Assembly: GCA_938007965.1 (NCBI GenBank) | Contig: CALLMH010000052.1 | Span: 46,105 to 110,104, forward strand | DNA from: an uncultured Saprospiraceae bacterium | Lineage (GTDB): Bacteria > Bacteroidota > Bacteroidia > Chitinophagales > Saprospiraceae | DNA: 64,000 bases | Direction of reading: 5' to 3' | Shown here: one piece after another, positions 1 to 64,000 of the stretch | Position numbering within the stretch: position 1 is the stretch's first letter | Layout of the letters: the number at the start of each line of letters is the position of its first letter | The notes under the pieces: model-generated | Database searches by the model: none | Seen by the model: the letters and a program-made list of their open reading frames with translations, nothing else | What the model was told of the DNA's origin: nothing | Made by a program: the position numbers and the translations under genes

Positions 1-897
1 GCCCGTAGCGGAGACTTCGGCTGCTCCTGATGGAGTATTATTACAAGTAGCATCAGATTGAGATAAGATAGTAAGAGTAATCTCTGAGGGAGCAATAATA
101 TCGACTGAGACCGTTATCGATTCATTGCTATCATCCGTTACTGTTACTTGGTGCGTGCCACCAGTCAGCATTATAGCGGTTGCACTTGACTCTCCATTGT
201 CCCATTGGTACATATATCCTCCGCTACCACCTGCGGCATTTACTGTAGCGCTTCCGTCCGCAGAATCGCTGCAAGTAGCCTCTGTTATATTGGAGAATGT
301 AGCAGTCAATGGATCTACGGAACCACTTATTACAGTACTTATGCTAGAAGCTACAAATTTATCCTGACTATTGCCATTGGCGCCATTTGCAAGTATAGTC
401 CCTATATACAGTGTGATAGGCCCATCAGCAGATGCAGGTGCTGTCCAGTCTATGTCATAGGTTACAGTATTGTCTGGCTGGAAGTTTTTTGCTGGTTGAT
501 GACCGATATAGGATTTACCTCCTGAGATCTTTACGCTTGTGCTACTTTCTGATGGGGCTACTGAGAAAGTACCTCCATTAGCCAAGTTTTCCTTTAGAGA
601 GACCATCTGAAAACCCGCTCTAGAGGCATTCAATGCTGGACTAGTATCCATGATGGTTACCGTAAGGGGATATGTTTGATTAGGATCGACAGATGAAGGC
701 AATCCGGTAATAGTAACCGTACCATCTAGATTTCCTCCTGGAGAATGACACTGAGTACATGCGCTGTCGTTTGGTCCTCCAGTATACCCGTTTCCATTAG
801 AATTATTTACTGGGTGTGAGCCACTAAATGCAAATAAGATTAGTACGCAAAATATCGAAAATCCGATGGTTGCTTTTTTATTGACGTATCTCTTCAT
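1..897 (-). CDS. Secreted choice-of-anchor V/SprB-repeat protein, 3' end outside window
   Basis: Minus-strand frame open from an ATG at 897 to the window edge (299 codons, no stop); the ORF track omits it because it is unclosed. It starts MKRYVNKK followed by a hydrophobic signal peptide (IGFSIFCVLILFAFSGS). Around residue 47 lies SACTQCHS, a CxxCH haem-binding-like motif, then a beta-rich domain typical of proteins annotated as choice-of-anchor V/Reelin-like in Bacteroidota. From about residue 205 there is a SprB-type repeat (ATCSDSADGSATV...GGSGGYMYQWDNGE...TVTDDSN), and a second repeat begins at the edge (DATCNNTPSGAAEVSATG). SprB repeats are associated with T9SS-exported surface adhesins of gliding bacteria. 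A C-terminal sorting domain would be expected beyond the edge. Family assignment comes from motif recognition only; whether haem is bound is unknown. Confidence 0.8.
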   Translation of the reverse strand, partial: MKRYVNKKATIGFSIFCVLILFAFSGSHPVNNSNGNGYTGGPNDSACTQCHSPGGNLDGTVTITGLPSSVDPNQTYPLTVTIMDTSPALNASRAGFQMVSLKENLANGGTFSVAPSESSTSVKISGGKSYIGHQPAKNFQPDNTVTYDIDWTAPASADGPITLYIGTILANGANGNSQDKFVASSISTVISGSVDPLTATFSNITEATCSDSADGSATVNAAGGSGGYMYQWDNGESSATAIMLTGGTHQVTVTDDSNESITVSVDIIAPSEITLTILSQSDATCNNTPSGAAEVSATG

Positions 898-1371
898 GTT
901 TACTTTTTTCTAAATGAGATGTAATGTAATAATTCGTTATATATTACAAGCTATAAACTAGCTATATAAATCAAATATTTGTCTTTGTGAGAAAGTGATA
1001 TTGATTCTTGGATAGGGTAGTAGATTGTTTTCTGTCTCTAATTTCCTAGTGATGATGGGATTTTATACCCGATCTAGTACTTCCGACCTCCAATATGAAG
1101 CTCCAGCCATTATTGCGAGCGTACGGTCGCCAAACAGGTTATATAATAACATTTAATCGACTTGGTTCATTTTATAAAATTGGAAGAGCAAATTGATCTA
1201 GAATTTTGGAATCATCGATACAGGGTATCAAGATATCCGCCGCTCTGCATTGACAGGTGATTCAAATTGGTAATCTATATTTACGATGAACTTACAATAA
1301 AGTGTTAAACTTAGTTTAGAGTACTTAATCATCAATGATATTGATACATTTGGATTATAAAAATATAATTT
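898..1371. other. Intergenic region between divergent genes
   Basis: 474 bp between the minus-strand SprB protein and the plus-strand NamZ-like gene. It should hold both promoters. A TACATTTG -7 element is seen at 1345-1352 for the plus-strand gene. No ORF of note, RNA gene or clear long palindrome is visible. Confidence 0.5.
1345..1352 (+). promoter_or_regulatory. Candidate -7 element (TACATTTG) for the NamZ-like gene
   Basis: Exact match to the Bacteroidota TAnnTTTG -7 consensus. No TTG lies 19-20 bases upstream, so only half of the promoter is supported. Transcription would begin near 1359, leaving a very short leader for the 1372 ATG and about 43 nt for the alternative ATG at 1402. Confidence 0.4.
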
Positions 1372-2610
1372 ATGTATAATATTTTAGAGAGCGTATCACA
1401 GATGATTTTACTCGTGGGTTTTACAATCCTGTTTTCTTCTTGTCAAGAGCAAAAGAGACCAGACAGTAGCGTAGGCGTGCTTTCGCAGAAGGTAGAGTCC
1501 TCCATCGAAGTCATTACAGGAGCTCAAAATATAGCAGAATATCATCCACTTATCAAGGACAAAAAGGTAGGAATGGTGGTCAACCAAACGAGCATCATCG
1601 GCGATGGGCATTTGGTTGATTCTCTTCTTAAGTTGGAGGTGGATATAAAAATGATTTTTGCCCCTGAGCATGGATTTAGAGGCGATGCGGATGCTGGGGA
1701 GCAAGTCAAGGATAGCAGAGATTCGAAAACGGGGATACCTGTGGTCTCTCTGTATGGAAAAAAGAAAAAACCGACGAAATCTGATTTGTCAGGTATTGAA
1801 GTTATGGTGTTTGATATCCAGGATGTGGGAGCTCGGTTTTATACATATATTTCTTCTTTGCATTATGTGATGGAGGCATGTGCAGAATCCAATATCCCAA
1901 TACTAATATTAGATAGGCCCAACCCCAACGCACATTATATAGATGGTCCTGTACTGGAGATGAAGTACAAGTCATTCGTGGGGATGCATCCGGTGCCTGT
2001 AGTATATGGGATGACGATAGGTGAGTATGGCCAAATGATCAATGGGGAAGGGTGGCTAAGTAATGGACTGAAAGCTGATCTGACTGTTATCAAAAACCGC
2101 AATTATGATCACAATACTTATTATAATTTACCTGTAAAGCCTTCCCCAAATCTTCCTAATATACAATCAATATTGCTCTATCCTTCTCTATGCTTTTTCG
2201 AAGGCACTGTGATGAGTGTTGGTAGAGGTACCGATACGCAGTTTCAAGTCATTGGACATCCAAGATATAATAGTGGTACTCATAAATTTACTCCCAAATC
2301 AGGACCTGGCTCAAAATATCCAAAACATGAGAATAAAGCCTGTCTCGGAGTAGACTTGACCCAGAAGACAAAGGGAGAATTATTTGATTTTGGTAGACTT
2401 GATCTTTCTTACTTATTGGATTCATATTCAAATTTACAATCACAGGGAATTCCATTTTTTAATGATAATAACTTCTTTGAGAAATTGGCTGGGACATCGA
2501 ATCTACGCAGTCAAATTAAGAATGGGAAAAGCGAGGAAGAGATCAGAACTAGTTGGGAGCAAGACATTGCTGATTTCAAAAAAATAAGAAAGAAATATCT
2601 CCTTTATTGA
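1372..2610 (+). CDS. DUF1343 lipoprotein, NamZ-like exo-beta-N-acetylmuramidase
   Basis: 412 aa. The N-terminus is a lipoprotein signal ending in the lipobox LFSSC (Cys24). The body carries the hallmarks of the DUF1343/NamZ family: VGMVVNQTS (about 66-74), the conserved FAPEHGFRGDADAGE block (about 96-110), FDIQDVGARFYTYISSLHYVMEAC, LDRPNPN, GPVLE, a PSPNLPN stretch and FFEGTVMSVGRGTDTQF. Characterised NamZ enzymes release terminal MurNAc from peptidoglycan fragments, so a role in muropeptide recycling at the outer-membrane/periplasmic side is inferred. Length fits the family. The start is uncertain: an ATG at 1402 (MILLVGF) would give a shorter signal peptide and a more normal leader behind the -7 element at 1345. 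It stands alone, 110 bp before lolA. Confidence 0.85.
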   Translation: MYNILESVSQMILLVGFTILFSSCQEQKRPDSSVGVLSQKVESSIEVITGAQNIAEYHPLIKDKKVGMVVNQTSIIGDGHLVDSLLKLEVDIKMIFAPEHGFRGDADAGEQVKDSRDSKTGIPVVSLYGKKKKPTKSDLSGIEVMVFDIQDVGARFYTYISSLHYVMEACAESNIPILILDRPNPNAHYIDGPVLEMKYKSFVGMHPVPVVYGMTIGEYGQMINGEGWLSNGLKADLTVIKNRNYDHNTYYNLPVKPSPNLPNIQSILLYPSLCFFEGTVMSVGRGTDTQFQVIGHPRYNSGTHKFTPKSGPGSKYPKHENKACLGVDLTQKTKGELFDFGRLDLSYLLDSYSNLQSQGIPFFNDNNFFEKLAGTSNLRSQIKNGKSEEEIRTSWEQDIADFKKIRKKYLLY

Positions 2611-2720
2611 ACCTTATAAATGGTATCCCGCCTAAATTCTTAACAACCATTTAACTGAAATATTGGTTACATTCCTAGACGATAGATGTTATACATATGT
2701 ATCGTATAAAAATCAAGTTT

Positions 2721-3395
2721 ATGAGAAATATTCTAACAATACTGTTTTTAGCATTGACCTCCTCTGTGGTCATCGGTCAATCTATGACTTCTGCAGCTGA
2801 CAATGATCCCGCTGCGAAAAAAATCCTAGATAAGTTAAAGAAAGAATATGACACGTATCAATCCATGGAAGTAGATTTCGATCTCATTCTTGAATTGCCA
2901 GGTCAAGAATCTGAAACTCAAAAAGGATTGGTCATTCAGCAAGATGAAAAATTCAAGCTTCAGCTAGACGATAGATCCATTTATTCTGACGGAGAATATG
3001 TATGGCTATACGTAAAGAAAAACAATGAAGTCCAGATCAATGATGCGGATATGGGGGACGAGGCAAATATGTTGTCACCAAAAGATATGCTGAAACTATA
3101 TGAATCTGGAGAGTTTGTATATGCTATAACCGCGGAGCCATTATTAGATGGTAAGAAGGTAACTCAGATAGAATTCAAGCCATTGGACAGAGATAGTGAG
3201 TTTTCCAAAATGACGTTGTATGTCTCTAAAAAGACAAGTGAAATGGTCCAAATGAAAGTTTTTTCCAAGGATGGAGGTAGATATACCTTAAAAATTAACG
3301 ATATTGCAGCAAACGGAAAATATAGCCCGGAAGTATTTAGATTCGACGAATCATTGTTTCCAGGAGTACATATAGAAGATCTGAGGATTGATTAA
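2721..3395 (+). CDS. LolA-like outer-membrane lipoprotein carrier protein
   Basis: 224 aa from the preferred ATG at 2721, which opens a clean signal peptide (MRNILTILFLALTSSVVIGQ). The track start at 2697 adds eight residues before it. The mature part has the LolA pattern: an initial helix (AAKKILDKLKKEYDTYQSMEVDFDL), then alternating beta strands (GLVIQQDEKFKLQL, RSIYSDGEYVWLYVKKNNEVQI), a linker with LSPKDMLKLYESGEF, and strands including KVTQIEFKPLDRDSEFSKMTLYVSKKTSEMVQMKVFSKDGGRYTLKI. LolA chaperones lipoproteins across the periplasm. The neighbouring lipoprotein genes (DUF1343 upstream, FKBP downstream) fit an envelope-biogenesis setting, but no lolCDE genes are in the window. Followed by a strong terminator. 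Confidence 0.85.
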   Translation: MRNILTILFLALTSSVVIGQSMTSAADNDPAAKKILDKLKKEYDTYQSMEVDFDLILELPGQESETQKGLVIQQDEKFKLQLDDRSIYSDGEYVWLYVKKNNEVQINDADMGDEANMLSPKDMLKLYESGEFVYAITAEPLLDGKKVTQIEFKPLDRDSEFSKMTLYVSKKTSEMVQMKVFSKDGGRYTLKINDIAANGKYSPEVFRFDESLFPGVHIEDLRID

Positions 3396-3422
3396 TAGAA
3401 CTATTCTCAGTTTACCAACCGT

Positions 3423-3457
3423 AGCGATTCTTAAGTAATTAGGAATCGCTTTTTTTA
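3423..3457 (+). terminator. Rho-independent terminator after lolA-like gene
   Basis: Perfect 8-bp stem agcgattc/gaatcgct with a 12-nt loop, followed immediately by seven T residues, 28 bp after the stop codon. Confidence 0.88.
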
Positions 3458-3473
3458 TAATAAATTATTAGTA

Positions 3474-3531
3474 GGGAAATCCGAAAATAACGAATATCCT
3501 TATTCCATAACAGTTTTTCTAATTACTTCTG
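3474..3531 (+). repeat. Dispersed intergenic repeat, module A, copy 1
   Basis: 58 bp matching 56729-56786 at about 52 of 58 positions (shared core cgaatatccttattcc). It directly precedes module B here, making a composite element. Both A copies sit just downstream of a plus-strand gene. Confidence 0.85.
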
Positions 3532-3544
3532 CTTAAGGGCTTCT

Positions 3545-3624
3545 AAAGTGACGCGCGTTTGCTTTGCAAGCCATTCTGACTAAAACAAGGTTCTATTTTT
3601 AACGAAAATTAATCTCCGAAAAAC
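3545..3624 (+). repeat. Dispersed intergenic repeat, module B, copy 1
   Basis: 80 bp closely matching 10173-10252 (shared core agtgacgcgcgtttgct and taacgaaaatta). The middle holds a small hairpin, TTGC-TTT-GCAA here and TTGC-TTC-GCAA in the other copy, so the stem is kept while the loop differs. Confidence 0.88.
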
Positions 3625-4038
3625 TACACTGACTAAGGCCGTTTTAACTTATTTCAGCAACTTTATAAAATACCTGAATCCAGAAAGTGACCTTACTCAT
3701 GAACATCCCTTAGTACGAGTTGATTTCTAAGATGATATGACTCGGGCATAGATTTGCTTAATCTCAGTACCTTAAGAGGTTAATTACGTAAAGTACGGAT
3801 GGATGCATTTCAGTTTTTTCTTGTCGAATTTTTAAGAATAGTTTTGTCAATGTCTTCAAAGCGATTAAGTACTGATGAATAGTCAACATTTTATGATTTA
3901 TTAAGAACATAACTTATAAAATTCTATTTAATATTATATTCGCATTTCGATCAAATATTGGTCTACCCAATTAGTATAAATATAGGGTTGAACTGAGAAT
4001 CGAGGACTAATTTTATACAATAAATAAAATCTACAGGT

Positions 4039-4389
4039 ATGGGAAATGCTAAATTTAATATTGACAGATACGATTACTCATTAGAAATGCAGGCAACTGA
4101 CGAAGGTGTAAGGTCAAAAACTTTTGCTTGCATAAGTTTATTCTCAAATGGTAAGAATGTAGCAGATCTGAACTTTTTAGTTCCAGGGGAGATACCTTCT
4201 AGAAAATACTTCGCGGGAGAACAATTGAACATAGACTTGATATATGAGAAATTGGCACCGACTATAGATATGTTGCGACATGAAAAGCCTTTGAGATTAT
4301 TGGTCTGGCACGGAGGAACGCACGACGAGCCTACGCACATAGAGGCACGATTAGATACTGGAAATCTAGAAGAAGTCGGTAAAAAATAA
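4039..4389 (+). CDS. Hypothetical 116-aa protein
   Basis: Not recognised. No signal peptide or membrane segment; mixed charged and hydrophobic composition suggests a soluble cytoplasmic protein. Notable segments are KTFACISLFSNGKNVADLNFLVPGEIPSRKYFAGEQLNIDLIYEKLAPTIDML and a His-rich turn WHGGTHDEPTHIEA. The reverse-strand ORF over the same bases (4074-4397) has a less protein-like composition. A TAATTTTA -7-like element 24 bp upstream and a clean terminator 35 bp downstream support a monocistronic plus-strand gene. Function unknown. Confidence 0.6.
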   Translation: MGNAKFNIDRYDYSLEMQATDEGVRSKTFACISLFSNGKNVADLNFLVPGEIPSRKYFAGEQLNIDLIYEKLAPTIDMLRHEKPLRLLVWHGGTHDEPTHIEARLDTGNLEEVGKK

Positions 4390-4423
4390 AAATACACAAG
4401 ATATCTACAATACCAAGATTACT

Positions 4424-4456
4424 AAAATGCGGTGCAATTTGTACCGCATTTTTGCT
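4424..4456 (+). terminator. Rho-independent terminator after hypothetical gene
   Basis: Perfect 10-bp stem aaaatgcggt/accgcatttt with a 9-nt loop. The T-rich 3' arm provides the U tract; the A-rich 5' arm would allow some bidirectional use. Confidence 0.8.
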
Positions 4457-4517
4457 TATATGATACCTATTCTCAAGAATATGAATATTTTATATAGAAA
4501 TATATAGATATGTACAG

Positions 4518-4525
4518 TAATTTTG
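4518..4525 (+). promoter_or_regulatory. -7 element (TAATTTTG) of nrnA
   Basis: Exact TAnnTTTG match ending 18 bp before the ATG at 4544. The TTG that the ORF track uses as a start (4523) is the end of this box, which argues that translation starts at 4544/4547. No clear -33 TTG is seen. Confidence 0.5.
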
Positions 4526-4543
4526 GCAATTTCGCAGCCAATT

Positions 4544-5551
4544 ATGATGGAAGACATTACAGAATTAAAATCATATCTCTCAGTTCCTAGAGATATTACA
4601 TTGATAGCTCACAGAAATCCTGATGGTGATGCATTAGGAAGTGCGCTTGGATTGAGGCTTTATCTTGAGAGAAAAGGACATTTCGTCAAGGTGGTCATGC
4701 CTAGCGAAAGTCCCAATATATTCTCTTACTTACCACATTTTTATGACGTTGTTGTATTTGATCTCAGTCATGATAATGCGAGAGCGGCACTAAAAGAAGC
4801 TGATTGTATATTTTGTCTTGATTTTAATGGATTGGATAGAGTAGATAAACTTGGTGCTACAATTCAGGAATCCGAAGCGGTAAAAGTGCTAATAGATCAT
4901 CATCTAGATCCAGAACCATTTGTCGATCATATGTTTTCGGATACAGAGGCCAGTTCTACTTGTGAGCTTGTATACAACTTCATAGAAGATATGGGGGATG
5001 CAGGATTAGTAGATGAAAAAATAGGTAATTGCTTGTTTACTGGTTTGATTACTGATACCGGATCTTTCAAATATAATACACGACCGAATACTTACACTGT
5101 TGCGGCCAAGTTGAAAATAGCAGGGGTGGATGATTATCTCCTCAATGATACGATTAGCAATAGCCTCAAACCAAAGAATCTTAGACTGCTTGGTCATTGT
5201 CTGGCCAACCGTATGGAGATCATTGAAGAGTATGGAGCCGCATATATATATCTGACGAAGAAAGACTATGCGGAATTTGATATACAGAGAGGCGATACAG
5301 AGGGTATAGTCAATTACTTATTGATGATGAAATCAATAAAAGTAGCGGCATTCATAACCCAACAGCCGAGTATAGTAAAGATCTCACTAAGAAGTAAAGG
5401 AGATATATCTGTACAGAAAATAGCATCTGAAAACTTTAATGGAGGTGGGCATAAAAATGCATCTGGAGGTGCGCAATATGGATCTCTTACTGATGTTATA
5501 AACAAATTCAAGAAAGCGATCCCAGAACATTTGCCAAAATTAGAAGTTTGA
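4544..5551 (+). CDS. nrnA: NrnA-type DHH phosphoesterase (oligoribonuclease/pAp phosphatase)
   Basis: 335 aa from ATG 4544 (ATG 4547 also possible). The N-terminal DHH domain has AHRNPDGDALGSALGL, CLDFNGLDRVD and the signature IDHHLDPEPFVDHMF, ligands for the two catalytic metal ions. The C-terminal DHHA1 domain ends with FNGGGHKNASGG, the substrate-binding GGGH loop. NrnA-family enzymes degrade nano-RNAs to mononucleotides and dephosphorylate 3'-phosphoadenosine 5'-phosphate; this is expected of a cytoplasmic enzyme in bacteria without Orn. Length is typical. It probably heads a transcript continuing into the FKBP lipoprotein gene 61 bp downstream, as no terminator lies between them. Which of the two activities dominates cannot be told from sequence. 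Confidence 0.9.
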   Translation: MMEDITELKSYLSVPRDITLIAHRNPDGDALGSALGLRLYLERKGHFVKVVMPSESPNIFSYLPHFYDVVVFDLSHDNARAALKEADCIFCLDFNGLDRVDKLGATIQESEAVKVLIDHHLDPEPFVDHMFSDTEASSTCELVYNFIEDMGDAGLVDEKIGNCLFTGLITDTGSFKYNTRPNTYTVAAKLKIAGVDDYLLNDTISNSLKPKNLRLLGHCLANRMEIIEEYGAAYIYLTKKDYAEFDIQRGDTEGIVNYLLMMKSIKVAAFITQQPSIVKISLRSKGDISVQKIASENFNGGGHKNASGGAQYGSLTDVINKFKKAIPEHLPKLEV

Positions 5552-5612
5552 TAGAGTACCATTTCGATGGTAGTGTTTTTTCACGAATGATAAATAAAAT
5601 AAATTGAATAAA

Positions 5613-6503
5613 ATGTTGAATAGGATATTAATCTGTTTTGTAGTTATCTCGATGGTAGCATGTGGACAAACAGGAGAAAAAGAAATGATTACACCAAGTG
5701 GATTTCCTTACACTCATAGTAAAGTAGGAACTGAAAAAGTAAATCCAGGGGATTTTATATCATTTACACTAAAAATAGAAGGTAGCGATGGAAGAGTATT
5801 GCAAGATCTACCAGAAGGTCCTAACATGCCAATCATGCAGATGCCAACAGCTGAAAACCCGCTATCCCAGACCAATCCTATATTGGAAGCAATGGAGGAG
5901 GCTAGCCTAGGTGACACATTTGTAATTACTATGCCGATCGATTCTCTTCCAAATGTAAAGAGCAATCCTCAATTTGCAGGTCTAGAATATCTCCGATATA
6001 CTAGTGTCGTAATAGATATACAGGATGAAGCGGCTAGAAAGGCAGCTGATGAAGAAAAAAGACTAGAAGTAGAAGCAGCTATTGCAGCAAATGCGAAAAG
6101 AATTCCTGAAATAGATGAAATGTTGATTACGACTGTTAAAGATTACAAAAGTGGTAAGCTCAAAACAGAAACACTCGATAGTGGATTAAAGTATGTAATC
6201 CACAACCCAGGAGATGGCGTGCAAGCTGAGAATGGAAAACAAGTATCCGTAGATTACTATGGAGTAACGATGGACAATAAGATGTTCGATAACAGTTTCA
6301 GAAGAGGATCACCGTATACATTTACCTTGGGTAGAGGTGAAGTAATCAAGGGCTGGGATCTAGGGATTCCATTGCTGAAGACTGGCGGTAGTGCGACACT
6401 ATTCATACCGTATCAATTGGCATACGGAGAAGCGGGTAGTCCACCCAATATCGGACCTAAAGCTGAACTCGTATTCTACGTCGAGTTAAAAGACGTAAAG
6501 TAA
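5613..6503 (+). CDS. FKBP-type peptidyl-prolyl isomerase lipoprotein
   Basis: 296 aa from ATG 5613; the track start at 5604 is a TTG adding three residues. The lipoprotein signal is MLNRILICFVVISMVAC with a lipobox at VAC|G. The C-terminal ~100 residues form a canonical FKBP domain: GKQVSVDYYGVTMDNKMFDNSF, FTLGRGEVIKGWDLGIPLLKTGG, LFIPYQLAYGEAGSPPNIGPKAELVFYVEL. The N-terminal half (VNPGDFISFTLKIEGSDGRVLQD...ASLGDTFVITMP) looks like a divergent second FKBP fold lacking the active-site residues, joined through a charged, probably helical linker (EAARKAADEEKRLEVEAAIAANAKR). This resembles periplasmic prolyl isomerases that assist folding of exported proteins. It should be anchored to the outer or inner membrane by its lipid. 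Confidence 0.9.
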   Translation: MLNRILICFVVISMVACGQTGEKEMITPSGFPYTHSKVGTEKVNPGDFISFTLKIEGSDGRVLQDLPEGPNMPIMQMPTAENPLSQTNPILEAMEEASLGDTFVITMPIDSLPNVKSNPQFAGLEYLRYTSVVIDIQDEAARKAADEEKRLEVEAAIAANAKRIPEIDEMLITTVKDYKSGKLKTETLDSGLKYVIHNPGDGVQAENGKQVSVDYYGVTMDNKMFDNSFRRGSPYTFTLGRGEVIKGWDLGIPLLKTGGSATLFIPYQLAYGEAGSPPNIGPKAELVFYVELKDVK

Positions 6504-6523
6504 GTTAGCTGTTAATTTTGTTG

Positions 6524-6580
6524 AAGTGCTAAAGCATATTGGACATTACGCGTCTATTTGCTTTAGCACTTTGTGTTTTT
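6524..6580 (+). terminator. Terminator after FKBP gene
   Basis: Perfect 13-bp stem aagtgctaaagca/tgctttagcactt around a 22-nt loop, followed by tgtgttttt. The large loop is unusual but the stem is strong. Confidence 0.75.
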
Positions 6581-6599
6581 ATGAATCATCTTATCTTAG
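6571..6599 (+). promoter_or_regulatory. Candidate prfB promoter
   Basis: TTG at 6571-6573, 18 bp, then TATCTTAG at 6592-6599 (one mismatch to TAnnTTTG), 24 bp before the prfB ATG. The -33 element is embedded in the 3' end of the preceding terminator. Confidence 0.4.
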
Positions 6600-6623
6600 T
6601 ATTTTTAATCTAATCAGTAAAAA

Positions 6624-7697
6624 ATGACAACAGATCAACTCAATGAAATGAAGGAGCGGTTAGTCTTGATAAGAGGCTATCTGGATGTGGATAGGCGGTT
6701 GTCAGAGATAGATGAGAAAGAACAGTTAAGTATGGATCCTAATCTATGGGATGATCCCAAGAAGGCTGAACTATTACTCAAGGAACTAAAAAGTCACAAG
6801 AACTGGGTCGCTAAGTATAATAAGATAAACGAAATCGTAGAAGATGCAGAAGTACTCCTAGAATTTCAAAAAATGGGAGAAGCGACGGAAGAAGAAGTAG
6901 ATACCAGATATAAACAAGCGCTAGCCATCATCGAAGAGGTAGAATTCAGGTCTACGCTCAATCGAGAAGAAGATGAACTGTCTTGTTTATTAGAAATCAA
7001 TGCCGGTGCTGGAGGTACAGAGGCTTGTGACTGGTCTGAAATGCTCTATCGAATGTATGTTAGATACGGAGAGCAGAATGATATGAAGGTAACAGAACTC
7101 AATAGGGTAGATGGCGAAGTAGCAGGTATCAAGAGTGTAACCTTACAACTAGAGGGTGAATATGCATACGGACTACTACAAGGGGAAAATGGAGTACACA
7201 GATTGGTCCGTGTCAGTCCGTTTAACGCGCAAGGGAAGCGGATGACATCATTCGCATCTGTATTCGTCCATCCAATGATAGATGATAGTATCGAGATAGA
7301 AATCAATCCTGCAGACATAGAGTGGGATACATTTAGAGCTTCTGGTGCAGGAGGTCAACACGTAAACAAAACCGAATCTGCAGTTAGAGTCCGTCACTTA
7401 CCATCAGGTATTACAGCGGAGTGTCAGGAAGGGAGATCCCAACTTCAGAATAGAGAAATCGCCATGCGTATGCTTAAATCTCGACTGTATGAAGTAGAGT
7501 TAGAAAAGCAGAGGGCCGAAAAAGCCGAAATAGAGGCAGGTAAGATGAAGAATGAGTGGGGTAGTCAGATCCGCTCATATGTATTAGACGATAGAAGAGT
7601 AAAAGACCACAGAACTAAGGCTGAAAATAGAAATACGGATGCTGTTCTTGATGGAGACTTAGAGCTATTTATAAAGGCTTATCTGATGTGGAAATAG
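6624..7697 (+). CDS. prfB: Peptide chain release factor 2
   Basis: 357 aa. RF2 recognises UGA and UAA stop codons and triggers peptide release. Diagnostic parts: the N-terminal helical domain; the RF2-specific tripeptide SPF ([21 protein letters not shown]) for stop-codon reading; and the catalytic GGQ loop in [21 protein letters not shown]. In many bacteria the prfB mRNA has an in-frame UGA near codon 25 read through by a +1 frameshift after RGYL. Here the equivalent site reads ggc tat ctg gat, coding RGYLDVD in one continuous frame, so the autoregulatory frameshift is absent. Monocistronic. Confidence 0.95.
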
Positions 7698-7810
7698 ATT
7701 TATATGTATGGTGGCCAATGAAGTCTATCTACTAAAAACCATATCATCACACAATTGTACTGTTTTCCTTACTTCTAAACTACCATTTTTAAAATACGAT
7801 TTTAAAATTG

Positions 7811-8545
7811 TCATTGATTGTTCTTATTTAATACGATAGGATCTTGTCTCAGTAGATCAACAAGTGTTTGGTAGATCTCTGGAAGGGATCGCTGAAATGC
7901 CTCGGGCTGTTCGAAAAAAGTTTCAATACACACGGCAAACATCTCTTTCATGTTAATACCTCCATAGTTTTTGAGAAATTTATTGTTTCCGCTCCTTATG
8001 ACATGCATCTTATTGAATGCTAGTTCTGCCCAGATAGCCCATTCTATCTTCTTGAAAAACCAATTGAATATCTCATCAAATCCATTCTCAGCTTCTATGA
8101 CGTGAGCCATCTCATGAAGTGCCACATTCACTGCATCATTGGGATATCTAAAACCCTCGACTACATCTTGCCAGGAGAAAAAAATTGTTTCATTATCAAA
8201 ATCGATATGGCCAAGAAATGGCTCGCCATATCCAGGATACATATACCTATACGGCTTTACGACTATGTTGGTGAACTTCGTCGGGAGATAGTTATTAAGA
8301 CCAAATGTAATCTGAATGATAGAACTGCCAATTACAGCACGCATTTCTCTTGTCACTTTTGGGAACTCCACCGAGCTGAATGATAAGATATTGAGAAGAT
8401 GGTATAGCCTAAGTCGAAATAAGCTTCGTAGACGATCATTAAGCATCACATAGTAAGATGAATAGTGCATGAGAATCTTGTGATATTCTAGATCAATTGA
8501 TTCAGGAACTGTCCTATGTATATGTTTTATGTAAAATGCTTTCAT
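7811..8545 (-). CDS. MtfA-like zinc metallopeptidase (M90 family)
   Basis: 244 aa. The zinc site is LHEMAHVIE (HExxH) around residue 142, with the downstream conserved block MKEMFAVCIETFFEQPEAF containing the third ligand region typical of MtfA/M90 peptidases. The preceding YGEPFLGHIDFDNETIFFSWQDVVEGF segment also fits the family (G.VxLSW.D...G). E. coli MtfA interacts with the Mlc repressor, but Bacteroidota homologues are uncharacterised, so the substrate is unknown. No signal peptide is seen, suggesting a cytoplasmic protein. It is convergent with prfB and divergent from the saccharopine-dehydrogenase gene. Confidence 0.8.
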   Translation of the reverse strand: MKAFYIKHIHRTVPESIDLEYHKILMHYSSYYVMLNDRLRSLFRLRLYHLLNILSFSSVEFPKVTREMRAVIGSSIIQITFGLNNYLPTKFTNIVVKPYRYMYPGYGEPFLGHIDFDNETIFFSWQDVVEGFRYPNDAVNVALHEMAHVIEAENGFDEIFNWFFKKIEWAIWAELAFNKMHVIRSGNNKFLKNYGGINMKEMFAVCIETFFEQPEAFQRSLPEIYQTLVDLLRQDPIVLNKNNQ

Positions 8546-8630
8546 CGCGTTATGATTATCCTACAGATCTAGATTGATGACGTATATATTTTATTAAGTG
8601 CTACCGTAAACAAAGAGAAAACATTGGGTT

Positions 8631-8638
8631 TAATTTTG
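8631..8638 (+). promoter_or_regulatory. Candidate -7 element (TAATTTTG)
   Basis: Exact TAnnTTTG match about 115 bp upstream of the saccharopine-dehydrogenase start, inside a spurious short ORF (8624-8806). No -33 TTG at the right spacing. Confidence 0.3.
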
Positions 8639-8753
8639 TTAACCATAAATATACTAATTGAAGTTTGGTTAATATATTATTTAATAGAAGATAATTATAC
8701 CTTTCGAAACCTCTTACCTACATTCGTAGTATCATCAGATTATGAAATTAATT

Positions 8754-10127
8754 ATGAGAAATATATTGATAATCGGCGCTGGACGATCAGCCTGCTACTT
8801 GATTAAGTATTTATTAGACAAATCAGAAAGTGAAAACCTCTTCATTACAATAGGTGATCTGTCTTTGGATAGTGCACAGAAATTTATAGAAGGACATCCT
8901 AATGCTAGGGGGATTCTGTTAGATGTATTTGAAGCTCCACAGCGAAAAGCGGCAATAAAGGAAGCGGATTTAGTTATATCTATGTTGCCTGCACGATTCC
9001 ATATTGAAGTTGCCAGAGATTGTATTTTGTACAAAAAACACATGGTGACAGCTTCATATGTAAGTGATGAGATGCAAGCCTTGGATGCTGATGCAAAGGC
9101 TCATGGATTGGTATTTATGAATGAGATTGGAGTAGATCCAGGAATCGATCATATGAGTGCCATGCAAGTCATAGATAGGATAAAGGATGCAGGTGGTAAG
9201 ATGTTGATGTTTGAATCATTCACTGGTGGGTTAGTTGCACCTGAAAGTGATGATAACTTATGGAATTATAAGTTTACTTGGAATCCTAGAAACGTCGTAC
9301 TAGCTGGTCAGGGTGGTGCAGCTGAGTTCATCCAAGAGGGGACTAAGAAGTATATTCCGTATCATAGATTATTTAGACGTACTGAATTTTTGGATATTGA
9401 AGGTTATGGTCGTTTTGAAGCATTGGCCAATCGGAATTCCCTAAAATATATGAGTATATACGGTCTTGAGGATATTTTGACTTTGTATAGAGGTACGATG
9501 AGGAGAGTAGGCTTCAGTAAAGCGTGGAATATGTTCGTACAGCTGGGTATGACCGACGATAGTTATACGATCGACAACTCAGAAGATATGAGTTATATAG
9601 AGTTTGTAAATCTGTTTTTACCATTTTCACCAACAGACAGTGTGGAGTTGAAGGTGAGATATGCCCTTAAGATTGATCAAGATGATATCATGTGGGACAA
9701 GCTTATAGAACTAGATATTTTTAATAGAAAAAAGAAAATTGGAATCAAAAATGCCACTCCTGCTCAAGCTCTTCAGAAGATCTTGATGGATAAGTGGACA
9801 TTAAAACCTGAAGATAAAGATATGATCGTCATGTATCATAAGTTTGGCTATGAATTGGACGGCGAAAAGCACCAAATAGATAGTAAAATGGTGATGATTG
9901 GTGAAGATCAGACTTTCACAGCGATGGCAGCAACTGTGGGATTGCCCGTTGCGATGGCAGCATTAAAAATATTAAATGGTGACATCACTACTCCCGGTGT
10001 GCAGCGTCCGATTAGTAAGGAAGTCTATGACCCGATTCTAAAAGAATTGGAAGATTATGGAATTCATTTCAAAGAAAAAGAGGTAGAATATTTTGGGTAT
10101 AACACGGTAGGAGGAGTGAGCGCGTAA
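8754..10127 (+). CDS. Saccharopine dehydrogenase family protein
   Basis: 457 aa from ATG 8754 (track start 8742 adds MKLI). The N-terminus is a Rossmann fold with ILIIGAGRSACYLIKYLL and acidic end of beta-2 (ITIGDLSLDSA). VISMLPARFH and VTASYVSDEM follow, as in saccharopine dehydrogenases, and then the conserved NEIGVDPGIDHMSAMQVID and SFTGGLVAPESDDNLWNYKFTWNPRNVVLAGQGG of the catalytic domain. The C-terminus (MVMIGEDQTFTAMAATVGLPVAMAALKIL) matches the same family. The family acts in lysine breakdown, cleaving saccharopine with NAD(P)+, and this is the most likely reaction. No lysine-pathway partner gene lies nearby, so the exact substrate is inferred from family only. Confidence 0.85.
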   Translation: MRNILIIGAGRSACYLIKYLLDKSESENLFITIGDLSLDSAQKFIEGHPNARGILLDVFEAPQRKAAIKEADLVISMLPARFHIEVARDCILYKKHMVTASYVSDEMQALDADAKAHGLVFMNEIGVDPGIDHMSAMQVIDRIKDAGGKMLMFESFTGGLVAPESDDNLWNYKFTWNPRNVVLAGQGGAAEFIQEGTKKYIPYHRLFRRTEFLDIEGYGRFEALANRNSLKYMSIYGLEDILTLYRGTMRRVGFSKAWNMFVQLGMTDDSYTIDNSEDMSYIEFVNLFLPFSPTDSVELKVRYALKIDQDDIMWDKLIELDIFNRKKKIGIKNATPAQALQKILMDKWTLKPEDKDMIVMYHKFGYELDGEKHQIDSKMVMIGEDQTFTAMAATVGLPVAMAALKILNGDITTPGVQRPISKEVYDPILKELEDYGIHFKEKEVEYFGYNTVGGVSA

Positions 10128-10172
10128 CTCTAATTGATCACAACAGTATCAAACTCACTTCCTTCGTAACAT

Positions 10173-10252
10173 AAAGTGACGCGCGTTTGCTTCGCAAGCC
10201 ACTCTGACAAAAACATGGTTCTGTTTTTAACGAAAATTAGTCTCCGAAAAAC
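10173..10252 (+). repeat. Dispersed intergenic repeat, module B, copy 2
   Basis: 80 bp closely matching 3545-3624. The bases just before it (from about 10143, aacagtatcaaactcacttcc) resemble the tail of module A, so this looks like a 5'-truncated composite element. Confidence 0.85.
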
Positions 10253-10265
10253 GATTCCGAATGTA

Positions 10266-10305
10266 CAATGCATCACTTCCAATTGTAGACGGAAGTGATG
10301 CATTG
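10266..10305. terminator. Long perfect hairpin between convergent genes
   Basis: Perfect 15-bp stem caatgcatcacttcc/ggaagtgatgcattg with a 10-nt loop, between the plus-strand dehydrogenase and the minus-strand giant gene. Neither side has a canonical immediate U tract, so termination is inferred from position. Confidence 0.55.
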
Positions 10306-10422
10306 CTTAATTCGATAGAGTAGAAGGCCCTTGGAAAGTCCGGTGAGCAGATTAATGATATCCAAGGTTTAGTAACAATTCTTATCATAATCTTTAGATC
10401 AAACAGATCATCGATTTTCCGG

Positions 10423-10671
10423 CTATTCCACTACAATCATTTTCCTAGAACCACTAAATCCATCGCCACTTACTTCATATACGACCATACCTTTCACACC
10501 GATATCCCTTGATGATACATTGATTACATTTTCACCAGCTTCATACATACTAGTCTGTCTAAGAATCAACTTGCCATCAATATCAAACACGCTGAAAGTA
10601 GCTTCACCGGCTTCAGGCATAAAGAATCCAATCTCAGTCACATCAATAAATGGATTCGGCTCATTTTGATC
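10423..10671 (-). other. T9SS type A C-terminal sorting domain of the giant protein
   Basis: The last ~82 residues begin RLDQNEPNPFIDVTEIGFFMPEAG and end GSRKMIVVE, the standard Bacteroidota C-terminal signal for export through the type IX system and attachment to the cell surface. Confidence 0.88.
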
Positions 10672-13600
10672 CAATCGGAATGCAGTTTCAGAATTCGTGG
10701 ACGCATCGTTTCTCCATTCGAATTCTAGATTTTTAATCTCCAGTGTATTCATGTAGATCTCAGCAGGGACTAAGTCATTTTCGTCGATCGATAGGGTAGC
10801 CAATTCATTGGCAGACTCTACCAACATACGGAACAGTACTTGATCCTTAAATACATGTACTCCATGTTTATCAGACCAGGACATTCTTACTTTATGATTT
10901 GACTTGGCTATGATGTCCGCTGACACGTCTATCAGACCACGCTCTAATCCCTTGATGTCAAATCCAGTATTCTCAGCACCGAATTGGAAACCATATAATT
11001 TGCCATTTTCTGCAGCTCGGAATTCTATATAAATTTTACCATCGATATCTACTTTCTCTAGTATCACTTTCTGAATAGGATTGCTTCTCGGAGCGATTCC
11101 AGCTTTTGCATTGTTGAAGCTAGAAGACGCGGAGCCATTTACATCTCCGATCTTTACTGCGATCATATCTGCATCATCGATACTTTCCATAAGGTCCAAT
11201 ACCTGCACCTCCTCCTCATATGGGAATGGGTCTTCGGCGTTAGGGAATTCATAAACTTGATTTACGAATCTCCATGACTTGTTCTCCCAAGTATTGGTAA
11301 CACCTAAGATTAATTTTCGCATCGACAGTAAATCACTTGCAGTTAGTCGCTCATCGTTATTCACATCACCAGCTATTATTTTATATGGACTATCTAAGTC
11401 TTGAAGTCCTAATATATGACGCTGCACCATGACTAAATCCAATGTACTTACTCCTTCTCTGTAATCCGTGTTTCTCTCCGCTGTAGCTTCGAAGTCATAC
11501 CCTGTCGGATTATATAAGAAGTAGAACTCTCCCTCTTCATTTGAAGTATTCGTATAAGGATACTCTGGAGCAAAACTAGTAAGGGTAATATCCACTCCAT
11601 TTACTGGTTCTTCCTCTTCTGTAGCCACTCTACCACTGATGATAGCTAAGTTATTCAGTGTATCCTGACATTGATCCAAGTTGTCTTGGAGGTCTAGTTG
11701 GACTATGCAGAAGTCTTTATTTCCTGCTTCATCCCAAACCCACATTTCCAATTCTATCGTCTCACTGATACCATTCGGGATATCATTACATGAGAATTCC
11801 ATAGATGGTTCATAGACATCACCTGAGAATGAATATAAGAGATCACTCTGTGCTGTACAATTGTCAAAAGATGAAAGGTTGAAGTCGTTAGCCCAGATAC
11901 TTATGGTACCGACATCCTGCATCAATGCTGTAGCCACATCTATACAATATGGAGTTGGTGCTTTCCCATCTCTGATTACAATATCGTATTGACAACTTCC
12001 CACATTACCGCATCCATCAAATGCTTTCCAAGCAATTTTATAATTACCAGGAGTAGCGTCTTTGATCATTATGCTAGCTTCGTCACCCACTAGTATGTCA
12101 TTTGGTGTATTATCATTATAATCAAGTTCGATATCCCAATTGCCATCTGCATCTAGATCAAGCTGATATGCCCATTTGATAGGTGAGTTGATCCCGCATA
12201 CAGAATCCATTGCTGTATTAGTGACTACGACATCCTGCATGCAATTTTCTGCGTTTAAATCGATAGTGATATCAGCACATTGTTGTATTTCTGGAGCGGT
12301 GTCATCAGATATCTTAACGATCTGGGTGTGCATCCATATACCTCCAGTGTTCGGATTATTTGGTTCATATTGACACCAATCGATTACCGTCCATTCTTTT
12401 ATCAGTTTGTAACATACATCTTCTACAAAGTCAAATGTATCTGTAGCCACAGAATACGCTACCTGATCACAAGCACCATCAACAAAGATCGGTTCGTTCT
12501 GAGGGATATTGTCTAAGCAAGCTCCTTCCCAATCTGCTGGCCATTGGATATTACCATTAAATGGCTCTCCGGTCTCGAGAGTGATTACTTGTGTACAGAA
12601 TACATCAGGTCTTCCATCTACCGTCCATCTTCTATTGATGATCGCTGCTCCACAGTTGTTAAGATCAGTTCGGAAATCTTGGTATGTTGCTGTATTATTA
12701 GAACAAGCGCCTTCTATAGTCGGCTCACCAGTTACAGCGAGATCTTCCACATCTGCATTACACTCAAGAGTAAGATCTGCGGGGCAGGTAATAGCTGGAG
12801 GTAATTTATCTTCTACAGTTACTTCTACCATGCATAGACTTACATTATCGCCCTCATTACCTATGACGCCATCCATATTGGCATCGTCCCATACTTGGAG
12901 CGCTACCATGATCGGACTTGCCTCCACGTCGGCACAACAGAATTCTACGAATTGTCCAGGGAGCGTATTCTCAGGAATTCCACAATTGTCATCCATACGG
13001 AACAGTTCTCTGCGGATTTCTGTGCAGTTATCATACGATCCAGCATCCACTGACTCTACAAACATCTTTGCTTTACCTTCAGTAGTAAGACTTACATTGA
13101 TAAACTGCGTACAAGTTACTACTGGTGCAGTACCATCGAATACATTGATATTAAACTCACAGGTAGAGTAGTTGTAGCAATAATCTCGCGCCCGTACTCT
13201 GACGAGGTGATCACCTTTCTCCATATTGGTGATTGTGAATGTACCGTCCATGTTATCTACTACTGTACCACCATTGACAGATACTTGTACCTGATCCACA
13301 CCTCCACAATTATCGTCTATAGTAGAGATGATATCAGCTAATTCGTATGTTCCAGTGCACGACCATGGATCGGTACTGATCGTTACATCATTTGGACAAT
13401 CATGGATAGTTGGTCCCTCTGTATCTAGAATTTTGATGATCTGATAGTGCTCGATAGGATTGATGCCAATCTGTACTTCTTCACACATATCTCTGATAAA
13501 CCATTTTCTCAAAATCTCATATGATCCTTCACACGAGAATAAGATTTGATCATCCCAGTTCCATGATACCATACACAGGCCATTCGTACTTAATGGTACA

Positions 13601-16600
13601 TCGAGCCCGTTGATGGTAGGATAGCCTGTACTATCAGGATGGATTTGAGAAGGGTCATTCGCTACTAGAGCACAATCCAACCCAGTTGCTATTGTATAAT
13701 CCGCGGGGAATTCAATATCTTCAGTATCGAATTGTTCGATATCTATAGTCTGAGTGCAGTTTACTACATTTCCACTTTCATCAGTCACCGTCCATTCTCT
13801 GGTGATACGGGCTCTCGGTTCGCCGCATGGTCCGAAGTCTTCATAGTCATCGAAGTAAGTCATCTGAACGTCTTGCTCACATGACAATACCGTAGGGTAG
13901 CCAGTAAATTCTGGATTTGTAGCCATATTACAACTTATGATTGTATCAGGAGCACACTCGATCTCAGGTATCAACTTTTGCTCTATCGTTACATATCCCC
14001 AGCATGAGTTTCCACTTCCTTCGCAGTCGGTGATTGTGATAATAAACGTCTGGCCTACATCTGTAAGGTCAAAAATATTATCAACTACTATTCCTGATTC
14101 TGTAGTTGCGACGATACAGTAATTATCATAGCATCCATATTGATCCCCTTCTAGAATCATGTCTGCATTTACTGTTGCCGTACAGTCAGGCCCAAGTGAT
14201 AGATTGATGTTATTGTTACAAGCTAAAGTGTTATTTCCATCGTTATCAAATTCATTGACCGTTACATTGAAAGTACATGATGTACTGTTTCCAGCGGCAT
14301 CGTATACAGTGATGGTTACAGGGGTCACTCCGATAGGGAATTGGAAGCCTACAGGGGGATCATAACTCACGGAGTCTATGCCACAATTATCATTCGACCC
14401 TATTGGTGCGAGAGGGAATCCGGCCCCATATCCAGGAAGTCCCATCGAGCATTCTCCAGCGTCTAGTTGTATTGTTATGTCTTGGCACAGTCCAGTAGCA
14501 TCAAATATACCCGATAGATCAGGATCTTCTGTATCAATAACAGTCACATCAAATCCACATTGAGAAGTATTTCCAGCTCCGTCGGTCAATGTATAAATCA
14601 CTTGAGTAGTACCTACAGCGAAGAACTCTGATGCCGATGCTCCAGCTTCTATATTGATAGGAGTATTTAGAATTACTGCATTATCATTCAAGAATACATA
14701 TTCTACTGAAATATCTCCCGCCTCGCAGTTGTCTCCGATGAATGGATGTTGCCATTCGAAGGTTGCACCACAGAGCAATGTGTCATTTACGAGCACAGTA
14801 TCAGTCTGACTATATGGTGCCAGTTCAGAAAGTTGTAGTGTCCATGTTGTTAATGTTCCATCATCATTTCCTGTTGCGAAAACGTCTAACTGCCAGTCTC
14901 CAAAGGCTGCCTCACCGTTGAATATATCCATGGCTTGCAACGGCTGGAATGATTCTCCATTTCCTAATGGAGCACATGTAATACTTGCTTGACTATTGGC
15001 TGCTTGATCATCTAGGTTAATATCCCAGTCTTCGCTTCCTGCGCATAATCCGTCGAATAATGTGACGACTGTACCTTCTGGAGAGGTAAGGGTTATAGTT
15101 ACTTCGCTCATATTTGGATATTCTCCCTCGAGATCTATGATGTTTACATCGCTCACATTGAATACATCACTTACATTTATAATTGATGTAGCGCATCCTC
15201 CGTCAGTAAATGTAATAGGGGTGTCCGTAGATGGATAGTCACTAGTTTCTAAACCCGCGCAGTATGGTGCTTCATTATCTTGTACTATTATAGTGAAGCT
15301 ACAAGATGAGGTATTGGCAGGTTCACTTTGGAGAGAACTCGTAGATCCATTGTCTGTAAACATTGGTAGTTCTGGGTTGAATTCTCCGAAGCTAAGTCCT
15401 GCACAGCTGTTTCCAATAGACCAATCATCTGAAGAGTCAGTATCTGGGAATCTATTTCTGAATATATTACTTCCTGCTATATCACCATCAAAAGTCCAGC
15501 CTGTAGGTGCATAGGCATTGATAGCTACACCATCCAATATATTATCTAGTAATCCGATGGTATATCCAGCTCCCTGATTTGGATCTATACCATCTAAGAA
15601 AACTGTGTATACTTCTCCGACACCGACCACTGTTCCATTTGGCACATTGAAGATCGTATCTTGGATCCCTTCTCTCGCTATATCCAAGCAAGAAATATCA
15701 ATTGATCCAGGTCCGAAGTTGCTGATCTCTATCCCTACGTTATTGCCATCGTTCATAATCTCGGTGATCAATAATATAGGCTGGTCGATTACTTCATACG
15801 TTACGGTATTAGTACCAGTTGGAAATTTGAATCCGCTAGCATCCTCTACACCTCCCTCTATAATATTGCCATCTTCATCTGTTATCGTGTATACGACAGC
15901 CAAATTATCAGGACAATTATCTTCAATGTCAAATGGTTCAATACCATCGACAGTAGCACCGCACATTGCTGGGTCGTTGTTCACTGTTTGATCTACAGGA
16001 CATTCGATAGATGGAGGAGTATGGAAGTCATTTACGATTATCTTCAATTCGCAAGTTGTACTATTTCCACAAGAATCCGTAGCGGTAAATTCTAATAAAG
16101 TAAGTCCAACTGGGAATAGATCACCAGTGCTAAGACCAGTATCATCGGTCTGCTCTACGAATGGTATTCCACAATTATCAGTAGCCAAAGGCAATGAGAA
16201 GTTTACAAACGAATTACACCATCCCTCTGGTGCGTCTACGATGACTGGTGGTCTTGGACAGTTCGTAAATACTGGTGGAGTATTATCTCCAGTACTAAAG
16301 TTCAATGTGATTGAAGATGCATTACCACATTCGTCAGTTGCTGTGAATGTTACATCTATATTCCTGCTGTCATTACAACCATCCATGAAGTTGTCGACAT
16401 TATAATCATTGCTCCATACCAAAGTGCCACACATATCTGATGCAGTAGCTCCTCCTCTGTTGTTCAACCAGCTGAGAAGTTCGTCATCGTTATTTGCATT
16501 TGATTGATCACATTCTCCAGAATAGTTTTCACCACCTACGATTACAGGAGGGGTAGTATCTTCTATAGTGAAAGTGCCTTCTGTCGAAGTTGCGTTGCCA

Positions 16601-19600
16601 CAGTTATCTGTGAATGTAAATCTGTACACTTGGATTCCTGTGATTCCACAAGAGTCCTCTTCTGTGATAAGATCCCATTCTACATTCAATGATTCATCAG
16701 AACAAGCATCAGTAGCCGCAGAAGAAGCCATACTGTCTAGCCATGCTTGAAGATCACTATCATTACCATCTCCGTCACATTCTACTACCATATTCATCGC
16801 TTCTGGATCTATCGTCGGCGATGTCGTGTCTTCTATTATAAAGATTCCTATGATCGTATCAGACACATTTCCACAAGCATCAGTTGCTGTGAATGCATAT
16901 CTCATTTCATTGGTCAATCCGCATCCTTCTATTGTCGTCAGAAGTTCGGGTGTATTCCTTGTCGTAGTTCCGCATTCATCTTCCCAAGAAGCACCCGCAT
17001 CATCATCTAACCATGCTTGTAATTCAGCAAGATTTCCCGCTCCATCACACTCCACAGTCATATCAGAAGCTGGATTTGTTACACTTGGTTTTGTATTGTC
17101 TACTACTGTGACCATTGCTGTTCTCTCTGTGGAGTTTCCACAGGCATCGGTTGCCGTAAATGTTACAAGTGCTGATCCTGCATTACTACCAGCTCCACAT
17201 GAAGGTGTCAACATAGTGAAGTCATTGCTATAAGCTACTACGCTACAAGAATCGGCTGCTTCTCCAAATCCAACAGTTCCTAGCCACGTTTCTATTTGCA
17301 TCAATGGATCATCACTATCATTACATTCGAAGGTTACATCTTGAGGATTGATAGTCCAGTATGGAGCTACATCATCCGAAATGTTGATCGTAGCGGTAGT
17401 AGACGTAGCATTTCCACATCCATCAGTTGCTGTAAATGTCACAGTTATACTTCCAGTTCCTTGACATGCTCCAGGATTTACTTGACCGTAATCATTTGTC
17501 CATATGACTTCATTACAGTTGTCAGTGGCTGTCGCTCCACCATTATTATTCAACCAATTTAGAAGTTGAGTAATGTTGTTATCGCCATCACAGACTACAT
17601 CTATATCTATAGCTTGGTCTTGTATTATAGGAGCTTCTGTATCCTCTATTTCGAAAGTAGCTTCCGTGGTAGAAGTGTTTCCACAAGCATCAGTTACAGT
17701 AAATCTATAAGTTCCACCTCCAGTCAAGTCGCATAAGTCGCTTTCTTGTATCAAGTCATATTCCCAAGTTGTAGTGCCACAAATATCGGATGCTGTTGCA
17801 CCACCATTCGAATCTAACCATGTTTGAAGATCCATCGTGTTTCCAGTTCCATTACACTCTACGATATTATCTATCGCTTCAGTATCGATAGTCGGTGAGG
17901 TAGTGTCTATGATGATAAAGCTTGCTATAGCAGTGTCAGACTGATTACCACATGCATCCTGTGCACTGAATGCATATATTAATTCTTGAGTGTCGCCACA
18001 GTTTTCTATAGTCTCCAATAATAAAGGTGTATTCCATGTCGTATCGCTACATATATCTGCAACACTAGCTCCTCCATTCATTGCTAACCAAGCTGTAAGT
18101 TCTGTATTATTTCCAGTACCGTCGCATTCTACTGTTTCGTCTAACGCAGGTGATGTGATCATCGGTCCGGTATTATCCACTATCGTTACATCAGCAGAAG
18201 CATCCGTAGAATTTCCACAAGCGTCAGTTGCTGTGAATGTTACGGTTAGTGTTCCCGTGCTACCACATCCGTCAGACAACATTGTAAAGTCATTCGTGTA
18301 TACAACTAGAGAACAAGAATCTTCAGCTTCTCCACCGCCTACACCGTCCAACCATGCATCAATTTCGTTTAATGGATCAGAAGAACCATCGCATTCTAAA
18401 GTTAAGTCTTGTGGCAAAATTTCCCAAATAGGAGCGGCTGTATCATCTACTGTGAATGTTGCAGTAACCGTAGAAGCATTTCCACAATCGTCTGTAGCGA
18501 TGAATGTCACTTGGACACCATCTGCACCACAATCACTGTCGATAGCGCCATAGTTGTTCGTCCATGTTACATTACCACACATGTCCGATGCTTGTGCTCC
18601 ACCGTTGGTGTTTAGCCATCCCAAGATCTCAGCACTGTTATCGGCACCGTTGCATTCTGCTGTGAAGTCCGTAGGCTGAGTATCTATTGTAGGTGGTGTA
18701 GTGTCTTCTATTATGAAAGTAGCTTCTGCGGTTGATGAATTTCCACAATCATCAGCTACTGTAAATCTATATGTTTGACTTCCAGTAGTCCCACACGAAT
18801 CAGTGGCAGTCACTAAGTCATATTCCCAGGTGAAAGTCTGACTACAATTATCTGTTGCATCCGCTCCTGCATTATCATCTAACCAAGTTTGAAGTGCAAC
18901 TGTATTTCCAGCACCATCGCACTCTACGGTCATATCCATCGGTACAGGAGTAATAGTAGGATCTGTCGTATCTTCAATTGTAAATGTCGACATCGTCTGA
19001 GTGGATACATTGTCACATTCGTCTGTTGCGAAGAAAGCATAGGTATATATCAATGTTCCACCACATAATTCTTCTGTACCTATGAGTACACTATCAATAT
19101 TTATAGATGCACTACATCCGTCAGTATAGGTGATTCCTGCATAGTTAACCAACCAATTAGCAAGGTCTGTCGTATTTCCAGCACCATCACACTCTACAGT
19201 TTCAGCTGTGGGTTCAGTGACTAGACTAGGAGGTGTATTGTCTACTACAGTTATAGTTGCAGTGGCAGTAGTTGCATTGTTACATCCATCCGTAGCTGTA
19301 AACGTCACAAGAGCTGATCCGGTCAATCCACATCCATCAGATAGAGCAGTGAAATCATTTGAATAGGTTACTAGACTACATCCATCTTCAGCTTCTCCAC
19401 CAGCATTGATGGCCAACCAAGTATCGATTTGTCCCATGATATCAGTATCTGTACATTCGAGTGTTAAGTCTTGTGGTGCTATCTCCCATACTGGATTATC
19501 TGTATCATCTATAGTAAATGTAGCGATAGTCGTACTCGTATTTCCACAATTATCAGTAGCGGTAAACGTCACATCTACACCATCAGCACCACAATTAGAA

Positions 19601-22600
19601 TCAATAGTGGAGTAGTCATTCGTCCATACTACACCCGAGCATATATCAGATGCTTCGGCTCCACCATTTGAATTTAACCAGCCTAGAAGGTCAGCGCTAT
19701 TGCTTGAACCATTGCACTCAGCTGTGAATGCTATCGCTTGGGTAGTTATAGATGGTGGGGTAGTATCTTCTATTGTAAATGTTGCATTAGATGTTGAAGT
19801 GTTTCCACACCCATCACTTGCAGTAAATGTATAGGTCTTGGTACCGTTTGTACCACAGGAATCTGTAAAGTCAATTAATTCATATGACCAAATCACAGTT
19901 CCACAAATATCAGTTGCCGCTCCTATGTTTCCATTGGATGTCAACCATGCAGTAAGTTGTACATTATTTCCAGCTCCGTCGCATTCTACTGTTTCACTTT
20001 CTGGAGCGGTATCAATAGTCGGTGGAGTCGTATCTTCAATAGTAAAGGTTGCAAGAGATTCTGATGAATTACCGCATTCATCAGTCACTATAAATGCATA
20101 GGTCATACTATTTGTATTCTCACAGCCAGCAATATTTGATCTCATTTCATTTGAAAAAGTAAGGTCGGCAGTTGCAGAACATTCGTCAGTTGCCATAGAG
20201 CCAGCGTTGTTGCTCAACCAAGTTGCCAAGTCGGCACCATTATTTGGTCCACACTCTACTGTCATATCCATTGCTGGAATGGTAATGGTAGGCGGTGTGT
20301 TATCTTCTATAGTTACTATTGAAGTGGCAGTTGCTGTATTACCACAATCATCAGTTGCTGTAAATGTATAGGTTGTTACACCGGTATTAGCACACGCTCC
20401 TACAAATACTCCTGGATCATCGTTAGTCACTGTGACATCAGAACATAGGTCATTTGCAAAAGCAGAGGCCAGCCATTCAGTTATAGTGATGGCATTGTCT
20501 GGGTCGCTGCATTCTAGTGTGATAGGATTAGGAACTGATAGTATAGGGTCAGTCGTGTCTTCTATGACAAATAGTAAAGCAACTGGAGTTGAAGGATTTC
20601 CACACTCATCTGTAGCTACAAATTGAACTTCATAAAATCCAATATCGTCAGCACATGTTGTATTTTCAGTGAAACTCACGGAATCAAAATTATTACTCCA
20701 TGTGATTGATCCACAATCTTCCGTAACATCAGCATCAGTAAGACCTCCATTATTTTGTAACCAAGATAATAGTTGTGCATTATTTCCATTTCCGTCACAT
20801 TCCACAGTCATATCAGCTGGGACATTATTAATTACAGGGATGGTAGTATCTGTCAATTCGAAATCAGCAAAACATACCGAAGTATTGCCAGCATCATCAG
20901 TCGCGGTAAATTGATACGTGATTGTTTCAGTGTTTCCACATCCGCTTGTTGTATTGAATATTAAATTAGTGATGGTAATATCAGAATCACAATTATCCAC
21001 AGCTGAGATTCTTGCTAAGAAATCACTTAGATCCATCGCATTCATTATTGAAGAGCATTTAGCTATTGTATCAGAAGGACACGATATTATAGGTGATTCA
21101 CAATCTTCAACTAAGATATTAAACGAGCAAGAAGAACTGTTGCCTTGGTCATCACTTATTGTATACGTTACCGAACTTAATCCTAATTCAAATGTATATC
21201 CGCTTGCATCTCCATCCGTATCAGAAAGGTCAGCTGATGAAGTGACACTAGCATCAGGATTAGTAATCGAATAACTGATGGTAATTCCCGGGCAGTTTTC
21301 AGCGGATGTTATTGGAGTTATTGCTCCTGAGCTATTCCAATCACAAGTGTTCGTGTCATTACAGACTGTTATATTTTCAGGACATATTAATACAGGCGCA
21401 TCATTATCTTCTACGGTGATGGTCCACATACAAGAATCTATATTTCCACAGTTGTCTTGGGCGTAGAATTTTATTTCCGTATCTCCTAGAGGGAATTCTC
21501 CTCCGGATGCAATATTGGTAGCGGCTGGTGTAACAATAGCTCCATTGCAATCCGTTGCAAATGGGGTAGAGTAGATTATTTGAGTACCACATGCGCTTGC
21601 ATCCGTATTTACTGTAATGTCGGATTGGCAATTGAATAACGTCGGAGGTGTCGTATCATCAGTGTATATGATGTTGGACGTAGCGGTCTCCATATTTCCA
21701 CAATCATCTGTAACGGTAAATGTTATTAAGAATGTACCGCCACACGCATCAGGTAAGTCTCCATTATAGTCTGTTGTTACATTCGTAGATCCACATCCAT
21801 CTTCTGTAATAGATTCTCCCAGCCATTGATTGATTTGTGTGGCGATATCATCATCCCCACATGTAATCAAGAGATCAGCCGGTGCCATGATTGTAGGAGC
21901 AGTTTCATCAGCAATTGTATAAGTTGCAAATGCAGTATCAATATTTCCGCATTCATCAGTTGCTGTAAATAAGTACGTAGTAGCAGTTGTATTTCCACAT
22001 CCTGATATGGTATTCCATAGTTCGTTGGTTACAGTAGGTGTACTACAAATATCTGTGGCAGACGCTGTTGCGATCCATGCTGCAACAGTTGTTGCTGCCG
22101 CATCCTCACATTGTACAGTTATATCTGTAGGTTCTGTCAGTTCTGGTGGTGTAAGGTCTGTTATAATTACGCTCGCTGTTACTGATTCTCTATTCATACA
22201 TTCATCTTCTACAACAAATGTGTAGATTGTAGTAGTTGTATTTCCGCATTCGTCTATTGGTGTACCAGCGGAAAATGACCAAGTTAATGGTTCACTACAA
22301 CCATCAGTTGCTTCCGCTCCACCATTCATTCCTGTCCAAGCATTAATTGCTGCGGCATAATCGCCATCCATTACACATTCTAGGATAAGATCTTCTGCTG
22401 GAATTGTGATCGTTGGAGCTGTTTCGTCTACGATGGTCACTGTAGATGTAGTCGTCGCAGTCCGTCCGCATTCATCTGTGGAGGTGAAAGTTACAGTGTA
22501 TACTCCTGTCATTCCACACGCGTCAGCTATTGTTCCAAGACCACTATTTGTAATTGTAGGAGTACCACAATTGTCTGTTCCTGATGCTTGTGCCAACCAG

Positions 22601-25600
22601 CTGGAGATTATTTCTTCATTTAATTCTCCTCCACATTCTAAGGTTATTGCTGGAGGTGCTGTAATTGTAGGGTCAGTAGTATCTTCAATTGTAAATGCTG
22701 CTGAAGTTGTCGACGAAAGGCCACACTCATCAGTAGCTGTAAATACAACAGTAACTGTTCCTGAAGCTCCACAAAGATTTGATAAACCTGTAAAATTATT
22801 GGACCATGTGATATTTCCACAAAGATCAGAAGCTACTGCTCCTCCATTATTACTAAGCCATGTTAGTAGTTGAGAATTATTACCTTCTCCATCGCACTCG
22901 ACGGTCATAGGTGCGGCTGGAGTATCAATCATCGGTACAGTCGTATCTTCTATGATCACTTCAGCGGTACATACAGCTGTGTTACCAGCTGCATCAATCG
23001 CTGTAAAGGTATAAGTTCTAGTTTCAGTATTGCCACACATGTTTTCTATGAAAGATACTTCGTTTACAATCGTAGGATCTGGACAATTATCTGCAAACAT
23101 AGCTGTTGAAATCCAAGCGGCTATTGCAGCATCATTTCCTGTATCTGTGCATTCTAGTGTTAGATCTCCAGCTGGAGGACAAGTAACTGTTGGTTCTTCA
23201 CAATCTTCTACGATTACATTGAAAGTACAAGTCGTAGTGTTACCCATAGTGTCTACTAGTGTATAAGTGACCAATGATGTTCCGAGCATAAATTCTATAG
23301 CATCCAGCCTTGGTAGACTATCTCCCATGGCGGTAGTTGCACCAGTGATCGAGTAAGAGAGATCGAAGCCTCCACAATTATCTGCAAAGATGGCATCTGT
23401 ACTCATATTCGCTGTCCAGTAACATTGTCCCGTATCGTTACATTTTATAACGTCATTTGATGGACATGACAGACTTGGTTCTTGGGTATCTACTACCGTA
23501 ATGTCAAAACTATCTCGTGCAGTATTTCCACAAGCATCTTCGGCTTCAAAAACTACCGTTGTCGTTCCTACTGGGAATTCAGCACCGGAGGTTAGTAGAT
23601 CTCCGTCCGCATTTGCAACTTGAGTTACTATTACGGCTTCATTACAATCAGCTCCTACTGGCGTAGAGAATACGACATTGCTTTCACAATTATCAACATC
23701 TACATTGATCGTTAGATCTTGACTTATATTTGTAAATGTTGGTGGGGTCATGTCATTTTCTACGATAATCATAGCGGAGGTTGTACTCATAGCCATGCAT
23801 TCATCTATTACTGTCCAGGTTACGGTGAGGTTTCCACCACAGAGATTAGGGACTGATCCATTGTAGTCATTTGTTATTGTGGTTTCTTGGCACCCTTCTG
23901 TTACAGTTACATCATTTAACCAAGGGATGATTGCAGCAGCTATATTATCACCACAAGCGACGATAAGATTTCCAGTATTGTGGATTATGGTAGGGGCTGT
24001 ATTATCTTCAATTATGAATACTGCAGTGTTTATAGAATCGTTTCCACATTCATCAGTTGCAGTGAAGGTGTATGTTTCAGTAATTGTTGTTACTGTTCCA
24101 GTACAAGTAGTACTGATAGTTGGTGTATTATATGTGATAGAGACATCACCACCACAGTCATCAATTCCAGATGCTGATTCCAACCATGTGGTTCGTATTG
24201 TTTCTACGGATCCATCGCATTCTACAGTATTGGTCGCCGTCGGCAATGTTAAGTTTGGTGCGGTTTCATCTATAACAATATAGTTTGCAAATGTCGTTAT
24301 TGTATTTCCACAATCATCAGAAGCTACAAATGTATATTGGGTTGTACTCGTCATACCGCATTGATCAGTAGGTGTGCCGGCTGTAAATGTCAATAGAACG
24401 TCAGCGTCGCAATTGTCTGCGGCACTCCCGTTTCCAAAAGCGGCTTCCCAAGTGGATAGCAATGCAGCTCTATCGGGAGCTGTACACTCTACGATCAAGT
24501 CAGTAGGAGGTATCATTATTACAGGACTCTGATTATCCACCAATGTTATGGTAGAACTGGCTGTAGCAGTTAGTGTGCCACAAGCATCAGTTACTGTCCA
24601 TGTTACTGATACTTCATCATTACCTGTCGTACAATCTGTAGGAAGAGCATCATAGTCATTTGTTACTGTTTCTAGACCACAGATGTCAGTTGTAGTATAT
24701 CCATTTAGCCAGTTTTGTACTATAGCTTCATTGTTCTGATTACCACATTCTATTATTATGGCTTCAGGTGCAATTATGGTAGGATTGGTAGTGTCTTCTA
24801 TGGTAAAGGTAGCAGTTGTATTAGCGGTTAGTCCGCATTCATCGGTTGCTGTGAATATCACAGTTGCGGAACCTGTATCTCCGCAGGCGTCAGATAGGGT
24901 GGTGAAGTTATTTGACCAAGTCACAGTACCGCAAAGATCACTTGCAGCGGCTCCACCATTTGAGTTAAGCCATGATATTAGTTCTGAATTATTTCCTTGT
25001 CCATCACACTCGACTGTCATTGGCATAGCCATAATATCTATAGTAGGATCAGATGTGTCTTGAATTATTACTTGTGCAGTACAAGTTGCTGTATTTCCTG
25101 CCGCATCGGTAGCAGTAAATAAATAGGTAGTAGTAGAAGTCATTCCACACATGTGATCTACATTAGAAATCATATTTGTAATTGTAGGATCAGGACAATT
25201 ATCATCAAAAGTCGCAGTAGCTAACCAAGCTGATATTGCTGCGGTATTACCCATATCACTACATTCTAAGATAAGATCCCCAGATGGAGGACAGGTCACT
25301 GTCGGTGCTTCGCAATCATTTACTACCACATCGAATGAGCATGTTACTTCATTCCCAGCAGGATCAATTAATGTATAGGTGACAGTTGATGTTCCTAATT
25401 CAAACATAACACCATCTAATCTTGGTAAACTATCTCCCATTGCAGTAGTGGCACCAGAAATTTCATATGACAAATCAAAACCTGTACAATTGTCTGCGAA
25501 AATAGCGTCAGTACTCATATCTGCTGTCCAGATACAAGTTCCACTAGCATTGCATTTCTCTACATCATTACTAGGGCAGCTTAATGATGGCAATTGAGAA

Positions 25601-28600
25601 TCGACCACTGTAATATCAAATGAATCTCTTGCTGTATTTCCACAAGCGTCCTCGGCTTCGAAAACAACTGTGGTAGTCCCCAATGGAAATTCTGCTCCAG
25701 AGGAAAGTAGGTCTCCATCAGTATTTGCCACTTGGGTGATAGTGATAGGCTCATTACAATCTGCCCCAACTGGAGTAGAAAATACGACTGAACTTTCGCA
25801 GTTATCTACATCGACATTCACCGTCAGGTCATTAGAAATAGAAGCAAATGTAGGTGGAGTGTTATCGTCGGCTACTATGATCATTGCAGTAGCAGAACTC
25901 ATGGCTCCACATCCGTCTATAACATTCCATGTAACTGTTTCCATACCTCCGCATAATGAAGGAATAGAACCCATATAATTATTGGTCACTGTATAGTCTT
26001 GGCATGCCTCGGTTACAGAGTAGTCCTCTAACCATGCCGTAATCATCGTACCTATGTCATCACCACAAGCTACTTCTAGATTTGCTGGTGCAGTGATGGT
26101 AGGAGCTTCAGTGTCAGTAATAGTATATGTGGAAGTTCCTGTCGATTGATTTCCACATGCATCTGTGACCGTGAACAAGTACGTATATGTCAATTGTGTA
26201 TTTGTACCCATACATGTTTCGTCTATTGTGACCAAGGCATGGGTGATTAATGGGTTATCATCACAATTATCAGTTGCTGATGCCATTGCCAACCATGGAT
26301 TGATTAATGTGCTTTCTGCACTACTGCAATCATTAGAATTTCCTGCAGGGGGTATTATAAGAGACGGATCAGTATTGTCTTCTGATATAAGATATGCAAT
26401 TTCCGAGATTGAATTTCCACATGCATCAGTTGCAGTGAAAGTGTAAGGTATGGTTTGATTGTTTCCACATCCAGAAAGTGCTGGACCTGTAGAAAAACTT
26501 AAAACTGGGTCATCACAGTTATCAACAGCGGTCATGCCACCAAAACTAGCTGTCCAAGCATCGATAAGTCCTTGTGCTGATGGACACTCAAGAATAAGAT
26601 CAACTGGAGGTGTCATTATGATTGGTTTCTCATTGTCAATTATCGTTATGGTCGAAGTCGCAGTAGAAGTTAATATCTCACAAGCATCTGTTACTGTCCA
26701 AGTGACTATAACTTCATTCATACCAGCTTCACACATAGTAGGTGCAGTGGTGTAATCATTGGTTACGGTTACATCTCCACATGCATCCTCAGCAGTATAA
26801 CCATCAAGCCAGTTGTTGATAATTGCTTCATTGTCTGTGCTTCCACACAATAGAGTGATGGCTGATGGAGCGATTATAGTTGGTACAGTATTATCTTCTA
26901 TGGTAAAGGTACCCATCGTAGTTGCAGTATTTCCACATTCATCTGTCGCTGTAAATGTTACAGTTGCAGATCCTGTAGATCCGCAGTCATTGCTAAGACC
27001 ACTGTAATTATTGGACCATAAGACAGAACCACATTCTTCTGTAGATACAGAACTACCACCGTTGCTATCTAACCATCCCAAAAGTGCTTCATTATTGCCT
27101 TCACCGTCGCATTCTACAGTTGGGCTTGTAGCGTTTGAGATTATTGGATCTGTTGTATCTTCGATGGTAATAGTTGCCGAACAAGTACTAGTATTTCCAG
27201 CGTCATCTGTTGCTGTGAATATATATGTTGTAACTGATGTCATACCACATTGAGTGTCTATACTGAAAATATCAGAACTAATGGATGCTGACATATCACA
27301 GTTGTCAGTGGCCGATGCAGCAGTTTCAAAAGCTATTATAGCGGCCTCATTACCAGGGTCACCACATTCTAAAGATATATCAGCAGGACAAGTAATGATA
27401 GGTGCTTGACAATCCTCTACCGTGAGGATAAAAGTACATGTCGCCATATTACCAGAGGCGTCTGTAGTGGTGTAAGTTATGGTAGATGCCCCTAGGCCAA
27501 AGACTACACCGTCTCCACTTACAGTATTGAATCCGGTAGCTGCTGACATCATCGGTGTAGCATCTCCTGTAATAGTGTAAGTCAAAGTAGCACCTGTACA
27601 ATTTTCATTAAAGAAAGGATCTAGGGCAGATGTCGCCGAAAAAGAGCAAGCACCTTCATCCGTACATACTGTCAGATCACTTGGGCAAGATAGTGTAGGC
27701 GTGTCATTATCTTCTACTATGATATTGAATGTGCAAGTAGATGTGTTTCCACAATTATCGGTGGCAGTGAATGATATGACGGATGTCCCGAGTGGGAATA
27801 GATCACCTGATGAAATATTTGCAGCATTGGGAGTTACAGTTACGGGCTCGTTACAATCCGTTGCTACTGGAATAGGGTAGTTTACTCTTGCTTGGCAGTC
27901 GGCAGTATTTACATTCACAATGATATCCTGAGTAGGACAATTAAGGAATAAAGGGGCTTCCGAATCTGCTTGGATAATAATATTGGCTGTTGCCGTACCC
28001 ATCGCACCGCAATCATCAATTACAGTCCATGTTACTGGTGTTGTAGATCCACAAAGATCTACTGCTGAAGCGTCAAAACTATTTGATACATCAGTAATCT
28101 GACATGCTTCGATTACTGAATAATTATCTAGCCAATCTAATACATTGAGACTGATGTCATCTCCACACTCTAAAGAAAGATCTGACGGAGGAGTGATCAT
28201 CGGAGCTTCGGTATCGGTAATCGAGAAAGTAGATGTACCAATAGATTGATTTCCACAAGCATCAGAAGCTGTAAATACATAGGTGTATGTTATTTCAGTA
28301 TCGGTTCCTGCACATTCGGAGTTTTGAGAGATTAGTGCAGCGGTTATATTAGGAGCATTGTCACAATCATCAGTTGCGGATGCAGATGCTAACCAAGGGT
28401 TGATTAATGTCAAAGGATCAGCGGCACAATCAGTAGACATTCCAGGGGTAGGTAGAGTCAATATTGGATCAGTCGTATCCGTGGTTATTAGGTAAGCAAT
28501 TTCAGAAATTGAATTTCCACAATCGTCAGTTGCCGTAAAAGTATATGGAGTTACTTCATTGCTCCCACAAGTGCCCGTAGGAGTTCCTACTGTGAATGAT

Positions 28601-31600
28601 AGTGTAACATCATCATCGCACTGATCAATAGCTGTCATGCCACCGAATGCATCAGTCCAAGTCAGGATGTCTGCCATTGTTGCAGGACATTCAAGGATGA
28701 GGTCTGCCGGTGGAGTCATGATGATCGGTTTATCATTATCTACTATTGTGATGGTAGATGATGCCATTGCTGTCTGACCACAATCATCTGTAGCTGTAAA
28801 TGTGACAGTCAGCATATTCATACCAGATTCACAACCAGGAAGATTTGCTGTAGTGTAATCATTGGAGATATTTATATTGTCCGAACAGATGTCATCTGCA
28901 TGAGCCAAAGATAACCACTGAATAATGCTTAGATCATTAGATTCTTCATTGCAAGACAGCGTTATATCAGATGGTGGAGTGATTGTTGGAACTGTGGTGT
29001 CAACAATTGTAAATCTTACCGTTATTGGATTTGAAATGTTATCGCATTGATCTTTAGCGGTATATTCTACATCATAATATCCAGTTGAAGGACATGAAGC
29101 ATCTGGTACGAAGTTTCCTACATTATAGTTATTTATAAAATCAGAAGCTGGTCCACATTGTTCTGTTACATCACTTGGTAAAATTCCGGAATTATTTGCT
29201 AACCAGGTAGAAAGGTCTGCGCCATTTCCATTTCCATCACATTCGAAAGTAACATCTGGAGCATTATCCGCTAGAATCGGAGCTATATTATCCTCGACTA
29301 CAACATTTGCAAAACAGATAGAAGAGTTTCCTGCATCATCAGCTGCTGTAAACTGATACTGCCTTGTATATGTCTGACCACATTCTGCGATTTCAAATAA
29401 TACCATACTGGTAAAGTCTAGATCTATATCACAATTGTCTGTCCCTGAGATAGAAGCTAACCAAGCCATAATTTCTGCCTCTTCATCATCCTCTTGACAC
29501 TCCAAGACTAAATGTTCTGGACATTCTATGATTGGATCTTCACAATCTTCTACTATAACGGTAAACATACAAGAAGCCATATTTCCATTTCCATCATCTA
29601 CTGTATACTCTATAGTGTTCATACCAACTTCTAATATCTCACCAGCTGCGCTTCCCATACCCGAAGATATGCCTGACGGGGTAGTTACTTCATAAGTCGT
29701 AGAAGTAGAACAACCATCAGTAAATAATGGGTTGACAGCAGAAGTTGCTGCCCAAGTACATTCTCCATCATCATTACAAATTACGATGTCGTTTGGACAA
29801 GTAATATTGGGTGCTGTATCGTCGACAACAGTAATATTGAATGTACAAGAGACGGTATTATTACATGCGTCAGATGCTAAAAATGTAACTCCCGTTGTTC
29901 CTATCGGAAATTCTGATCCAGAAGAAGGACCAGCTGATTGGACAATAGTCACTGGGATATTACAATCATCAGAAGTAGGTGTTGGGAAGAAAACCGTTGC
30001 CGTCGAGCATGCTGTTCCGTCGACATTGACAGACATATCAGCTGGACAATTGTCGAAAGTTGGAAGCGTTGTTTCTGGTTCTACTACGATTTCTCCAGTA
30101 GTAATTGTGCTGTTTCCGCATTCATCAGTTGCTGTGAAAGTTACGGTAATATTGTCACCGCATAAATCAGGTGCCGTACCATCGTAGTCATTGGTAAGCG
30201 TGATTGGTCCACCACATCCATCTTCCGCAGTCGGTACGTTTAGAAAAGTATTGATTAGTCCTGTGATGTTATCGCCACAAGCTACAGTTATGTCTTCTGG
30301 TAGTACTGTAAAGGAAGGTCCAGTATTATCTGTTGTGGTATATGTTCCTGGTGATGAGATGCTATTTCCGCATTCATCAGTAGCGGTGAATGAAAATGTA
30401 TAGGTAGAATTTCCAGCGCATCCATCCTCTACTACACTTACGAGGGTATTGGTAACTGTTACATTAGAGCAAGCGTCATTTGCTGTAGCTGCCATTGCTC
30501 CAGCCCAGAGGAAAGGGTTGGCTCCTTGACATGCGATTGGTCCAGGGTCAGCTGCAACTACGAGAACTGGAGGAGTGTTATCTTGGATGATTACATTCGC
30601 TACTTCGTTGACAGAGTTATTGCCACACTCATCCGTGACTGTAAACGTGTAAGGGGTTATTGTTGATCCTGGACATAGGGTTGTAGTTGTTCCAGCCATA
30701 GCTGTGACAACAGGATTCGGGTCACATAGGTCTTCAAAAATTCCATTACCATTGATGGCAAGCCAATTGGCGATGGCGCCTCCTGGATCAGCTGTTCCAT
30801 CACATTCAAGTACTAGATCAGTAGGTGCTAGAGTTACGATAGGAGCTCGCGTGTCCTCAATAGAAATTAATGAAGTAGCTGTCATCATATTATTACAGTC
30901 ATCAATAGCGGTAAAAGTTACTGTCAAAATATCTCCGCAATCGGGTAGAGCTGTAAAATCATTAGTAATGGTTACATCTCCATCACAGCCGTCAATACTA
31001 AATGCTGATGTTAAAAAATTCTGCAATATGGCATCATTGTTATCAGCGTTACATTCTAACGTTATACTAGCAGGGACAACTAGGGAAGGATTTGTGTTGT
31101 CTCTAATTTGCAATTCCCTTGTAACGGGTGCTGACTCATTTCCACACTGATCTACAGCGGTAAAGACCGCTGTGTATGTTTCTTGTATATTATCGATACA
31201 CATTGGATCTTCTACAGATACGCCTGTGAATGAGAATTCGAACTCAAATGTTCCGCACATTTCACTTACATCAGCATTGGTCAGGCCTCCATTAGAGTTT
31301 AGCCAAGCTTGTATATCAGCTGAATTACCATTTCCATCACAATCGACTATGGTCGGGTCAGTATTTGCAGGGGTAATGATAGGTGGTTCACTGTCCTCTA
31401 TGGTGATGGTAGCATAGTCTATTGATGTATTATTACATTCATCAGTTACTGTGTATTGGTAAGTTATTACTGATGTATTCCCGCAAGTATTGATATTTGA
31501 TAATTCGGACAAATTACTTGAGGCAATATTACAATTGTCCATAGCAGAGAACATAGCTTCAAAAGCCATAATATCTGCGGAATTTCCAGTGCCATCACAT

Positions 31601-34395
31601 TCAACTGTCAGATTAGCTGGTACATTTAGGACTGGGGCTGTTTCATCTGTACTTACGGATATAGTCAACACATTTTCGCAACCGTTCATAGAGAATCTAG
31701 TGTAAGTAATATCGGTAACCCCGCAAGACGTAGGAGTGAAAACACCTCCCGTGCCATCACCATTATCTACGACATTAGTACCTGAAAATACTCCTCCATT
31801 TTCTACAGGAGTCAGTGTAATTGCTTCATTTAGACAAGGTTCATTATTTGATAATGAAAAAGAGGGATCTAAATTATCACCTGATTCTACAGATATACTT
31901 TGTGTGACTGAATTGGTACAGCTTCCCGCTGGTATATCTCCACAGGCGCTGTAATCTACAGTTTCTGTAAGAGTAACCATGAATGTACCGACACCAGAAA
32001 AGGTAACTGTTCCAGTAACAGGATCAATAGTTCCAGGCCCACTAGCTGACCAAACTCTGTCTACAGGAGCTGAGTAAGTCGGGGAAGTAAGTATCGGAGT
32101 AGCAGTAGGTGCTGGGCCTGCTGCAGAATAACAGACAGGATTTTGAATATTAAATGAAGGTTGCGGGTCTTCACTTATTATTACGCAAGAAGTGATTGGG
32201 CCTACAGCTGGGCAAGTACCATTATCAAGATTATAATCTACACAAAAACATCCAGGACCATCATAAATTAAAGCTCCGCCTTGAATATTTGATGGATTTG
32301 CACCATTGCTGGTGAAATTCTCAGGGGTCATATCTGCGCCTGCGAAAAGTGTAGTCAGTGGAACGAGGCCTGTGGTGCTAGTAGTACATGTAAAATCTAT
32401 AGTAGTAGCAGTTGGTGTAAATGGCTCTTCAACGACAGATATAGAGTAGGGGATTCGATTAGAAGGACAACCATTACAAACACATTCAGCAAAGAATGTA
32501 TATAAGCCAGGAGACATATTATCAAATACGCCTTGTTGAGCTACAGAACTACCCGAAGTCGGATTAAAGCTAGCACCTGTCGAAATAGAAGTTCCTCCCG
32601 TGGCATTGCTGAACCATTCTACAGTAGGAGCCGATGCATCTGCACAGGCACTACAAACTGCAATTAAGGATATAGCATTTCCTTCACATATATCTACAGT
32701 GGTATTTCCGTTCGTGGGATCAGAAGCTGGTGAAAAAGAGGTGATCGTTATCGGAGTACCAACGGCGTCACAAGTAGAACAACCACTAGAATTAACAAAT
32801 GTAGGAGTAAAAGTAACAGATGTACCTTCCAATACTTCAAGCATTGTCGATCCATCTGGGATCAATACACCTGGCATATCATTTCTAGTCCAAAATTTAG
32901 AGTAAGACCCTGCCATGTCATTGAATGCTACTCCAGATGCACTACCATCAGAGGGATTACATTTTTCTACTTGATAGGATAGTTCTGGTATGAAGTCTCC
33001 ACATGATGTTGTTTCGGTTGCCATTACATTTGTGATAACTGGAGTTACAATTGTCACTTGTTTTGTGGTAGTGGTCGAACATTGGGTACAATTTGAATTT
33101 GCAATTTCATAAGTAATGTCATACACTCCGCAAGTGGCACATTGGTCTACTGTCACGCTTCCGCTTCCTTCATTACAAAAGTCTTGGGTGATTGCCGGTG
33201 TACATATTTGACCTGACCAATTAAATGACATCCCTGGTGGCGGATCAATTGGCGAGAGCGTTGTGGAATTTCCTGCGTTTAGTCCATTTGGCTGCCACTG
33301 TGGGTTACTTAGATTGCTAGGAAGTATAAGTTCTTGACCACAAAGCATATCACAGTTTATCTCAATAGGATCTGCGAAATTAGAGGTAGGGTAGAATACT
33401 TCTACATTAAATTCAACATTTACTTGAACATCGGTTTCAGCGTTACAATCAGCGTCTTTAAATTCAAATGCAGCGAGACCTGTAGAGCATGTATTTCCCA
33501 AGGCCATAGCATTACTCAGGATTTCAAATCTACCGTCAACATTGAGTCCACTACCCATGGCAGTATTTACATTTCCTGATGAAGGGTCGAAACCTGAAAT
33601 TGTGGATGTATTGTCTATTTGAAAAGTGTTGCCAGCAAAACCTACCCCACATGTATTGTCAGAATCATAAGTAACGACGAGCTCAGAACCACATCTTACT
33701 TGGACTGTTGTAAGTTCAGTATTGATAATATTGCCATCTGCTTCGGTATAATTTATAGTTTGATCTAGGCCGCCAAAACAATCTTCAACATCAAAACTTG
33801 CTTCTATTTGAAATTTTCTATCCCCAGGAACGACAAGGCTATTAATCAGATAAGCCCAGTTGCCATCAAAGCTGGGTGCGTCCCCGAGCGGATCAGCTGG
33901 TGCGCCGTCCCAGATATTAGCGGGATCATTCGGACCTACTGCAGGAAACTTAATTAATTCTCCTAATGGCGATGCGGCTCCTGCCCTGTCTTCGTTGCTT
34001 CCACATGGCGGACCACCTTCATTACCTCTTCTTCGTGTATACAGGACAGCGTTGTATGTTTTACCTGGGCACAATAGAATTCCAGTAGCTAAGGTGCCAG
34101 GGTTCCATTGCAATTCGAGTCCTGATCTGGTATCAGTACATCCGAAAAATTCTGCAGTAAATCCATCAGATGGAGAACAACCCTCTTCGACTACGTAGAG
34201 TTCATAGGAAAACCAATTGGATGTCCAGCCATTCCTACGATAGAATTCATACTCTATTTTGAATGTGCCAGGATTGTCGGGATCTTCTAAAACGACTAAA
34301 TTTCTAGCCCCCCATATGTGATCTGCCGATACAGTGTTAGGCAGTAGTAAAAAGGCGATTACTGGGAGTATTAGTAATTTGATGAATTTTTTCAT
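10423..34395 (-). CDS. Giant 7990-aa HYR-repeat surface protein, T9SS-sorted
   Basis: Signal peptide MKKFIKLLILPVIAFLLLPNTVSA, then ~900 residues of cysteine-rich N-terminal region. HYR and HYR-like Ig-fold domains follow from about residue 920 to 6200, each ~70-95 aa with the pattern D.T.P.I..P.D.T.EC...DNC...CG....T..ATD.CGN. They form two higher-order blocks: about 1450-4255 repeats an eight-domain unit every 699-704 aa, and about 4970-6040 repeats a four-domain unit every 354-356 aa. A lamin-tail-like domain (LLITEIMNDGNNVGIEISN, ~6205-6350) and a P-domain-like module (~6410-6530) follow, then diverse HYR domains, a dockerin-like segment (STLDLVMVQRHILGL...GDVNNDERLTASDLLSM, ~7645-7700), and a T9SS type A sorting domain (LDQNEPNPF...KMIVVE). 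The repeats are rich in Asp, Thr and Cys and nearly free of Lys/Arg. A rigid, Ca2+-dependent surface filament or adhesin is inferred; the ligand is unknown. Confidence 0.9.
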   Translation of the reverse strand: MKKFIKLLILPVIAFLLLPNTVSADHIWGARNLVVLEDPDNPGTFKIEYEFYRRNGWTSNWFSYELYVVEEGCSPSDGFTAEFFGCTDTRSGLELQWNPGTLATGILLCPGKTYNAVLYTRRRGNEGGPPCGSNEDRAGAASPLGELIKFPAVGPNDPANIWDGAPADPLGDAPSFDGNWAYLINSLVVPGDRKFQIEASFDVEDCFGGLDQTINYTEADGNIINTELTTVQVRCGSELVVTYDSDNTCGVGFAGNTFQIDNTSTISGFDPSSGNVNTAMGSGLNVDGRFEILSNAMALGNTCSTGLAAFEFKDADCNAETDVQVNVEFNVEVFYPTSNFADPIEINCDMLCGQELILPSNLSNPQWQPNGLNAGNSTTLSPIDPPPGMSFNWSGQICTPAITQDFCNEGSGSVTVDQCATCGVYDITYEIANSNCTQCSTTTTKQVTIVTPVITNVMATETTSCGDFIPELSYQVEKCNPSDGSASGVAFNDMAGSYSKFWTRNDMPGVLIPDGSTMLEVLEGTSVTFTPTFVNSSGCSTCDAVGTPITITSFSPASDPTNGNTTVDICEGNAISLIAVCSACADASAPTVEWFSNATGGTSISTGASFNPTSGSSVAQQGVFDNMSPGLYTFFAECVCNGCPSNRIPYSISVVEEPFTPTATTIDFTCTTSTTGLVPLTTLFAGADMTPENFTSNGANPSNIQGGALIYDGPGCFCVDYNLDNGTCPAVGPITSCVIISEDPQPSFNIQNPVCYSAAGPAPTATPILTSPTYSAPVDRVWSASGPGTIDPVTGTVTFSGVGTFMVTLTETVDYSACGDIPAGSCTNSVTQSISVESGDNLDPSFSLSNNEPCLNEAITLTPVENGGVFSGTNVVDNGDGTGGVFTPTSCGVTDITYTRFSMNGCENVLTISVSTDETAPVLNVPANLTVECDGTGNSADIMAFEAMFSAMDNCNIASSNLSELSNINTCGNTSVITYQYTVTDECNNTSIDYATITIEDSEPPIITPANTDPTIVDCDGNGNSADIQAWLNSNGGLTNADVSEMCGTFEFEFSFTGVSVEDPMCIDNIQETYTAVFTAVDQCGNESAPVTRELQIRDNTNPSLVVPASITLECNADNNDAILQNFLTSAFSIDGCDGDVTITNDFTALPDCGDILTVTFTAIDDCNNMMTATSLISIEDTRAPIVTLAPTDLVLECDGTADPGGAIANWLAINGNGIFEDLCDPNPVVTAMAGTTTTLCPGSTITPYTFTVTDECGNNSVNEVANVIIQDNTPPVLVVAADPGPIACQGANPFLWAGAMAATANDACSNVTVTNTLVSVVEDGCAGNSTYTFSFTATDECGNSISSPGTYTTTDNTGPSFTVLPEDITVACGDNITGLINTFLNVPTAEDGCGGPITLTNDYDGTAPDLCGDNITVTFTATDECGNSTITTGEIVVEPETTLPTFDNCPADMSVNVDGTACSTATVFFPTPTSDDCNIPVTIVQSAGPSSGSEFPIGTTGVTFLASDACNNTVSCTFNITVVDDTAPNITCPNDIVICNDDGECTWAATSAVNPLFTDGCSTSTTYEVTTPSGISSGMGSAAGEILEVGMNTIEYTVDDGNGNMASCMFTVIVEDCEDPIIECPEHLVLECQEDDEEAEIMAWLASISGTDNCDIDLDFTSMVLFEIAECGQTYTRQYQFTAADDAGNSSICFANVVVEDNIAPILADNAPDVTFECDGNGNGADLSTWLANNSGILPSDVTEQCGPASDFINNYNVGNFVPDASCPSTGYYDVEYTAKDQCDNISNPITVRFTIVDTTVPTITPPSDITLSCNEESNDLSIIQWLSLAHADDICSDNINISNDYTTANLPGCESGMNMLTVTFTATDDCGQTAMASSTITIVDNDKPIIMTPPADLILECPATMADILTWTDAFGGMTAIDQCDDDVTLSFTVGTPTGTCGSNEVTPYTFTATDDCGNSISEIAYLITTDTTDPILTLPTPGMSTDCAADPLTLINPWLASASATDDCDNAPNITAALISQNSECAGTDTEITYTYVFTASDACGNQSIGTSTFSITDTEAPMITPPSDLSLECGDDISLNVLDWLDNYSVIEACQITDVSNSFDASAVDLCGSTTPVTWTVIDDCGAMGTATANIIIQADSEAPLFLNCPTQDIIVNVNTADCQARVNYPIPVATDCNEPVTVTPNAANISSGDLFPLGTSVISFTATDNCGNTSTCTFNIIVEDNDTPTLSCPSDLTVCTDEGACSFSATSALDPFFNENCTGATLTYTITGDATPMMSAATGFNTVSGDGVVFGLGASTITYTTTDASGNMATCTFILTVEDCQAPIITCPADISLECGDPGNEAAIIAFETAASATDNCDMSASISSDIFSIDTQCGMTSVTTYIFTATDDAGNTSTCSATITIEDTTDPIISNATSPTVECDGEGNNEALLGWLDSNGGSSVSTEECGSVLWSNNYSGLSNDCGSTGSATVTFTATDECGNTATTMGTFTIEDNTVPTIIAPSAITLLCGSTDNEAIINNWLDGYTAEDACGDVTVTNDYTTAPTMCEAGMNEVIVTWTVTDACEILTSTATSTITIIDNEKPIIMTPPVDLILECPSAQGLIDAWTASFGGMTAVDNCDDPVLSFSTGPALSGCGNNQTIPYTFTATDACGNSISEIAYLISEDNTDPSLIIPPAGNSNDCSSAESTLINPWLAMASATDNCDDNPLITHALVTIDETCMGTNTQLTYTYLFTVTDACGNQSTGTSTYTITDTEAPTITAPANLEVACGDDIGTMITAWLEDYSVTEACQDYTVTNNYMGSIPSLCGGMETVTWNVIDGCGAMSSATAMIIVADDNTPPTFASISNDLTVNVDVDNCESSVVFSTPVGADCNEPITITQVANTDGDLLSSGAEFPLGTTTVVFEAEDACGNTARDSFDITVVDSQLPSLSCPSNDVEKCNASGTCIWTADMSTDAIFADNCTGFDLSYEISGATTAMGDSLPRLDGVMFELGTSTVTYTLIDPAGNEVTCSFDVVVNDCEAPTVTCPPSGDLILECSDMGNTAAISAWLATATFDDNCPDPTITNMISNVDHMCGMTSTTTYLFTATDAAGNTATCTAQVIIQDTSDPTIDIMAMPMTVECDGQGNNSELISWLNSNGGAAASDLCGTVTWSNNFTTLSDACGDTGSATVIFTATDECGLTANTTATFTIEDTTNPTIIAPEAIIIECGNQNNEAIVQNWLNGYTTTDICGLETVTNDYDALPTDCTTGNDEVSVTWTVTDACGTLTATASSTITLVDNQSPVIMIPPTDLIVECTAPDRAALLSTWEAAFGNGSAADNCDADVLLTFTAGTPTDQCGMTSTTQYTFVASDDCGNTITTFANYIVIDETAPNLTLPTATNTVECDGSVETIRTTWLESASGIDDCGGDVSITYNTPTISTTCTGTVTTITETYTFTATDECGNDSINTAVFIIEDNTAPTIIHNTGNLIVACGDNIAAAIIPWLNDVTVTEGCQETTITNDYNGSVPNLCGGNLTVTWTVIDECMAMSTTSAMIIVENDMTPPTFTNISQDLTINVDVDNCESNVVFSTPVGADCNEAVIVTQVANADGDLLTSGAEFPVGTTTVVFEAEDACGNTARDSFDITVVDTQEPSLSCPSNDVIKCNDTGQCYWTANMSTDAIFADNCGGFDLSYSITGATTAMGDSLPRLDAIEFMLGTSLVTYTLVDTMGNTTTCTFNVIVEDCEEPTVTCPPAGDLTLECTDTGNDAAIAAWISTAMFADNCPDPTIVNEVSFIENMCGNTETRTYTFTAIDAAGNTAVCTAEVIIEDTTVPMIDTPAAPMTVECDGEGNNSQLLTWLSNNGGAVASDLCGNITWSNNFTGLSNLCGASGTVTVVFTATDECGLSSTTSAAFTIEDTTDPTITAPPAITLECGGELNEEIISSWLAQASGTDNCGTPTITNSGLGTIADACGMTGVYTVTFTSTDECGRTATTTSTVTIVDETAPTITIPAEDLILECVMDGDYAAAINAWTGMNGGAEATDGCSEPLTWSFSAGTPIDECGNTTTTIYTFVVEDECMNRESVTASVIITDLTPPELTEPTDITVQCEDAAATTVAAWIATASATDICSTPTVTNELWNTISGCGNTTATTYLFTATDECGNIDTAFATYTIADETAPTIMAPADLLITCGDDDIATQINQWLGESITEDGCGSTNVTTDYNGDLPDACGGTFLITFTVTDDCGNMETATSNIIYTDDTTPPTLFNCQSDITVNTDASACGTQIIYSTPFATDCNGAIVTPAATNIASGGEFPLGDTEIKFYAQDNCGNIDSCMWTITVEDNDAPVLICPENITVCNDTNTCDWNSSGAITPITSAENCPGITISYSITNPDASVTSSADLSDTDGDASGYTFELGLSSVTYTISDDQGNSSSCSFNILVEDCESPIISCPSDTIAKCSSIMNAMDLSDFLARISAVDNCDSDITITNLIFNTTSGCGNTETITYQFTATDDAGNTSVCFADFELTDTTIPVINNVPADMTVECDGNGNNAQLLSWLQNNGGLTDADVTEDCGSITWSNNFDSVSFTENTTCADDIGFYEVQFVATDECGNPSTPVALLFVIEDTTDPILSVPNPITLECSDPDNAITITEWLASAFANDLCSDVTVTNDDPGVFVGACANTGVTTYTFTATDDCGNTATATSIVTIEDNTPPTITIPAMDMTVECGPNNGADLATWLSNNAGSMATDECSATADLTFSNEMRSNIAGCENTNSMTYAFIVTDECGNSSESLATFTIEDTTPPTIDTAPESETVECDGAGNNVQLTAWLTSNGNIGAATDICGTVIWSYELIDFTDSCGTNGTKTYTFTASDGCGNTSTSNATFTIEDTTPPSITTQAIAFTAECNGSSNSADLLGWLNSNGGAEASDICSGVVWTNDYSTIDSNCGADGVDVTFTATDNCGNTSTTIATFTIDDTDNPVWEIAPQDLTLECTDTDIMGQIDTWLAINAGGEAEDGCSLVTYSNDFTALSDGCGLTGSALVTFTATDGCNNATTATATITVVDNTPPSLVTEPTAETVECDGAGNTTDLANWLVNYAGITYTDGCSASINIDSVLIGTEELCGGTLIYTYAFFATDECDNVSTQTMSTFTIEDTTDPTITPVPMDMTVECDGAGNTVALQTWLDDNAGADATDNCSQTFTWEYDLVTATDSCGTTGSQTYRFTVADDCGNSSTAEATFIIEDTTPPTIDTQPTDFTAECNGADNSAEILGWLNTNGGAQASDMCGNVTWTNNYGAIDSDCGADGVQVTFIATDDCGNASTVTATFTVDDTAAPIWEILPQDLTLECDGSSDPLNEIDAWLDGVGGGEAEDSCSLVVYTNDFTMLSDGCGSTGTLTVTFTATDACGNSTDASADVTIVDNTGPMITSPALDETVECDGTGNNTELTAWLAMNGGASVADICSDTTWNTPLLLETIENCGDTQELIYAFSAQDACGNQSDTAIASFIIIDTTSPTIDTEAIDNIVECNGTGNTMDLQTWLDSNGGATASDICGTTTWEYDLIQESDLCDLTGGGTYRFTVTDACGNTSTTEATFEIEDTEAPIIQDQAIDIDVVCDGDNNITQLLNWLNNNGGATATDNCNEVIWTNDYGQVNPGACQGTGSITVTFTATDGCGNATSTTATINISDDVAPYWTINPQDVTFECNDSDDPLMQIETWLGTVGFGEAADSCSVVAYSNDFTMLTPSCGAGSNAGSALVTFTATDACGNSTERTAMVTVVDNTKPSVTNPASDMTVECDGAGNLAELQAWLDDDAGASWEDECGTTTRNTPELLTTIEGCGLTNEMRYAFTATDACGNVSDTIIGIFIIEDTTSPTIDPEAMNMVVECDGDGNDSDLQAWLDSMASSAATDACSDESLNVEWDLITEEDSCGITGIQVYRFTFTDNCGNATSTEGTFTIEDTTPPVIVGGENYSGECDQSNANNDDELLSWLNNRGGATASDMCGTLVWSNDYNVDNFMDGCNDSRNIDVTFTATDECGNASSITLNFSTGDNTPPVFTNCPRPPVIVDAPEGWCNSFVNFSLPLATDNCGIPFVEQTDDTGLSTGDLFPVGLTLLEFTATDSCGNSTTCELKIIVNDFHTPPSIECPVDQTVNNDPAMCGATVDGIEPFDIEDNCPDNLAVVYTITDEDGNIIEGGVEDASGFKFPTGTNTVTYEVIDQPILLITEIMNDGNNVGIEISNFGPGSIDISCLDIAREGIQDTIFNVPNGTVVGVGEVYTVFLDGIDPNQGAGYTIGLLDNILDGVAINAYAPTGWTFDGDIAGSNIFRNRFPDTDSSDDWSIGNSCAGLSFGEFNPELPMFTDNGSTSSLQSEPANTSSCSFTIIVQDNEAPYCAGLETSDYPSTDTPITFTDGGCATSIINVSDVFNVSDVNIIDLEGEYPNMSEVTITLTSPEGTVVTLFDGLCAGSEDWDINLDDQAANSQASITCAPLGNGESFQPLQAMDIFNGEAAFGDWQLDVFATGNDDGTLTTWTLQLSELAPYSQTDTVLVNDTLLCGATFEWQHPFIGDNCEAGDISVEYVFLNDNAVILNTPINIEAGASASEFFAVGTTQVIYTLTDGAGNTSQCGFDVTVIDTEDPDLSGIFDATGLCQDITIQLDAGECSMGLPGYGAGFPLAPIGSNDNCGIDSVSYDPPVGFQFPIGVTPVTITVYDAAGNSTSCTFNVTVNEFDNDGNNTLACNNNINLSLGPDCTATVNADMILEGDQYGCYDNYCIVATTESGIVVDNIFDLTDVGQTFIITITDCEGSGNSCWGYVTIEQKLIPEIECAPDTIISCNMATNPEFTGYPTVLSCEQDVQMTYFDDYEDFGPCGEPRARITREWTVTDESGNVVNCTQTIDIEQFDTEDIEFPADYTIATGLDCALVANDPSQIHPDSTGYPTINGLDVPLSTNGLCMVSWNWDDQILFSCEGSYEILRKWFIRDMCEEVQIGINPIEHYQIIKILDTEGPTIHDCPNDVTISTDPWSCTGTYELADIISTIDDNCGGVDQVQVSVNGGTVVDNMDGTFTITNMEKGDHLVRVRARDYCYNYSTCEFNINVFDGTAPVVTCTQFINVSLTTEGKAKMFVESVDAGSYDNCTEIRRELFRMDDNCGIPENTLPGQFVEFCCADVEASPIMVALQVWDDANMDGVIGNEGDNVSLCMVEVTVEDKLPPAITCPADLTLECNADVEDLAVTGEPTIEGACSNNTATYQDFRTDLNNCGAAIINRRWTVDGRPDVFCTQVITLETGEPFNGNIQWPADWEGACLDNIPQNEPIFVDGACDQVAYSVATDTFDFVEDVCYKLIKEWTVIDWCQYEPNNPNTGGIWMHTQIVKISDDTAPEIQQCADITIDLNAENCMQDVVVTNTAMDSVCGINSPIKWAYQLDLDADGNWDIELDYNDNTPNDILVGDEASIMIKDATPGNYKIAWKAFDGCGNVGSCQYDIVIRDGKAPTPYCIDVATALMQDVGTISIWANDFNLSSFDNCTAQSDLLYSFSGDVYEPSMEFSCNDIPNGISETIELEMWVWDEAGNKDFCIVQLDLQDNLDQCQDTLNNLAIISGRVATEEEEPVNGVDITLTSFAPEYPYTNTSNEEGEFYFLYNPTGYDFEATAERNTDYREGVSTLDLVMVQRHILGLQDLDSPYKIIAGDVNNDERLTASDLLSMRKLILGVTNTWENKSWRFVNQVYEFPNAEDPFPYEEEVQVLDLMESIDDADMIAVKIGDVNGSASSSFNNAKAGIAPRSNPIQKVILEKVDIDGKIYIEFRAAENGKLYGFQFGAENTGFDIKGLERGLIDVSADIIAKSNHKVRMSWSDKHGVHVFKDQVLFRMLVESANELATLSIDENDLVPAEIYMNTLEIKNLEFEWRNDASTNSETAFRLDQNEPNPFIDVTEIGFFMPEAGEATFSVFDIDGKLILRQTSMYEAGENVINVSSRDIGVKGMVVYEVSGDGFSGSRKMIVVE
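11300..11460 (-). other. Dockerin-like segment of the giant protein
   Basis: Encodes STLDLVMVQRHILGLQDLDSPYKIIAGDVNNDERLTASDLLSMRKLILG: two helices, with one clear Ca2+-loop-like DVNNDERLTASD. It lies downstream of a CarboxypepD-like beta domain (ISGRVATEEEEPVNGVDITL) and upstream of the sorting domain. Confidence 0.7.
14810..15160 (-). other. Proprotein-convertase P-domain-like module in the giant protein
   Basis: Residues about 6412-6528 include MSEVTITLTSPEGTVVTLFDGLC and MDIFNGEAAFGDWQLDVFATGNDDGTLTTWTLQLSE, the strand order and G.W.L.V......G.L..W.L motif of P/Homo B domains, which normally accompany subtilisin-like proteases or act as stand-alone adhesive modules. Confidence 0.7.
15335..15785 (-). 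other. Lamin-tail-like domain inserted in a HYR domain
   Basis: Residues about 6205-6352 start LLITEIMNDGNNVGIEISNFGPGSIDISCLDI and continue through VYTVFLDGIDPNQG and FRNRFPDTDSSDDWSIGN, typical of bacterial LTD domains. The host HYR domain is interrupted: NTVTYEVIDQ precedes the insertion and SSCSFTIIVQDNEAP follows it. Confidence 0.7.
16280..20560 (-). repeat. Higher-order repeat block 2 (four-domain unit, ~355 aa)
   Basis: Landmark Trp codons in VWEIAPQDLTLEC (19486), IWEILPQDLTLEC (18424) and YWTINPQDVTFEC (17356) are 1062 and 1068 bp apart. The flanking domain order (ECDGAGN..., ...TWEYDL, ...ECNG..N, PQDLTLEC) is the same each time. Confidence 0.85.
21628..30050 (-). repeat. Higher-order repeat block 1 (eight-domain unit, ~700 aa)
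   Basis: The unit-opening HYR motif (PTFDNCPAD, PLFLNCPTQD, PTFASISND, PTFTNISQD, PTLFNCQSD) falls at 30046, 27937, 25837, 23725 and 21628. The spacings are 2109, 2100, 2112 and 2097 bp (703, 700, 704, 699 codons). Each unit comprises two HYR domains plus six HYR-like domains in fixed order. A partial unit of six domains precedes the first. Confidence 0.9.
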
Positions 34396-34818
34396 AATAA
34401 TATTTTAAACATACAGGTTTATGCCTATATGTAAATAGTTTATTCTTAAACAATTGAGATGATTTCGGGGGTGTCGTAAATGATTATTATATCTAGTGCA
34501 AAAGTCTTACCACATTTGTATTAGTAAGAAACCTATTTAAGACTTATAAATATACAATAAGTAAATTTATTTAGCGGTAGTAAAGAGGAAAATTTATATG
34601 TAACAATATCTTTGATAATATTTTGTAAATCTTTCTTAGTTGTAAGAGCGTTTACAACTGATTTTACACGCTCAAATTACGTAGCTCCTACTATTTATAT
34701 TGCTGTTGAATTTATAGAAGGATCTTTATCTAGTAATTATTGCATATTATCATGTAAAGTATACCAGTAATTATCATGCAAAGTGTACCATTAATTATCA
34801 TTAAAAATGGTTGGAATT
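34396..34818. other. Upstream region of the giant gene
   Basis: 423 bp between the giant gene start and the 3' end of the Smr gene. No ORF or RNA gene is visible and no good minus-strand -7/-33 pair was found. It contains the 24-bp tandem repeat at 34746-34810. Confidence 0.45.
34746..34810 (+). repeat. 24-bp tandem repeat, ~2.5 copies
   Basis: attatcatgtaaagtatacc (34746) and attatcatgcaaagtgtacc (34770) start two adjoining 24-bp units differing at four positions. A third, degenerate unit begins attatcatta at 34794. Confidence 0.7.
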
Positions 34819-35325
34819 TTATCTTGGAATTGAAAACCATAATTCTACTGATCCGCCTTTATTAAGTGGGAATTGTGCTTTAATGTGATCAGAATATAGA
34901 TGAATTAGATGTTCTACTTCCATTTTAAGAACTCCAGCTCCTTTACCGTGAATGATTTCAATTTTTGGTAATTGTTTTTCTATAGCACTTTTTATGAAGT
35001 TTTCTGCTGCATTTACCTGATAATCAATGATTCTTTCTGGCCTTGCATGGACCATCGAAGGATTAAGAACATCCATATGAAGGTCGATTACGTTATCTAT
35101 AGAATTGGGTGTTTGCTTACTTATACTGGGTCTAGGGATGAATTTCGATTCTGTCTCAGAATGATTGTCTGGTGCATGCTCTAGATTACCTGGTGTCGTA
35201 AGTATGATTTTACCATCGACTTTTACTTTAATTTTCTGCTCAGAAGATATACCTGCGAATTTGCCTATTCTACCTGATCTTTTGAGCTTGAGTAAGTCAC
35301 CAATCCAGAGTTCGCTTATGATCAT
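34819..35325 (-). CDS. Smr-domain protein
   Basis: 168 aa. The N-terminal ~60 residues (WIGDLLKLKRSGRIGKFAGISSEQKIKVKVDGKIILTT) look like a small SH3-like beta barrel. The C-terminal ~90 residues form a Smr domain with IDLHMDVLNP (conserved DLH) and IEIIHGKGAGVLKMEVEHLI (conserved HGKG.G.L). Smr domains in MutS2 and stand-alone proteins bind or nick nucleic acids and act in recombination control or ribosome rescue; which applies here cannot be decided. It is shorter than MutS2 and lacks its ATPase. A near-perfect promoter lies just upstream, so it is probably transcribed alone. No partner is suggested by its neighbours. Confidence 0.8.
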   Translation of the reverse strand: MIISELWIGDLLKLKRSGRIGKFAGISSEQKIKVKVDGKIILTTPGNLEHAPDNHSETESKFIPRPSISKQTPNSIDNVIDLHMDVLNPSMVHARPERIIDYQVNAAENFIKSAIEKQLPKIEIIHGKGAGVLKMEVEHLIHLYSDHIKAQFPLNKGGSVELWFSIPR

Positions 35326-35347
35326 AATGAGTTCATATTTAATGAGT

Positions 35348-35377
35348 CAAAATTATAGTAATTAACCAAATTGACAA
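35348..35377 (-). promoter_or_regulatory. Promoter of the smr-domain gene
   Basis: On the minus strand, TTG (35377-35375), 19 bp, then TAATTTTG (35355-35348), an exact fit to the Bacteroidota -33/-7 consensus, 23 bp before the start codon. Confidence 0.75.
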
Positions 35378-35432
35378 AGAAAAAATGAAGATGATTTTAA
35401 TTATAAACTAAGAAAAATAGATAGATTGAGGC

Positions 35433-37484
35433 TTAGAAATTGTATCTGACTTGTGCTTTAACCTCGGACCTTACGTTGCCATCTATCAGTTGACCTGCTG
35501 AGCCTATAGTTTCCCTATTGTCATAATATGTTCTAGAGTATCTTGCTTCTAAGGTGATTTTTCTACCCAATCTTTGACGCCAATTAATATAGAATCTAGA
35601 ACCCTTATCTGTATAAAATGGTATGCTGAATTCATAGAGAATATCATTCTCAAATGTATATATTCTAGTATCGAATCCATCAGTATCAAATATCGCGTAT
35701 CTGGCTGTAAATGAGAATAATCTGCCAATTGGTTTGTAAATAATATCTTGGTATAATAGGTACCCATCAGTAGTGCTTCCATTGTTGTCAAATAGTGTAA
35801 ACTCTACTCTGTTTCTTAATTTTAATGATTTAGAAAGTGTATTGGTCATATTCAATCTTGCTCTATGTTGACCTCGCGGGGTTAGTCTGTCAATTTTGGC
35901 CTGTGACCCGCCACTTTCGTTTCGTTGTTTTTCTTCATATCTGTACTGAAAGTAGGCATTGAATCTTCTTTTCTTGTTATATTCTAACTTAAATAAATAT
36001 TCTCGACCGCTAGAAGGCGCATCAACTTGAAATCTTAACCATGGATGTGACCAAATATCAAAGTACATACTTGCTGTGAAGTGCTTACTAATTCTAGAGA
36101 GAATGCCTATGTAAGCCCCCTCCTCATTTATCGGGAATGAGACCTCAGAGAATGCATTGGCATTGAGTACTTGATAGTCTCTTGCATAATTTCTATAAGA
36201 GAGTGCTACATCGGTGTTTCTACCTATACTTATGAGTGCTCCGCTTAGTAGTGCAGTGCCACCATTGTCACTTCGTGCAGCTTCTCCGAAGAGATTGAAA
36301 TTCTTATATCTATACCCAAAATCCAAACTCATGTTGGTCAGTTGGTCGCCTTCGAATCTAAATTTCTTATAGAGCTGATCATCGACTTCGAGAGGGATAG
36401 AAAATGTTTGGTGTAGCGTATTAAATGCAATTGAAAAATTTCGGCGTTTGTATTTTAGTATGCCGCCCATTGATGTTTGGGTTGCGGCATTTTCTTTTTC
36501 TATTTCTCTTTGTGTTCTATGAAATCCATCAATAATAATGGCTGAAAATCTTTGGAATCCAGCATCGATAGTAGTGTCTAAATCAATAGATGCATCGATA
36601 TTTTTTCTCGATGCAAATGCAGTCAGCTCTACGTTTTTACTGATATTGGATGCTGCTGCAATGCCTCTAAAAAAGTTGCCCTCATTGACTGAACTATAGG
36701 GTCTTATAGCTCTTCCACCACGTTTTATATTGGTTACAAAAGATGATTTTCCACCTCCGAAACTGTTGTGTACGATTAATCCCTGCCCCATGCTCATGGT
36801 GTAGTCACCTATGTTAAAAGTATGAAATATAGGCAGTACATCTCGCAGGTGAAGAAATCCAGTATAGTAGTCAAAACCACTTCGATTACTTCCTGAAAAA
36901 AACTGTTCGCCAGGATCTTTTTCCATTGTGAACCCTGCTCTCACATTACGACCACTATTAAAATTATATCTAGCGAATAGATGATTTGGATCACCTAGAT
37001 AACTTTCGTCTCTGAAGCCTTTTCTTTCTTGCAGTACATATTTCCATTTGAGAAACATATTAGACCTAGATTCCTTCATGATGGAATTCAAGGAATAATT
37101 CTTTTTTTCGCCTCCTTCTGTTATTAACGGAATTAGGGCACTTAGTACGCCAAAATCTAGAGATGGCAAAGTTTGTAATTCATATTTACTTAAAAATGGA
37201 CCATACTGTTCTCTATAGTCTATTATGTCCGCTATTTGAATATCTGATAAGAGCTGAAGACTTTCGAGATCTTCGGTAGTTGCCTTATTGATATTGATTG
37301 GGTTTTTCAAATATGCCTGTAAGTCTTCATATAGAGAGAAGAAATCATAAGTAACGTCATCATCATCATTCTCCAATAGATCTTCAAGCAAGTTTGCTGA
37401 AAGCACAGCTATAGAATCTTGACCTGTTAGGCGAAAATTAACCAATAGAAGTAAAATAATGACTGTAAGGTATCTTATGTTCAT
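35433..37484 (-). CDS. Helix-hairpin-helix domain protein with predicted beta-barrel C-terminus
   Basis: 683 aa from the ATG at 37484, which opens a signal peptide (MNIRYLTVIILLLLVNFRLTGQ); the track start at 37517 lies 11 codons earlier and is less likely. After the signal, a ComEA-like helix-hairpin-helix region is seen: NPININKATTEDLESLQLLSDIQIADIIDYREQYGPFLSKYELQTLPSL. The remaining ~550 residues are alternating aromatic strands with many Tyr/Phe and short turns (FNLFGEAARSDNGG, ALSYRNYARDYQV, VEFTLFDNNGS, RSEVKAQVRYNF), ending in an aromatic residue as in outer-membrane barrels. Bacteroidota homologues are common but uncharacterised; DNA binding or uptake at the outer membrane is only a guess from the HhH part. 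Confidence 0.75.
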   Translation of the reverse strand: MNIRYLTVIILLLLVNFRLTGQDSIAVLSANLLEDLLENDDDDVTYDFFSLYEDLQAYLKNPININKATTEDLESLQLLSDIQIADIIDYREQYGPFLSKYELQTLPSLDFGVLSALIPLITEGGEKKNYSLNSIMKESRSNMFLKWKYVLQERKGFRDESYLGDPNHLFARYNFNSGRNVRAGFTMEKDPGEQFFSGSNRSGFDYYTGFLHLRDVLPIFHTFNIGDYTMSMGQGLIVHNSFGGGKSSFVTNIKRGGRAIRPYSSVNEGNFFRGIAAASNISKNVELTAFASRKNIDASIDLDTTIDAGFQRFSAIIIDGFHRTQREIEKENAATQTSMGGILKYKRRNFSIAFNTLHQTFSIPLEVDDQLYKKFRFEGDQLTNMSLDFGYRYKNFNLFGEAARSDNGGTALLSGALISIGRNTDVALSYRNYARDYQVLNANAFSEVSFPINEEGAYIGILSRISKHFTASMYFDIWSHPWLRFQVDAPSSGREYLFKLEYNKKRRFNAYFQYRYEEKQRNESGGSQAKIDRLTPRGQHRARLNMTNTLSKSLKLRNRVEFTLFDNNGSTTDGYLLYQDIIYKPIGRLFSFTARYAIFDTDGFDTRIYTFENDILYEFSIPFYTDKGSRFYINWRQRLGRKITLEARYSRTYYDNRETIGSAGQLIDGNVRSEVKAQVRYNF

Positions 37485-37544
37485 ATATCTGATGCAATAG
37501 ATATCGTAAATATACATAGCCTATCCAATATAATGAAGAATAAA

Positions 37545-37580
37545 CAAAAAAGGCGATCTTCCTGCTAAAGAAAGATCGCC
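37545..37580 (-). terminator. Rho-independent terminator after small secreted protein gene
   Basis: Read on the minus strand: perfect 9-bp stem ggcgatctt/aagatcgcc followed by TTTTTT, placed between the upstream 190-aa gene and the HhH gene. Confidence 0.85.
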
Positions 37581-37636
37581 GCACTACTTAACTACTAAAA
37601 TTGTTTTTTAGGCTTCGAACGTCTATAATATCCGAC

Positions 37637-38209
37637 TTATTTTGAAAATCTATGTAAAAATGTTCCTTCTTTATTAGATACGACAACACTGTAAGTTCCA
37701 GCTGGTAATTGAGAAGTGTCGAATCTTTTATTGATTGATAATGAGTCTTTTATTATCGATTGGTGAATAGTTTCTTCTCCTTTCACAATAGAAATTTCGG
37801 TATCAACTCCAGCTGCCAGATAATTTACATCGACGCTATTATCTACTATTTTGAATGTAGGTTTGAACGTAGTATTTGCATTGATATCTATGATCAGTCC
37901 CTCATTAGTTATTGTAATATTATTTTTGATGGACTTGAGATTGTTGGATACTGTTATGGTATAGTTTCCAGTTTCCAATTTCTTTAAGTTGAATGTTTTG
38001 CTTTTTTGTAGTGATTCTAGTTTATTATAAATTCTGTTTCCCTCTTCATCGTCAATGACTACTAATACAGAATTTGTTTTCCATATGGTCTTGTCAATAA
38101 TAAATGACTTAGTACCGTTTGACGTGATCGTCGGATTTGTTGTGATTGCAAAAGCTTGAACAGCAGAAAATATAACAGCTATAAATGTGCTAAATAATAA
38201 ATTTCTCAT
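37637..38209 (-). CDS. Secreted hypothetical protein with Ig-like/sorting-like C-terminus
   Basis: 190 aa. Signal peptide MRNLLFSTFIAVIFSAVQAFA. The mature part has two beta-sandwich-like stretches: residues ~25-110 (IIDKTIWKTNSVLVVIDDEEGNRIYNKL...LETGNYTITVSN) and ~112-190 (PTFKIVDNSVDVNYLAAGVDTEISIVKGEETIHQSIIKDSLSINKRFDTSQLPAGTYSVVVSNKEGTFLHRFSK). The second half has the L..G.Y.V.V.......F pattern of T9SS sorting domains but lacks the NPNP opening. Its own terminator and a CAAATATA (-7 TATATTTG on the minus strand) at 38255-38262 suggest a monocistronic gene. Function unknown. Confidence 0.65.
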   Translation of the reverse strand: MRNLLFSTFIAVIFSAVQAFAITTNPTITSNGTKSFIIDKTIWKTNSVLVVIDDEEGNRIYNKLESLQKSKTFNLKKLETGNYTITVSNNLKSIKNNITITNEGLIIDINANTTFKPTFKIVDNSVDVNYLAAGVDTEISIVKGEETIHQSIIKDSLSINKRFDTSQLPAGTYSVVVSNKEGTFLHRFSK

Positions 38210-38254
38210 TTTTGTAAATTTTTGTTTTTGTAATTATTTTAATCTTTTCTACTA

Positions 38255-38262
38255 CAAATATA
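38255..38262 (-). promoter_or_regulatory. Candidate -7 element (TATATTTG, minus strand)
   Basis: Exact TAnnTTTG on the minus strand, about 45 bp upstream of the 190-aa gene. No TTG at 19-20 bp spacing. Confidence 0.35.
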
Positions 38263-38437
38263 TACTCGATACTCACGATATAATATGTCAAAATTGTTAA
38301 TTATTGATACTATATTACCTTAATATCTATTTTTGATGTTGCTTTATGTTAAATTGGAGGTTAAAATATATAGTGTGCAAAATATAGTATGGATCAATCG
38401 AAATTTAAGTTGTTCGATTTAGTATAAATAGAAACTT

Positions 38438-39328
38438 ATGAGTCAGCAAAAAACATCTTCTCCTTTACTAGAAAGAGTAGTCCCATCGTTTGGTCAATCA
38501 TTTACACTATTGAAGTTTGACGAGTCCAACGACAATACTGAGAGGTTCTGGCATTTTCATCCTGAATTAGAATTAGTCTATGTGGCAGATGGTAGTGGTA
38601 AGCGTCATATTGGTAATCATATTTCTTATTTCAACAAGGGAGATTTGGTTTTCATTGGTCCTAATTTGCCCCATTTTGGGTTTACAGATAGATTCAGTGT
38701 TAATAGTTCTGAAATAGTCTTGCAGTGGAAGGAGGACTTTCTAGGGACAAAGATATTAGACTTGCCTGAGACTGAACACATCAAGAGTTTGTTCAGCAGA
38801 TCAAAGCAAGGAATAGTATTCTATGGGAATATAAAACAGGAAGTTGGGGCCCGATTGGAGGATCTGATACATATGGGACCGTTTGAGAGATTGATAGGTT
38901 TTATAAAAATACTTCATAAACTTTCTCTCTCTAATGAATATAAACTGCTCAATGCATCTTCTGTCGGATTAGTTGTAAATCTACAGGATAGCAAAAGAAT
39001 AGATACGATATACAAGTATGTAAGAAAGCATTTTATGGATGAGGAACTCCCATTGAAGACTATATCGGCACTGGTAAATATGACTGTACCTTCGTTCTGT
39101 CGATATTTTAAGAAACATACAAATAAGACTTTTACACAATTCGTAAATGAATTTAGAATTGTGCACGCAACAAAGTTATTATCAGAATCCGATGCCCCAA
39201 TTTCTGAGGTATGTTTTGATAGCGGATTTAATAATTTTTCTCATTTCAATAGAAATTTTAAGAAGATCACAGGTAAGAGCCCTAGAGAATATAGGGTTGA
39301 ATTAGGTGGAGTAAGTTTGGGTGATTGA
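38438..39328 (+). CDS. AraC family transcriptional regulator
   Basis: 296 aa. The N-terminal cupin-type sensor domain shows FWHFHPELELVYVADGSGKRHIGNHISYFNKGDLVFIGPNLPHFGF, as in AraC-type carbohydrate or aromatic sensors. The C-terminal ~100 residues hold two helix-turn-helix units: LPLKTISALVNMTVPSFCRYFKKHTNKTFTQFVNEFRIVHATKLL and ISEVCFDSGFNNFSHFNRNFKKITGKSPREYR, the AraC signature. It is the only dedicated transcription regulator in the window. It lies divergent from the small secreted protein gene and convergent with the phospholipase-like gene, so its targets are not obvious; the adjacent 37.6-kb gene is one candidate. Confidence 0.92.
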   Translation: MSQQKTSSPLLERVVPSFGQSFTLLKFDESNDNTERFWHFHPELELVYVADGSGKRHIGNHISYFNKGDLVFIGPNLPHFGFTDRFSVNSSEIVLQWKEDFLGTKILDLPETEHIKSLFSRSKQGIVFYGNIKQEVGARLEDLIHMGPFERLIGFIKILHKLSLSNEYKLLNASSVGLVVNLQDSKRIDTIYKYVRKHFMDEELPLKTISALVNMTVPSFCRYFKKHTNKTFTQFVNEFRIVHATKLLSESDAPISEVCFDSGFNNFSHFNRNFKKITGKSPREYRVELGGVSLGD

Positions 39329-39356
39329 TTGAAGATATATTGAAAAAACCAAATAA

Positions 39357-40571
39357 CTAATTAGAGTGATCCCTAGTATTAATTGATGCATCAATTTTTA
39401 TAACCTCTTTTTTAATGTCGAGTTTTTCTACCAAGTTAAGATCAGGCTGTCCGGCATCCAACCATGCGGAGAACCATACACTACCTATAGAAAGCACAGC
39501 ATCTTGCATTCTTCTCTCGACCATACCGTCCATTCTATCATGATATGCTCTTGAGAATTCTGGACATTGTGTTTTGATTGTGCGATCTAGTCGTTCGTCG
39601 TAGCACATTTGCTGATCTTCTGGAAATGTTTGGGTCAGTTCTTTTTCTGTATCTAGTACATCTGGAAGTAGACTGTGACTCTCCTCTACAATACCCCAGA
39701 AATATTTTAGTGGCTTCTTGATGTATAATGCTTTTCCTACCAAAAAACTATATTCAGAATCTGCGTAGAGCTCCGGTAGTCTTGATTCCCAGAATGCATG
39801 GATACCTACTTGGTCGGTTAACTGGCCGTTATAATTTTTTGTAGTGTGCAGTGGTACATGTGCATCTCCTATATAGTGACCATATTCTGCAGATAGTCTG
39901 AGTATTTTTTCATAATCACCATCTTGGAATGCCTTTACGAGCCAATAGTACATTGTATTCAAATGATATGGGAGTATTCCTTCTTGTGAAAATTCGTCTT
40001 TGATATGAAGATCACCATCTATATCATAATCTTCAAGTATATCTCTCACGGCTAGATTACTCACTGTCCAGTCATCTTCGTAGTACTGAGGCATGACCTC
40101 ATTCCTAAAAAACTGTCGAAACGTATCGGTAGAGATAGCATATGATTTATGATCAAGATAGATATTTACAGTGTCACGAGAGTATTGTAACTGGAGACCA
40201 AGGGTATCTAGTCGATTGATTAGTTTATAGTCAGCATATTTCATCAATGCATCATCGAATATCCACGGTACATCTTTCAGTGCATTTTCTCCCCAAGAAT
40301 CTATATCTATATAATGTCTTACTGCCTCGTGTTTTGTGGCGTATCTTCTTTTATCAGGATCTACAGCATGCTCGGTAATGTATTCTATATTCTTCTTATA
40401 GAAACCGATCATTTCTGGCGGTAGGGTAAAAACAGCCATTCTATTTATCTTTCGATGTCCATAGAAACCCCACTCTGGAGAAGAAATGAATGCTGTCGAT
40501 GATAAATAAATCACAAAAACAATGCAAATAGATGATATTGCGCCAAGTGTTTTTTTTGCATTTGAATTCAT
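39357..40571 (-). CDS. Zinc-dependent phospholipase C/S1-P1 nuclease-like protein
   Basis: 404 aa. Signal peptide or N-terminal anchor TLGAISSICIVFVIYLSSTAF, then WGFYGHRKINRMAVFTLPPE with the N-terminal Trp and His of the zinc cluster, HYIDIDSW, and LSAEYGHYIGDAHVPLHTTKNYNGQLTDQVGIHAFWESRLPEL, which supplies the remaining His/Asp/Glu ligands of the trinuclear zinc site. This arrangement is shared by bacterial phospholipases C and S1/P1 nucleases; Bacteroidota members are usually annotated as phospholipase C family. Substrate cannot be told. The protein is exported, probably periplasmic. It sits 39 bp from pfkA in the same direction, so co-transcription is possible, though a functional link is not evident. 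Confidence 0.75.
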   Translation of the reverse strand: MNSNAKKTLGAISSICIVFVIYLSSTAFISSPEWGFYGHRKINRMAVFTLPPEMIGFYKKNIEYITEHAVDPDKRRYATKHEAVRHYIDIDSWGENALKDVPWIFDDALMKYADYKLINRLDTLGLQLQYSRDTVNIYLDHKSYAISTDTFRQFFRNEVMPQYYEDDWTVSNLAVRDILEDYDIDGDLHIKDEFSQEGILPYHLNTMYYWLVKAFQDGDYEKILRLSAEYGHYIGDAHVPLHTTKNYNGQLTDQVGIHAFWESRLPELYADSEYSFLVGKALYIKKPLKYFWGIVEESHSLLPDVLDTEKELTQTFPEDQQMCYDERLDRTIKTQCPEFSRAYHDRMDGMVERRMQDAVLSIGSVWFSAWLDAGQPDLNLVEKLDIKKEVIKIDASINTRDHSN

Positions 40572-40610
40572 GATATTTTGCTATTTATTTGTGAAACGTT
40601 CAGCTTATGT

Positions 40611-41594
40611 CTAAAGTGCCAAAATTTCAGCCATTTCTACCAAATCCTTATTCAATTCCTTAGTCTTGGTAATCGCGTCATCAAATGAGGTATAAGAAAT
40701 TTGATCGTTGATAACACCGAGGGCTACACTAGACTTTCCTTCGAGGAGTGCATTCACAGCCGCGAAACCCAATCGAGCGGATAATACTCTGTCCTGACAA
40801 GAGGGAGATCCACCTCTTTGTAAATGCCCAATGATGGTCACTTTCGTGTCAAATTGGGGATTCATAACCTTGATTTTATCCGCAATCTCCATGGCATTGC
40901 CATTTTTATTACCTTCTGCCACGATCACTAAGTTGAATAGTTTTTTGCGTTGCGCAGATTTATTGAGCATATCAGATAAGTCTTCTAGCGAATCATCAGT
41001 CTCAGGAAGAAATATAGAACTAGCTCCACTTCCGATCCCAGTATGCAATGCTATATAACCAGAATGACGGCCCATTACTTCAATGAAAAATAATCGATTG
41101 TGACTGTCTGCTGTGTCTCTGATTCTATCTACTGCTTCTATCGCGGTATTGATCGCGGTATCGAATCCAATAGTATAGTCCGTACCGAATATATCGTTGT
41201 CGATTGTACCAGGAAGACCTACAAAAGGAATGTCATATTCTTCCATAAAGATCTTGGCTCCTGTGAATGTACCATTACCTCCGATAGCTACACAAGCGTC
41301 AATATCGTGCGCTTTCAATGAGTCGTAAGCTTTTTTTCTTCCTTCTGGTGTTCGGAATTCCTCACTTCTTGCGGTCTTGAGCATCGTACCTCCTCTATGC
41401 ATTATATTTCCTACATCTCTTCGTTCTAGACGCTTGATGTTCCCGTTGATCATGCCATCATACCCTCTATATATGCCGTATACATGAAGGTCATTGTATT
41501 CTGCTGTTCTTACTACAGATCTTACAGCGGCGTTCATTCCTGGTGCATCGCCTCCTGAAGTAAAGACCGCGATTCTCTTGATATTTCCTGACAT
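40611..41594 (-). CDS. pfkA: 6-phosphofructokinase
   Basis: 327 aa, the usual size of bacterial ATP-PFK. It phosphorylates fructose 6-phosphate to fructose 1,6-bisphosphate in glycolysis. Motifs: TSGGDAPGMNAAVRSVVR (ATP loop), GIYRGYDGMINGNI, LPGTIDNDIFGTDYTIGFDTA with the catalytic Asp, VEVMGRHSGYIALHTGI (F6P binding), and LQRGGSPSCQDRVLSARLG. One departure: the nucleotide-site segment is IGGNGTFTGA, where well-studied ATP-PFKs have GGDGS; the Asp that helps hold Mg-ATP is Asn. It is not the GGDDT form of pyrophosphate-dependent enzymes. The gene lies upstream of the phospholipase-like gene and about 95 bp downstream of the BadF-type kinase. Confidence 0.95.
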   Translation of the reverse strand: MSGNIKRIAVFTSGGDAPGMNAAVRSVVRTAEYNDLHVYGIYRGYDGMINGNIKRLERRDVGNIMHRGGTMLKTARSEEFRTPEGRKKAYDSLKAHDIDACVAIGGNGTFTGAKIFMEEYDIPFVGLPGTIDNDIFGTDYTIGFDTAINTAIEAVDRIRDTADSHNRLFFIEVMGRHSGYIALHTGIGSGASSIFLPETDDSLEDLSDMLNKSAQRKKLFNLVIVAEGNKNGNAMEIADKIKVMNPQFDTKVTIIGHLQRGGSPSCQDRVLSARLGFAAVNALLEGKSSVALGVINDQISYTSFDDAITKTKELNKDLVEMAEILAL

Positions 41595-41689
41595 CTGTTT
41601 TTGTTTTTTGATAATCTTAGATTTCGATTTGACTTTTGCATCTTTCTCCTAGCTTTATATTCAGCTACGTCAATGTGGTGGTCATATCT

Positions 41690-42532
41690 CTATGTTCGAT
41701 TATTTGTATGATATTTGATCAACCCTTGAATAGGTTTTTGTAAGATCAAAGTCATGTGTAAATTGTTATTTTCTAAAACCTCTTTTAATATATCCTCACA
41801 AAAATAAGCTATCGAACCTACAAAGTATAATTCATATGACAAATAATCAAAATATGACTTAATTCTTATGTCTATGAAGGACTGAAAAAGCGGAGAGAGT
41901 AGGGCTCTTCGCCACTCCAAATTATTTGTTTCATTGATAAAATGTGCAAATTTTGCTAAGTAAGCAGTAGGACCCGATTCTTGATATAGAGATCTAATCA
42001 CACTGCTTTTATCGAGATCGTATTTTGATTCAAAATCGACTTTAACATCAAGAGGCATTTGACGATAAAAATACGCTTTGAGAATCGTCCTCCCGATATC
42101 GGTACCCGCTCCTTCATTACTGATCTTATAGCCCAAGCTTGGGATGTTATCAGTTATTTCTGATCCATTATATGTGCACGAGTTACATCCTGTTCCGAGT
42201 ATTGATATGATACCTTTTTTGTCACCAGCAAGTGCTTTGCAAGCTCCTAGTAAATCACTTTGGATATTTATCTTGATAGTATTTGGAAAGGAATTTAATA
42301 GCCATGTCTCTATCCTTGATTTACTTGTATAGTCGATTACACCAGCTCCATAATAATGGATTTTTTCTATTTTAGATGCAAGGTTGGCTAATTCTGCATT
42401 GTGCTCGGAAAGTGATATAAATGCAGTATCAGAAGAAGGGTTTATGCCTATACTTGGATAGATAGTATGATCTAAGCCATTAATTACTGCCCAATCTGTT
42501 TTAGTAGATCCACTGTCTACTACGAGGATCAT
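41690..42532 (-). CDS. BadF/BadG-type kinase, probable N-acetylglucosamine/MurNAc kinase
   Basis: 280 aa. ASKHA-fold kinase signature: MILVVDSGSTKTDWAV (phosphate-1 loop), ISILGTGCNSCTYNG (phosphate-2), and SLGYKISNEGAGTDIGRTILKAYF (conserved GG/EGSG-like adenosine and sugar region). The size and motifs match the BadF/BcrA ATPase group that in Bacteroidota includes N-acetylglucosamine and N-acetylmuramic acid kinases. A role in phosphorylating amino sugars recovered from peptidoglycan is therefore likely, which would pair with the NamZ-like muramidase at 1.4 kb. It is followed by pfkA in the same direction; together they would feed sugar phosphates into glycolysis. Substrate is inferred, not shown. 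Confidence 0.8.
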   Translation of the reverse strand: MILVVDSGSTKTDWAVINGLDHTIYPSIGINPSSDTAFISLSEHNAELANLASKIEKIHYYGAGVIDYTSKSRIETWLLNSFPNTIKINIQSDLLGACKALAGDKKGIISILGTGCNSCTYNGSEITDNIPSLGYKISNEGAGTDIGRTILKAYFYRQMPLDVKVDFESKYDLDKSSVIRSLYQESGPTAYLAKFAHFINETNNLEWRRALLSPLFQSFIDIRIKSYFDYLSYELYFVGSIAYFCEDILKEVLENNNLHMTLILQKPIQGLIKYHTNNRT

Positions 42533-42667
42533 GTTATCATTGATTTTCGGTTGAATGTTAAGCTAAGGATAGGACTTAGACTGCAAGCTACTTTATAATT
42601 AAATACTAGAAACGAACGAATATCACGTGCTTAAGTAAAATTACGACCCTATGATGTTAATCTCTCC

Positions 42668-42796
42668 CTAAGAAGATGCCATATATAAGAGCGCTATCAA
42701 TAGTAAAGTAACGATAAGAGTAATAGTGAAAAATTTCTTTTGAGCCGCTTTATCTTCTTTTGCTATTTCTGATTTTTTCTTTTTTCTTTTTGCCAT
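42668..42796 (-). CDS. Small Lys-rich single-pass membrane protein (42 aa)
   Basis: Below the ORF-track cutoff. Start ATG at 42796, stop TAG at 42668, no internal stop. The product begins MAKRKKKKSEIAKEDKAAQKK (strongly basic), followed by one hydrophobic helix FFTITLIVTLLLIALLYM and a two-Ser tail. The charge distribution predicts the Lys-rich N-terminus in the cytoplasm and the helix in the inner membrane. It lies alone between the BadF-type kinase and the S28-like peptidase, with a plausible promoter 27 bp upstream. Not recognised; could be a membrane-anchored nucleic-acid- or ribosome-binding peptide, but nothing beyond the topology is supported. Confidence 0.6.
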   Translation of the reverse strand: MAKRKKKKSEIAKEDKAAQKKFFTITLIVTLLLIALLYMASS

Positions 42797-42822
42797 GATT
42801 TTGTGCTTTTTTATTCTATGGA

Positions 42823-42853
42823 CTAATATAGCACACTATCCCAATTCAAACAA
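42823..42853 (-). promoter_or_regulatory. Promoter of the 42-aa membrane protein gene
   Basis: Minus strand: TTG at 42853-42851, 20 bp, then TATATTAG at 42830-42823 (one mismatch to TAnnTTTG). Confidence 0.5.
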
Positions 42854-42898
42854 ATAATAGTTTGCTAATATCTTCAAATGTTTACTTCTGTTCAATAA

Positions 42899-44185
42899 TT
42901 ATCTATCGATTTGTATGTTTATATCTAGCCATTCTTCTAGGGTATTTATGAATAGCGATTTCTCATTGGCCGTCATATTGCTTATTCTAGCATTACCATG
43001 ATGCTTATCTTTCATGAAAAACCACTTAGAGTTTACCTTGTCGGAAGGCGGCACTGCTGTTGCGGACCATGTGTCTAGGGCTCCATTTATATAGAGCATA
43101 TTATTGCCTTTTTCTTCTATCCACTTAGCGGCTTTATTGGTGATAGTGCCGTCCCACTTTACTTCCATTTTATTAGGTACAAACGCAGCATGCGGATGAG
43201 GTTTGTAATCCAGGTGATTCAGTAATCCTTCGAAGTCTTCTGTTTCAAAACCATAATATCCCATTTGATTCGCAGATTGATAATAATGAGAAGAGAATTT
43301 TTGCATTTCTATATCAGAGTAGAAGTCGAGGCCGACTATATTTAGTAGGTAATCGACCTGTGTGGTTAAGTTTGCATCCTCAGGAATCTTAGAACAGTCG
43401 TTCCCATATTGCCAAAATGAAAAGGGAAGTTCAAGCACCGAATACTCATACGCTTCTCCTAATGTAAAGTAGTTAAATTTTAGATTGCGACCTTTTACGT
43501 ACCATTCTAGCATTGATAGTACTTGATCACTATTTTTTAATAGATCTTTTTGGAGGTCAAGTAAGTCATTCCTGCATTCTTCCGAGCCTATATTATCTAA
43601 GAAGTCATAGATTCTCTGCTCTTCATATTCGTAGTTTAATGGTGCTACATAAGGTATCGATACATCTACATCATCCGGATAGAAGTATTTGTATAGTATC
43701 GTAGTGGTGCCTCCTTTACTGATCCCAGTAGAGATCCATTTGCCAGTATTGATTTCGTCGAATAGTGTTCTTATCCTGTGTAAATCTGCTGTAACTTGTT
43801 CAAAGTTGAGGTATTGATAGTCGACCGAGTCAGGCATACTTTCTCCGAAATATCTGTGCTCCACATTGAGCTGATTTGCTTCTGTAAGTGTTGCGACTTC
43901 CGTGATGTTATTTCTACCTTTTTCGTACCCATTTGTTATGATAGCTGTAGGTTTATCATATTGGATATGACTGTAATAGACTTTCTGATAAAAATAACCA
44001 GCATCTTGATTTTGATGGTCTAAGGGTTGTTTGATCATTAGTTTGTAAGCGGATTCATAGCCTTCGGGTGTTTCTATTTTTGTGAAAATCACATCAGGTA
44101 ACTCAAATAGCTTTTTCTCCAGTTCAGATTGGGAGAAGAGCGTAGTCAATAGACAACAAAGAATCAAGGTGTAATTGTATTTCAT
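42899..44185 (-). CDS. S28-like serine aminopeptidase (PS-10 type)
   Basis: 428 aa. Signal peptide MKYNYTLILCCLLTTLFSQ. The alpha/beta-hydrolase peptidase core carries IKQPLDHQN, LNVEHRYFGESMPDS (oxyanion region), the nucleophile elbow STGISKGGTTT (Ser in GISKGG), the acid in NGALDTWSATAVPP, and the catalytic His region DKHHGNARI. These are the features of the S28/PS-10 group, which includes Streptomyces tripeptidyl aminopeptidase and prolyl peptidases, so it should trim peptides outside the cytoplasm. It lies 36 bp downstream of the DMT transporter gene on the same strand, suggesting one transcript; peptide breakdown outside and uptake or export across the inner membrane would fit but is not proved. 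Confidence 0.82.
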   Translation of the reverse strand: MKYNYTLILCCLLTTLFSQSELEKKLFELPDVIFTKIETPEGYESAYKLMIKQPLDHQNQDAGYFYQKVYYSHIQYDKPTAIITNGYEKGRNNITEVATLTEANQLNVEHRYFGESMPDSVDYQYLNFEQVTADLHRIRTLFDEINTGKWISTGISKGGTTTILYKYFYPDDVDVSIPYVAPLNYEYEEQRIYDFLDNIGSEECRNDLLDLQKDLLKNSDQVLSMLEWYVKGRNLKFNYFTLGEAYEYSVLELPFSFWQYGNDCSKIPEDANLTTQVDYLLNIVGLDFYSDIEMQKFSSHYYQSANQMGYYGFETEDFEGLLNHLDYKPHPHAAFVPNKMEVKWDGTITNKAAKWIEEKGNNMLYINGALDTWSATAVPPSDKVNSKWFFMKDKHHGNARISNMTANEKSLFINTLEEWLDINIQIDR

Positions 44186-44221
44186 TTTTTATATTTTTTA
44201 TAAATTTAGTTGGTCCTCATC

Positions 44222-45109
44222 TTAACCTATGGCGATCAAGACTATAGCGGATATAGCCATCCCCAATCCGATAATCTTAGGCTTATTAAACTTCTCTCCG
44301 AAAAATATAAAACCTAAAATAGCGGTTGTTACCAATATTCCTACATTATTAATTGGGAATACTACAGATCCTTCCATTCCATTGGAGAGTACTTTGAGTA
44401 CCAGCCAGATAGAGAAGAAATTTGGAATACCTAAAGCTATTCCTGCAATCAATTCCTTTTTTCGAAATGTTGTTTTGTTTTTTAGATAATCAATGAGGAC
44501 AAAAAGTAATCCAAAACAACCCGCTACGAAAAATAAGGTTGCTACAAAATCTATGTCTAAGCTACTGACAAGTCCAATCTCGCTTACGTACCATAATCCG
44601 AAATCGATAATGCAACTACCGATAAATGTTCCAGCCGGAAATAGATAAATGAGAGGATTTAGTTTTTGAGATGGTGCGCTTTCTTTAGCATTTTTAGATG
44701 TACCACTGAGACTGATTACAAATATTGATGCAATAGCAAGTATTATCCCAACTATCTTCATAGTGCCGGACGAATCTCCAAAGTATAATATAGCCGCCAA
44801 CGTTGGAGCTATCAATGACATCTTCTGAAATATGGAGCCGATCACAACTCCAAACCGTTGTACAGTCTGTGCAAAAAGATTGAAGACAATAATGAAACTC
44901 AACCCAATCAGTAATGCAGCTGTCAGCCACGGCTTATCCATTGTCTGTATACTGATGGCAGATTTTCCCAATACCACCGAAGCGGTTAGGACACATACAA
45001 AATAATTAATCACAATGGCTTGTAATACACGAATCTCATATCTTGCAAATAGCTTGAATATGACACTAATGTATGAATTGAATAAAATACAAATTAGTAG
45101 TAGGAGCAT
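44222..45109 (-). CDS. EamA/DMT superfamily transporter
   Basis: 295 aa with about ten hydrophobic helices, e.g. LLLLICILFNSYISVIF, AIVINYFVCVLTASVV, LTAALLIGLSFIIVFNLFAQ, IGSIFQKMSLIAPTLAAILYF, IVGIILAIASIFVISLSG, FVATLFFVAGCFGLLFVLI, IAGIALGIPNFFSIWLVL, VGILVTTAILGFIFFGE and IIGLGMAISAIVLIAIG. The two-fold repeat, with LSLIAP/INNVGILVT segments, is that of EamA-type drug/metabolite transporters of the inner membrane, which export amino acids or small metabolites. Substrate unknown. The coding sequence ends 36 bp before the S28-like peptidase gene on the same strand and starts just beyond the terminator of the hydrolase-like gene. Confidence 0.82.
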   Translation of the reverse strand: MLLLLICILFNSYISVIFKLFARYEIRVLQAIVINYFVCVLTASVVLGKSAISIQTMDKPWLTAALLIGLSFIIVFNLFAQTVQRFGVVIGSIFQKMSLIAPTLAAILYFGDSSGTMKIVGIILAIASIFVISLSGTSKNAKESAPSQKLNPLIYLFPAGTFIGSCIIDFGLWYVSEIGLVSSLDIDFVATLFFVAGCFGLLFVLIDYLKNKTTFRKKELIAGIALGIPNFFSIWLVLKVLSNGMEGSVVFPINNVGILVTTAILGFIFFGEKFNKPKIIGLGMAISAIVLIAIG

Positions 45110-45127
45110 TTATGTCTTTGAGGGATA

Positions 45128-45158
45128 TTAAAAAAGCCGCCCTTGGGTAAAGGCGGCT
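45128..45158 (-). terminator. Rho-independent terminator after the hydrolase-like gene
   Basis: Minus-strand stem agccgcc/ggcggct (extendable with one mismatch) followed by TTTTT, 22 bp beyond the stop codon at 45180. It separates the TonB-receptor operon from the DMT transporter gene. Confidence 0.85.
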
Positions 45159-45179
45159 AATGTTTTCAAGTGGTTTGAT

Positions 45180-46739
45180 TTATTCAAACGTTACCTTTTT
45201 GGTAGCGATGCCTTCATCAAAGTAGGCTTTTACAAAATAAATACCAGTTGGTAGATTGTTTCGTTGAACGATTACACGCTCAGCATTTACGTTAGTAATT
45301 TGATTGTATAATCTTCCATCGATCCCAAAGATAGCAATAGAATTTATATTTTTACCTTTTGCTTCTACTTTTATATCTGTAGACGCAGGATTAGGCGATA
45401 GTGTCATTACAGAAGGGTCAAGTATATCCGTAACATTGATAGAACTGTCTAAGTATACTTCGAATCCAGGTAATTCCATAGTCACCATTGCTCTAGGAGC
45501 ATAATACCCAATGATAGAGTCCATGTATGTTGTTCCTTTTTCGAATGATGCATCAGGATTATTTGCTCTACTCAATAAGTCCCAGTTACATTCAGTAAGA
45601 GGAATCATCATGTCAGCACATTGTTGTGGTTGTGACATTGACCAGAATGCTGCATCCCACCAGTCCCAAGGACTACTTTCTTCTGCGGCTGGAGTATTTG
45701 GGTCACCATCTAGATCCCAGTTTGGTCTTACGAGAGGGTACAAACCTTCATTTCCTTCATTGTTTTGAAGTGCAGATTCTGTTTGTGGATCATTGTAGAT
45801 TGTTCCTATGGTGAAATCACCATTGATCCCCAATTCAGTTGCTCTTTCTTGAAGATCAAAAGAACCAGATACTTCTACTACTAAGTCACCCGTCGTAGGT
45901 ACGATAAGGAAATCTGTGTTGTATGGTGCAAATGGATCAGTCGGTACATGTACAGATACAATAGGAGTATCATCAGCATCTAACCAAGATAGATCTCCTA
46001 GTGCTCCACCCATATTTACCGTAAGGCTGATATCATTAGAAAAACCTACGTGATTAGGTATATTGATAACCGCCATGTTCTCACCAAATGGATCTCCATG
46101 TACTGACTCGATTACCATAGGTACTTGATCTGCGTTGATAAACTTAGGTAGTACTACATCACTATATGTATCAATAGTCCCAGCACCAAGAGTTATGTAT
46201 CCTCCAGTTCCTACTCCCCAGTTGACGATATCTGTACCGTTGATTCCATAAGGATTTCCTTCTTCAACTGACTTTCTGAAAAATCTAGTCGCTGCATGCG
46301 AATCTTGAACGCCTCTATAAGCAGCATTGATCAATGTTTCAGTTCTTACATCTTGGTCAGGTGAGATTGGATTCCATCCTAGTCTGTATCCGATAGATGC
46401 TACGACATAACCTCTTCTAACGAGTCTTTCGATCATATCTACTAAGTAAGGATCATTTTTGTTACCATTAATTTGACCATTTACCAATTGTGGTAGAAAG
46501 TTACCTGTATGAAATACCTTAATCAGTGGTCTTTCTGTCTCCGTATCTCCTGCGGGAGTGTACAAGTCAAGTTTTAAATCTACTGGTACTGGCATTCCTG
46601 TTAATACTTCTACATTAGTAGCATATACAATATCCGTCTGTACATCTACATCTGTAAATACCTCATCTACATATCTTGTTTGAGCATTAAGCCCTAAGAA
46701 GATAAATGAGAATAATGTTAGTGTAAAAATTCTTTTCAT
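45180..46739 (-). CDS. T9SS-sorted alpha/beta-hydrolase-like protein
   Basis: 519 aa. Signal peptide MKRIFTLTLFSFIFLGLNAQ. The N-terminal ~200 residues resemble secreted esterase/lipase-like proteins: LKLDLYTPAGDTETERPLIKVFHTGNF, LVRRGYVVASIGYRLGWNP, AAYRGVQDSHAATRFFRKSVEEG. At the usual nucleophile elbow it reads WGVGTGGYITLGAG, so the GxSxG Ser is replaced by Gly; activity is doubtful. The middle is unrecognised. The C-terminus is a T9SS type A sorting domain (MTLSPNPASTDIKVE...LPTGIYFVKAYFDEGIATKKVTFE). It begins 41 bp after the TonB-receptor gene on the same strand, so the two likely form an operon in which this protein handles or binds the receptor's substrate at the cell surface. Substrate unknown. 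Confidence 0.75.
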   Translation of the reverse strand: MKRIFTLTLFSFIFLGLNAQTRYVDEVFTDVDVQTDIVYATNVEVLTGMPVPVDLKLDLYTPAGDTETERPLIKVFHTGNFLPQLVNGQINGNKNDPYLVDMIERLVRRGYVVASIGYRLGWNPISPDQDVRTETLINAAYRGVQDSHAATRFFRKSVEEGNPYGINGTDIVNWGVGTGGYITLGAGTIDTYSDVVLPKFINADQVPMVIESVHGDPFGENMAVINIPNHVGFSNDISLTVNMGGALGDLSWLDADDTPIVSVHVPTDPFAPYNTDFLIVPTTGDLVVEVSGSFDLQERATELGINGDFTIGTIYNDPQTESALQNNEGNEGLYPLVRPNWDLDGDPNTPAAEESSPWDWWDAAFWSMSQPQQCADMMIPLTECNWDLLSRANNPDASFEKGTTYMDSIIGYYAPRAMVTMELPGFEVYLDSSINVTDILDPSVMTLSPNPASTDIKVEAKGKNINSIAIFGIDGRLYNQITNVNAERVIVQRNNLPTGIYFVKAYFDEGIATKKVTFE

Positions 46740-46780
46740 AATTTGAATTTGTTAATGTTTTTAAAATTTAGTAATTATTG

Positions 46781-49654
46781 TTAATTAGATTTAAAGTCGT
46801 AAGTCAATTTGATATATCCCATTCTTCCTATTCTCGGCCCTCCATAAGCTTGGAATACTAAGTTATTGAGAATATTAGATGCTCCGACTTTTATAGTTAA
46901 GTTTTGTTTGTCAAGGTTATAGTTTACTTGTGCATCCACTAATCCATATGAAGGTATGAAACCAGTAAATTGTGGAGACCCTTCGAATAAGAAGCCCTGA
47001 ATCCATTTGTAGTTGACATTATAGCCGAATGTATTTGATGTATTTTCTATTAATTTCAATCTTCTACCGGAAAATCCTATATTATATTTATGTTTCGGAG
47101 TATTAAATGCAGGAATAATTGGGTCGTCATCATTAGTCACCACTAGATCATTGTACGAATAATTCCCAGCTATTTTGAACTCATTCCAATAATAATTAAG
47201 CCCAACAGATAGTCCTTGAGTTCTTACTGTACTGGTACTATTGGCTGAATATCTGTAGATGTCTACATTCGTCGGCACATTCCCACTGCCAGGTGTATTG
47301 TCAAAGAAGACTTCTGCTCCCAAATTAAATCCTATAAAATTCGTGTACGAACTGAAATAATATCCAGCATCAAGATATACTTTGTCGAATAGGGTAGTCC
47401 TATATCCCACTTCGAGCGTCTGTACTTCTTCCGGTTGAATCCCAGGAATATCAAAAGAATCTAGTAGGCTTCTATCCAAATTAGGGTCTCTTCTGAAATC
47501 ATCAAATGACTCAAGTGTGACCACGTCATTGATATCATCGATGTGACCTCTTAGTGTAGCCCTACCTACATTGAAGTCTAGATATTGATCTGTCAAAGTA
47601 GGATTCCTAATCGCTGAAGAGAATGAAAATCGTAGAAAGTTCTTTTCTGAGGGCGTCCAAACTACACTAGCCGCAGGAGAAAATAATGTTCTGAAATTTT
47701 GATTTTTATCAACTCTCAATGTACCACTGAGTTTGACCTTATTAGACGCGAGTGATTTCTGAAATCCACCATATAGACCTACTTCGCTCACTGAAATATC
47801 AACAGCTTCCGTACTATCTATAAATACAGTACCTTCTGATTCAGGTGCATATAATCTATAACTAGCGCCTACTTTTATATAGTCTACAAATGTAGGTTCG
47901 AATTTATATTCCCCATTTACATGATAAAGTTTTGAAGCATCTATTAGTCTCGTTCCTCCTCCTGGGCTGCCACTCGGGGCGGATGTTATTCTGTCAAATT
48001 CCGCTTGGAACTCTGGAGTGCCTGGTGTGTAGAACCCTTGGAATTCTTCTGACTGTTGGTTTGCTGCAGCCAATGCTTCGGCATGATACCCAGAAAGTAG
48101 ACTAATATTATCAGGATCTTGAAGCCAATCTAAAGCAGCTTCGCTATCAAATTCACCAAAAGTACCATCTTCGTTAATTATAAGATTACCTTCTTCATCG
48201 CGTAGCATAAATTCAGGATATCCATTTCCTATCATCCCTTCTTGTCTATTTTCATCAATCCAATTATTGATATATCTAGTCCGCCATTCTAAATCAGGAA
48301 TAGCCGATTGTTGAAGTTGTAAGGCTGTAAAATACGGATCATATGTATCACCTGCATTACTAGCGGTCATATACCCTCTTAAGAAGTATTTATCTCTCTT
48401 CGAAAACTCTATCCTATTCTGATAGAATTGTATGTTCTTCAAACTAAATCTATTGTCACCTTGATATACGGTAGTACCATTACTATAAGAACTAGCTAGC
48501 GTTAGAGTTGGTGAATCTATGTTTTTCGAAGGATCTAATCGGAAATTAAGTTGAACATTAGATTTTAGATTTCTTGTGTCATAGTCTACTAGGTCTACCT
48601 CATTGTAACCATTTCTGTGAAACTGCCCCAATCCAGCTAGATTACTAAATAAGCTGACCGTCGTCTGATCAAACAGTGAGTTGTATTCATCTCCGTAAGT
48701 GTTTACCGCATCAAACCTGCCAGGATTTTGATCTCTTGAATATCCCACGATTCCTATGCCATCATTGTCTTCTGAGAATACTGGGTCATAGTTGTCCGCT
48801 TCCCAATCATTCGCTGTGAGGTAAGATAGATTTAATTTATAGGCAAACCATTCATTTCCATCTTTGTTTTCAAATGCTTGCGCCCATCTCATAGCGGTTT
48901 CTAGTAGATCTCTTTCTGCCACTTTTACAGATGCCGCTAGACCTTGATGTAAAAATGGATCTTTTGTCTCCATGCTGATTACCCCGTTAAATGCATTCGG
49001 TCCATAAAATGCAGAACTGGCTCCTTGGATGAGATCTACTTTCAAAATATCAAGCTCTGAAGATCCCAAGAAATTACCCAATGAGAAATTCAAACCAGGG
49101 GCTTGATTATCGACACCATCTATTATCTGCAGTGATCTCACTGGATTTGTACTGTTGAAACCTCTCGTATTGATCACTTGAAAACCAAGACTTGCAGTAG
49201 TCAAATCGACTCCTTTTAATTGACCAAGTCCCTCATAAAAATTTGAAGATGATGTTTCCTTTACAGCGGTTATATCCAAAGACTCGATAGTCAATGGAGA
49301 TTTTTTCGATTCTTCAGAAATTCTGCTCGCTTTGACTTCTACGACGTCTACTGTGACACTATTCTCTTCTAGCGTTATAGTTATATTTCCTGAGCCTTCG
49401 ACGAGTATTTCTTTCTCGATGTAGCCAAGGTAAGAAGCGACTAGTGTAATCGGGTACTCTGCAGCTGTCTTAATTTCAAAAAAACCATCATAGTCTGTAA
49501 TGTTTCCCTCAGATGAACCTTTCACCAATACACTTGCTCCTATTAATGGATCTCCATTAGTAGCATCGGAGATTTTGCCTTTTAGGATAGTTTGTCCATG
49601 GATGCTTATGGATATAAAAACTATGATAAAAGTAAGTATGTTTCTTATAGTCAT
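46781..49654 (-). CDS. TonB-dependent receptor with carboxypeptidase-regulatory-like domain
   Basis: 957 aa. Signal peptide MTIRNILTFIIVFISISIHGQ, then an N-terminal CarboxypepD_reg-like beta-sandwich (TILKGKISDATNGDPLIGASVLVKGSSEGNITDYDGFFEIK, ~21-105), the plug domain (TAVKETSSSNFYEGLGQLKGVDL...VINTRGFNSTNPVRSLQIIDGVDNQAPG, ...LIQGASSAFYGPNAFNGVISMETKDP, ~120-235), and a ~700-residue beta-barrel ending YIKLTYDFKSN, an aromatic-rich last strand. It imports a large ligand through the outer membrane using TonB energy. No SusD partner follows; instead a T9SS-sorted hydrolase-like protein does. The substrate cannot be assigned. The 302-bp divergent gap to the photolyase gene holds a 17-bp palindrome. 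Confidence 0.9.
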   Translation of the reverse strand: MTIRNILTFIIVFISISIHGQTILKGKISDATNGDPLIGASVLVKGSSEGNITDYDGFFEIKTAAEYPITLVASYLGYIEKEILVEGSGNITITLEENSVTVDVVEVKASRISEESKKSPLTIESLDITAVKETSSSNFYEGLGQLKGVDLTTASLGFQVINTRGFNSTNPVRSLQIIDGVDNQAPGLNFSLGNFLGSSELDILKVDLIQGASSAFYGPNAFNGVISMETKDPFLHQGLAASVKVAERDLLETAMRWAQAFENKDGNEWFAYKLNLSYLTANDWEADNYDPVFSEDNDGIGIVGYSRDQNPGRFDAVNTYGDEYNSLFDQTTVSLFSNLAGLGQFHRNGYNEVDLVDYDTRNLKSNVQLNFRLDPSKNIDSPTLTLASSYSNGTTVYQGDNRFSLKNIQFYQNRIEFSKRDKYFLRGYMTASNAGDTYDPYFTALQLQQSAIPDLEWRTRYINNWIDENRQEGMIGNGYPEFMLRDEEGNLIINEDGTFGEFDSEAALDWLQDPDNISLLSGYHAEALAAANQQSEEFQGFYTPGTPEFQAEFDRITSAPSGSPGGGTRLIDASKLYHVNGEYKFEPTFVDYIKVGASYRLYAPESEGTVFIDSTEAVDISVSEVGLYGGFQKSLASNKVKLSGTLRVDKNQNFRTLFSPAASVVWTPSEKNFLRFSFSSAIRNPTLTDQYLDFNVGRATLRGHIDDINDVVTLESFDDFRRDPNLDRSLLDSFDIPGIQPEEVQTLEVGYRTTLFDKVYLDAGYYFSSYTNFIGFNLGAEVFFDNTPGSGNVPTNVDIYRYSANSTSTVRTQGLSVGLNYYWNEFKIAGNYSYNDLVVTNDDDPIIPAFNTPKHKYNIGFSGRRLKLIENTSNTFGYNVNYKWIQGFLFEGSPQFTGFIPSYGLVDAQVNYNLDKQNLTIKVGASNILNNLVFQAYGGPRIGRMGYIKLTYDFKSN

Positions 49655-49956
49655 GTATGTATTTTTAGAGTTTGGAGCCTCAGGGTTATTTACATAAATG
49701 CTTTAATAATAGTCATAAATATAATTTAATTATTATATATATAAGTAATTATTTATTGCATTTGTGAAAATCTGAAAACACAAATCAATCTCAAATAAGC
49801 GAAATTTTATTTTATTAATCTAACTTATTGAACAAAAAAACATATTGAATTTAACTCTGAGTTAAAATTTTATTGTTACAAACTGAGAAGTAGATAGTTG
49901 CAACATATTGAGTTTTATCCTGTTAATAATAAGTTTAGATAGTAAAAAGTAAAAAT
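49655..49956. promoter_or_regulatory. Divergent promoter region with a 17-bp palindrome
   Basis: 302 AT-rich bases between the TonB receptor (minus) and photolyase (plus). It contains the perfect palindrome tttaactctgagttaaa (49850-49866), a possible operator. No ORF. Promoter boxes on either side are not convincing. Confidence 0.45.
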
Positions 49957-51291
49957 ATGCCATTGTACAATATCTTCTGGTTTAGGAGAGACTTAAGATT
50001 AGCGGATAACGCAGGATTATATCATGCACTGAAAAGTGAACTGCCAGTAAAACCAATTTTCATTTTTGATACTGAAATATTAAATAAATTAGACGATAAG
50101 CAAGATGCTAGGGTGACATTTATCCATGGAGTGATCTCAGAGTTGAAAGATGAACTAGAAAAACAGGGTTCCTCGCTTGATGTATACTACGGTAATCCTA
50201 CGGAAATATTGAAAGACTTAAGTGAAAATAGTGAAGTCAATGATGTATACACCAATCGTGATTATGAACGGTATGCAATCGCAAGAGACGAGAGCGTAAA
50301 GAAAGTATTGGCTAGTCAAAACAAAAATCTGCATACTTACAAAGATCATATCATCTTTGAAAAGGACGAAATATTGAAATCTGATGGCACGCCATATGTT
50401 GTTTTTACACCCTACAAGAGAAAATGGTTAGAGAAACTGACTACCAAGGTTGATGAATCAAAACAATCATTGTCGTATTTTTTTAAGCCGTATCCTACGG
50501 AGAAGTATTTTGATAATCTCTATGCTTTCGATGGTCGTGTATTACCATCATTGGAAGATATGGGTTTCGAGAAATCGTCAATACCTATTCCGTCAAAGAC
50601 AACTTCTCAGGGAGTAATCAGAAAATATGATGAACAAAGAAATTTTCCGGCAGTGGAGGGTACAACTAGACTAGGTGTCCACTTCAGGTTCGGGACGATC
50701 AGCATCAGGGACAAAGCGAAAAAGGCACAAACGCTTAACGATACATTTTTGAGTGAGTTGGTGTGGAGAGACTTTTATAGTATGATTTTGCAGCACTTTC
50801 CAAAAGTCGAAGATCAATCATTTAGAGAAAAATATGAGGCTATCGAGTGGAGAAACAATGAGAAAGAATTCGAAGCGTGGTGTAAAGGTCAGACGGGATA
50901 CCCTATTGTGGATGCAGGTATGAGAGAATTGAATAATACGGGCCATATGCATAATCGTGTGAGAATGATAGTTGCTAGTTTTTTGACCAAACATTTATTG
51001 ATTGACTGGAGATGGGGAGAGCGCTATTTTGCTGAAAAACTCCTAGATTATGATCTTGCTTCTAATAGTGGAGGATGGCAATGGGCAGCAGGATGTGGTA
51101 CAGATGCTGCGCCGTATTTTAGAATATTTAATCCATATACTCAGGCAGACAAATTTGATAAAAAGAGAAAATACATCAAAAAGTGGGTGCCAGAAGAAGA
51201 CAGTGATAGCTATGTAGATCCGATTGTAGATCATAAAGAAGCCAGAGAAAGGTGCCTTAAAACCTACAAGAGTGCTCTGAATGGTGAGTAA
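49957..51291 (+). CDS. Deoxyribodipyrimidine photolyase/cryptochrome
   Basis: 444 aa. Cytoplasmic flavoprotein that splits cyclobutane pyrimidine dimers with light (or, less likely, acts as a cryptochrome). The N-terminal antenna domain starts NIFWFRRDLRLADNAGLYHAL. The FAD-binding C-terminal domain shows RLGVHFRFGTIS, LNDTFLSELVWRDFY, and YPIVDAGMRELNNTGHMHNRVRMIVASFLTKHLLIDWRWGERYFAEKLLDYDLASNSGGWQWAAGCGTDAAPYFRIFNP, which matches class I photolyases, including the Trp/Asn residues around the flavin. Length is typical. It is transcribed alone and ends in a hairpin shared with the convergent LOG-like gene. Confidence 0.92.
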   Translation: MPLYNIFWFRRDLRLADNAGLYHALKSELPVKPIFIFDTEILNKLDDKQDARVTFIHGVISELKDELEKQGSSLDVYYGNPTEILKDLSENSEVNDVYTNRDYERYAIARDESVKKVLASQNKNLHTYKDHIIFEKDEILKSDGTPYVVFTPYKRKWLEKLTTKVDESKQSLSYFFKPYPTEKYFDNLYAFDGRVLPSLEDMGFEKSSIPIPSKTTSQGVIRKYDEQRNFPAVEGTTRLGVHFRFGTISIRDKAKKAQTLNDTFLSELVWRDFYSMILQHFPKVEDQSFREKYEAIEWRNNEKEFEAWCKGQTGYPIVDAGMRELNNTGHMHNRVRMIVASFLTKHLLIDWRWGERYFAEKLLDYDLASNSGGWQWAAGCGTDAAPYFRIFNPYTQADKFDKKRKYIKKWVPEEDSDSYVDPIVDHKEARERCLKTYKSALNGE

Positions 51292-51306
51292 CCCTAAAGA
51301 AATTGA

Positions 51307-51335
51307 AAATGACATCGCACTCTGCGATGTCATTT
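51307..51335. terminator. Shared terminator hairpin between convergent genes
   Basis: Perfect 13-bp stem aaatgacatcgca/tgcgatgtcattt with a 3-nt loop. Downstream on the plus strand is gtattttat; upstream is A-rich, so it can serve both the photolyase gene and the LOG-like gene, whose stop lies 6 bp beyond. Confidence 0.8.
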
Positions 51336-51340
51336 GTATT

Positions 51341-52462
51341 TTATACTCTTCTCGGTGGATTTTCTAGAAATGCATTTAGCGCTTCTTCGGGTTCGTCTAC
51401 CAATCTCAGCATCTCGCCATATTCTTTTCCTTTGGCCAGTTGCTGGATAGTAGAGAAGAGATTTGTGTCTTCCGCATATCTTTTCTTTCCCAAGAATATC
51501 ATAGGACTTATGTAGTCAAAAGTCGTGTAGTGATTTTGCGCAGCATCCATAAATATCTCCTGAGTAGTCCCTGCACTACCGGGAGCGAAAAGTATACCGT
51601 GTATGGCTATGGCTAATAGGGTGTCTTCTCGGATGCTATTAGAGAAGTATTTAGCGATATGACTAGCGAATACATTACTCGGTTCGTGCCCATAGAACCA
51701 TGTCGGAATAGCCAATGACTCTTTCCCATCAGGATATTTGTTTAATACCGAAACCGCTTTTTCGTGAAATCCTTCGGATGTGAAATAAGGAGATACAGAC
51801 ATGATTGATATAGCATCTATAAGTTCTGCTTCTGAATAATTACCCATATAGGCTCCGAGGTTCGCAGCTTCCATAGTGCCAGGCCCTCCACCTGACATCA
51901 CTAGGTAGTCTTTTTGGCTGAGTAGTTGCGCTGTCTTAGCCACTTTGGTATATGAATCATCGGTACGCAATGTCCCGTGACCGCCCATTATACCTATTGC
52001 TTTTATTTTATAGTTTCCATCTTTGTCAGGATTAAGGTAATCTCTCAGTGCATCATCTATGCTGTGATCATGCATACTTTGATACAGCGATTCCATCATA
52101 GATGGAGCATATTTGGTGTCAGAGAAGTGTTCATATATCTCTAAGTCAGTTGATTTTCCTGAGTCAGTTTCTTCATATAGTTCTTGCCATGTGTAGAGGT
52201 GGGATCTATACGGTTTGAATGATAATCCTGAGGGTTCTGGAAATATAAGTCCACCATTTTGGATGATTTGAACCTGATCCTTTTCAGAAAACTTACATCC
52301 CAGAAATACTGCATTCACAATGTCAACAGTTTTCCAATTGATGTCAATAGATGAGAAATCTATATTTTGGATTGTAGCATTATTCAGAAGATATCCGCTA
52401 TTAAGAAATTCTTGATGCGTATGAATCTCTTTGATAGTGAATTTCGGATTGATTTTCTTCAT
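51341..52462 (-). CDS. LOG-like Rossmann-fold nucleotide-binding protein
   Basis: 373 aa. The C-terminal ~240 residues form a LOG/TIGR00730-like Rossmann domain: KAIGIMGGHGTLRTDDSYTKVAKTAQLLSQKDYLVMSGGGPGTMEAANLGAY, and LFAPGSAGTTQEIFMDAAQNHY in place of the classic PGGxGTxxE, so the key Thr/Glu are kept. Such proteins hydrolyse nucleoside monophosphates (cytokinin-like phosphoribohydrolases) or act as AMP nucleosidase relatives; older databases call them lysine decarboxylases wrongly. The N-terminal ~130 residues (NPKFTIKEIHTHQEFLNSGYLLNNATIQNIDFSSI) are an extra domain not seen in small LOG proteins. It is convergent with the photolyase. Activity is inferred from family only. Confidence 0.78.
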   Translation of the reverse strand: MKKINPKFTIKEIHTHQEFLNSGYLLNNATIQNIDFSSIDINWKTVDIVNAVFLGCKFSEKDQVQIIQNGGLIFPEPSGLSFKPYRSHLYTWQELYEETDSGKSTDLEIYEHFSDTKYAPSMMESLYQSMHDHSIDDALRDYLNPDKDGNYKIKAIGIMGGHGTLRTDDSYTKVAKTAQLLSQKDYLVMSGGGPGTMEAANLGAYMGNYSEAELIDAISIMSVSPYFTSEGFHEKAVSVLNKYPDGKESLAIPTWFYGHEPSNVFASHIAKYFSNSIREDTLLAIAIHGILFAPGSAGTTQEIFMDAAQNHYTTFDYISPMIFLGKKRYAEDTNLFSTIQQLAKGKEYGEMLRLVDEPEEALNAFLENPPRRV

Positions 52463-52798
52463 TTCGGATCTATAATTAATTGCATTTTTGAATAAAAAAT
52501 AAATGTAACAATCAGTAAAGCTAAGTTATTGGTCTACTGATTATTGAGCGCTTTTTCGCGGATGCAAATATATATTAATCTATGAATTTTGTGCGTTGTT
52601 TTTGGCACAGTTGGCAAAAAAATGAAAACTACACGGTGTTCTGCAAATATTGCTTGATAAAATCCATTGACTTACTTCATGATTAAGGTGTTCATTTTAT
52701 CAATGCATACTGTAAGAAACTCAATCGATTCTAAGCGATTAATTTTAGAAAGAAAGATCTCTTGGTGTGAAATCTTTATCTGTTTCTCGTCGCGTATT

Positions 52799-52906
52799 TT
52801 ATTTTGAGAAGCGATTTGATACAGCTAACCATAAAGCTTTTGTGATTGATATTGGCATAATTAAGAATAGTATGACCGCAATAGCGTAATAGATCTTGTT
52901 TGACAT
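52799..52906 (-). CDS. Possible small hydrophobic peptide (35 aa)
   Basis: Below the ORF-track cutoff. ATG at 52906, TAA at 52799. The product is MSNKIYYAIAVILFLIMPI followed by SITKALWLAVSNRFSK: one hydrophobic helix with a basic, amphipathic C-terminus. No convincing promoter or ribosome-binding site is visible, so it may be chance; the membrane-like composition is the only support. Not recognised. Confidence 0.3.
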   Translation of the reverse strand: MSNKIYYAIAVILFLIMPISITKALWLAVSNRFSK

Positions 52907-53027
52907 AATAAAGTGGTTTTTGTAATAATTCAATACGTCAAAGGTCATCTTATTGTATTATGAAGGTGTGTTCGTATGGCTAATTGATTGTTAAGTATTA
53001 TATGTAATCAGTAATGTTTTCATAACA

Positions 53028-53057
53028 TTGTTATTAAATACAATAAAACTATCTTTG
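53028..53057 (+). promoter_or_regulatory. argS-glnS promoter
   Basis: TTG at 53028-53030, exactly 19 bp, then TATCTTTG at 53050-53057: the full Bacteroidota -33/-7 consensus. The leader to the argS ATG is about 45 nt. Confidence 0.8.
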
Positions 53058-53109
53058 CATTCCGAAAATTAGATCACATTTCGCTAAAGATATTTAGAAA
53101 AGATATTAG

Positions 53110-54954
53110 ATGAAGATTTTAGAAGAAATACAATCGACAATAGTCAAGGGATTGAGTACGATATATAATCATGATGCAAATGCAGAAGATATATTGATCA
53201 GTCAAACAAGGAAGGAATTTCAGGGCGACTATACAGTTGTAGTATTTCCTTTTGTCAAAATACTGAAGAGTAGTCCAAATGACGTCGGTAATAAATTAGG
53301 TGATCATGTAGTGCAGTCACTAGAATCTGTGGATAGCTTTAATGTCGTCAAAGGGTTTCTAAATTTTAGTTTGACTCATGAATATTGGAAAAATCAATTG
53401 AGTGATATCAGTTCGGATGATAGTTTCGGTATCCATCCGAGAAACGGTAAGAAAGTGCTTGTCGAATTCTCATCACCCAATACGAACAAGCCACTTCACC
53501 TTGGTCACATTCGGAATATACTCTTGGGTTGGTCTTGTAGTCAAATATTGGATGCGGCAGGATACGATGTGATCAAAACTCAAATCATCAATGATAGAGG
53601 TATTGCGGTATGTAAGAGTATGTTGGCCTGGCAGAAGTTTGGAAATAATGAAACACCAGAATCATCAGATACAAAGGGAGATCATTTTGTAGGTAAGTAC
53701 TATGTTCTTTTCGAACAAAAATTCAAAGTCGAATATGCCGAATGGCAGAAAACCGAGAAAGGGCAACAGGTATTTAGCGAATTGAAAAAAGGAGAGCAAT
53801 CTGAAGAGGACTTCTTCGGGAAGTATAAGAATACCTACTTTAATGACTATTCGGAATTAGGAAACGAGGCGAAGGATATGCTATTGGCGTGGGAGGCAAA
53901 AGATGATGCTATCCGAAATTTGTGGATGATGATGAATTCATGGGTGTACGATGGATTCAATGAAACATACAAGAATATAGGCGTAACTTTTGATAAGTTA
54001 TATTACGAATCTGACACCTATTTACTAGGGAAGAAGACGGTAGATGAAGGATTAGAGCGCGAAGTGTTTTTCCGTCAAGATGATGGGTCTGTATGGATAG
54101 ATCTAGAAGACGTAGGTATGGATCAGAAGATCGTCTTGAGAAGCGACGGTACTGCAGTATACATGACACAGGACATAGGGACGGCTATGGTCAGAAATTC
54201 AGATTTTGGTGTCGAGAAGATGGTATACGTCGTCGGTAATGAGCAAGACTATCACTTCAAGGTGCTGTTCGAGATATTGAAGAGGTTGGGAGAACCATAT
54301 GCAGACGAATTGCATCATCTATCTTATGGAATGATAGAATTGCCGTCGGGTAAGATGAAATCTAGAGAGGGGACAGTAGTAGATGCTGATGAGATCATGG
54401 TCGAAGTTATCAATGAGGCTAGAGCGGGCTCCGTAGATCGAGGTGAGATCGCTGAGATGGATAAGCAGGCACAAGAGGATGTCCTACGCAAGATCGGTTT
54501 GGCGGCGCTGAAATTTATGATTATCAAGGTCCAGCCAAAGAAAGGTATGACCTTCGATCCTAAGGAGTCTGTAGATATGCAAGGTCAGACCGGGCCTTAT
54601 GTTCAGTATGCATATGTAAGAATACAATCGGTTCTTCGTAAGTTTGAAAATAAAGACTACGGCTCTTATGACAGTTATAAGGAGCTCAATGAATTCGAAT
54701 TAGCATTGCTAAAAGAAATAGTTGAATACCCTAGATTGGTGAAGGATTCGGCAGAGAATTATGATCCGTCCTCTATTGCAAACTATTGTTATAATCTCGG
54801 AAAGATGTATCATAGATTTTTCCATGAGGTAAGGATACTTACTGCGGAGACCGAGGAGGCAAAAGCATTCAGATTGCAGCTGAGTAGCGCTGTGGCAAAT
54901 GTATTAGAGAAGGCAATGTCACTATTGGGAATTGAGATGCCTGCCAAAATGTAA
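53110..54954 (+). CDS. argS: Arginine-tRNA ligase
   Basis: 614 aa. It charges tRNA-Arg with arginine in the cytoplasm. Features in order: an N-terminal Arg-tRNA-synthetase additional domain (~1-105); the class I HIGH motif in SSPNTNKPLHLGHIRNILLGW (~120-140); KTQIINDRGIAVCKSML; QDIGTAMVRN; VVGNEQDYHFKVLFEIL; a KMSKS equivalent, SGKMKSREGTVVDADEI (~415-430); QGQTGPYVQYAYVRIQSVL; and the anticodon-binding DALR-type C-terminal domain. Length is typical for bacteria. It is the first gene of a two-gene operon with glnS (43-bp gap) behind a consensus promoter, linking two aminoacyl-tRNA synthetases. Confidence 0.96.
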   Translation: MKILEEIQSTIVKGLSTIYNHDANAEDILISQTRKEFQGDYTVVVFPFVKILKSSPNDVGNKLGDHVVQSLESVDSFNVVKGFLNFSLTHEYWKNQLSDISSDDSFGIHPRNGKKVLVEFSSPNTNKPLHLGHIRNILLGWSCSQILDAAGYDVIKTQIINDRGIAVCKSMLAWQKFGNNETPESSDTKGDHFVGKYYVLFEQKFKVEYAEWQKTEKGQQVFSELKKGEQSEEDFFGKYKNTYFNDYSELGNEAKDMLLAWEAKDDAIRNLWMMMNSWVYDGFNETYKNIGVTFDKLYYESDTYLLGKKTVDEGLEREVFFRQDDGSVWIDLEDVGMDQKIVLRSDGTAVYMTQDIGTAMVRNSDFGVEKMVYVVGNEQDYHFKVLFEILKRLGEPYADELHHLSYGMIELPSGKMKSREGTVVDADEIMVEVINEARAGSVDRGEIAEMDKQAQEDVLRKIGLAALKFMIIKVQPKKGMTFDPKESVDMQGQTGPYVQYAYVRIQSVLRKFENKDYGSYDSYKELNEFELALLKEIVEYPRLVKDSAENYDPSSIANYCYNLGKMYHRFFHEVRILTAETEEAKAFRLQLSSAVANVLEKAMSLLGIEMPAKM

Positions 54955-54997
54955 TTTTTTTTTAGAAAAGGGAATTGCGAAACAGAAAAAAGTAAAA

Positions 54998-56680
54998 ATG
55001 AAAGACACAAATAATACAGATAATAATTACGAATCACTCAATTTCATAGAGCAAATCATAACTGATGATATCGCAGCTGGTAAGCACGATGGAGCGGTAG
55101 CAACAAGATTTCCGCCTGAGCCAAATGGTTATCTACACATAGGTCACGCAAAGGCCATTTGTGTGAATTTTGAAATGGCGAAAAAATTTGGTGGTACATG
55201 TAATCTTAGGTTTGATGATACGAATCCTACGACAGAAGATACCAAATATGTAGAGGCCATCAAGGAAGATATAAATTGGCTAGGGTATGATTGGGATGGA
55301 GAGGTGAAATTTACTTCTGATTATTTTGATCAATTGTACATATATGCTGAAGATCTTATCAATAAGGGGCTGGCTTACGTAGATCCAAGTACTCCGGATG
55401 AGATCGCTGAGCAAAAAGGAAAGCCTGGCGTACCTGGAACTGGAAATAAATACAGAGATAGAACTCCTGAAGAAAATCTAAGATTATTCAGGGAGATGAA
55501 AGATGGGAAACATCCGGACGGTGCTATGGTATTAAGAGCTAAGATAGACCTAGCATCTCCTAATATGCTGATGCGGGATCCATTGATGTATAGAATCAAA
55601 CATGCTCATCACTATAGAACAGGAGACAAATGGTGCATCTATCCGATGTATGACTATGCTCACGGGCAGAGTGATAGTATCGAACAGATTACACACTCGC
55701 TGTGTTCTCTAGAGTTTATTCATCACAGACCAGTGTACGATTGGTTTATTGAGAATCTTGGCATTTATCCAAGCGGACAGACGGAGTTTTCTCGTATGAA
55801 TGTCGAATATATGATTACCAGTAAGCGGAAGATGCTCAGATTGATAGAGCAGGGAATAGTATCTGGTTGGGATGACCCGCGGATGCCTACCATCAGAGCT
55901 CTAAAACGAAAAGGATATCCTGCGGCTGCCATAAGGGCATTCATCGATAAAGTAGGAATGACTAAGCGAGAAAATCTTATAGAGTTTGACCTTCTAGAGT
56001 CTTGTGTCCGAGAGGTGCTCAATGATACTGCCGATCGAGCCATGGTCGTAGAAGATCCTGTGAAACTAATCATCACTAACTACGACGGTGAAGGTGAGAT
56101 GCTACCTGCCAATAATAATGATGCTCATGAATCTGCGGGTACAAGAGAGATTCCTTTCGGAAAAGAACTGTGGATCGAGCGCAAAGATTTTATGGAGGAT
56201 GCACCGAAAAAATTCTACCGATTAAGTCCAGGCAGAGACGTGAGATTAAAGCACGCTTACATCGTACACTGTACAGGTTTTAAAAATAACGATGCTGGAG
56301 AGTTGGAAGAGGTCTATTGTACCTATTATGATAATAGTAAAAGTGGACATGATGTCTCTGGTGTAAAGCCCAAAGGAACTTTGCACTTCGTCCCTGTGAA
56401 TGGAGGTGTACCATGCGAAGTTAGGAATCTAAGTCACCTATTTACGGATCCGGCACCAGATAGTCATGAGGGTAAAGATTTTCTAGATTTTGTAGATGCT
56501 GATTCCATGCATGTAAATGCTGCAATCATGGAGCCTTCACTGGTAGGAGCTGAGGTAGGAAAGCAATATCAGTTTTTGAGAAAGGGGTATTATTGTGTAG
56601 ATAAAGATTCTACATCTGATAAAGTGGTATTTAATAAGACTTCTGGATTGAAGGGAGCTTGGAAGCCAAAAGGCAAATAA
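54998..56680 (+). CDS. glnS: Glutamine-tRNA ligase
   Basis: 560 aa from ATG 54998. The track start at 54932 is a TTG within the argS end and would add an implausible 22 residues. It charges tRNA-Gln directly, removing the need for GatCAB on Gln-tRNA here. Class I motifs: FPPEPNGYLHIGHAKAICVNF (HIGH), LRFDDTNPTTEDTKYVEAIKEDINWLGYDW, and YPMYDYAHGQSDSIEQITHSLCSLEF. The KMSKS equivalent is MITSKRKMLRLIEQG, where most GlnRS have VMSKRKL. The C-terminal anticodon-binding beta-barrels (LWIERKDFMEDAPKKFYRLSPGRDVRLKHAYIV...FLRKGYYCVDKDS) are intact. Followed at 56729 by repeat module A. Confidence 0.95.
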   Translation: MKDTNNTDNNYESLNFIEQIITDDIAAGKHDGAVATRFPPEPNGYLHIGHAKAICVNFEMAKKFGGTCNLRFDDTNPTTEDTKYVEAIKEDINWLGYDWDGEVKFTSDYFDQLYIYAEDLINKGLAYVDPSTPDEIAEQKGKPGVPGTGNKYRDRTPEENLRLFREMKDGKHPDGAMVLRAKIDLASPNMLMRDPLMYRIKHAHHYRTGDKWCIYPMYDYAHGQSDSIEQITHSLCSLEFIHHRPVYDWFIENLGIYPSGQTEFSRMNVEYMITSKRKMLRLIEQGIVSGWDDPRMPTIRALKRKGYPAAAIRAFIDKVGMTKRENLIEFDLLESCVREVLNDTADRAMVVEDPVKLIITNYDGEGEMLPANNNDAHESAGTREIPFGKELWIERKDFMEDAPKKFYRLSPGRDVRLKHAYIVHCTGFKNNDAGELEEVYCTYYDNSKSGHDVSGVKPKGTLHFVPVNGGVPCEVRNLSHLFTDPAPDSHEGKDFLDFVDADSMHVNAAIMEPSLVGAEVGKQYQFLRKGYYCVDKDSTSDKVVFNKTSGLKGAWKPKGK

Positions 56681-56728
56681 TTTTTTATGAAATAATCATA
56701 AAAGAAATGAGTTTTGTGGTACTAATGA

Positions 56729-56786
56729 GGGATATCCGTAAATAACGAATATCCTTATTCCAAAACAGTTCATCTAACTACTTCTG
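56729..56786 (+). repeat. Dispersed intergenic repeat, module A, copy 2
   Basis: 58 bp matching 3474-3531 at about 52 positions. Its first half can fold on itself (ggatat...atatcc with inner cgt/acg). Module B is absent here. Confidence 0.85.
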
Positions 56787-56933
56787 AAAAGAATTACCCT
56801 GCCTATTGGTCTTTTAGCCGAGAAACGGTGCTATTGCTTATCAATATTATCAGTGGCGAGCGAAATGATACTGTTTGCTATATAGGTCATGTCTTATTAT
56901 ATGTTTACTCCGACACGGAGCTGCTTTATTCGA

Positions 56934-58226
56934 TTATATTTTAAGGACACTTTTGTGTACTGTTCCCAGGTCGGTCTTAATGATTAGTAGATAATGCCCA
57001 TCAGCAAGATTTGTGGCATTTATGCTATAGTTATTTAATTCTATTTTTTGTGAGATTACCTTACGCCGCCCATAACTATTTAATACTTCAACAGATCGAA
57101 GGAGCTCATTTTTAGAGTATATGTGCCAGTAGTCGACGGTTGGATTTGGATATACATTTAGGTTCTCTGATGTGATATCACTAACTGTACTTATGAGATC
57201 ACCAAATTGGACATCGTCGAAGTAATATGTTTTCTCTCCGGCTATGATTCCCTCTGTACCAAAGTTGAAGAATATAGAAGCCATATTATACGTCCAGCCC
57301 ATAGATAGCCCGACACTTAGAGATTCTGTACCTGGAGCCTGATTATTAAAGTCGAATACTAGTGTTTCCCATTCTTGAGATACTGTGGTCCTGACTTCGG
57401 TTTCGCAAGTGTGTGTCGGGTCAGAAGAATCCTCTACTTTGAGTCTGATAGGTGTGTCTGCATCAGGAGACCATACACGCACAGTCATCTTAGAGTCGTC
57501 GAGTTGAAGGGGTATTTGTGAGGCAAATCCAGCTGAGGTACCAATCGTTGTGCCCGCCCAAGTTGCAGCTTCATCCGTTTTTATGACTTGGATGACAGAG
57601 TTCGATTCGTCTTCAGGATCGGTAATAAGAGTCGATATATTTCCTCCAAAATCAGTAGTTGTATAATTTATTATAGAACTTTCGAAGTCAACTGGAAAAT
57701 CTATTTGTTGTCCTCCAAATTCCTGCTTAATATCGTCAAACAAGAAAGTAGAATTCTCTGAACCATTTCCGATATTTCCAAAATCAAACATAAATACTAT
57801 TGAATTAAAATCAGTCGGAGTCCCTGTGAAGTCCCACGTTAGTGTTTCCCATTCATTACTTTTCGTAGTTACTACATCTCTTTCAGCGCTTCCATTTGGA
57901 CTTTCTAGTTTGAATTTCATGACAGTTCCTACTGGAGCTTGAGAGAATACATTCATAGTGATAAGATTTAAAGAAGTAAAATCTAAGTTGCTTTCTAGCT
58001 CTATCTTACTTCCTGCCCATATTTGCCCTCCATCTCGTAGGATTTGAGCTACAGAGCTACTTTCGTTTATGCCATTAGGTTGAGGATTTATGATTACTGA
58101 TGCTGTCCCTCCATCGAAGTCTACAAAATTAGTAGTAGTGATATCCGATTCGAAGTCTATCGGCAGCGACTGACCAAATACGAGTAGCGACGAGAAAAGA
58201 AATATTATTAAGAATGTATATTTCAT
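56934..58226 (-). CDS. T9SS-sorted protein with two jelly-roll-like domains
   Basis: 430 aa. Signal peptide MKYTFLIIFLFSSLLVFGQ. Two homologous beta-sandwich domains follow. Domain 1 (~20-172): LPIDFESDITTTNFVDFDGGTASVI...WAGSKIEL...VGTVMKFKLESPNG...WETLTWDF...NSTFLFDDI. Domain 2 (~178-338): FPVDFESSIINYTTTDFGGNISTLI...WAGTTIG...TPIRLKVEDSSD...WETLVFDF...KTYYFDDVQF. The pattern resembles carbohydrate-binding jelly rolls used by secreted glycanases, but no enzyme domain is present. The C-terminus is a T9SS type A sorting domain (LNVYPNPTVDYWHIYSK...LADGHYLLIIKTDLGTVHKSVLKI). It should be displayed on the surface or released, possibly binding a polysaccharide. Divergent from the Kelch protein gene. 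Confidence 0.8.
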   Translation of the reverse strand: MKYTFLIIFLFSSLLVFGQSLPIDFESDITTTNFVDFDGGTASVIINPQPNGINESSSVAQILRDGGQIWAGSKIELESNLDFTSLNLITMNVFSQAPVGTVMKFKLESPNGSAERDVVTTKSNEWETLTWDFTGTPTDFNSIVFMFDFGNIGNGSENSTFLFDDIKQEFGGQQIDFPVDFESSIINYTTTDFGGNISTLITDPEDESNSVIQVIKTDEAATWAGTTIGTSAGFASQIPLQLDDSKMTVRVWSPDADTPIRLKVEDSSDPTHTCETEVRTTVSQEWETLVFDFNNQAPGTESLSVGLSMGWTYNMASIFFNFGTEGIIAGEKTYYFDDVQFGDLISTVSDITSENLNVYPNPTVDYWHIYSKNELLRSVEVLNSYGRRKVISQKIELNNYSINATNLADGHYLLIIKTDLGTVHKSVLKI

Positions 58227-58327
58227 AAGATTGTTTTAGACTGATTTTAAATTCAATAGGATAGTTTGTATTTAGCTAATAATAGCATAAATTTTTTACT
58301 TAAAGAAAAAGCAGCGAAGTTAAATTA

Positions 58328-58350
58328 GGAGAATATCATTAATATTCTCC
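58328..58350. promoter_or_regulatory. 9-bp inverted repeat in the divergent promoter region
   Basis: Perfect ggagaatat/atattctcc with a 5-bp spacer, between the jelly-roll protein (minus) and the Kelch protein (plus). It lies upstream of both genes, so an operator is more likely than a terminator. Confidence 0.45.
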
Positions 58351-58507
58351 GATTGACTTTATTGAATAATTATCTTCTCTATGACCTTTTACGACTATTT
58401 TGAATATTTAGATGACTTCATTGATATTTAGTATTGATTTGCTGATATATTACATCTTGAAACTTTCTATTTTGAAAATATATAAATATAAACATCAAAA
58501 ATTATAC

Positions 58508-60985
58508 ATGAAACATCTATACGCACTTACGTTTATTCTAACTTCACTTTTTTGTTTTGGTCAGGAGTGGGAACCAATAGCGACATTGCCGGATAACTTT
58601 AATACGGATCACTCTTTTGCTTTTTCGATAGATGGTGTGGGTTATATAGTAGCCGGTAATACACCTACTGGATTTTCATCATCATTTTATTCATATAATC
58701 CATCAACTGACGAATGGACAAGAAAAGAGGATTTCCCAGGAGCGGCAAGAGGTTTTGCTATTGGTGATGTTTGGAATGGTAAAGCTTATTTTGGTTTTGG
58801 AAGGAGTACGTCAGGAAACCGTGATGACTTTTGGGAGTATGATCCAGCAACTGACGAATGGACTCAGCTAGCTACTTGCGACTGTGATGCACGTACCCAT
58901 CCAGCTATGGTTGCACTAAATGGTGAAATATATGTAGGATTAGGAGGTACAAACAATGGTGATTCGAATGATTGGTGGGTCTATGATATTGAATCTAATA
59001 CATGGGAAGAAAGAACACGTTTTCCAGCTTCCGAAAGACATCACCCTTTTCAATTTACAGACGGTGAATATGTTTATGTTGGATTCGGGCACGGAGGGCC
59101 TAATATTTACAATGAGTTTTATAGATACAACACATTGGATGATACTTGGATAGAGGTACAGACTTTACCTGCAGAGGGTAGAGTAGCCGGGACACAGTTG
59201 TCTTATAAGGGGCTAGGTCTTATACTAAGTGGTGACGGAGACAATCATGGGGTAATGCCTACAGGTGAGTTTTGGATGTACGAACCCTTACTTGATCAGT
59301 GGACAGCTCTTCCTCCTCATCCTGGTTCATCAAGATGGGCACCTGCTTCGTTTATATTGGACGATGAAGTGTATTTTTTAAATGGAGAACGAAATGGATT
59401 TTATTATAGAGACAATTTTAAGTTTAATCTCAGATATCTCACCGAACCATTATTATCTGTCTCGACGGATGGAGAGTTGTCTGATTTAGCATTTTCTGAT
59501 GATGAATGTAACGCATCACAAGTACAGAAAATAACAGTAGGAAGTCGAATAGCCTTCGATGAAGATGTAATAGTAAGTTTAACTGTAGATCCATCATCTA
59601 CAGCGGTAGAAGGAGATGATTTCATGTTAGAACTTGCTGAGACCACTCTTGCAGCGGGGGAGGATAATGTGGATTTTGATTTGACTATACTAGATGATGC
59701 AGTTGTAAATGGAGATAAAGTATTAAGGTTAAATCTGGTTACAGATGCGGAAACGATAACAGAAAATTTAGAAATCAACTTATTAGAAAATGATATCGAA
59801 TTTGGGACGGAATCATTGGTTAGAGAGTTAGAGATCGGGAATGGTCAATTAGGAAGCATAGCCCCGTTTGCTAGATATTATGAAAATGCTAGGTCACAGA
59901 TGCTTTATAGATCGGACATGCTGATCGGCGCAGGTTTAGGTGCTGGAGAGATTAGTAAGATAGCTTTTGAGGTTACGAGTACAGCTGAGCAGACTTTTCT
60001 AGGTTTTACGATCAATATAGCACATACAGATCTACAACAATTCAATGGAAATTACACTACGAGTCTAGATTTCGAACAGGTGTTTTCAGGTACGTATAAT
60101 TCCAAAAATGGACTAAATGATATCGAATTTGATACTCCATTTGTATACGACGGAGAAAGTAATATAGTTATTCAAATTTGTTTTGATAATGGAGATTGGA
60201 CTACTGATGATATCACTGCAGCTACGGATGTAGGATACAATAGTACCATAGTAGTCCAAGCTGATGGAGTGAATGGATGTCCTAATACTGGTGAAGTAAC
60301 AAGTACGACAGAACTTCCTAATTTGATTATTTATAAGGAAGGATTCTTTCCTGTATATGTAGATGTAAATCAAAAGTTCCAATCAGAGATATTAGAGAAT
60401 GAAACAATATATTTCTCAACCAACGATAGTATATACGCCGTTATAGAGCATGTGAGTGGAGAAGAATCATCTTGTTTTTCAAGTAATCTAATGTCTAATA
60501 CAAACGATATCAAACAAGCGGAGGATTTTGATTGGATAGATAGAGTCTACCAGATTGAAAATGAAGGGGGTGTACCTAGTGATTATGAAGTGACTGTCTT
60601 TATGCCAAATATAGGAGACTTAGATTTCACTTCAGAGAACTTAGTGGGGCTATATACCAGTGAAGAGATGATAGATGGAGAGGACCCTCAATGGGAGGCA
60701 CTTGATATAGTTTCTACAGAAATCAACCCAGATTTCGTAGCCGTGAAATTCGAGTTTCAAGGCAATGGTAATTATACTGTAGGCGGAGAGGGCATTATGA
60801 CATCTACGAATGAAATCCCTCTAGATATCGAATATGATATGATTACGATTTACGATGCAATGGGAAGAATTATTTCTACAAATAGCAATGAGGTTAATCT
60901 TTCAGAACTGCCTATGGGTTTGTACTTCAAATCATATATAAATGAAGGAAAAGTAATAAAGACTGTAAAAGTGATACCAAACTAA
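58508..60985 (+). CDS. T9SS-sorted Kelch/Calx-beta repeat protein
   Basis: 825 aa from ATG 58508, which opens a signal peptide MKHLYALTFILTSLFCFGQ; the track start at 58412 adds 32 hydrophobic residues. Residues ~20-320 form Kelch blades: FSIDGVGYIVAGNTPTGFSSSFYSYNPSTDEWTRKEDFPGAARGFAI, WEYDPATDEWTQL, WWVYDIESNTWEERTRFPASERHH, YRYNTLDDTWIEVQTLP, WMYEPLLDQWTALPPHP. Next comes a Calx-beta-like domain (DEDVIVSLTVDPSSTAVEGDDFMLE...GEDNVDFDLTILDDAVVNGDKVLRLNL), an unrecognised beta-rich stretch, and a short T9SS-type sorting domain (DMITIYDAMGRIISTNSNEVNLSELPMGLYFKSYINEGKVIKTVKVIPN). A surface-exposed binding protein is inferred; ligand unknown. Confidence 0.85.
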   Translation: MKHLYALTFILTSLFCFGQEWEPIATLPDNFNTDHSFAFSIDGVGYIVAGNTPTGFSSSFYSYNPSTDEWTRKEDFPGAARGFAIGDVWNGKAYFGFGRSTSGNRDDFWEYDPATDEWTQLATCDCDARTHPAMVALNGEIYVGLGGTNNGDSNDWWVYDIESNTWEERTRFPASERHHPFQFTDGEYVYVGFGHGGPNIYNEFYRYNTLDDTWIEVQTLPAEGRVAGTQLSYKGLGLILSGDGDNHGVMPTGEFWMYEPLLDQWTALPPHPGSSRWAPASFILDDEVYFLNGERNGFYYRDNFKFNLRYLTEPLLSVSTDGELSDLAFSDDECNASQVQKITVGSRIAFDEDVIVSLTVDPSSTAVEGDDFMLELAETTLAAGEDNVDFDLTILDDAVVNGDKVLRLNLVTDAETITENLEINLLENDIEFGTESLVRELEIGNGQLGSIAPFARYYENARSQMLYRSDMLIGAGLGAGEISKIAFEVTSTAEQTFLGFTINIAHTDLQQFNGNYTTSLDFEQVFSGTYNSKNGLNDIEFDTPFVYDGESNIVIQICFDNGDWTTDDITAATDVGYNSTIVVQADGVNGCPNTGEVTSTTELPNLIIYKEGFFPVYVDVNQKFQSEILENETIYFSTNDSIYAVIEHVSGEESSCFSSNLMSNTNDIKQAEDFDWIDRVYQIENEGGVPSDYEVTVFMPNIGDLDFTSENLVGLYTSEEMIDGEDPQWEALDIVSTEINPDFVAVKFEFQGNGNYTVGGEGIMTSTNEIPLDIEYDMITIYDAMGRIISTNSNEVNLSELPMGLYFKSYINEGKVIKTVKVIPN

Positions 60986-61009
60986 AAGTAAAATAAAAGA
61001 ATGTTTTGT

Positions 61010-61041
61010 AGCCCGTTGAGTAAAATCAATGGGCTTTTTTA
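61010..61041 (+). terminator. Rho-independent terminator after Kelch gene
   Basis: 10-bp stem agcccgttga/tcaatgggct containing one G-U pair, 6-nt loop, then six T residues including the stem end. Confidence 0.85.
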
Positions 61042-61357
61042 TGTGCTATATTACTTGTAGGCTAAGGACTATATATTCAAATAGAAAAATGTCTAATATG
61101 TAATAGTAGCCTTTGGTAAAAATAACTATCTTCGCACTGAAATAAAGAAGATAAAACTGTATACGAGCGTAGAGAAAGCTAAAAACGCTCTGAAACATTT
61201 CTAACTGTTGATAAATATCAATTTAAATCCGTTTTCTATAACATTTTATAGTCGAAGTTCTTTTGGCTTTTGGATTTATAAGCATTGATATTCATTCTTC
61301 AACGACGTTAATGATCAGTATTTGTCAATTAACTAATCTTTTAATTAATTAACATTT
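61042..61357 (+). promoter_or_regulatory. pnp upstream region with candidate -7 and leader hairpin
   Basis: About 316 bp. TATCTTCG at 61127-61134 is one mismatch from TAnnTTTG but lacks a spaced -33 TTG. If used, it gives a leader of roughly 215 nt with a 6-bp hairpin gagcgt/acgctc (61165-61190) near its 5' end. No small ORF is seen. Confidence 0.4.
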
Positions 61358-63493
61358 ATGGGAAATCAAATTCCTACGACTACTTCATTCACATTACCAG
61401 ATGGTAAAGAAGTAACAATCGAAACTGGCAAGTTAGCCACTCAAGCACATGGATCTGTAGTAGTAAAAGTGGAGGACACTATGCTATTTTGTTCTGTTGT
61501 GTCAGCCTTTGAAGCTAGAGAAGGACAATCATTTTTTCCTCTTTCTGTAGATTATCAAGAAAAATTCGCAGCTGCGGGTAAGATTCCTGGTAACTTCTTC
61601 AGAAGAGAAGCAAGACTATCAGAATACGAAATCTTGACTTCTAGACTAGTAGATAGAGCACTAAGACCTTTGTTTCCAAAAGGATATATGATGGATACTC
61701 AGGTAATTATTAATCTTATCTCAGGAGACGATAGGAATATGCCCGATGCTTACGCAGCATTGGCAGCATCTGCAGCTATTGCAGTATCTAATATCCCATT
61801 TGCAGAACCTCTGTCGGAAGTTCGAGTTGCAAAAATTAATGGCGAGTATAAAGTCAATCCTGAGAGAGCAGAACTCGCGGAAGCATCACTTGAGGTAATC
61901 GTAGCTGCCACTATGGATAACGTAATGATGGTAGAAGGCGAAGCGAATGAGTGTCAAGAAGCAGAATTGATCGAAGCGATCAAGATCGGTCATGATGCTA
62001 TCAAGGTTCAGATCCAAGCTCAACATGATCTTGCTCAAAAAGTAGGAGATAAAGCACTAATCAAAAGAGAAGTTGCACTTCCTGAAGAAAATGCGGAAGT
62101 AGAAGCACTAGTTACTGAAAGAGCTAAAGATGCAGTATATGCTGTAGCAAAAGGTGCACACAATAAGCAGGATAGAAAAGACGGATTGAAAGCTGCCAAA
62201 ACAGCTCTTAAAGAAGGTCTTCTTGCTGATAAAGGAGAAGAGTGGATGGAAGAGAATGGCGAATTCATAGGTACTTACTTCGATAAAATGAAAAAGAACG
62301 TAATCAGAACTATGGTTCTTGATGAGCGTGTAAGATTGGATGGTCGGAAGACTGACGAAGTACGTCCTATATGGGGAGAGGTAGATTACTTACCATCAAC
62401 TCACGGATCTGCAATATTCAATAGGGGAGAGACTCAGGCATTGTGCTCACTTACATTAGGTAGTAAGACGGATACATTGATGATCGATACCGCATTGAAC
62501 AATTACTATGATAACTTCATCCTTCACTACAACTTCCCTGCACTATCAGTAGGAGAGACTAAGCCTATGAGAGGACCAGGTAGAAGAGAAGTCGGTCACG
62601 CAAATCTTGCAGGAAGATCACTAAGAAAAGTGCTTCCAGATGAGAATCCATATACAATCAGAATCGTCTCTGATATCTTAGAATCTAATGGTTCTTCGTC
62701 TATGGCTACAGTATGTGGTGGTACGATGGCATTGATGGATGCAGGTATAGCTATCAAAGCTCCTGTTTCTGGTATTGCGATGGGTATGATTGCTGAGGGT
62801 GATAAGATTGCTATCCTTACAGATATCCTCGGAGACGAAGATGCGTTGGGAGATATGGATTTCAAATTGACTGGTACTGATAAAGGTATCACAGCATGTC
62901 AGATGGATATAAAGATCGATGGTCTACCATATGAAACTTTAGAGGCGGCTCTGACTCAGGCAAAAGATGCAAGACTTCATATCCTAGGAGAAATGGCAAA
63001 AGCTATCCCAGCGGTAAGAGAAGATCTTAAGCCTCATGCACCTAGAATGATCACATTGACTATTGATAAATCATTTATCGGGGCAGTAATCGGGCCTGGA
63101 GGAAAAATCATCCAAGAGTTACAAGCTACTACCGGAACTGTAATCAATATTGAAGAAGTAGATGATAAAGGTGTCGTATCTATCTCTAGTAGTGATAAGG
63201 CGGCTATTGATGCGGCAAAAGCTGCAATTGATAAGATTACATTTATGCCTTCTGTAGGAGACGTATATGATGCAGTCGTAGATTCAGTTATGCCATATGG
63301 TGTATTTGTGAAGTTCAGCGGTAAGTCTGGATTACTTCATGTATCTGAGATTTCACATGAGCGTATCAATGATGTAAGTACAGTATTCTCTGAAGGAGAT
63401 TCTGTAAAAGTGAAACTGATCGGTATAGATGAAAAGACTGGAAAGATGAGATTAAGTGCAAAAGCACTCATTCCTAGAGAGCCGAAGTCGTAG
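61358..63493 (+). CDS. pnp: Polyribonucleotide nucleotidyltransferase (PNPase)
   Basis: 711 aa, the standard bacterial size. It degrades RNA phosphorolytically 3' to 5' and is a core mRNA decay enzyme. Domain order: first RNase PH domain (FTLPDGKEVTIETGKLATQAHGSVVVK...GKIPGNFFRREARLSEYEILTSRLVDRALRPLFP, ~10-145); helical domain with a Lys/Glu-rich stretch (~150-310); second, catalytic RNase PH domain (VRPIWGEVDYLPSTHGSAIFNRGETQAL...MRGPGRREVGHANLAGRSLRKVLP...TVCGGTMALMDAGI, ~325-540); KH domain (TIDKSFIGAVIGPGGKIIQELQATTGTVINI); and S1 RNA-binding domain (VGDVYDAVVDSVMPYGVFVKFSGKSGLLHVSEIS). The long AT-rich leader may allow autoregulation as known in other bacteria. Ends in a strong terminator. 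Confidence 0.96.
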   Translation: MGNQIPTTTSFTLPDGKEVTIETGKLATQAHGSVVVKVEDTMLFCSVVSAFEAREGQSFFPLSVDYQEKFAAAGKIPGNFFRREARLSEYEILTSRLVDRALRPLFPKGYMMDTQVIINLISGDDRNMPDAYAALAASAAIAVSNIPFAEPLSEVRVAKINGEYKVNPERAELAEASLEVIVAATMDNVMMVEGEANECQEAELIEAIKIGHDAIKVQIQAQHDLAQKVGDKALIKREVALPEENAEVEALVTERAKDAVYAVAKGAHNKQDRKDGLKAAKTALKEGLLADKGEEWMEENGEFIGTYFDKMKKNVIRTMVLDERVRLDGRKTDEVRPIWGEVDYLPSTHGSAIFNRGETQALCSLTLGSKTDTLMIDTALNNYYDNFILHYNFPALSVGETKPMRGPGRREVGHANLAGRSLRKVLPDENPYTIRIVSDILESNGSSSMATVCGGTMALMDAGIAIKAPVSGIAMGMIAEGDKIAILTDILGDEDALGDMDFKLTGTDKGITACQMDIKIDGLPYETLEAALTQAKDARLHILGEMAKAIPAVREDLKPHAPRMITLTIDKSFIGAVIGPGGKIIQELQATTGTVINIEEVDDKGVVSISSSDKAAIDAAKAAIDKITFMPSVGDVYDAVVDSVMPYGVFVKFSGKSGLLHVSEISHERINDVSTVFSEGDSVKVKLIGIDEKTGKMRLSAKALIPREPKS

Positions 63494-63549
63494 ATATCAA
63501 ATAGAAAAGTAATATGCACCTTTGATAAGGGTACATTACTAGAATGTAT

Positions 63550-63584
63550 AATCCCAGCATCTTAACTGATGCTGGGATTTTTTT
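63550..63584 (+). terminator. Rho-independent terminator after pnp
   Basis: Perfect 12-bp stem aatcccagcatc/gatgctgggatt with a 6-nt loop, followed by TTTTT. Confidence 0.88.
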
Positions 63585-63688
63585 CTTTGATAAGGGTGTA
63601 TATTTTGCTTAATAACGAGGGATCAAAAACAAAGCCCAATTATTTTAGATAAAAGTGAATTTTGATTTTACAATAACGAAAAAAAGAA

Positions 63689-63696
63689 TACTTTTG
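63689..63696 (+). promoter_or_regulatory. Candidate -7 element (TACTTTTG) of the tRNA-Leu gene
   Basis: Exact TAnnTTTG match 17 bp before the mature tRNA 5' end. The nearest upstream TTG (63662) is 24 bp away, wider than usual. Confidence 0.5.
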
Positions 63697-63713
63697 CATC
63701 TCAATTCTAACTA

Positions 63714-63795
63714 GCCTCGGTGGCGGAATTGGTAGACGCGCTGGATTCAAAATCCAGTTTCTCCGGAAGTGCGGGTTCGATTCCCGCCCGAGGTA
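63714..63795 (+). tRNA. tRNA-Leu (anticodon CAA)
   Basis: 82 nt with a complete cloverleaf: acceptor gcctcgg/ccgaggt (G-U at the first pair), D-loop ggaattggtagacgcg, anticodon stem ctgga/tccag around ttcaaaa giving CAA (reads UUG), a long variable arm typical of tRNA-Leu, and T arm gcgggttcgattcccgc. The 3' CCA is not encoded. Flanked by a TACTTTTG box upstream and a terminator directly downstream. Confidence 0.96.
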
Positions 63796-63796
63796 C

Positions 63797-63830
63797 AAAA
63801 AAAGCTCTTCATTTTTGAAGAGCTTTTTTT
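63797..63830 (+). terminator. Rho-independent terminator after tRNA-Leu
   Basis: Stem aaaaaaagctcttca/tgaagagcttttttt with a short T loop and a 7-T end immediately after the tRNA. The symmetric A/T arms would let it work in both directions. Confidence 0.88.
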
Positions 63831-63884
63831 GTATCCTACAGTTAGGTTGGGTGACTTAAAGGATCAAGATGAAAAGCAGGTGGG

Positions 63885-64000
63885 CTAGGCATAAATTTTA
63901 GATAACCTAAACAGGAAGGCTTCTGTATTTCTAACACCTCTGAATTGTCTTCTTAGTGCTTTAATTTTAGCATTGAATGATTCTGCAGATGCATTTGTAC
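63885..64000 (-). mobile_element. Transposase C-terminus (ISL3/ISAon1-like), 5' part outside window
   Basis: Minus-strand frame open from the right edge to a TAG at 63885. It encodes TNASAESFNAKIKALRRQF RGVRNTEAFLFRLSKIYA, the conserved C-terminal end of DDE transposases of the ISL3-like/ISAon1 type common in Bacteroidota (NA.AES.NAKIKA.R...RGVR....F..RL..IYA). The catalytic core lies beyond the window. The element's end should fall between the tRNA terminator (63830) and the stop codon; gttgggtgacttaaagg (about 63846) may be part of the terminal inverted repeat. Only 38 codons are visible, so whether the gene is intact is unknown. Confidence 0.78.

What the first reader, a model, noticed from the sequence alone, without database searches (positions are those of the whole stretch)
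21628..30050. Giant surface protein with a ~700-residue, eight-domain higher-order repeat
The opening motif of the unit (PTF.NCP.D-like) recurs at 30046, 27937, 25837, 23725 and 21628, spaced 703, 700, 704 and 699 codons. Each unit keeps the same eight-domain order, and a six-domain partial unit precedes the first. Such a near-constant long period on top of ~90-aa Ig-like domains suggests growth by duplication of whole eight-domain blocks, and selection for a fixed geometric length.
Basis: partly seen in the sequence, partly recalled or inferred. Interest (0 to 1): 0.85.

Follow-up and report, generated by a model that had tools for sequence, protein, structure and literature searches.

The report
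Giant bacterial protein with eight-domain super-repeats
A bacterium of the family Saprospiraceae carries a giant (about 843 kDa) secreted surface protein in which a block of eight different immunoglobulin-like domains is repeated in fixed order; at least 16 genera of the family share this block and copy it as a whole, much as muscle titin is built, but nothing shows that the block length itself is selected.

Summary
ORF 10423-34395(-), 7990 aa, holds 60 contiguous HYR-type Ig-like domains. Domains 1-43 follow an eight-domain super-repeat: lag-8 identity 0.49 against about 0.29 at other lags. It runs as partial unit (positions 3-8), four full units (698-705 aa), then positions 1-5. Domains group by position on a tree (9 label changes; minimum 7; shuffled 103). 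The same ordered unit occurs in a second giant of this genome and in 32 of 398 sampled family genomes (16 of 112 genera). In 16 independently fetched genes, position i is followed by i+1 in 492 of 635 steps (shuffled 0.13). Recent copies sit almost only at multiples of eight domains: 148 of 159 exact DNA repeats of at least 25 bp. Growth by whole-block duplication is therefore well supported. Selection for fixed length is not: unit-length variance equals the sum of the domain variances, and 4-, 12- and 16-domain derivatives occur. Most likely this is a T9SS-exported stalk whose array changes length by in-register recombination. It is titin-like in organisation, with no detectable sequence relation to titin, SprB or the Aureispira grappling hook. 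Ligand and function remain inferred.

The parts
10423..34395 (-). Giant secreted protein gene, 7990 aa, 843 kDa, pI 4.05
31648..34395 (-). Signal peptide and unique N-terminal region (aa 1-916); aa about 24-557 shared with other giant ORFs that carry different arrays
   Evidence: signal peptide by inspection only
30076..31647 (-). Leading partial unit, domains of positions 3-8 (aa 917-1440)
27967..30075 (-). Eight-domain unit U1 (aa 1441-2143)
25870..27966 (-). Eight-domain unit U2 (aa 2144-2842)
23755..25869 (-). Eight-domain unit U3 (aa 2843-3547); AF2 model mean pLDDT 84.6
21661..23754 (-). Eight-domain unit U4 (aa 3548-4245)
20305..21660 (-). Start of fifth unit, positions 1-5 (aa 4246-4697)
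16288..20304 (-).
15751..16287 (-). Closing position-1/position-2 HYR pair (aa 6037-6215); the position-1 domain is 64-87% identical to its counterpart in other species
14830..15132 (-). Proprotein-convertase P-domain (aa 6422-6522)
11308..11451 (-). Dockerin type I-like domain (aa 7649-7696)
10432..10659 (-). T9SS type A C-terminal sorting domain (TIGR04183, aa 7913-7988)
   Evidence: 29.8 bits against cut-off 23

Best explanation
The protein is a type IX-exported cell-surface stalk. Its C-terminal sorting domain takes it to the outer surface, and a chain of 60 disulfide-rich Ig/cadherin-like HYR domains carries a unique N-terminal module away from the cell (roughly 200 nm at about 4 nm per domain). 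The chain grew by homologous recombination between copies of an ordered block of eight domains. The eight positions are only about 29% identical to one another, so enough DNA identity for recombination exists almost only between the same positions of different blocks. Gains and losses therefore come in whole blocks and the order 1-2-3-4-5-6-7-8 is copied on: a self-reinforcing register lock, as in satellite higher-order repeats. Shown: the eight-domain order, its wide conservation, the block-sized recent copies, the in-register DNA matches, the T9SS tail and T9SS genes. Inferred: the recombination pathway, the stalk geometry, and the adhesive or prey-contact role.
For: Lag-8 identity and permutation test. 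Tree by position: 9 changes against 103 shuffled. Order in 16 independent genes; lag 8 best in 13 of 16 without position models, and 16 in one more. Recent duplicates of 80% or more DNA identity in the HOR genes at multiples of about 700 aa; G035 units D4/D5 96% DNA identity, dS 0.18, dN 0.008. Exact repeats of at least 25 bp: 148 of 159 at multiples of eight, against 5 of 69 in a single-domain-repeat control. TIGR04183 tail, PorU and GldM in the genome. Ig-like model; PDB sequence hits to the serine-rich adhesin for platelets SraP.
Against: The window's own array has no recent copies (no exact repeat of 25 bp, no self-match of 80%), so it looks frozen, and its history is read from relatives. 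G203 (12-domain) and the four-domain zone show that the lock can break. Some near-identical units lie at contig ends of draft assemblies and could be misassembled. No binding or surface data exist; the N-terminal fold was not resolved (pLDDT 38).
Confidence: 0.75

Rival explanations
1. Position-specific function, titin-like: each of the eight positions binds a partner, so that the super-repeat is a ruler with a fixed pitch and the order is kept by selection on function rather than by copying.
For: Positional identity is kept across at least 16 genera. Position-specific Cys numbers and helix insertion: positions 1-2 lack the helix present in positions 3-8. Purifying selection between recent copies, dN 0.008 and dS 0.18. 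Titin super-repeats show the principle (PMC10665226).
Against: No length compensation. 4-, 12- and 16-domain variants exist. Conservation is nearly equal at all positions, 0.41-0.48, with no outstanding binding position. No periodic partner is known.
Confidence: 0.15
2. Chance or artefact: an ordinary HYR array whose Ig periodicity only mimics a 700-aa period, or an assembly error.
For: HYR arrays are common in the family, and several related genes end at contig edges.
Against: Permutation tests, cross-genus order, complete ORFs of 5.8-9.2 kaa in many genomes, and single-repeat controls without lag 8.
Confidence: 0.02
3. The protein is a grappling-hook (GhpA) or SprB homologue used in predation or gliding, and the super-repeat belongs to that machine.
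For: Same family as Aureispira (GhpA; family placement from own knowledge), a T9SS tail, and Foldseek best hit 9fly GhpA; GldM present.
Against: No sequence match of any part searched to GhpA chains in the PDB. Foldseek TM about 0.2, with cadherins scoring alike. Type A tail, and no SprF/PorP-like gene among the neighbours that were scanned.
Confidence: 0.08

Closest known systems
Titin A-band super-repeats (7-domain D-zone, 11-domain C-zone)
   Same: Ig-fold domains in an ordered higher-order repeat; equal positions more alike than neighbours; two zones of different repeat length; recursive block duplication (PMC10665226)
   Different: Bacterial HYR domains, no sequence relation found; 8- and 4-domain units; no known lattice partner; unit length not constrained
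Nebulin seven-domain super-repeat and block duplication of domain repeats
   Same: Duplication of several domains at a time, often in the middle of the array (PMC1553488)
   Different: Prokaryotic gene without exons; recent copies confined to in-register positions
HYR-domain giant proteins of Bacteroidota with T9SS sorting domain
   Same: PF02494 and HYR_4C domains, type A sorting tail
   Different: Controls of the same kind have single-domain (79-84 aa) or four-domain repeats
Aureispira GhpA grappling hook
   Same: Giant multi-Ig protein, exported by T9SS
   Different: No detectable sequence homology; heptamer not testable
Mobiluncus mulieris giant adhesin (51 Ig-like domains, about 7650 residues)
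   Same: Largest protein of its proteome, growth by domain duplication presumed (PMC10619420)
   Different: Ester, isopeptide and thioester cross-links, LPxTG cell-wall anchor; no ordered super-repeat in the passages read

Membership tests
T9SS type A substrate | C-terminal sorting domain over curated cut-off | tested here: met
   TIGR04183 29.8 bits against 23; Pfam PF18962 below its cut-off
T9SS type A substrate | T9SS present in the genome | tested here: met
   PorU 1212.9 bits, GldM 263 bits
T9SS type A substrate | N-terminal signal peptide | tested here: inconclusive
   MKKFIKLLILPVIAFLLLPNTVSA by inspection; no predictor available
HYR (PF02494) | HYR profile over cut-off | tested here: met
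   240.7 bits, 10 stretches in the N-terminal 4665 aa
Higher-order (super-) repeat protein | Equal positions more alike than neighbours; tree groups by position | tested here: met
Titin-type molecular ruler | Unit length held constant to match a partner lattice | tested here: not met
   No compensation of lengths; partner lattice not testable
GhpA grappling hook | Sequence homology to GhpA chains | tested here: not met
GhpA grappling hook | Heptameric assembly | not testable with these tools
SprB gliding adhesin | Type B tail and adjacent SprF/PorP-like gene | tested here: not met
   Tail matches type A; no such gene among the neighbours scanned

The most novel reading that the evidence does not exclude
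A bacterial, extracellular counterpart of titin: eight position-specific Ig domains per unit, each binding a defined partner, kept in order by selection across a bacterial family and giving a surface fibre whose reach changes in steps of about 30 nm.
Probability: 0.12. Interest if true: 0.85.

Novelty: new variant of a known kind. Interest (0 to 1): 0.62.

Why it matters
Protein super-repeats are known mainly from muscle proteins, where function and copying history are hard to separate. Here one ordered eight-domain word is found in at least 16 genera, in frozen and still-duplicating arrays, with 4-, 12- and 16-domain derivatives and single-repeat relatives as controls. That makes an old question testable: is a higher-order repeat kept by selection, or by a recombination lock that arises once positions have diverged? 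It also gives a rule for how giant surface fibres change length.

Tried and rejected
Fixed-length selection: tested twice, not supported. Membership in GhpA: the Foldseek hit was followed up by sequence and not confirmed. N-terminal module structure: pLDDT 38, unusable. Origin of the eight-mer from a duplicated four-mer: positions i and i+4 are no more alike than others (0.29, 0.24, 0.35 and 0.31 against 0.23-0.36 for all pairs), so not supported. Literature searches found no bacterial precedent, but only open-licence papers are held. An earlier count said 14 of 16 genes have best lag 8; the recount gives 13 of 16.

Full report
OBSERVATION. The gene is 10423-34395 on the minus strand, 7990 aa, calculated 843 kDa and pI 4.05. 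Self-BLAST of the protein shows diagonals at 699-704, 1403, 2105 and 2806 aa. DNA self-matches at the same lag reach 65-69% identity over up to 1.2 kb. I split aa 917-6215 into 60 contiguous domains of 82-101 aa and recovered the same boundaries with a profile. Mean identity by domain lag over d01-d44 is 0.494 at lag 8, 0.426 at 16, 0.408 at 24 and 0.401 at 32, and 0.275-0.305 at every other lag up to 32. The best value in 2000 shuffles of domain order was 0.37. Cysteines per domain repeat the pattern 5(3),5,6,4,4,4,4,4, which does not depend on alignment.

After position 5 of the fifth unit the array changes to a four-domain super-repeat, d44-d58: lag 4 identity is 0.562 over d45-d58 (largest of 5000 shuffles 0.537) and 0.544 over d43-d58. 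It then closes with a single position-1/position-2 pair, followed in many relatives too by a C-terminal region with its next HYR-like domain about 310 aa on. The C-terminal part includes a P-domain, a dockerin-like domain and a T9SS type A sorting domain.

TREE TEST. 147 domains from six proteins were put on one tree: this one; a second giant of the same genome on contig 23 (open frame 6550 aa, open at a contig end); CALFDU010000115, an uncultured Saprospiraceae bacterium; G035; G022; G001. The position label needs 9 changes where 7 is the minimum and shuffled labels need 103 on average (minimum 96). The unit label needs 137, more than shuffled (122). Mean identity is 0.43 for the same position, 0.29 for different positions and 0.30 for neighbours.

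ACROSS THE FAMILY. The organism belongs to Saprospiraceae, judged from the named relatives. A unit query at E <= 1e-60 finds 32 of 398 sampled family genomes, 16 of 112 genera. I took 17 long ORFs from these and classed their domains with position profiles trained on the six proteins above. G223C115 was then dropped as the same contig as CALFDU. In the other 16, position i is followed by i+1 in 492 of 635 contiguous steps (0.775); shuffled 0.13, maximum 0.17. Without position profiles, domain lag 8 is best in 13 of the 16; G395C5 has 16 with 8 close behind, G203 has 12, and the longest run of G189 favours lag 1. Among the 13, the short run of G135 only equals its shuffle maximum. Related giants with the same domain family but single-domain repeats show no lag-8 peak, and G058 of another family has a four-domain repeat. 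The two giants of this genome match domain by domain over 22 consecutive domains (A28-A49 with B15-B36, mostly 66-84%), but have different N-terminal regions. The N-terminal module of the window protein is in turn shared with giants whose arrays are simple. Arrays and ends therefore shuffle independently.

MECHANISM. In the HOR genes, DNA self-matches of 80% or more lie at multiples of about 700 aa (G111, G227, G395C5, G176C9, G270, G135, G035); G189 again differs, with short lags. Two G035 units are 96% identical in DNA with dS 0.18 and dN 0.008, so whole units have been copied recently and kept under purifying selection. Exact repeats of 25 bp or more inside the arrays number 159 in these genes, of which 148 lie at multiples of eight domains (148 of 155 without G189); in the single-repeat control G036 only 5 of 69 do. 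The inference is that once the eight positions had diverged, homologous recombination could work only in register, so blocks are gained and lost whole and the order persists. The window's array itself has no such repeat, and its units have near-saturated synonymous sites (dS 2.9 and above): it is an old, frozen array. Similarity is highest between U3 and U4 and falls towards the ends, as expected for duplication in the middle of an array, a pattern reported for domain repeats generally (PMC1553488).

FIXED LENGTH. If unit length were selected, changes in one domain should be offset in others. Over 36 units from other genes the SD of unit length is 6.66 aa against 6.70 for independent domains (permutation fraction 0.51; range 689-715). 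Over 15 hand-segmented units it is 7.43 against 7.14 (0.63), and for the four window units alone the variance is lower than expected but not significantly (0.12). The claim is not supported.

STRUCTURE AND FUNCTION. An AlphaFold2 model of U3 with 17 aligned units has mean pLDDT 84.6 and pTM 0.34: eight beta-sandwich domains, positions 3-8 with an extra helix, and uncertain inter-domain angles. Foldseek finds GhpA fragments of Aureispira, cadherins, S-layer proteins and RTX extenders at TM about 0.2, which says multi-Ig rod and little more. By sequence the unit profile hits the serine-rich adhesin for platelets (E 1.8e-7), and no part searched hits GhpA. The genome has T9SS genes. The best reading is a T9SS-exported stalk or adhesin; the ligand, and a role in attachment, aggregation or prey contact, are inference. 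The N-terminal module could not be modelled.

KNOWN OR NEW. The organisation is that of titin and nebulin super-repeats. I found no description of an ordered Ig-domain super-repeat conserved across bacterial genera in the open-licence library; subscription papers were not searchable. I class it as a new variant of a known kind.

Noticed in passing
L009 3-19652 (contig 23 of the same genome): Second giant (open frame 6550 aa, open at a contig end) with the same eight- and four-domain arrays but an SdrD_B/DUF11 N-terminal region; its position-1/2 domains B26/B27 match A23/A24 better than their collinear partners A39/A40, suggesting replacement of single domains.
   Followed up: partly
L075-L076 (G203) and L059-L060 (G395C5): Derived super-repeats of 12 and 16 domains built from the eight-domain word.
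   Followed up: partly
L039-L040 (G058): Giant of another family of the order with a four-domain super-repeat of 340 aa, probably independent.
   Followed up: partly
L094, L095, L096: N-terminal module of the window protein (aa about 24-557) at 46-47% identity on giants; in L094 and L095 the arrays are simple 79-84-aa repeats.
   Followed up: partly
window 21661-25869 compared with 27967-30075: Position-1 domains of U3 and U4 lost two cysteines together (NCP and the C-terminal TC/SC), pointing to a disulfide lost as a pair.
   Followed up: no
window 1-897 (-), continuing into L014: End of another large T9SS-type protein with repeats of the form 'GNGGFDYDWGGG...GIYNVTATDINGC'.
   Followed up: no
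window 58412-60985: Kelch-repeat protein with a weak T9SS tail match, below cut-off.
   Followed up: no
G022 contigs 134/129 and G035 contigs 6/31: Apparent N- and C-terminal halves of one giant gene each, split at contig ends inside the array: draft assemblies break at these repeats.
   Followed up: no

Follow-up and report, generated by a model that had tools for sequence, protein, structure and literature searches.

What does an esterase-like protein do once its nucleophilic serine is gone? The question is raised by a gene in a 64,000-nucleotide stretch of a contig from an uncultured Saprospiraceae bacterium (hereafter, the window), whose product, here called the pseudo-esterase, is encoded next to a TonB-dependent receptor (Table 1). 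A first-pass annotation of the sequence had described it as a T9SS-sorted surface protein retaining the flanking elements of the esterase fold but lacking the nucleophile, and had suggested that it could be a non-enzymatic, ligand-binding partner taking the place of a SusD-like protein.

Table 1. Features of the pseudo-esterase locus (positions refer to the window)
Feature	Position	Strand	Remarks
TonB-dependent receptor, 957 aa	46781..49654	(-)	CarbopepD_reg_2 N-terminal extension, plug and barrel; near-obligate neighbour
Pseudo-esterase (partner protein), 519 aa	45180..46739	(-)	T9SS-sorted
Signal peptide, residues 1-20, ending in AQ	46680..46739	(-)	Sequence and modelled helix 2-17; putative cleavage site
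Alpha/beta-hydrolase (BD-FAE-like) domain, residues ~22-340	45720..46676	(-)	PF20434 and fold matches; end approximate
Oxyanion-loop equivalent HTGNFLP, residues 77-83	46491..46511	(-)	HGG or FGG in active-type relatives
Codon 177 (GGA, Gly), nucleophile position of the elbow	46209..46211	(-)	
Codon 268, Asp of the former triad	45936..45938	(-)	Kept in 48/50
T9SS type A C-terminal sorting domain, residues 449-516	45192..45395	(-)	TIGR04183 and PF18962
Intrinsic terminator, just after the pseudo-esterase gene	45135..45158	(-)	10-bp stem and T run; fold z-score -4.6

The pseudo-esterase combines an N-terminal hydrophobic helix with a C-terminal T9SS type A domain. Sorting by the T9SS, as claimed at first pass, is borne out by TIGR04183 (40.8 bits, cut-off 23) and by PF18962, which also scores above its cut-off. 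This sorting domain is found in 40 of 41 members of the pseudo-esterase family and predicts a location at the cell surface, and the AQxRY junction following the signal peptide is conserved across the family. The BD-FAE domain, PF20434, begins at residue 57 and is only narrowly above the cut-off in the window protein (28.7 versus 26.8); it is matched by 41/41 family members.

A structure model had been suggested in the first-pass annotation as a means of locating the nucleophile elbow. In the AF2 model, which draws on 41 homologues and has a mean pLDDT of 88.8, this elbow is at residue 177, where strand 166-176 gives way to helix 178-188, and the top matches of the model among solved structures are 6xyc and 6tkx, both of BD-FAE. 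This enzyme acts on feruloyl and acetyl esters with the triad Ser128-Asp237-His269 (PDB 6TKX/6XYC, PMC8165983). The pseudo-esterase shares with BD-FAE the alpha/beta-hydrolase fold, the elbow, and the position of the Asp, but differs from it by the absence of Ser and His, by an altered oxyanion loop, and by its additional T9SS domain and fixed TonB receptor neighbour.

Residues 175 to 180 of the pseudo-esterase read GVGTGG, so that the elbow motif GxSxG is replaced by GVGTG, exactly as first described. We aligned 86 homologues, comprising 50 members of the Ser-less, or dead, clade and 36 more distant proteins serving as the outgroup. Position 177 was Ser in 36/36 outgroup sequences and in none of the 50 dead-clade members (45 Gly, 3 Asn, 2 Asp). 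In a second, family-wide sample, which has several genes in common with the first, Gly was found at this position in 26/26 loci. The catalytic His, expected behind the last core strand, is present in 34 of 36 outgroup sequences but in no dead-clade member (0/50), and the GG of the oxyanion motif has become TG in 43 of the 50 (HTG in the window protein versus HGG). Triad Asp268 is kept in 48/50 and His77 in 46/50 dead-clade members. Thus, the statement that the flanking fold elements are kept holds for fold, elbow, and Asp, with the refinement that the His is gone as well and that the oxyanion HGG has turned into HTG.

A tree computed after removal of the catalytic columns and rooted on the outgroup sets the dead clade apart by a single branch (support 100). 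As the triad is standard across the wider fold family, the Ser and His changes would represent a loss rather than a gain. The window's own genome also encodes two Ser-intact homologues. Another Ser at the elbow with Asp and His in range was looked for and not found: Ser/Thr178 was rejected as a replacement nucleophile because it occupies elbow position +1, varies between T, S, and A, and has no His available. Tandem or extra pseudo-esterase copies were likewise rejected as candidates for having regained the Ser, since they carry Gly or Glu. Measured as a serine esterase, the pseudo-esterase has the BD-FAE fold but neither the Ser of GxSxG nor the catalytic His. We conclude that it has lost the Ser-hydrolase triad and is no classical Ser hydrolase.

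What the dead clade has preserved instead is a set of loops. W122, F200, and R416 are invariant and specific to this clade, as is P83 in 49/50 members, and D146, D249, and R416 are its invariant polar residues. The invariant or near-invariant G79, F81, and P83 follow strand 70-76, and Y118, R119, G121, and W122 follow strand 112-116; further such positions are G175 to G180 as well as G245, D249, and W252, located after strand 239-243. Judging by fold topology, these positions probably gather on the former active-site face, and few parts of the protein are as highly conserved as the loops of this site. Since these loops stay conserved while the residues defining a hydrolase are gone, binding is the likeliest role.

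The receptor gene lies 41 nt upstream of the pseudo-esterase gene on the same strand, and a strong terminator closes the two-gene unit in the window, in line with the operon link stated at first pass. The receptor scores 102 bits against the SusC/RagA model TIGR04056 (cut-off 368) and 17 against the signature TIGR04057 (cut-off 46), failing both, and the folds closest to its model (pLDDT 82) are BtuB, Cir, and PfeA, with XusA (9gbc) also among the matches. Hence, the receptor is not of the SusC type and resembles BtuB/siderophore-type barrels. Pfam detected no SusD match in the pseudo-esterase and the two-gene unit contains none; four SusD matches were found elsewhere in the same genome. A helical insertion of the receptor (residues ~440-560), considered as a docking site, was left hypothetical: it is the part most divergent between paired and unpaired receptors, yet it varies fast within the paired ones.

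A search for TonB receptors paired with the same partner, also suggested at first pass, showed that this arrangement is widespread. Among 298 Saprospiraceae genomes, 182 carry both genes, 4 the partner only, 8 the receptor only, and 104 neither (partner in 186 and receptor in 190 genomes; single-gene genomes were counted by comparing the partner list with the receptor list). The Fisher P value of this co-occurrence is 9e-65, a statistic that ignores the shared ancestry of these phylogenetically related genomes. The partner gene was situated directly downstream, at a distance of 18 to 336 nt, in 93/94 receptor genes listed, with the one exception at a contig edge. Conversely, a receptor of the same family was encoded directly upstream on the same strand in 45 of 48 fetched dead-clade loci, the other three being a locus at a contig edge, a genome with the receptor on a different contig (G038), and a second partner copy (G004). 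The partner gene is usually single-copy and lineage-wide, and the pair is also present in Flavobacteriales/Cryomorphaceae MAGs. The partner is therefore near-obligately co-encoded with one TonB receptor family. Tree congruence was rejected as evidence of contact between the two proteins, because the distance correlation (r = 0.86) is expected from shared descent alone.

Beyond the two genes, little is constant. Lineages differ in the gene order beside the pair, and none of its neighbors is conserved along with it. A peptidase S37/S28-like protein of the alpha/beta-hydrolase family is encoded two genes downstream of the pseudo-esterase (window positions 42899-44185, strand (-)); such a gene adjoins the pair in a single relative, the closest one (L038/L084, one genome), and is thus not part of it. 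No riboswitch, cobalamin riboswitches included, was found near the pair as a clue to the ligand, and no upstream DNA motif was common to many lineages, shared words being mostly AT-rich.

Several Bacteroidota systems invite comparison. The two-gene logic of receptor plus surface partner is that of SusC-SusD (RagA-RagB), but the receptor described here falls below the SusC/RagA cut-off and its partner has a BD-FAE fold instead of a SusD domain. BtuG is a non-SusD surface lipoprotein that partners BtuB in vitamin B12 uptake (PMC10404256). The likeness lies in the combination of a transporter with a non-SusD partner, and BtuB is among the best barrel matches of our receptor; however, BtuG is a lipoprotein, whereas here an alpha/beta-hydrolase carries a T9SS signal and no cobalamin riboswitch was found. 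XusB, the lipoprotein surface partner of XusA in xenosiderophore uptake (PMC13142918, PDB 9gbc), provides a similar parallel, with a siderophore-type TonB transporter and a dedicated surface partner, although XusB again is a lipoprotein and not a T9SS-sorted hydrolase fold. By analogy of function rather than by demonstrated homology, the pseudo-esterase may work like BtuG and XusB. Of the earlier idea of a non-enzymatic partner replacing SusD, the absence of classical Ser hydrolysis and of SusD from the pair stands, but the receptor is not SusC-type, and BtuG and XusB are the closer parallels. An earlier description of the pseudo-esterase/TonB receptor pairing was not found in the open-access literature searched.

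Together, the conserved former active-site face, the T9SS signal, and the fixed transporter suggest that a ligand is captured on the cell surface and then handed over. The reading that we favor, and hold to be probable, is that this dead, T9SS-exported BD-FAE relative serves one TonB transporter family as a dedicated extracellular, non-catalytic ligand-capture partner. The pseudo-esterase would be located on the outside of the cell, above or next to the receptor with which it would form a complex; its remodelled former active-site cleft would capture a small-molecule ligand, which might then be passed to the transporter in a lid-like manner, as from BtuG to BtuB and from XusB to XusA. A micronutrient is weakly favored over a polysaccharide as the ligand, considering that the pair is usually single-copy and lineage-wide, has no conserved cluster around it, and includes a BtuB/siderophore-like barrel. 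The pair might even stand for a new type of uptake system in Bacteroidota, one that employs a dead alpha/beta-hydrolase, exported by the T9SS and not as a lipoprotein, as the lid that captures the substrate for its TonB transporter, and that is widespread in Saprospiraceae and present also in Flavobacteriales/Cryomorphaceae MAGs; we consider this reading about as likely as not.

Other explanations account for parts of these data. The missing Ser, and nothing more, would point to a decaying pseudogene or a sequencing artefact of an ordinary esterase, a notion refuted by the conserved dead state and to be given practically no weight. GGA is two base changes away from any Ser codon, which excludes a single sequencing error as the cause of Gly177; moreover, Ser is absent in 50/50 clade members, reading frames are full length and free of stops, and a dN/dS of ~0.12 against two close relatives indicates purifying selection, so the pseudo-esterase is not decaying. 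It is more conceivable, albeit unlikely, that the protein is still an enzyme, which would process the ligand before the receptor takes it up, using non-serine chemistry that could involve Asp268, His77, or a metal bound to the protein. The retention of these two residues and the invariance of polar D146, D249, and R416 fit such a role, but Asp268 and His77, being shared with Ser-intact relatives, do not constitute a new active site, the catalytic His is absent throughout the clade, and since the nucleophile position accommodates Gly, Asn, Asp, or Glu, no side chain is required there.

The main rival of ligand capture is a protein-binding or adhesion module resembling neuroligins, which would not bind the transported ligand but cap, gate, or stabilize the receptor or tether the cell. 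Dead esterase folds are known to turn into adhesion proteins, neuroligins being without cholinesterase activity, and neuroligin-4 is a weak profile match to the pseudo-esterase (E = 6.5e-4). This likeness, the reuse of an esterase fold without catalysis, is one of analogy only, as neuroligins are eukaryotic, membrane-anchored, and have no TonB receptor. Conservation of the former active-site loops exceeds the need of a pure scaffold, though it is still compatible with a protein ligand, and we regard the adhesion module as rather improbable. Far less probable still is a role of the pair in signalling or regulation at the surface, with the partner sensing a ligand and the receptor relaying it. 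TonB receptors with an N-terminal signalling domain do act as transducers, but the receptor in question has a CarbopepD_reg_2 extension and no STN/secretin-type domain in the Pfam result, and with no flanking gene conserved across lineages, no dedicated sigma/anti-sigma gene travels with the pair.

TonB transporters of Bacteroidota commonly have surface partners, and those compared here (SusD, BtuG, and XusB) are not esterases. With this pair, present in ~62% of the sampled Saprospiraceae genomes, a pseudo-enzyme that reaches the surface by another route would join their number, and two concrete genes are at hand for a direct search for the ligand. It also calls for caution, as the Pfam esterase annotation here covers proteins that are not enzymes of that type.

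Some further observations concern relatives of the two genes and the wider locus. Of the 36 Ser-intact homologues, one was seen directly behind a TonB receptor (GASAGA elbow; L139, 4248-8797). This receptor is different from, and distant to, the paired family (171 bits versus ~1190 or more for full-length members), and the arrangement possibly reflects the pairing of a receptor with an active esterase, either independently or at an earlier stage. One Ser-intact paralogue in the genome of the window adjoins a SusC-like/SusD pair on the opposite strand (L089, 2857-9114). An alternative partner was sought for unpaired lower-tier receptors, of which the next genes read looked unrelated by eye (arginase-like, transporter, glycosyltransferase, subtilisin-like); in three genomes (L116, L118, and L120), such receptors lie behind a gene for a large protein of 948 to 983 aa. 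Tandem pairs of partner genes occur in the genomes of L195, L196, and L197, with Glu at the nucleophile position in some copies, and a 1328-aa protein encoded directly after a receptor fragment at a contig edge (L043, 543-4526) contains two tandem dead esterase domains, both with GxGTGG. Elsewhere in the window, a single 7990-aa open reading frame (10423-34395, strand (-)) probably encodes a giant surface protein.
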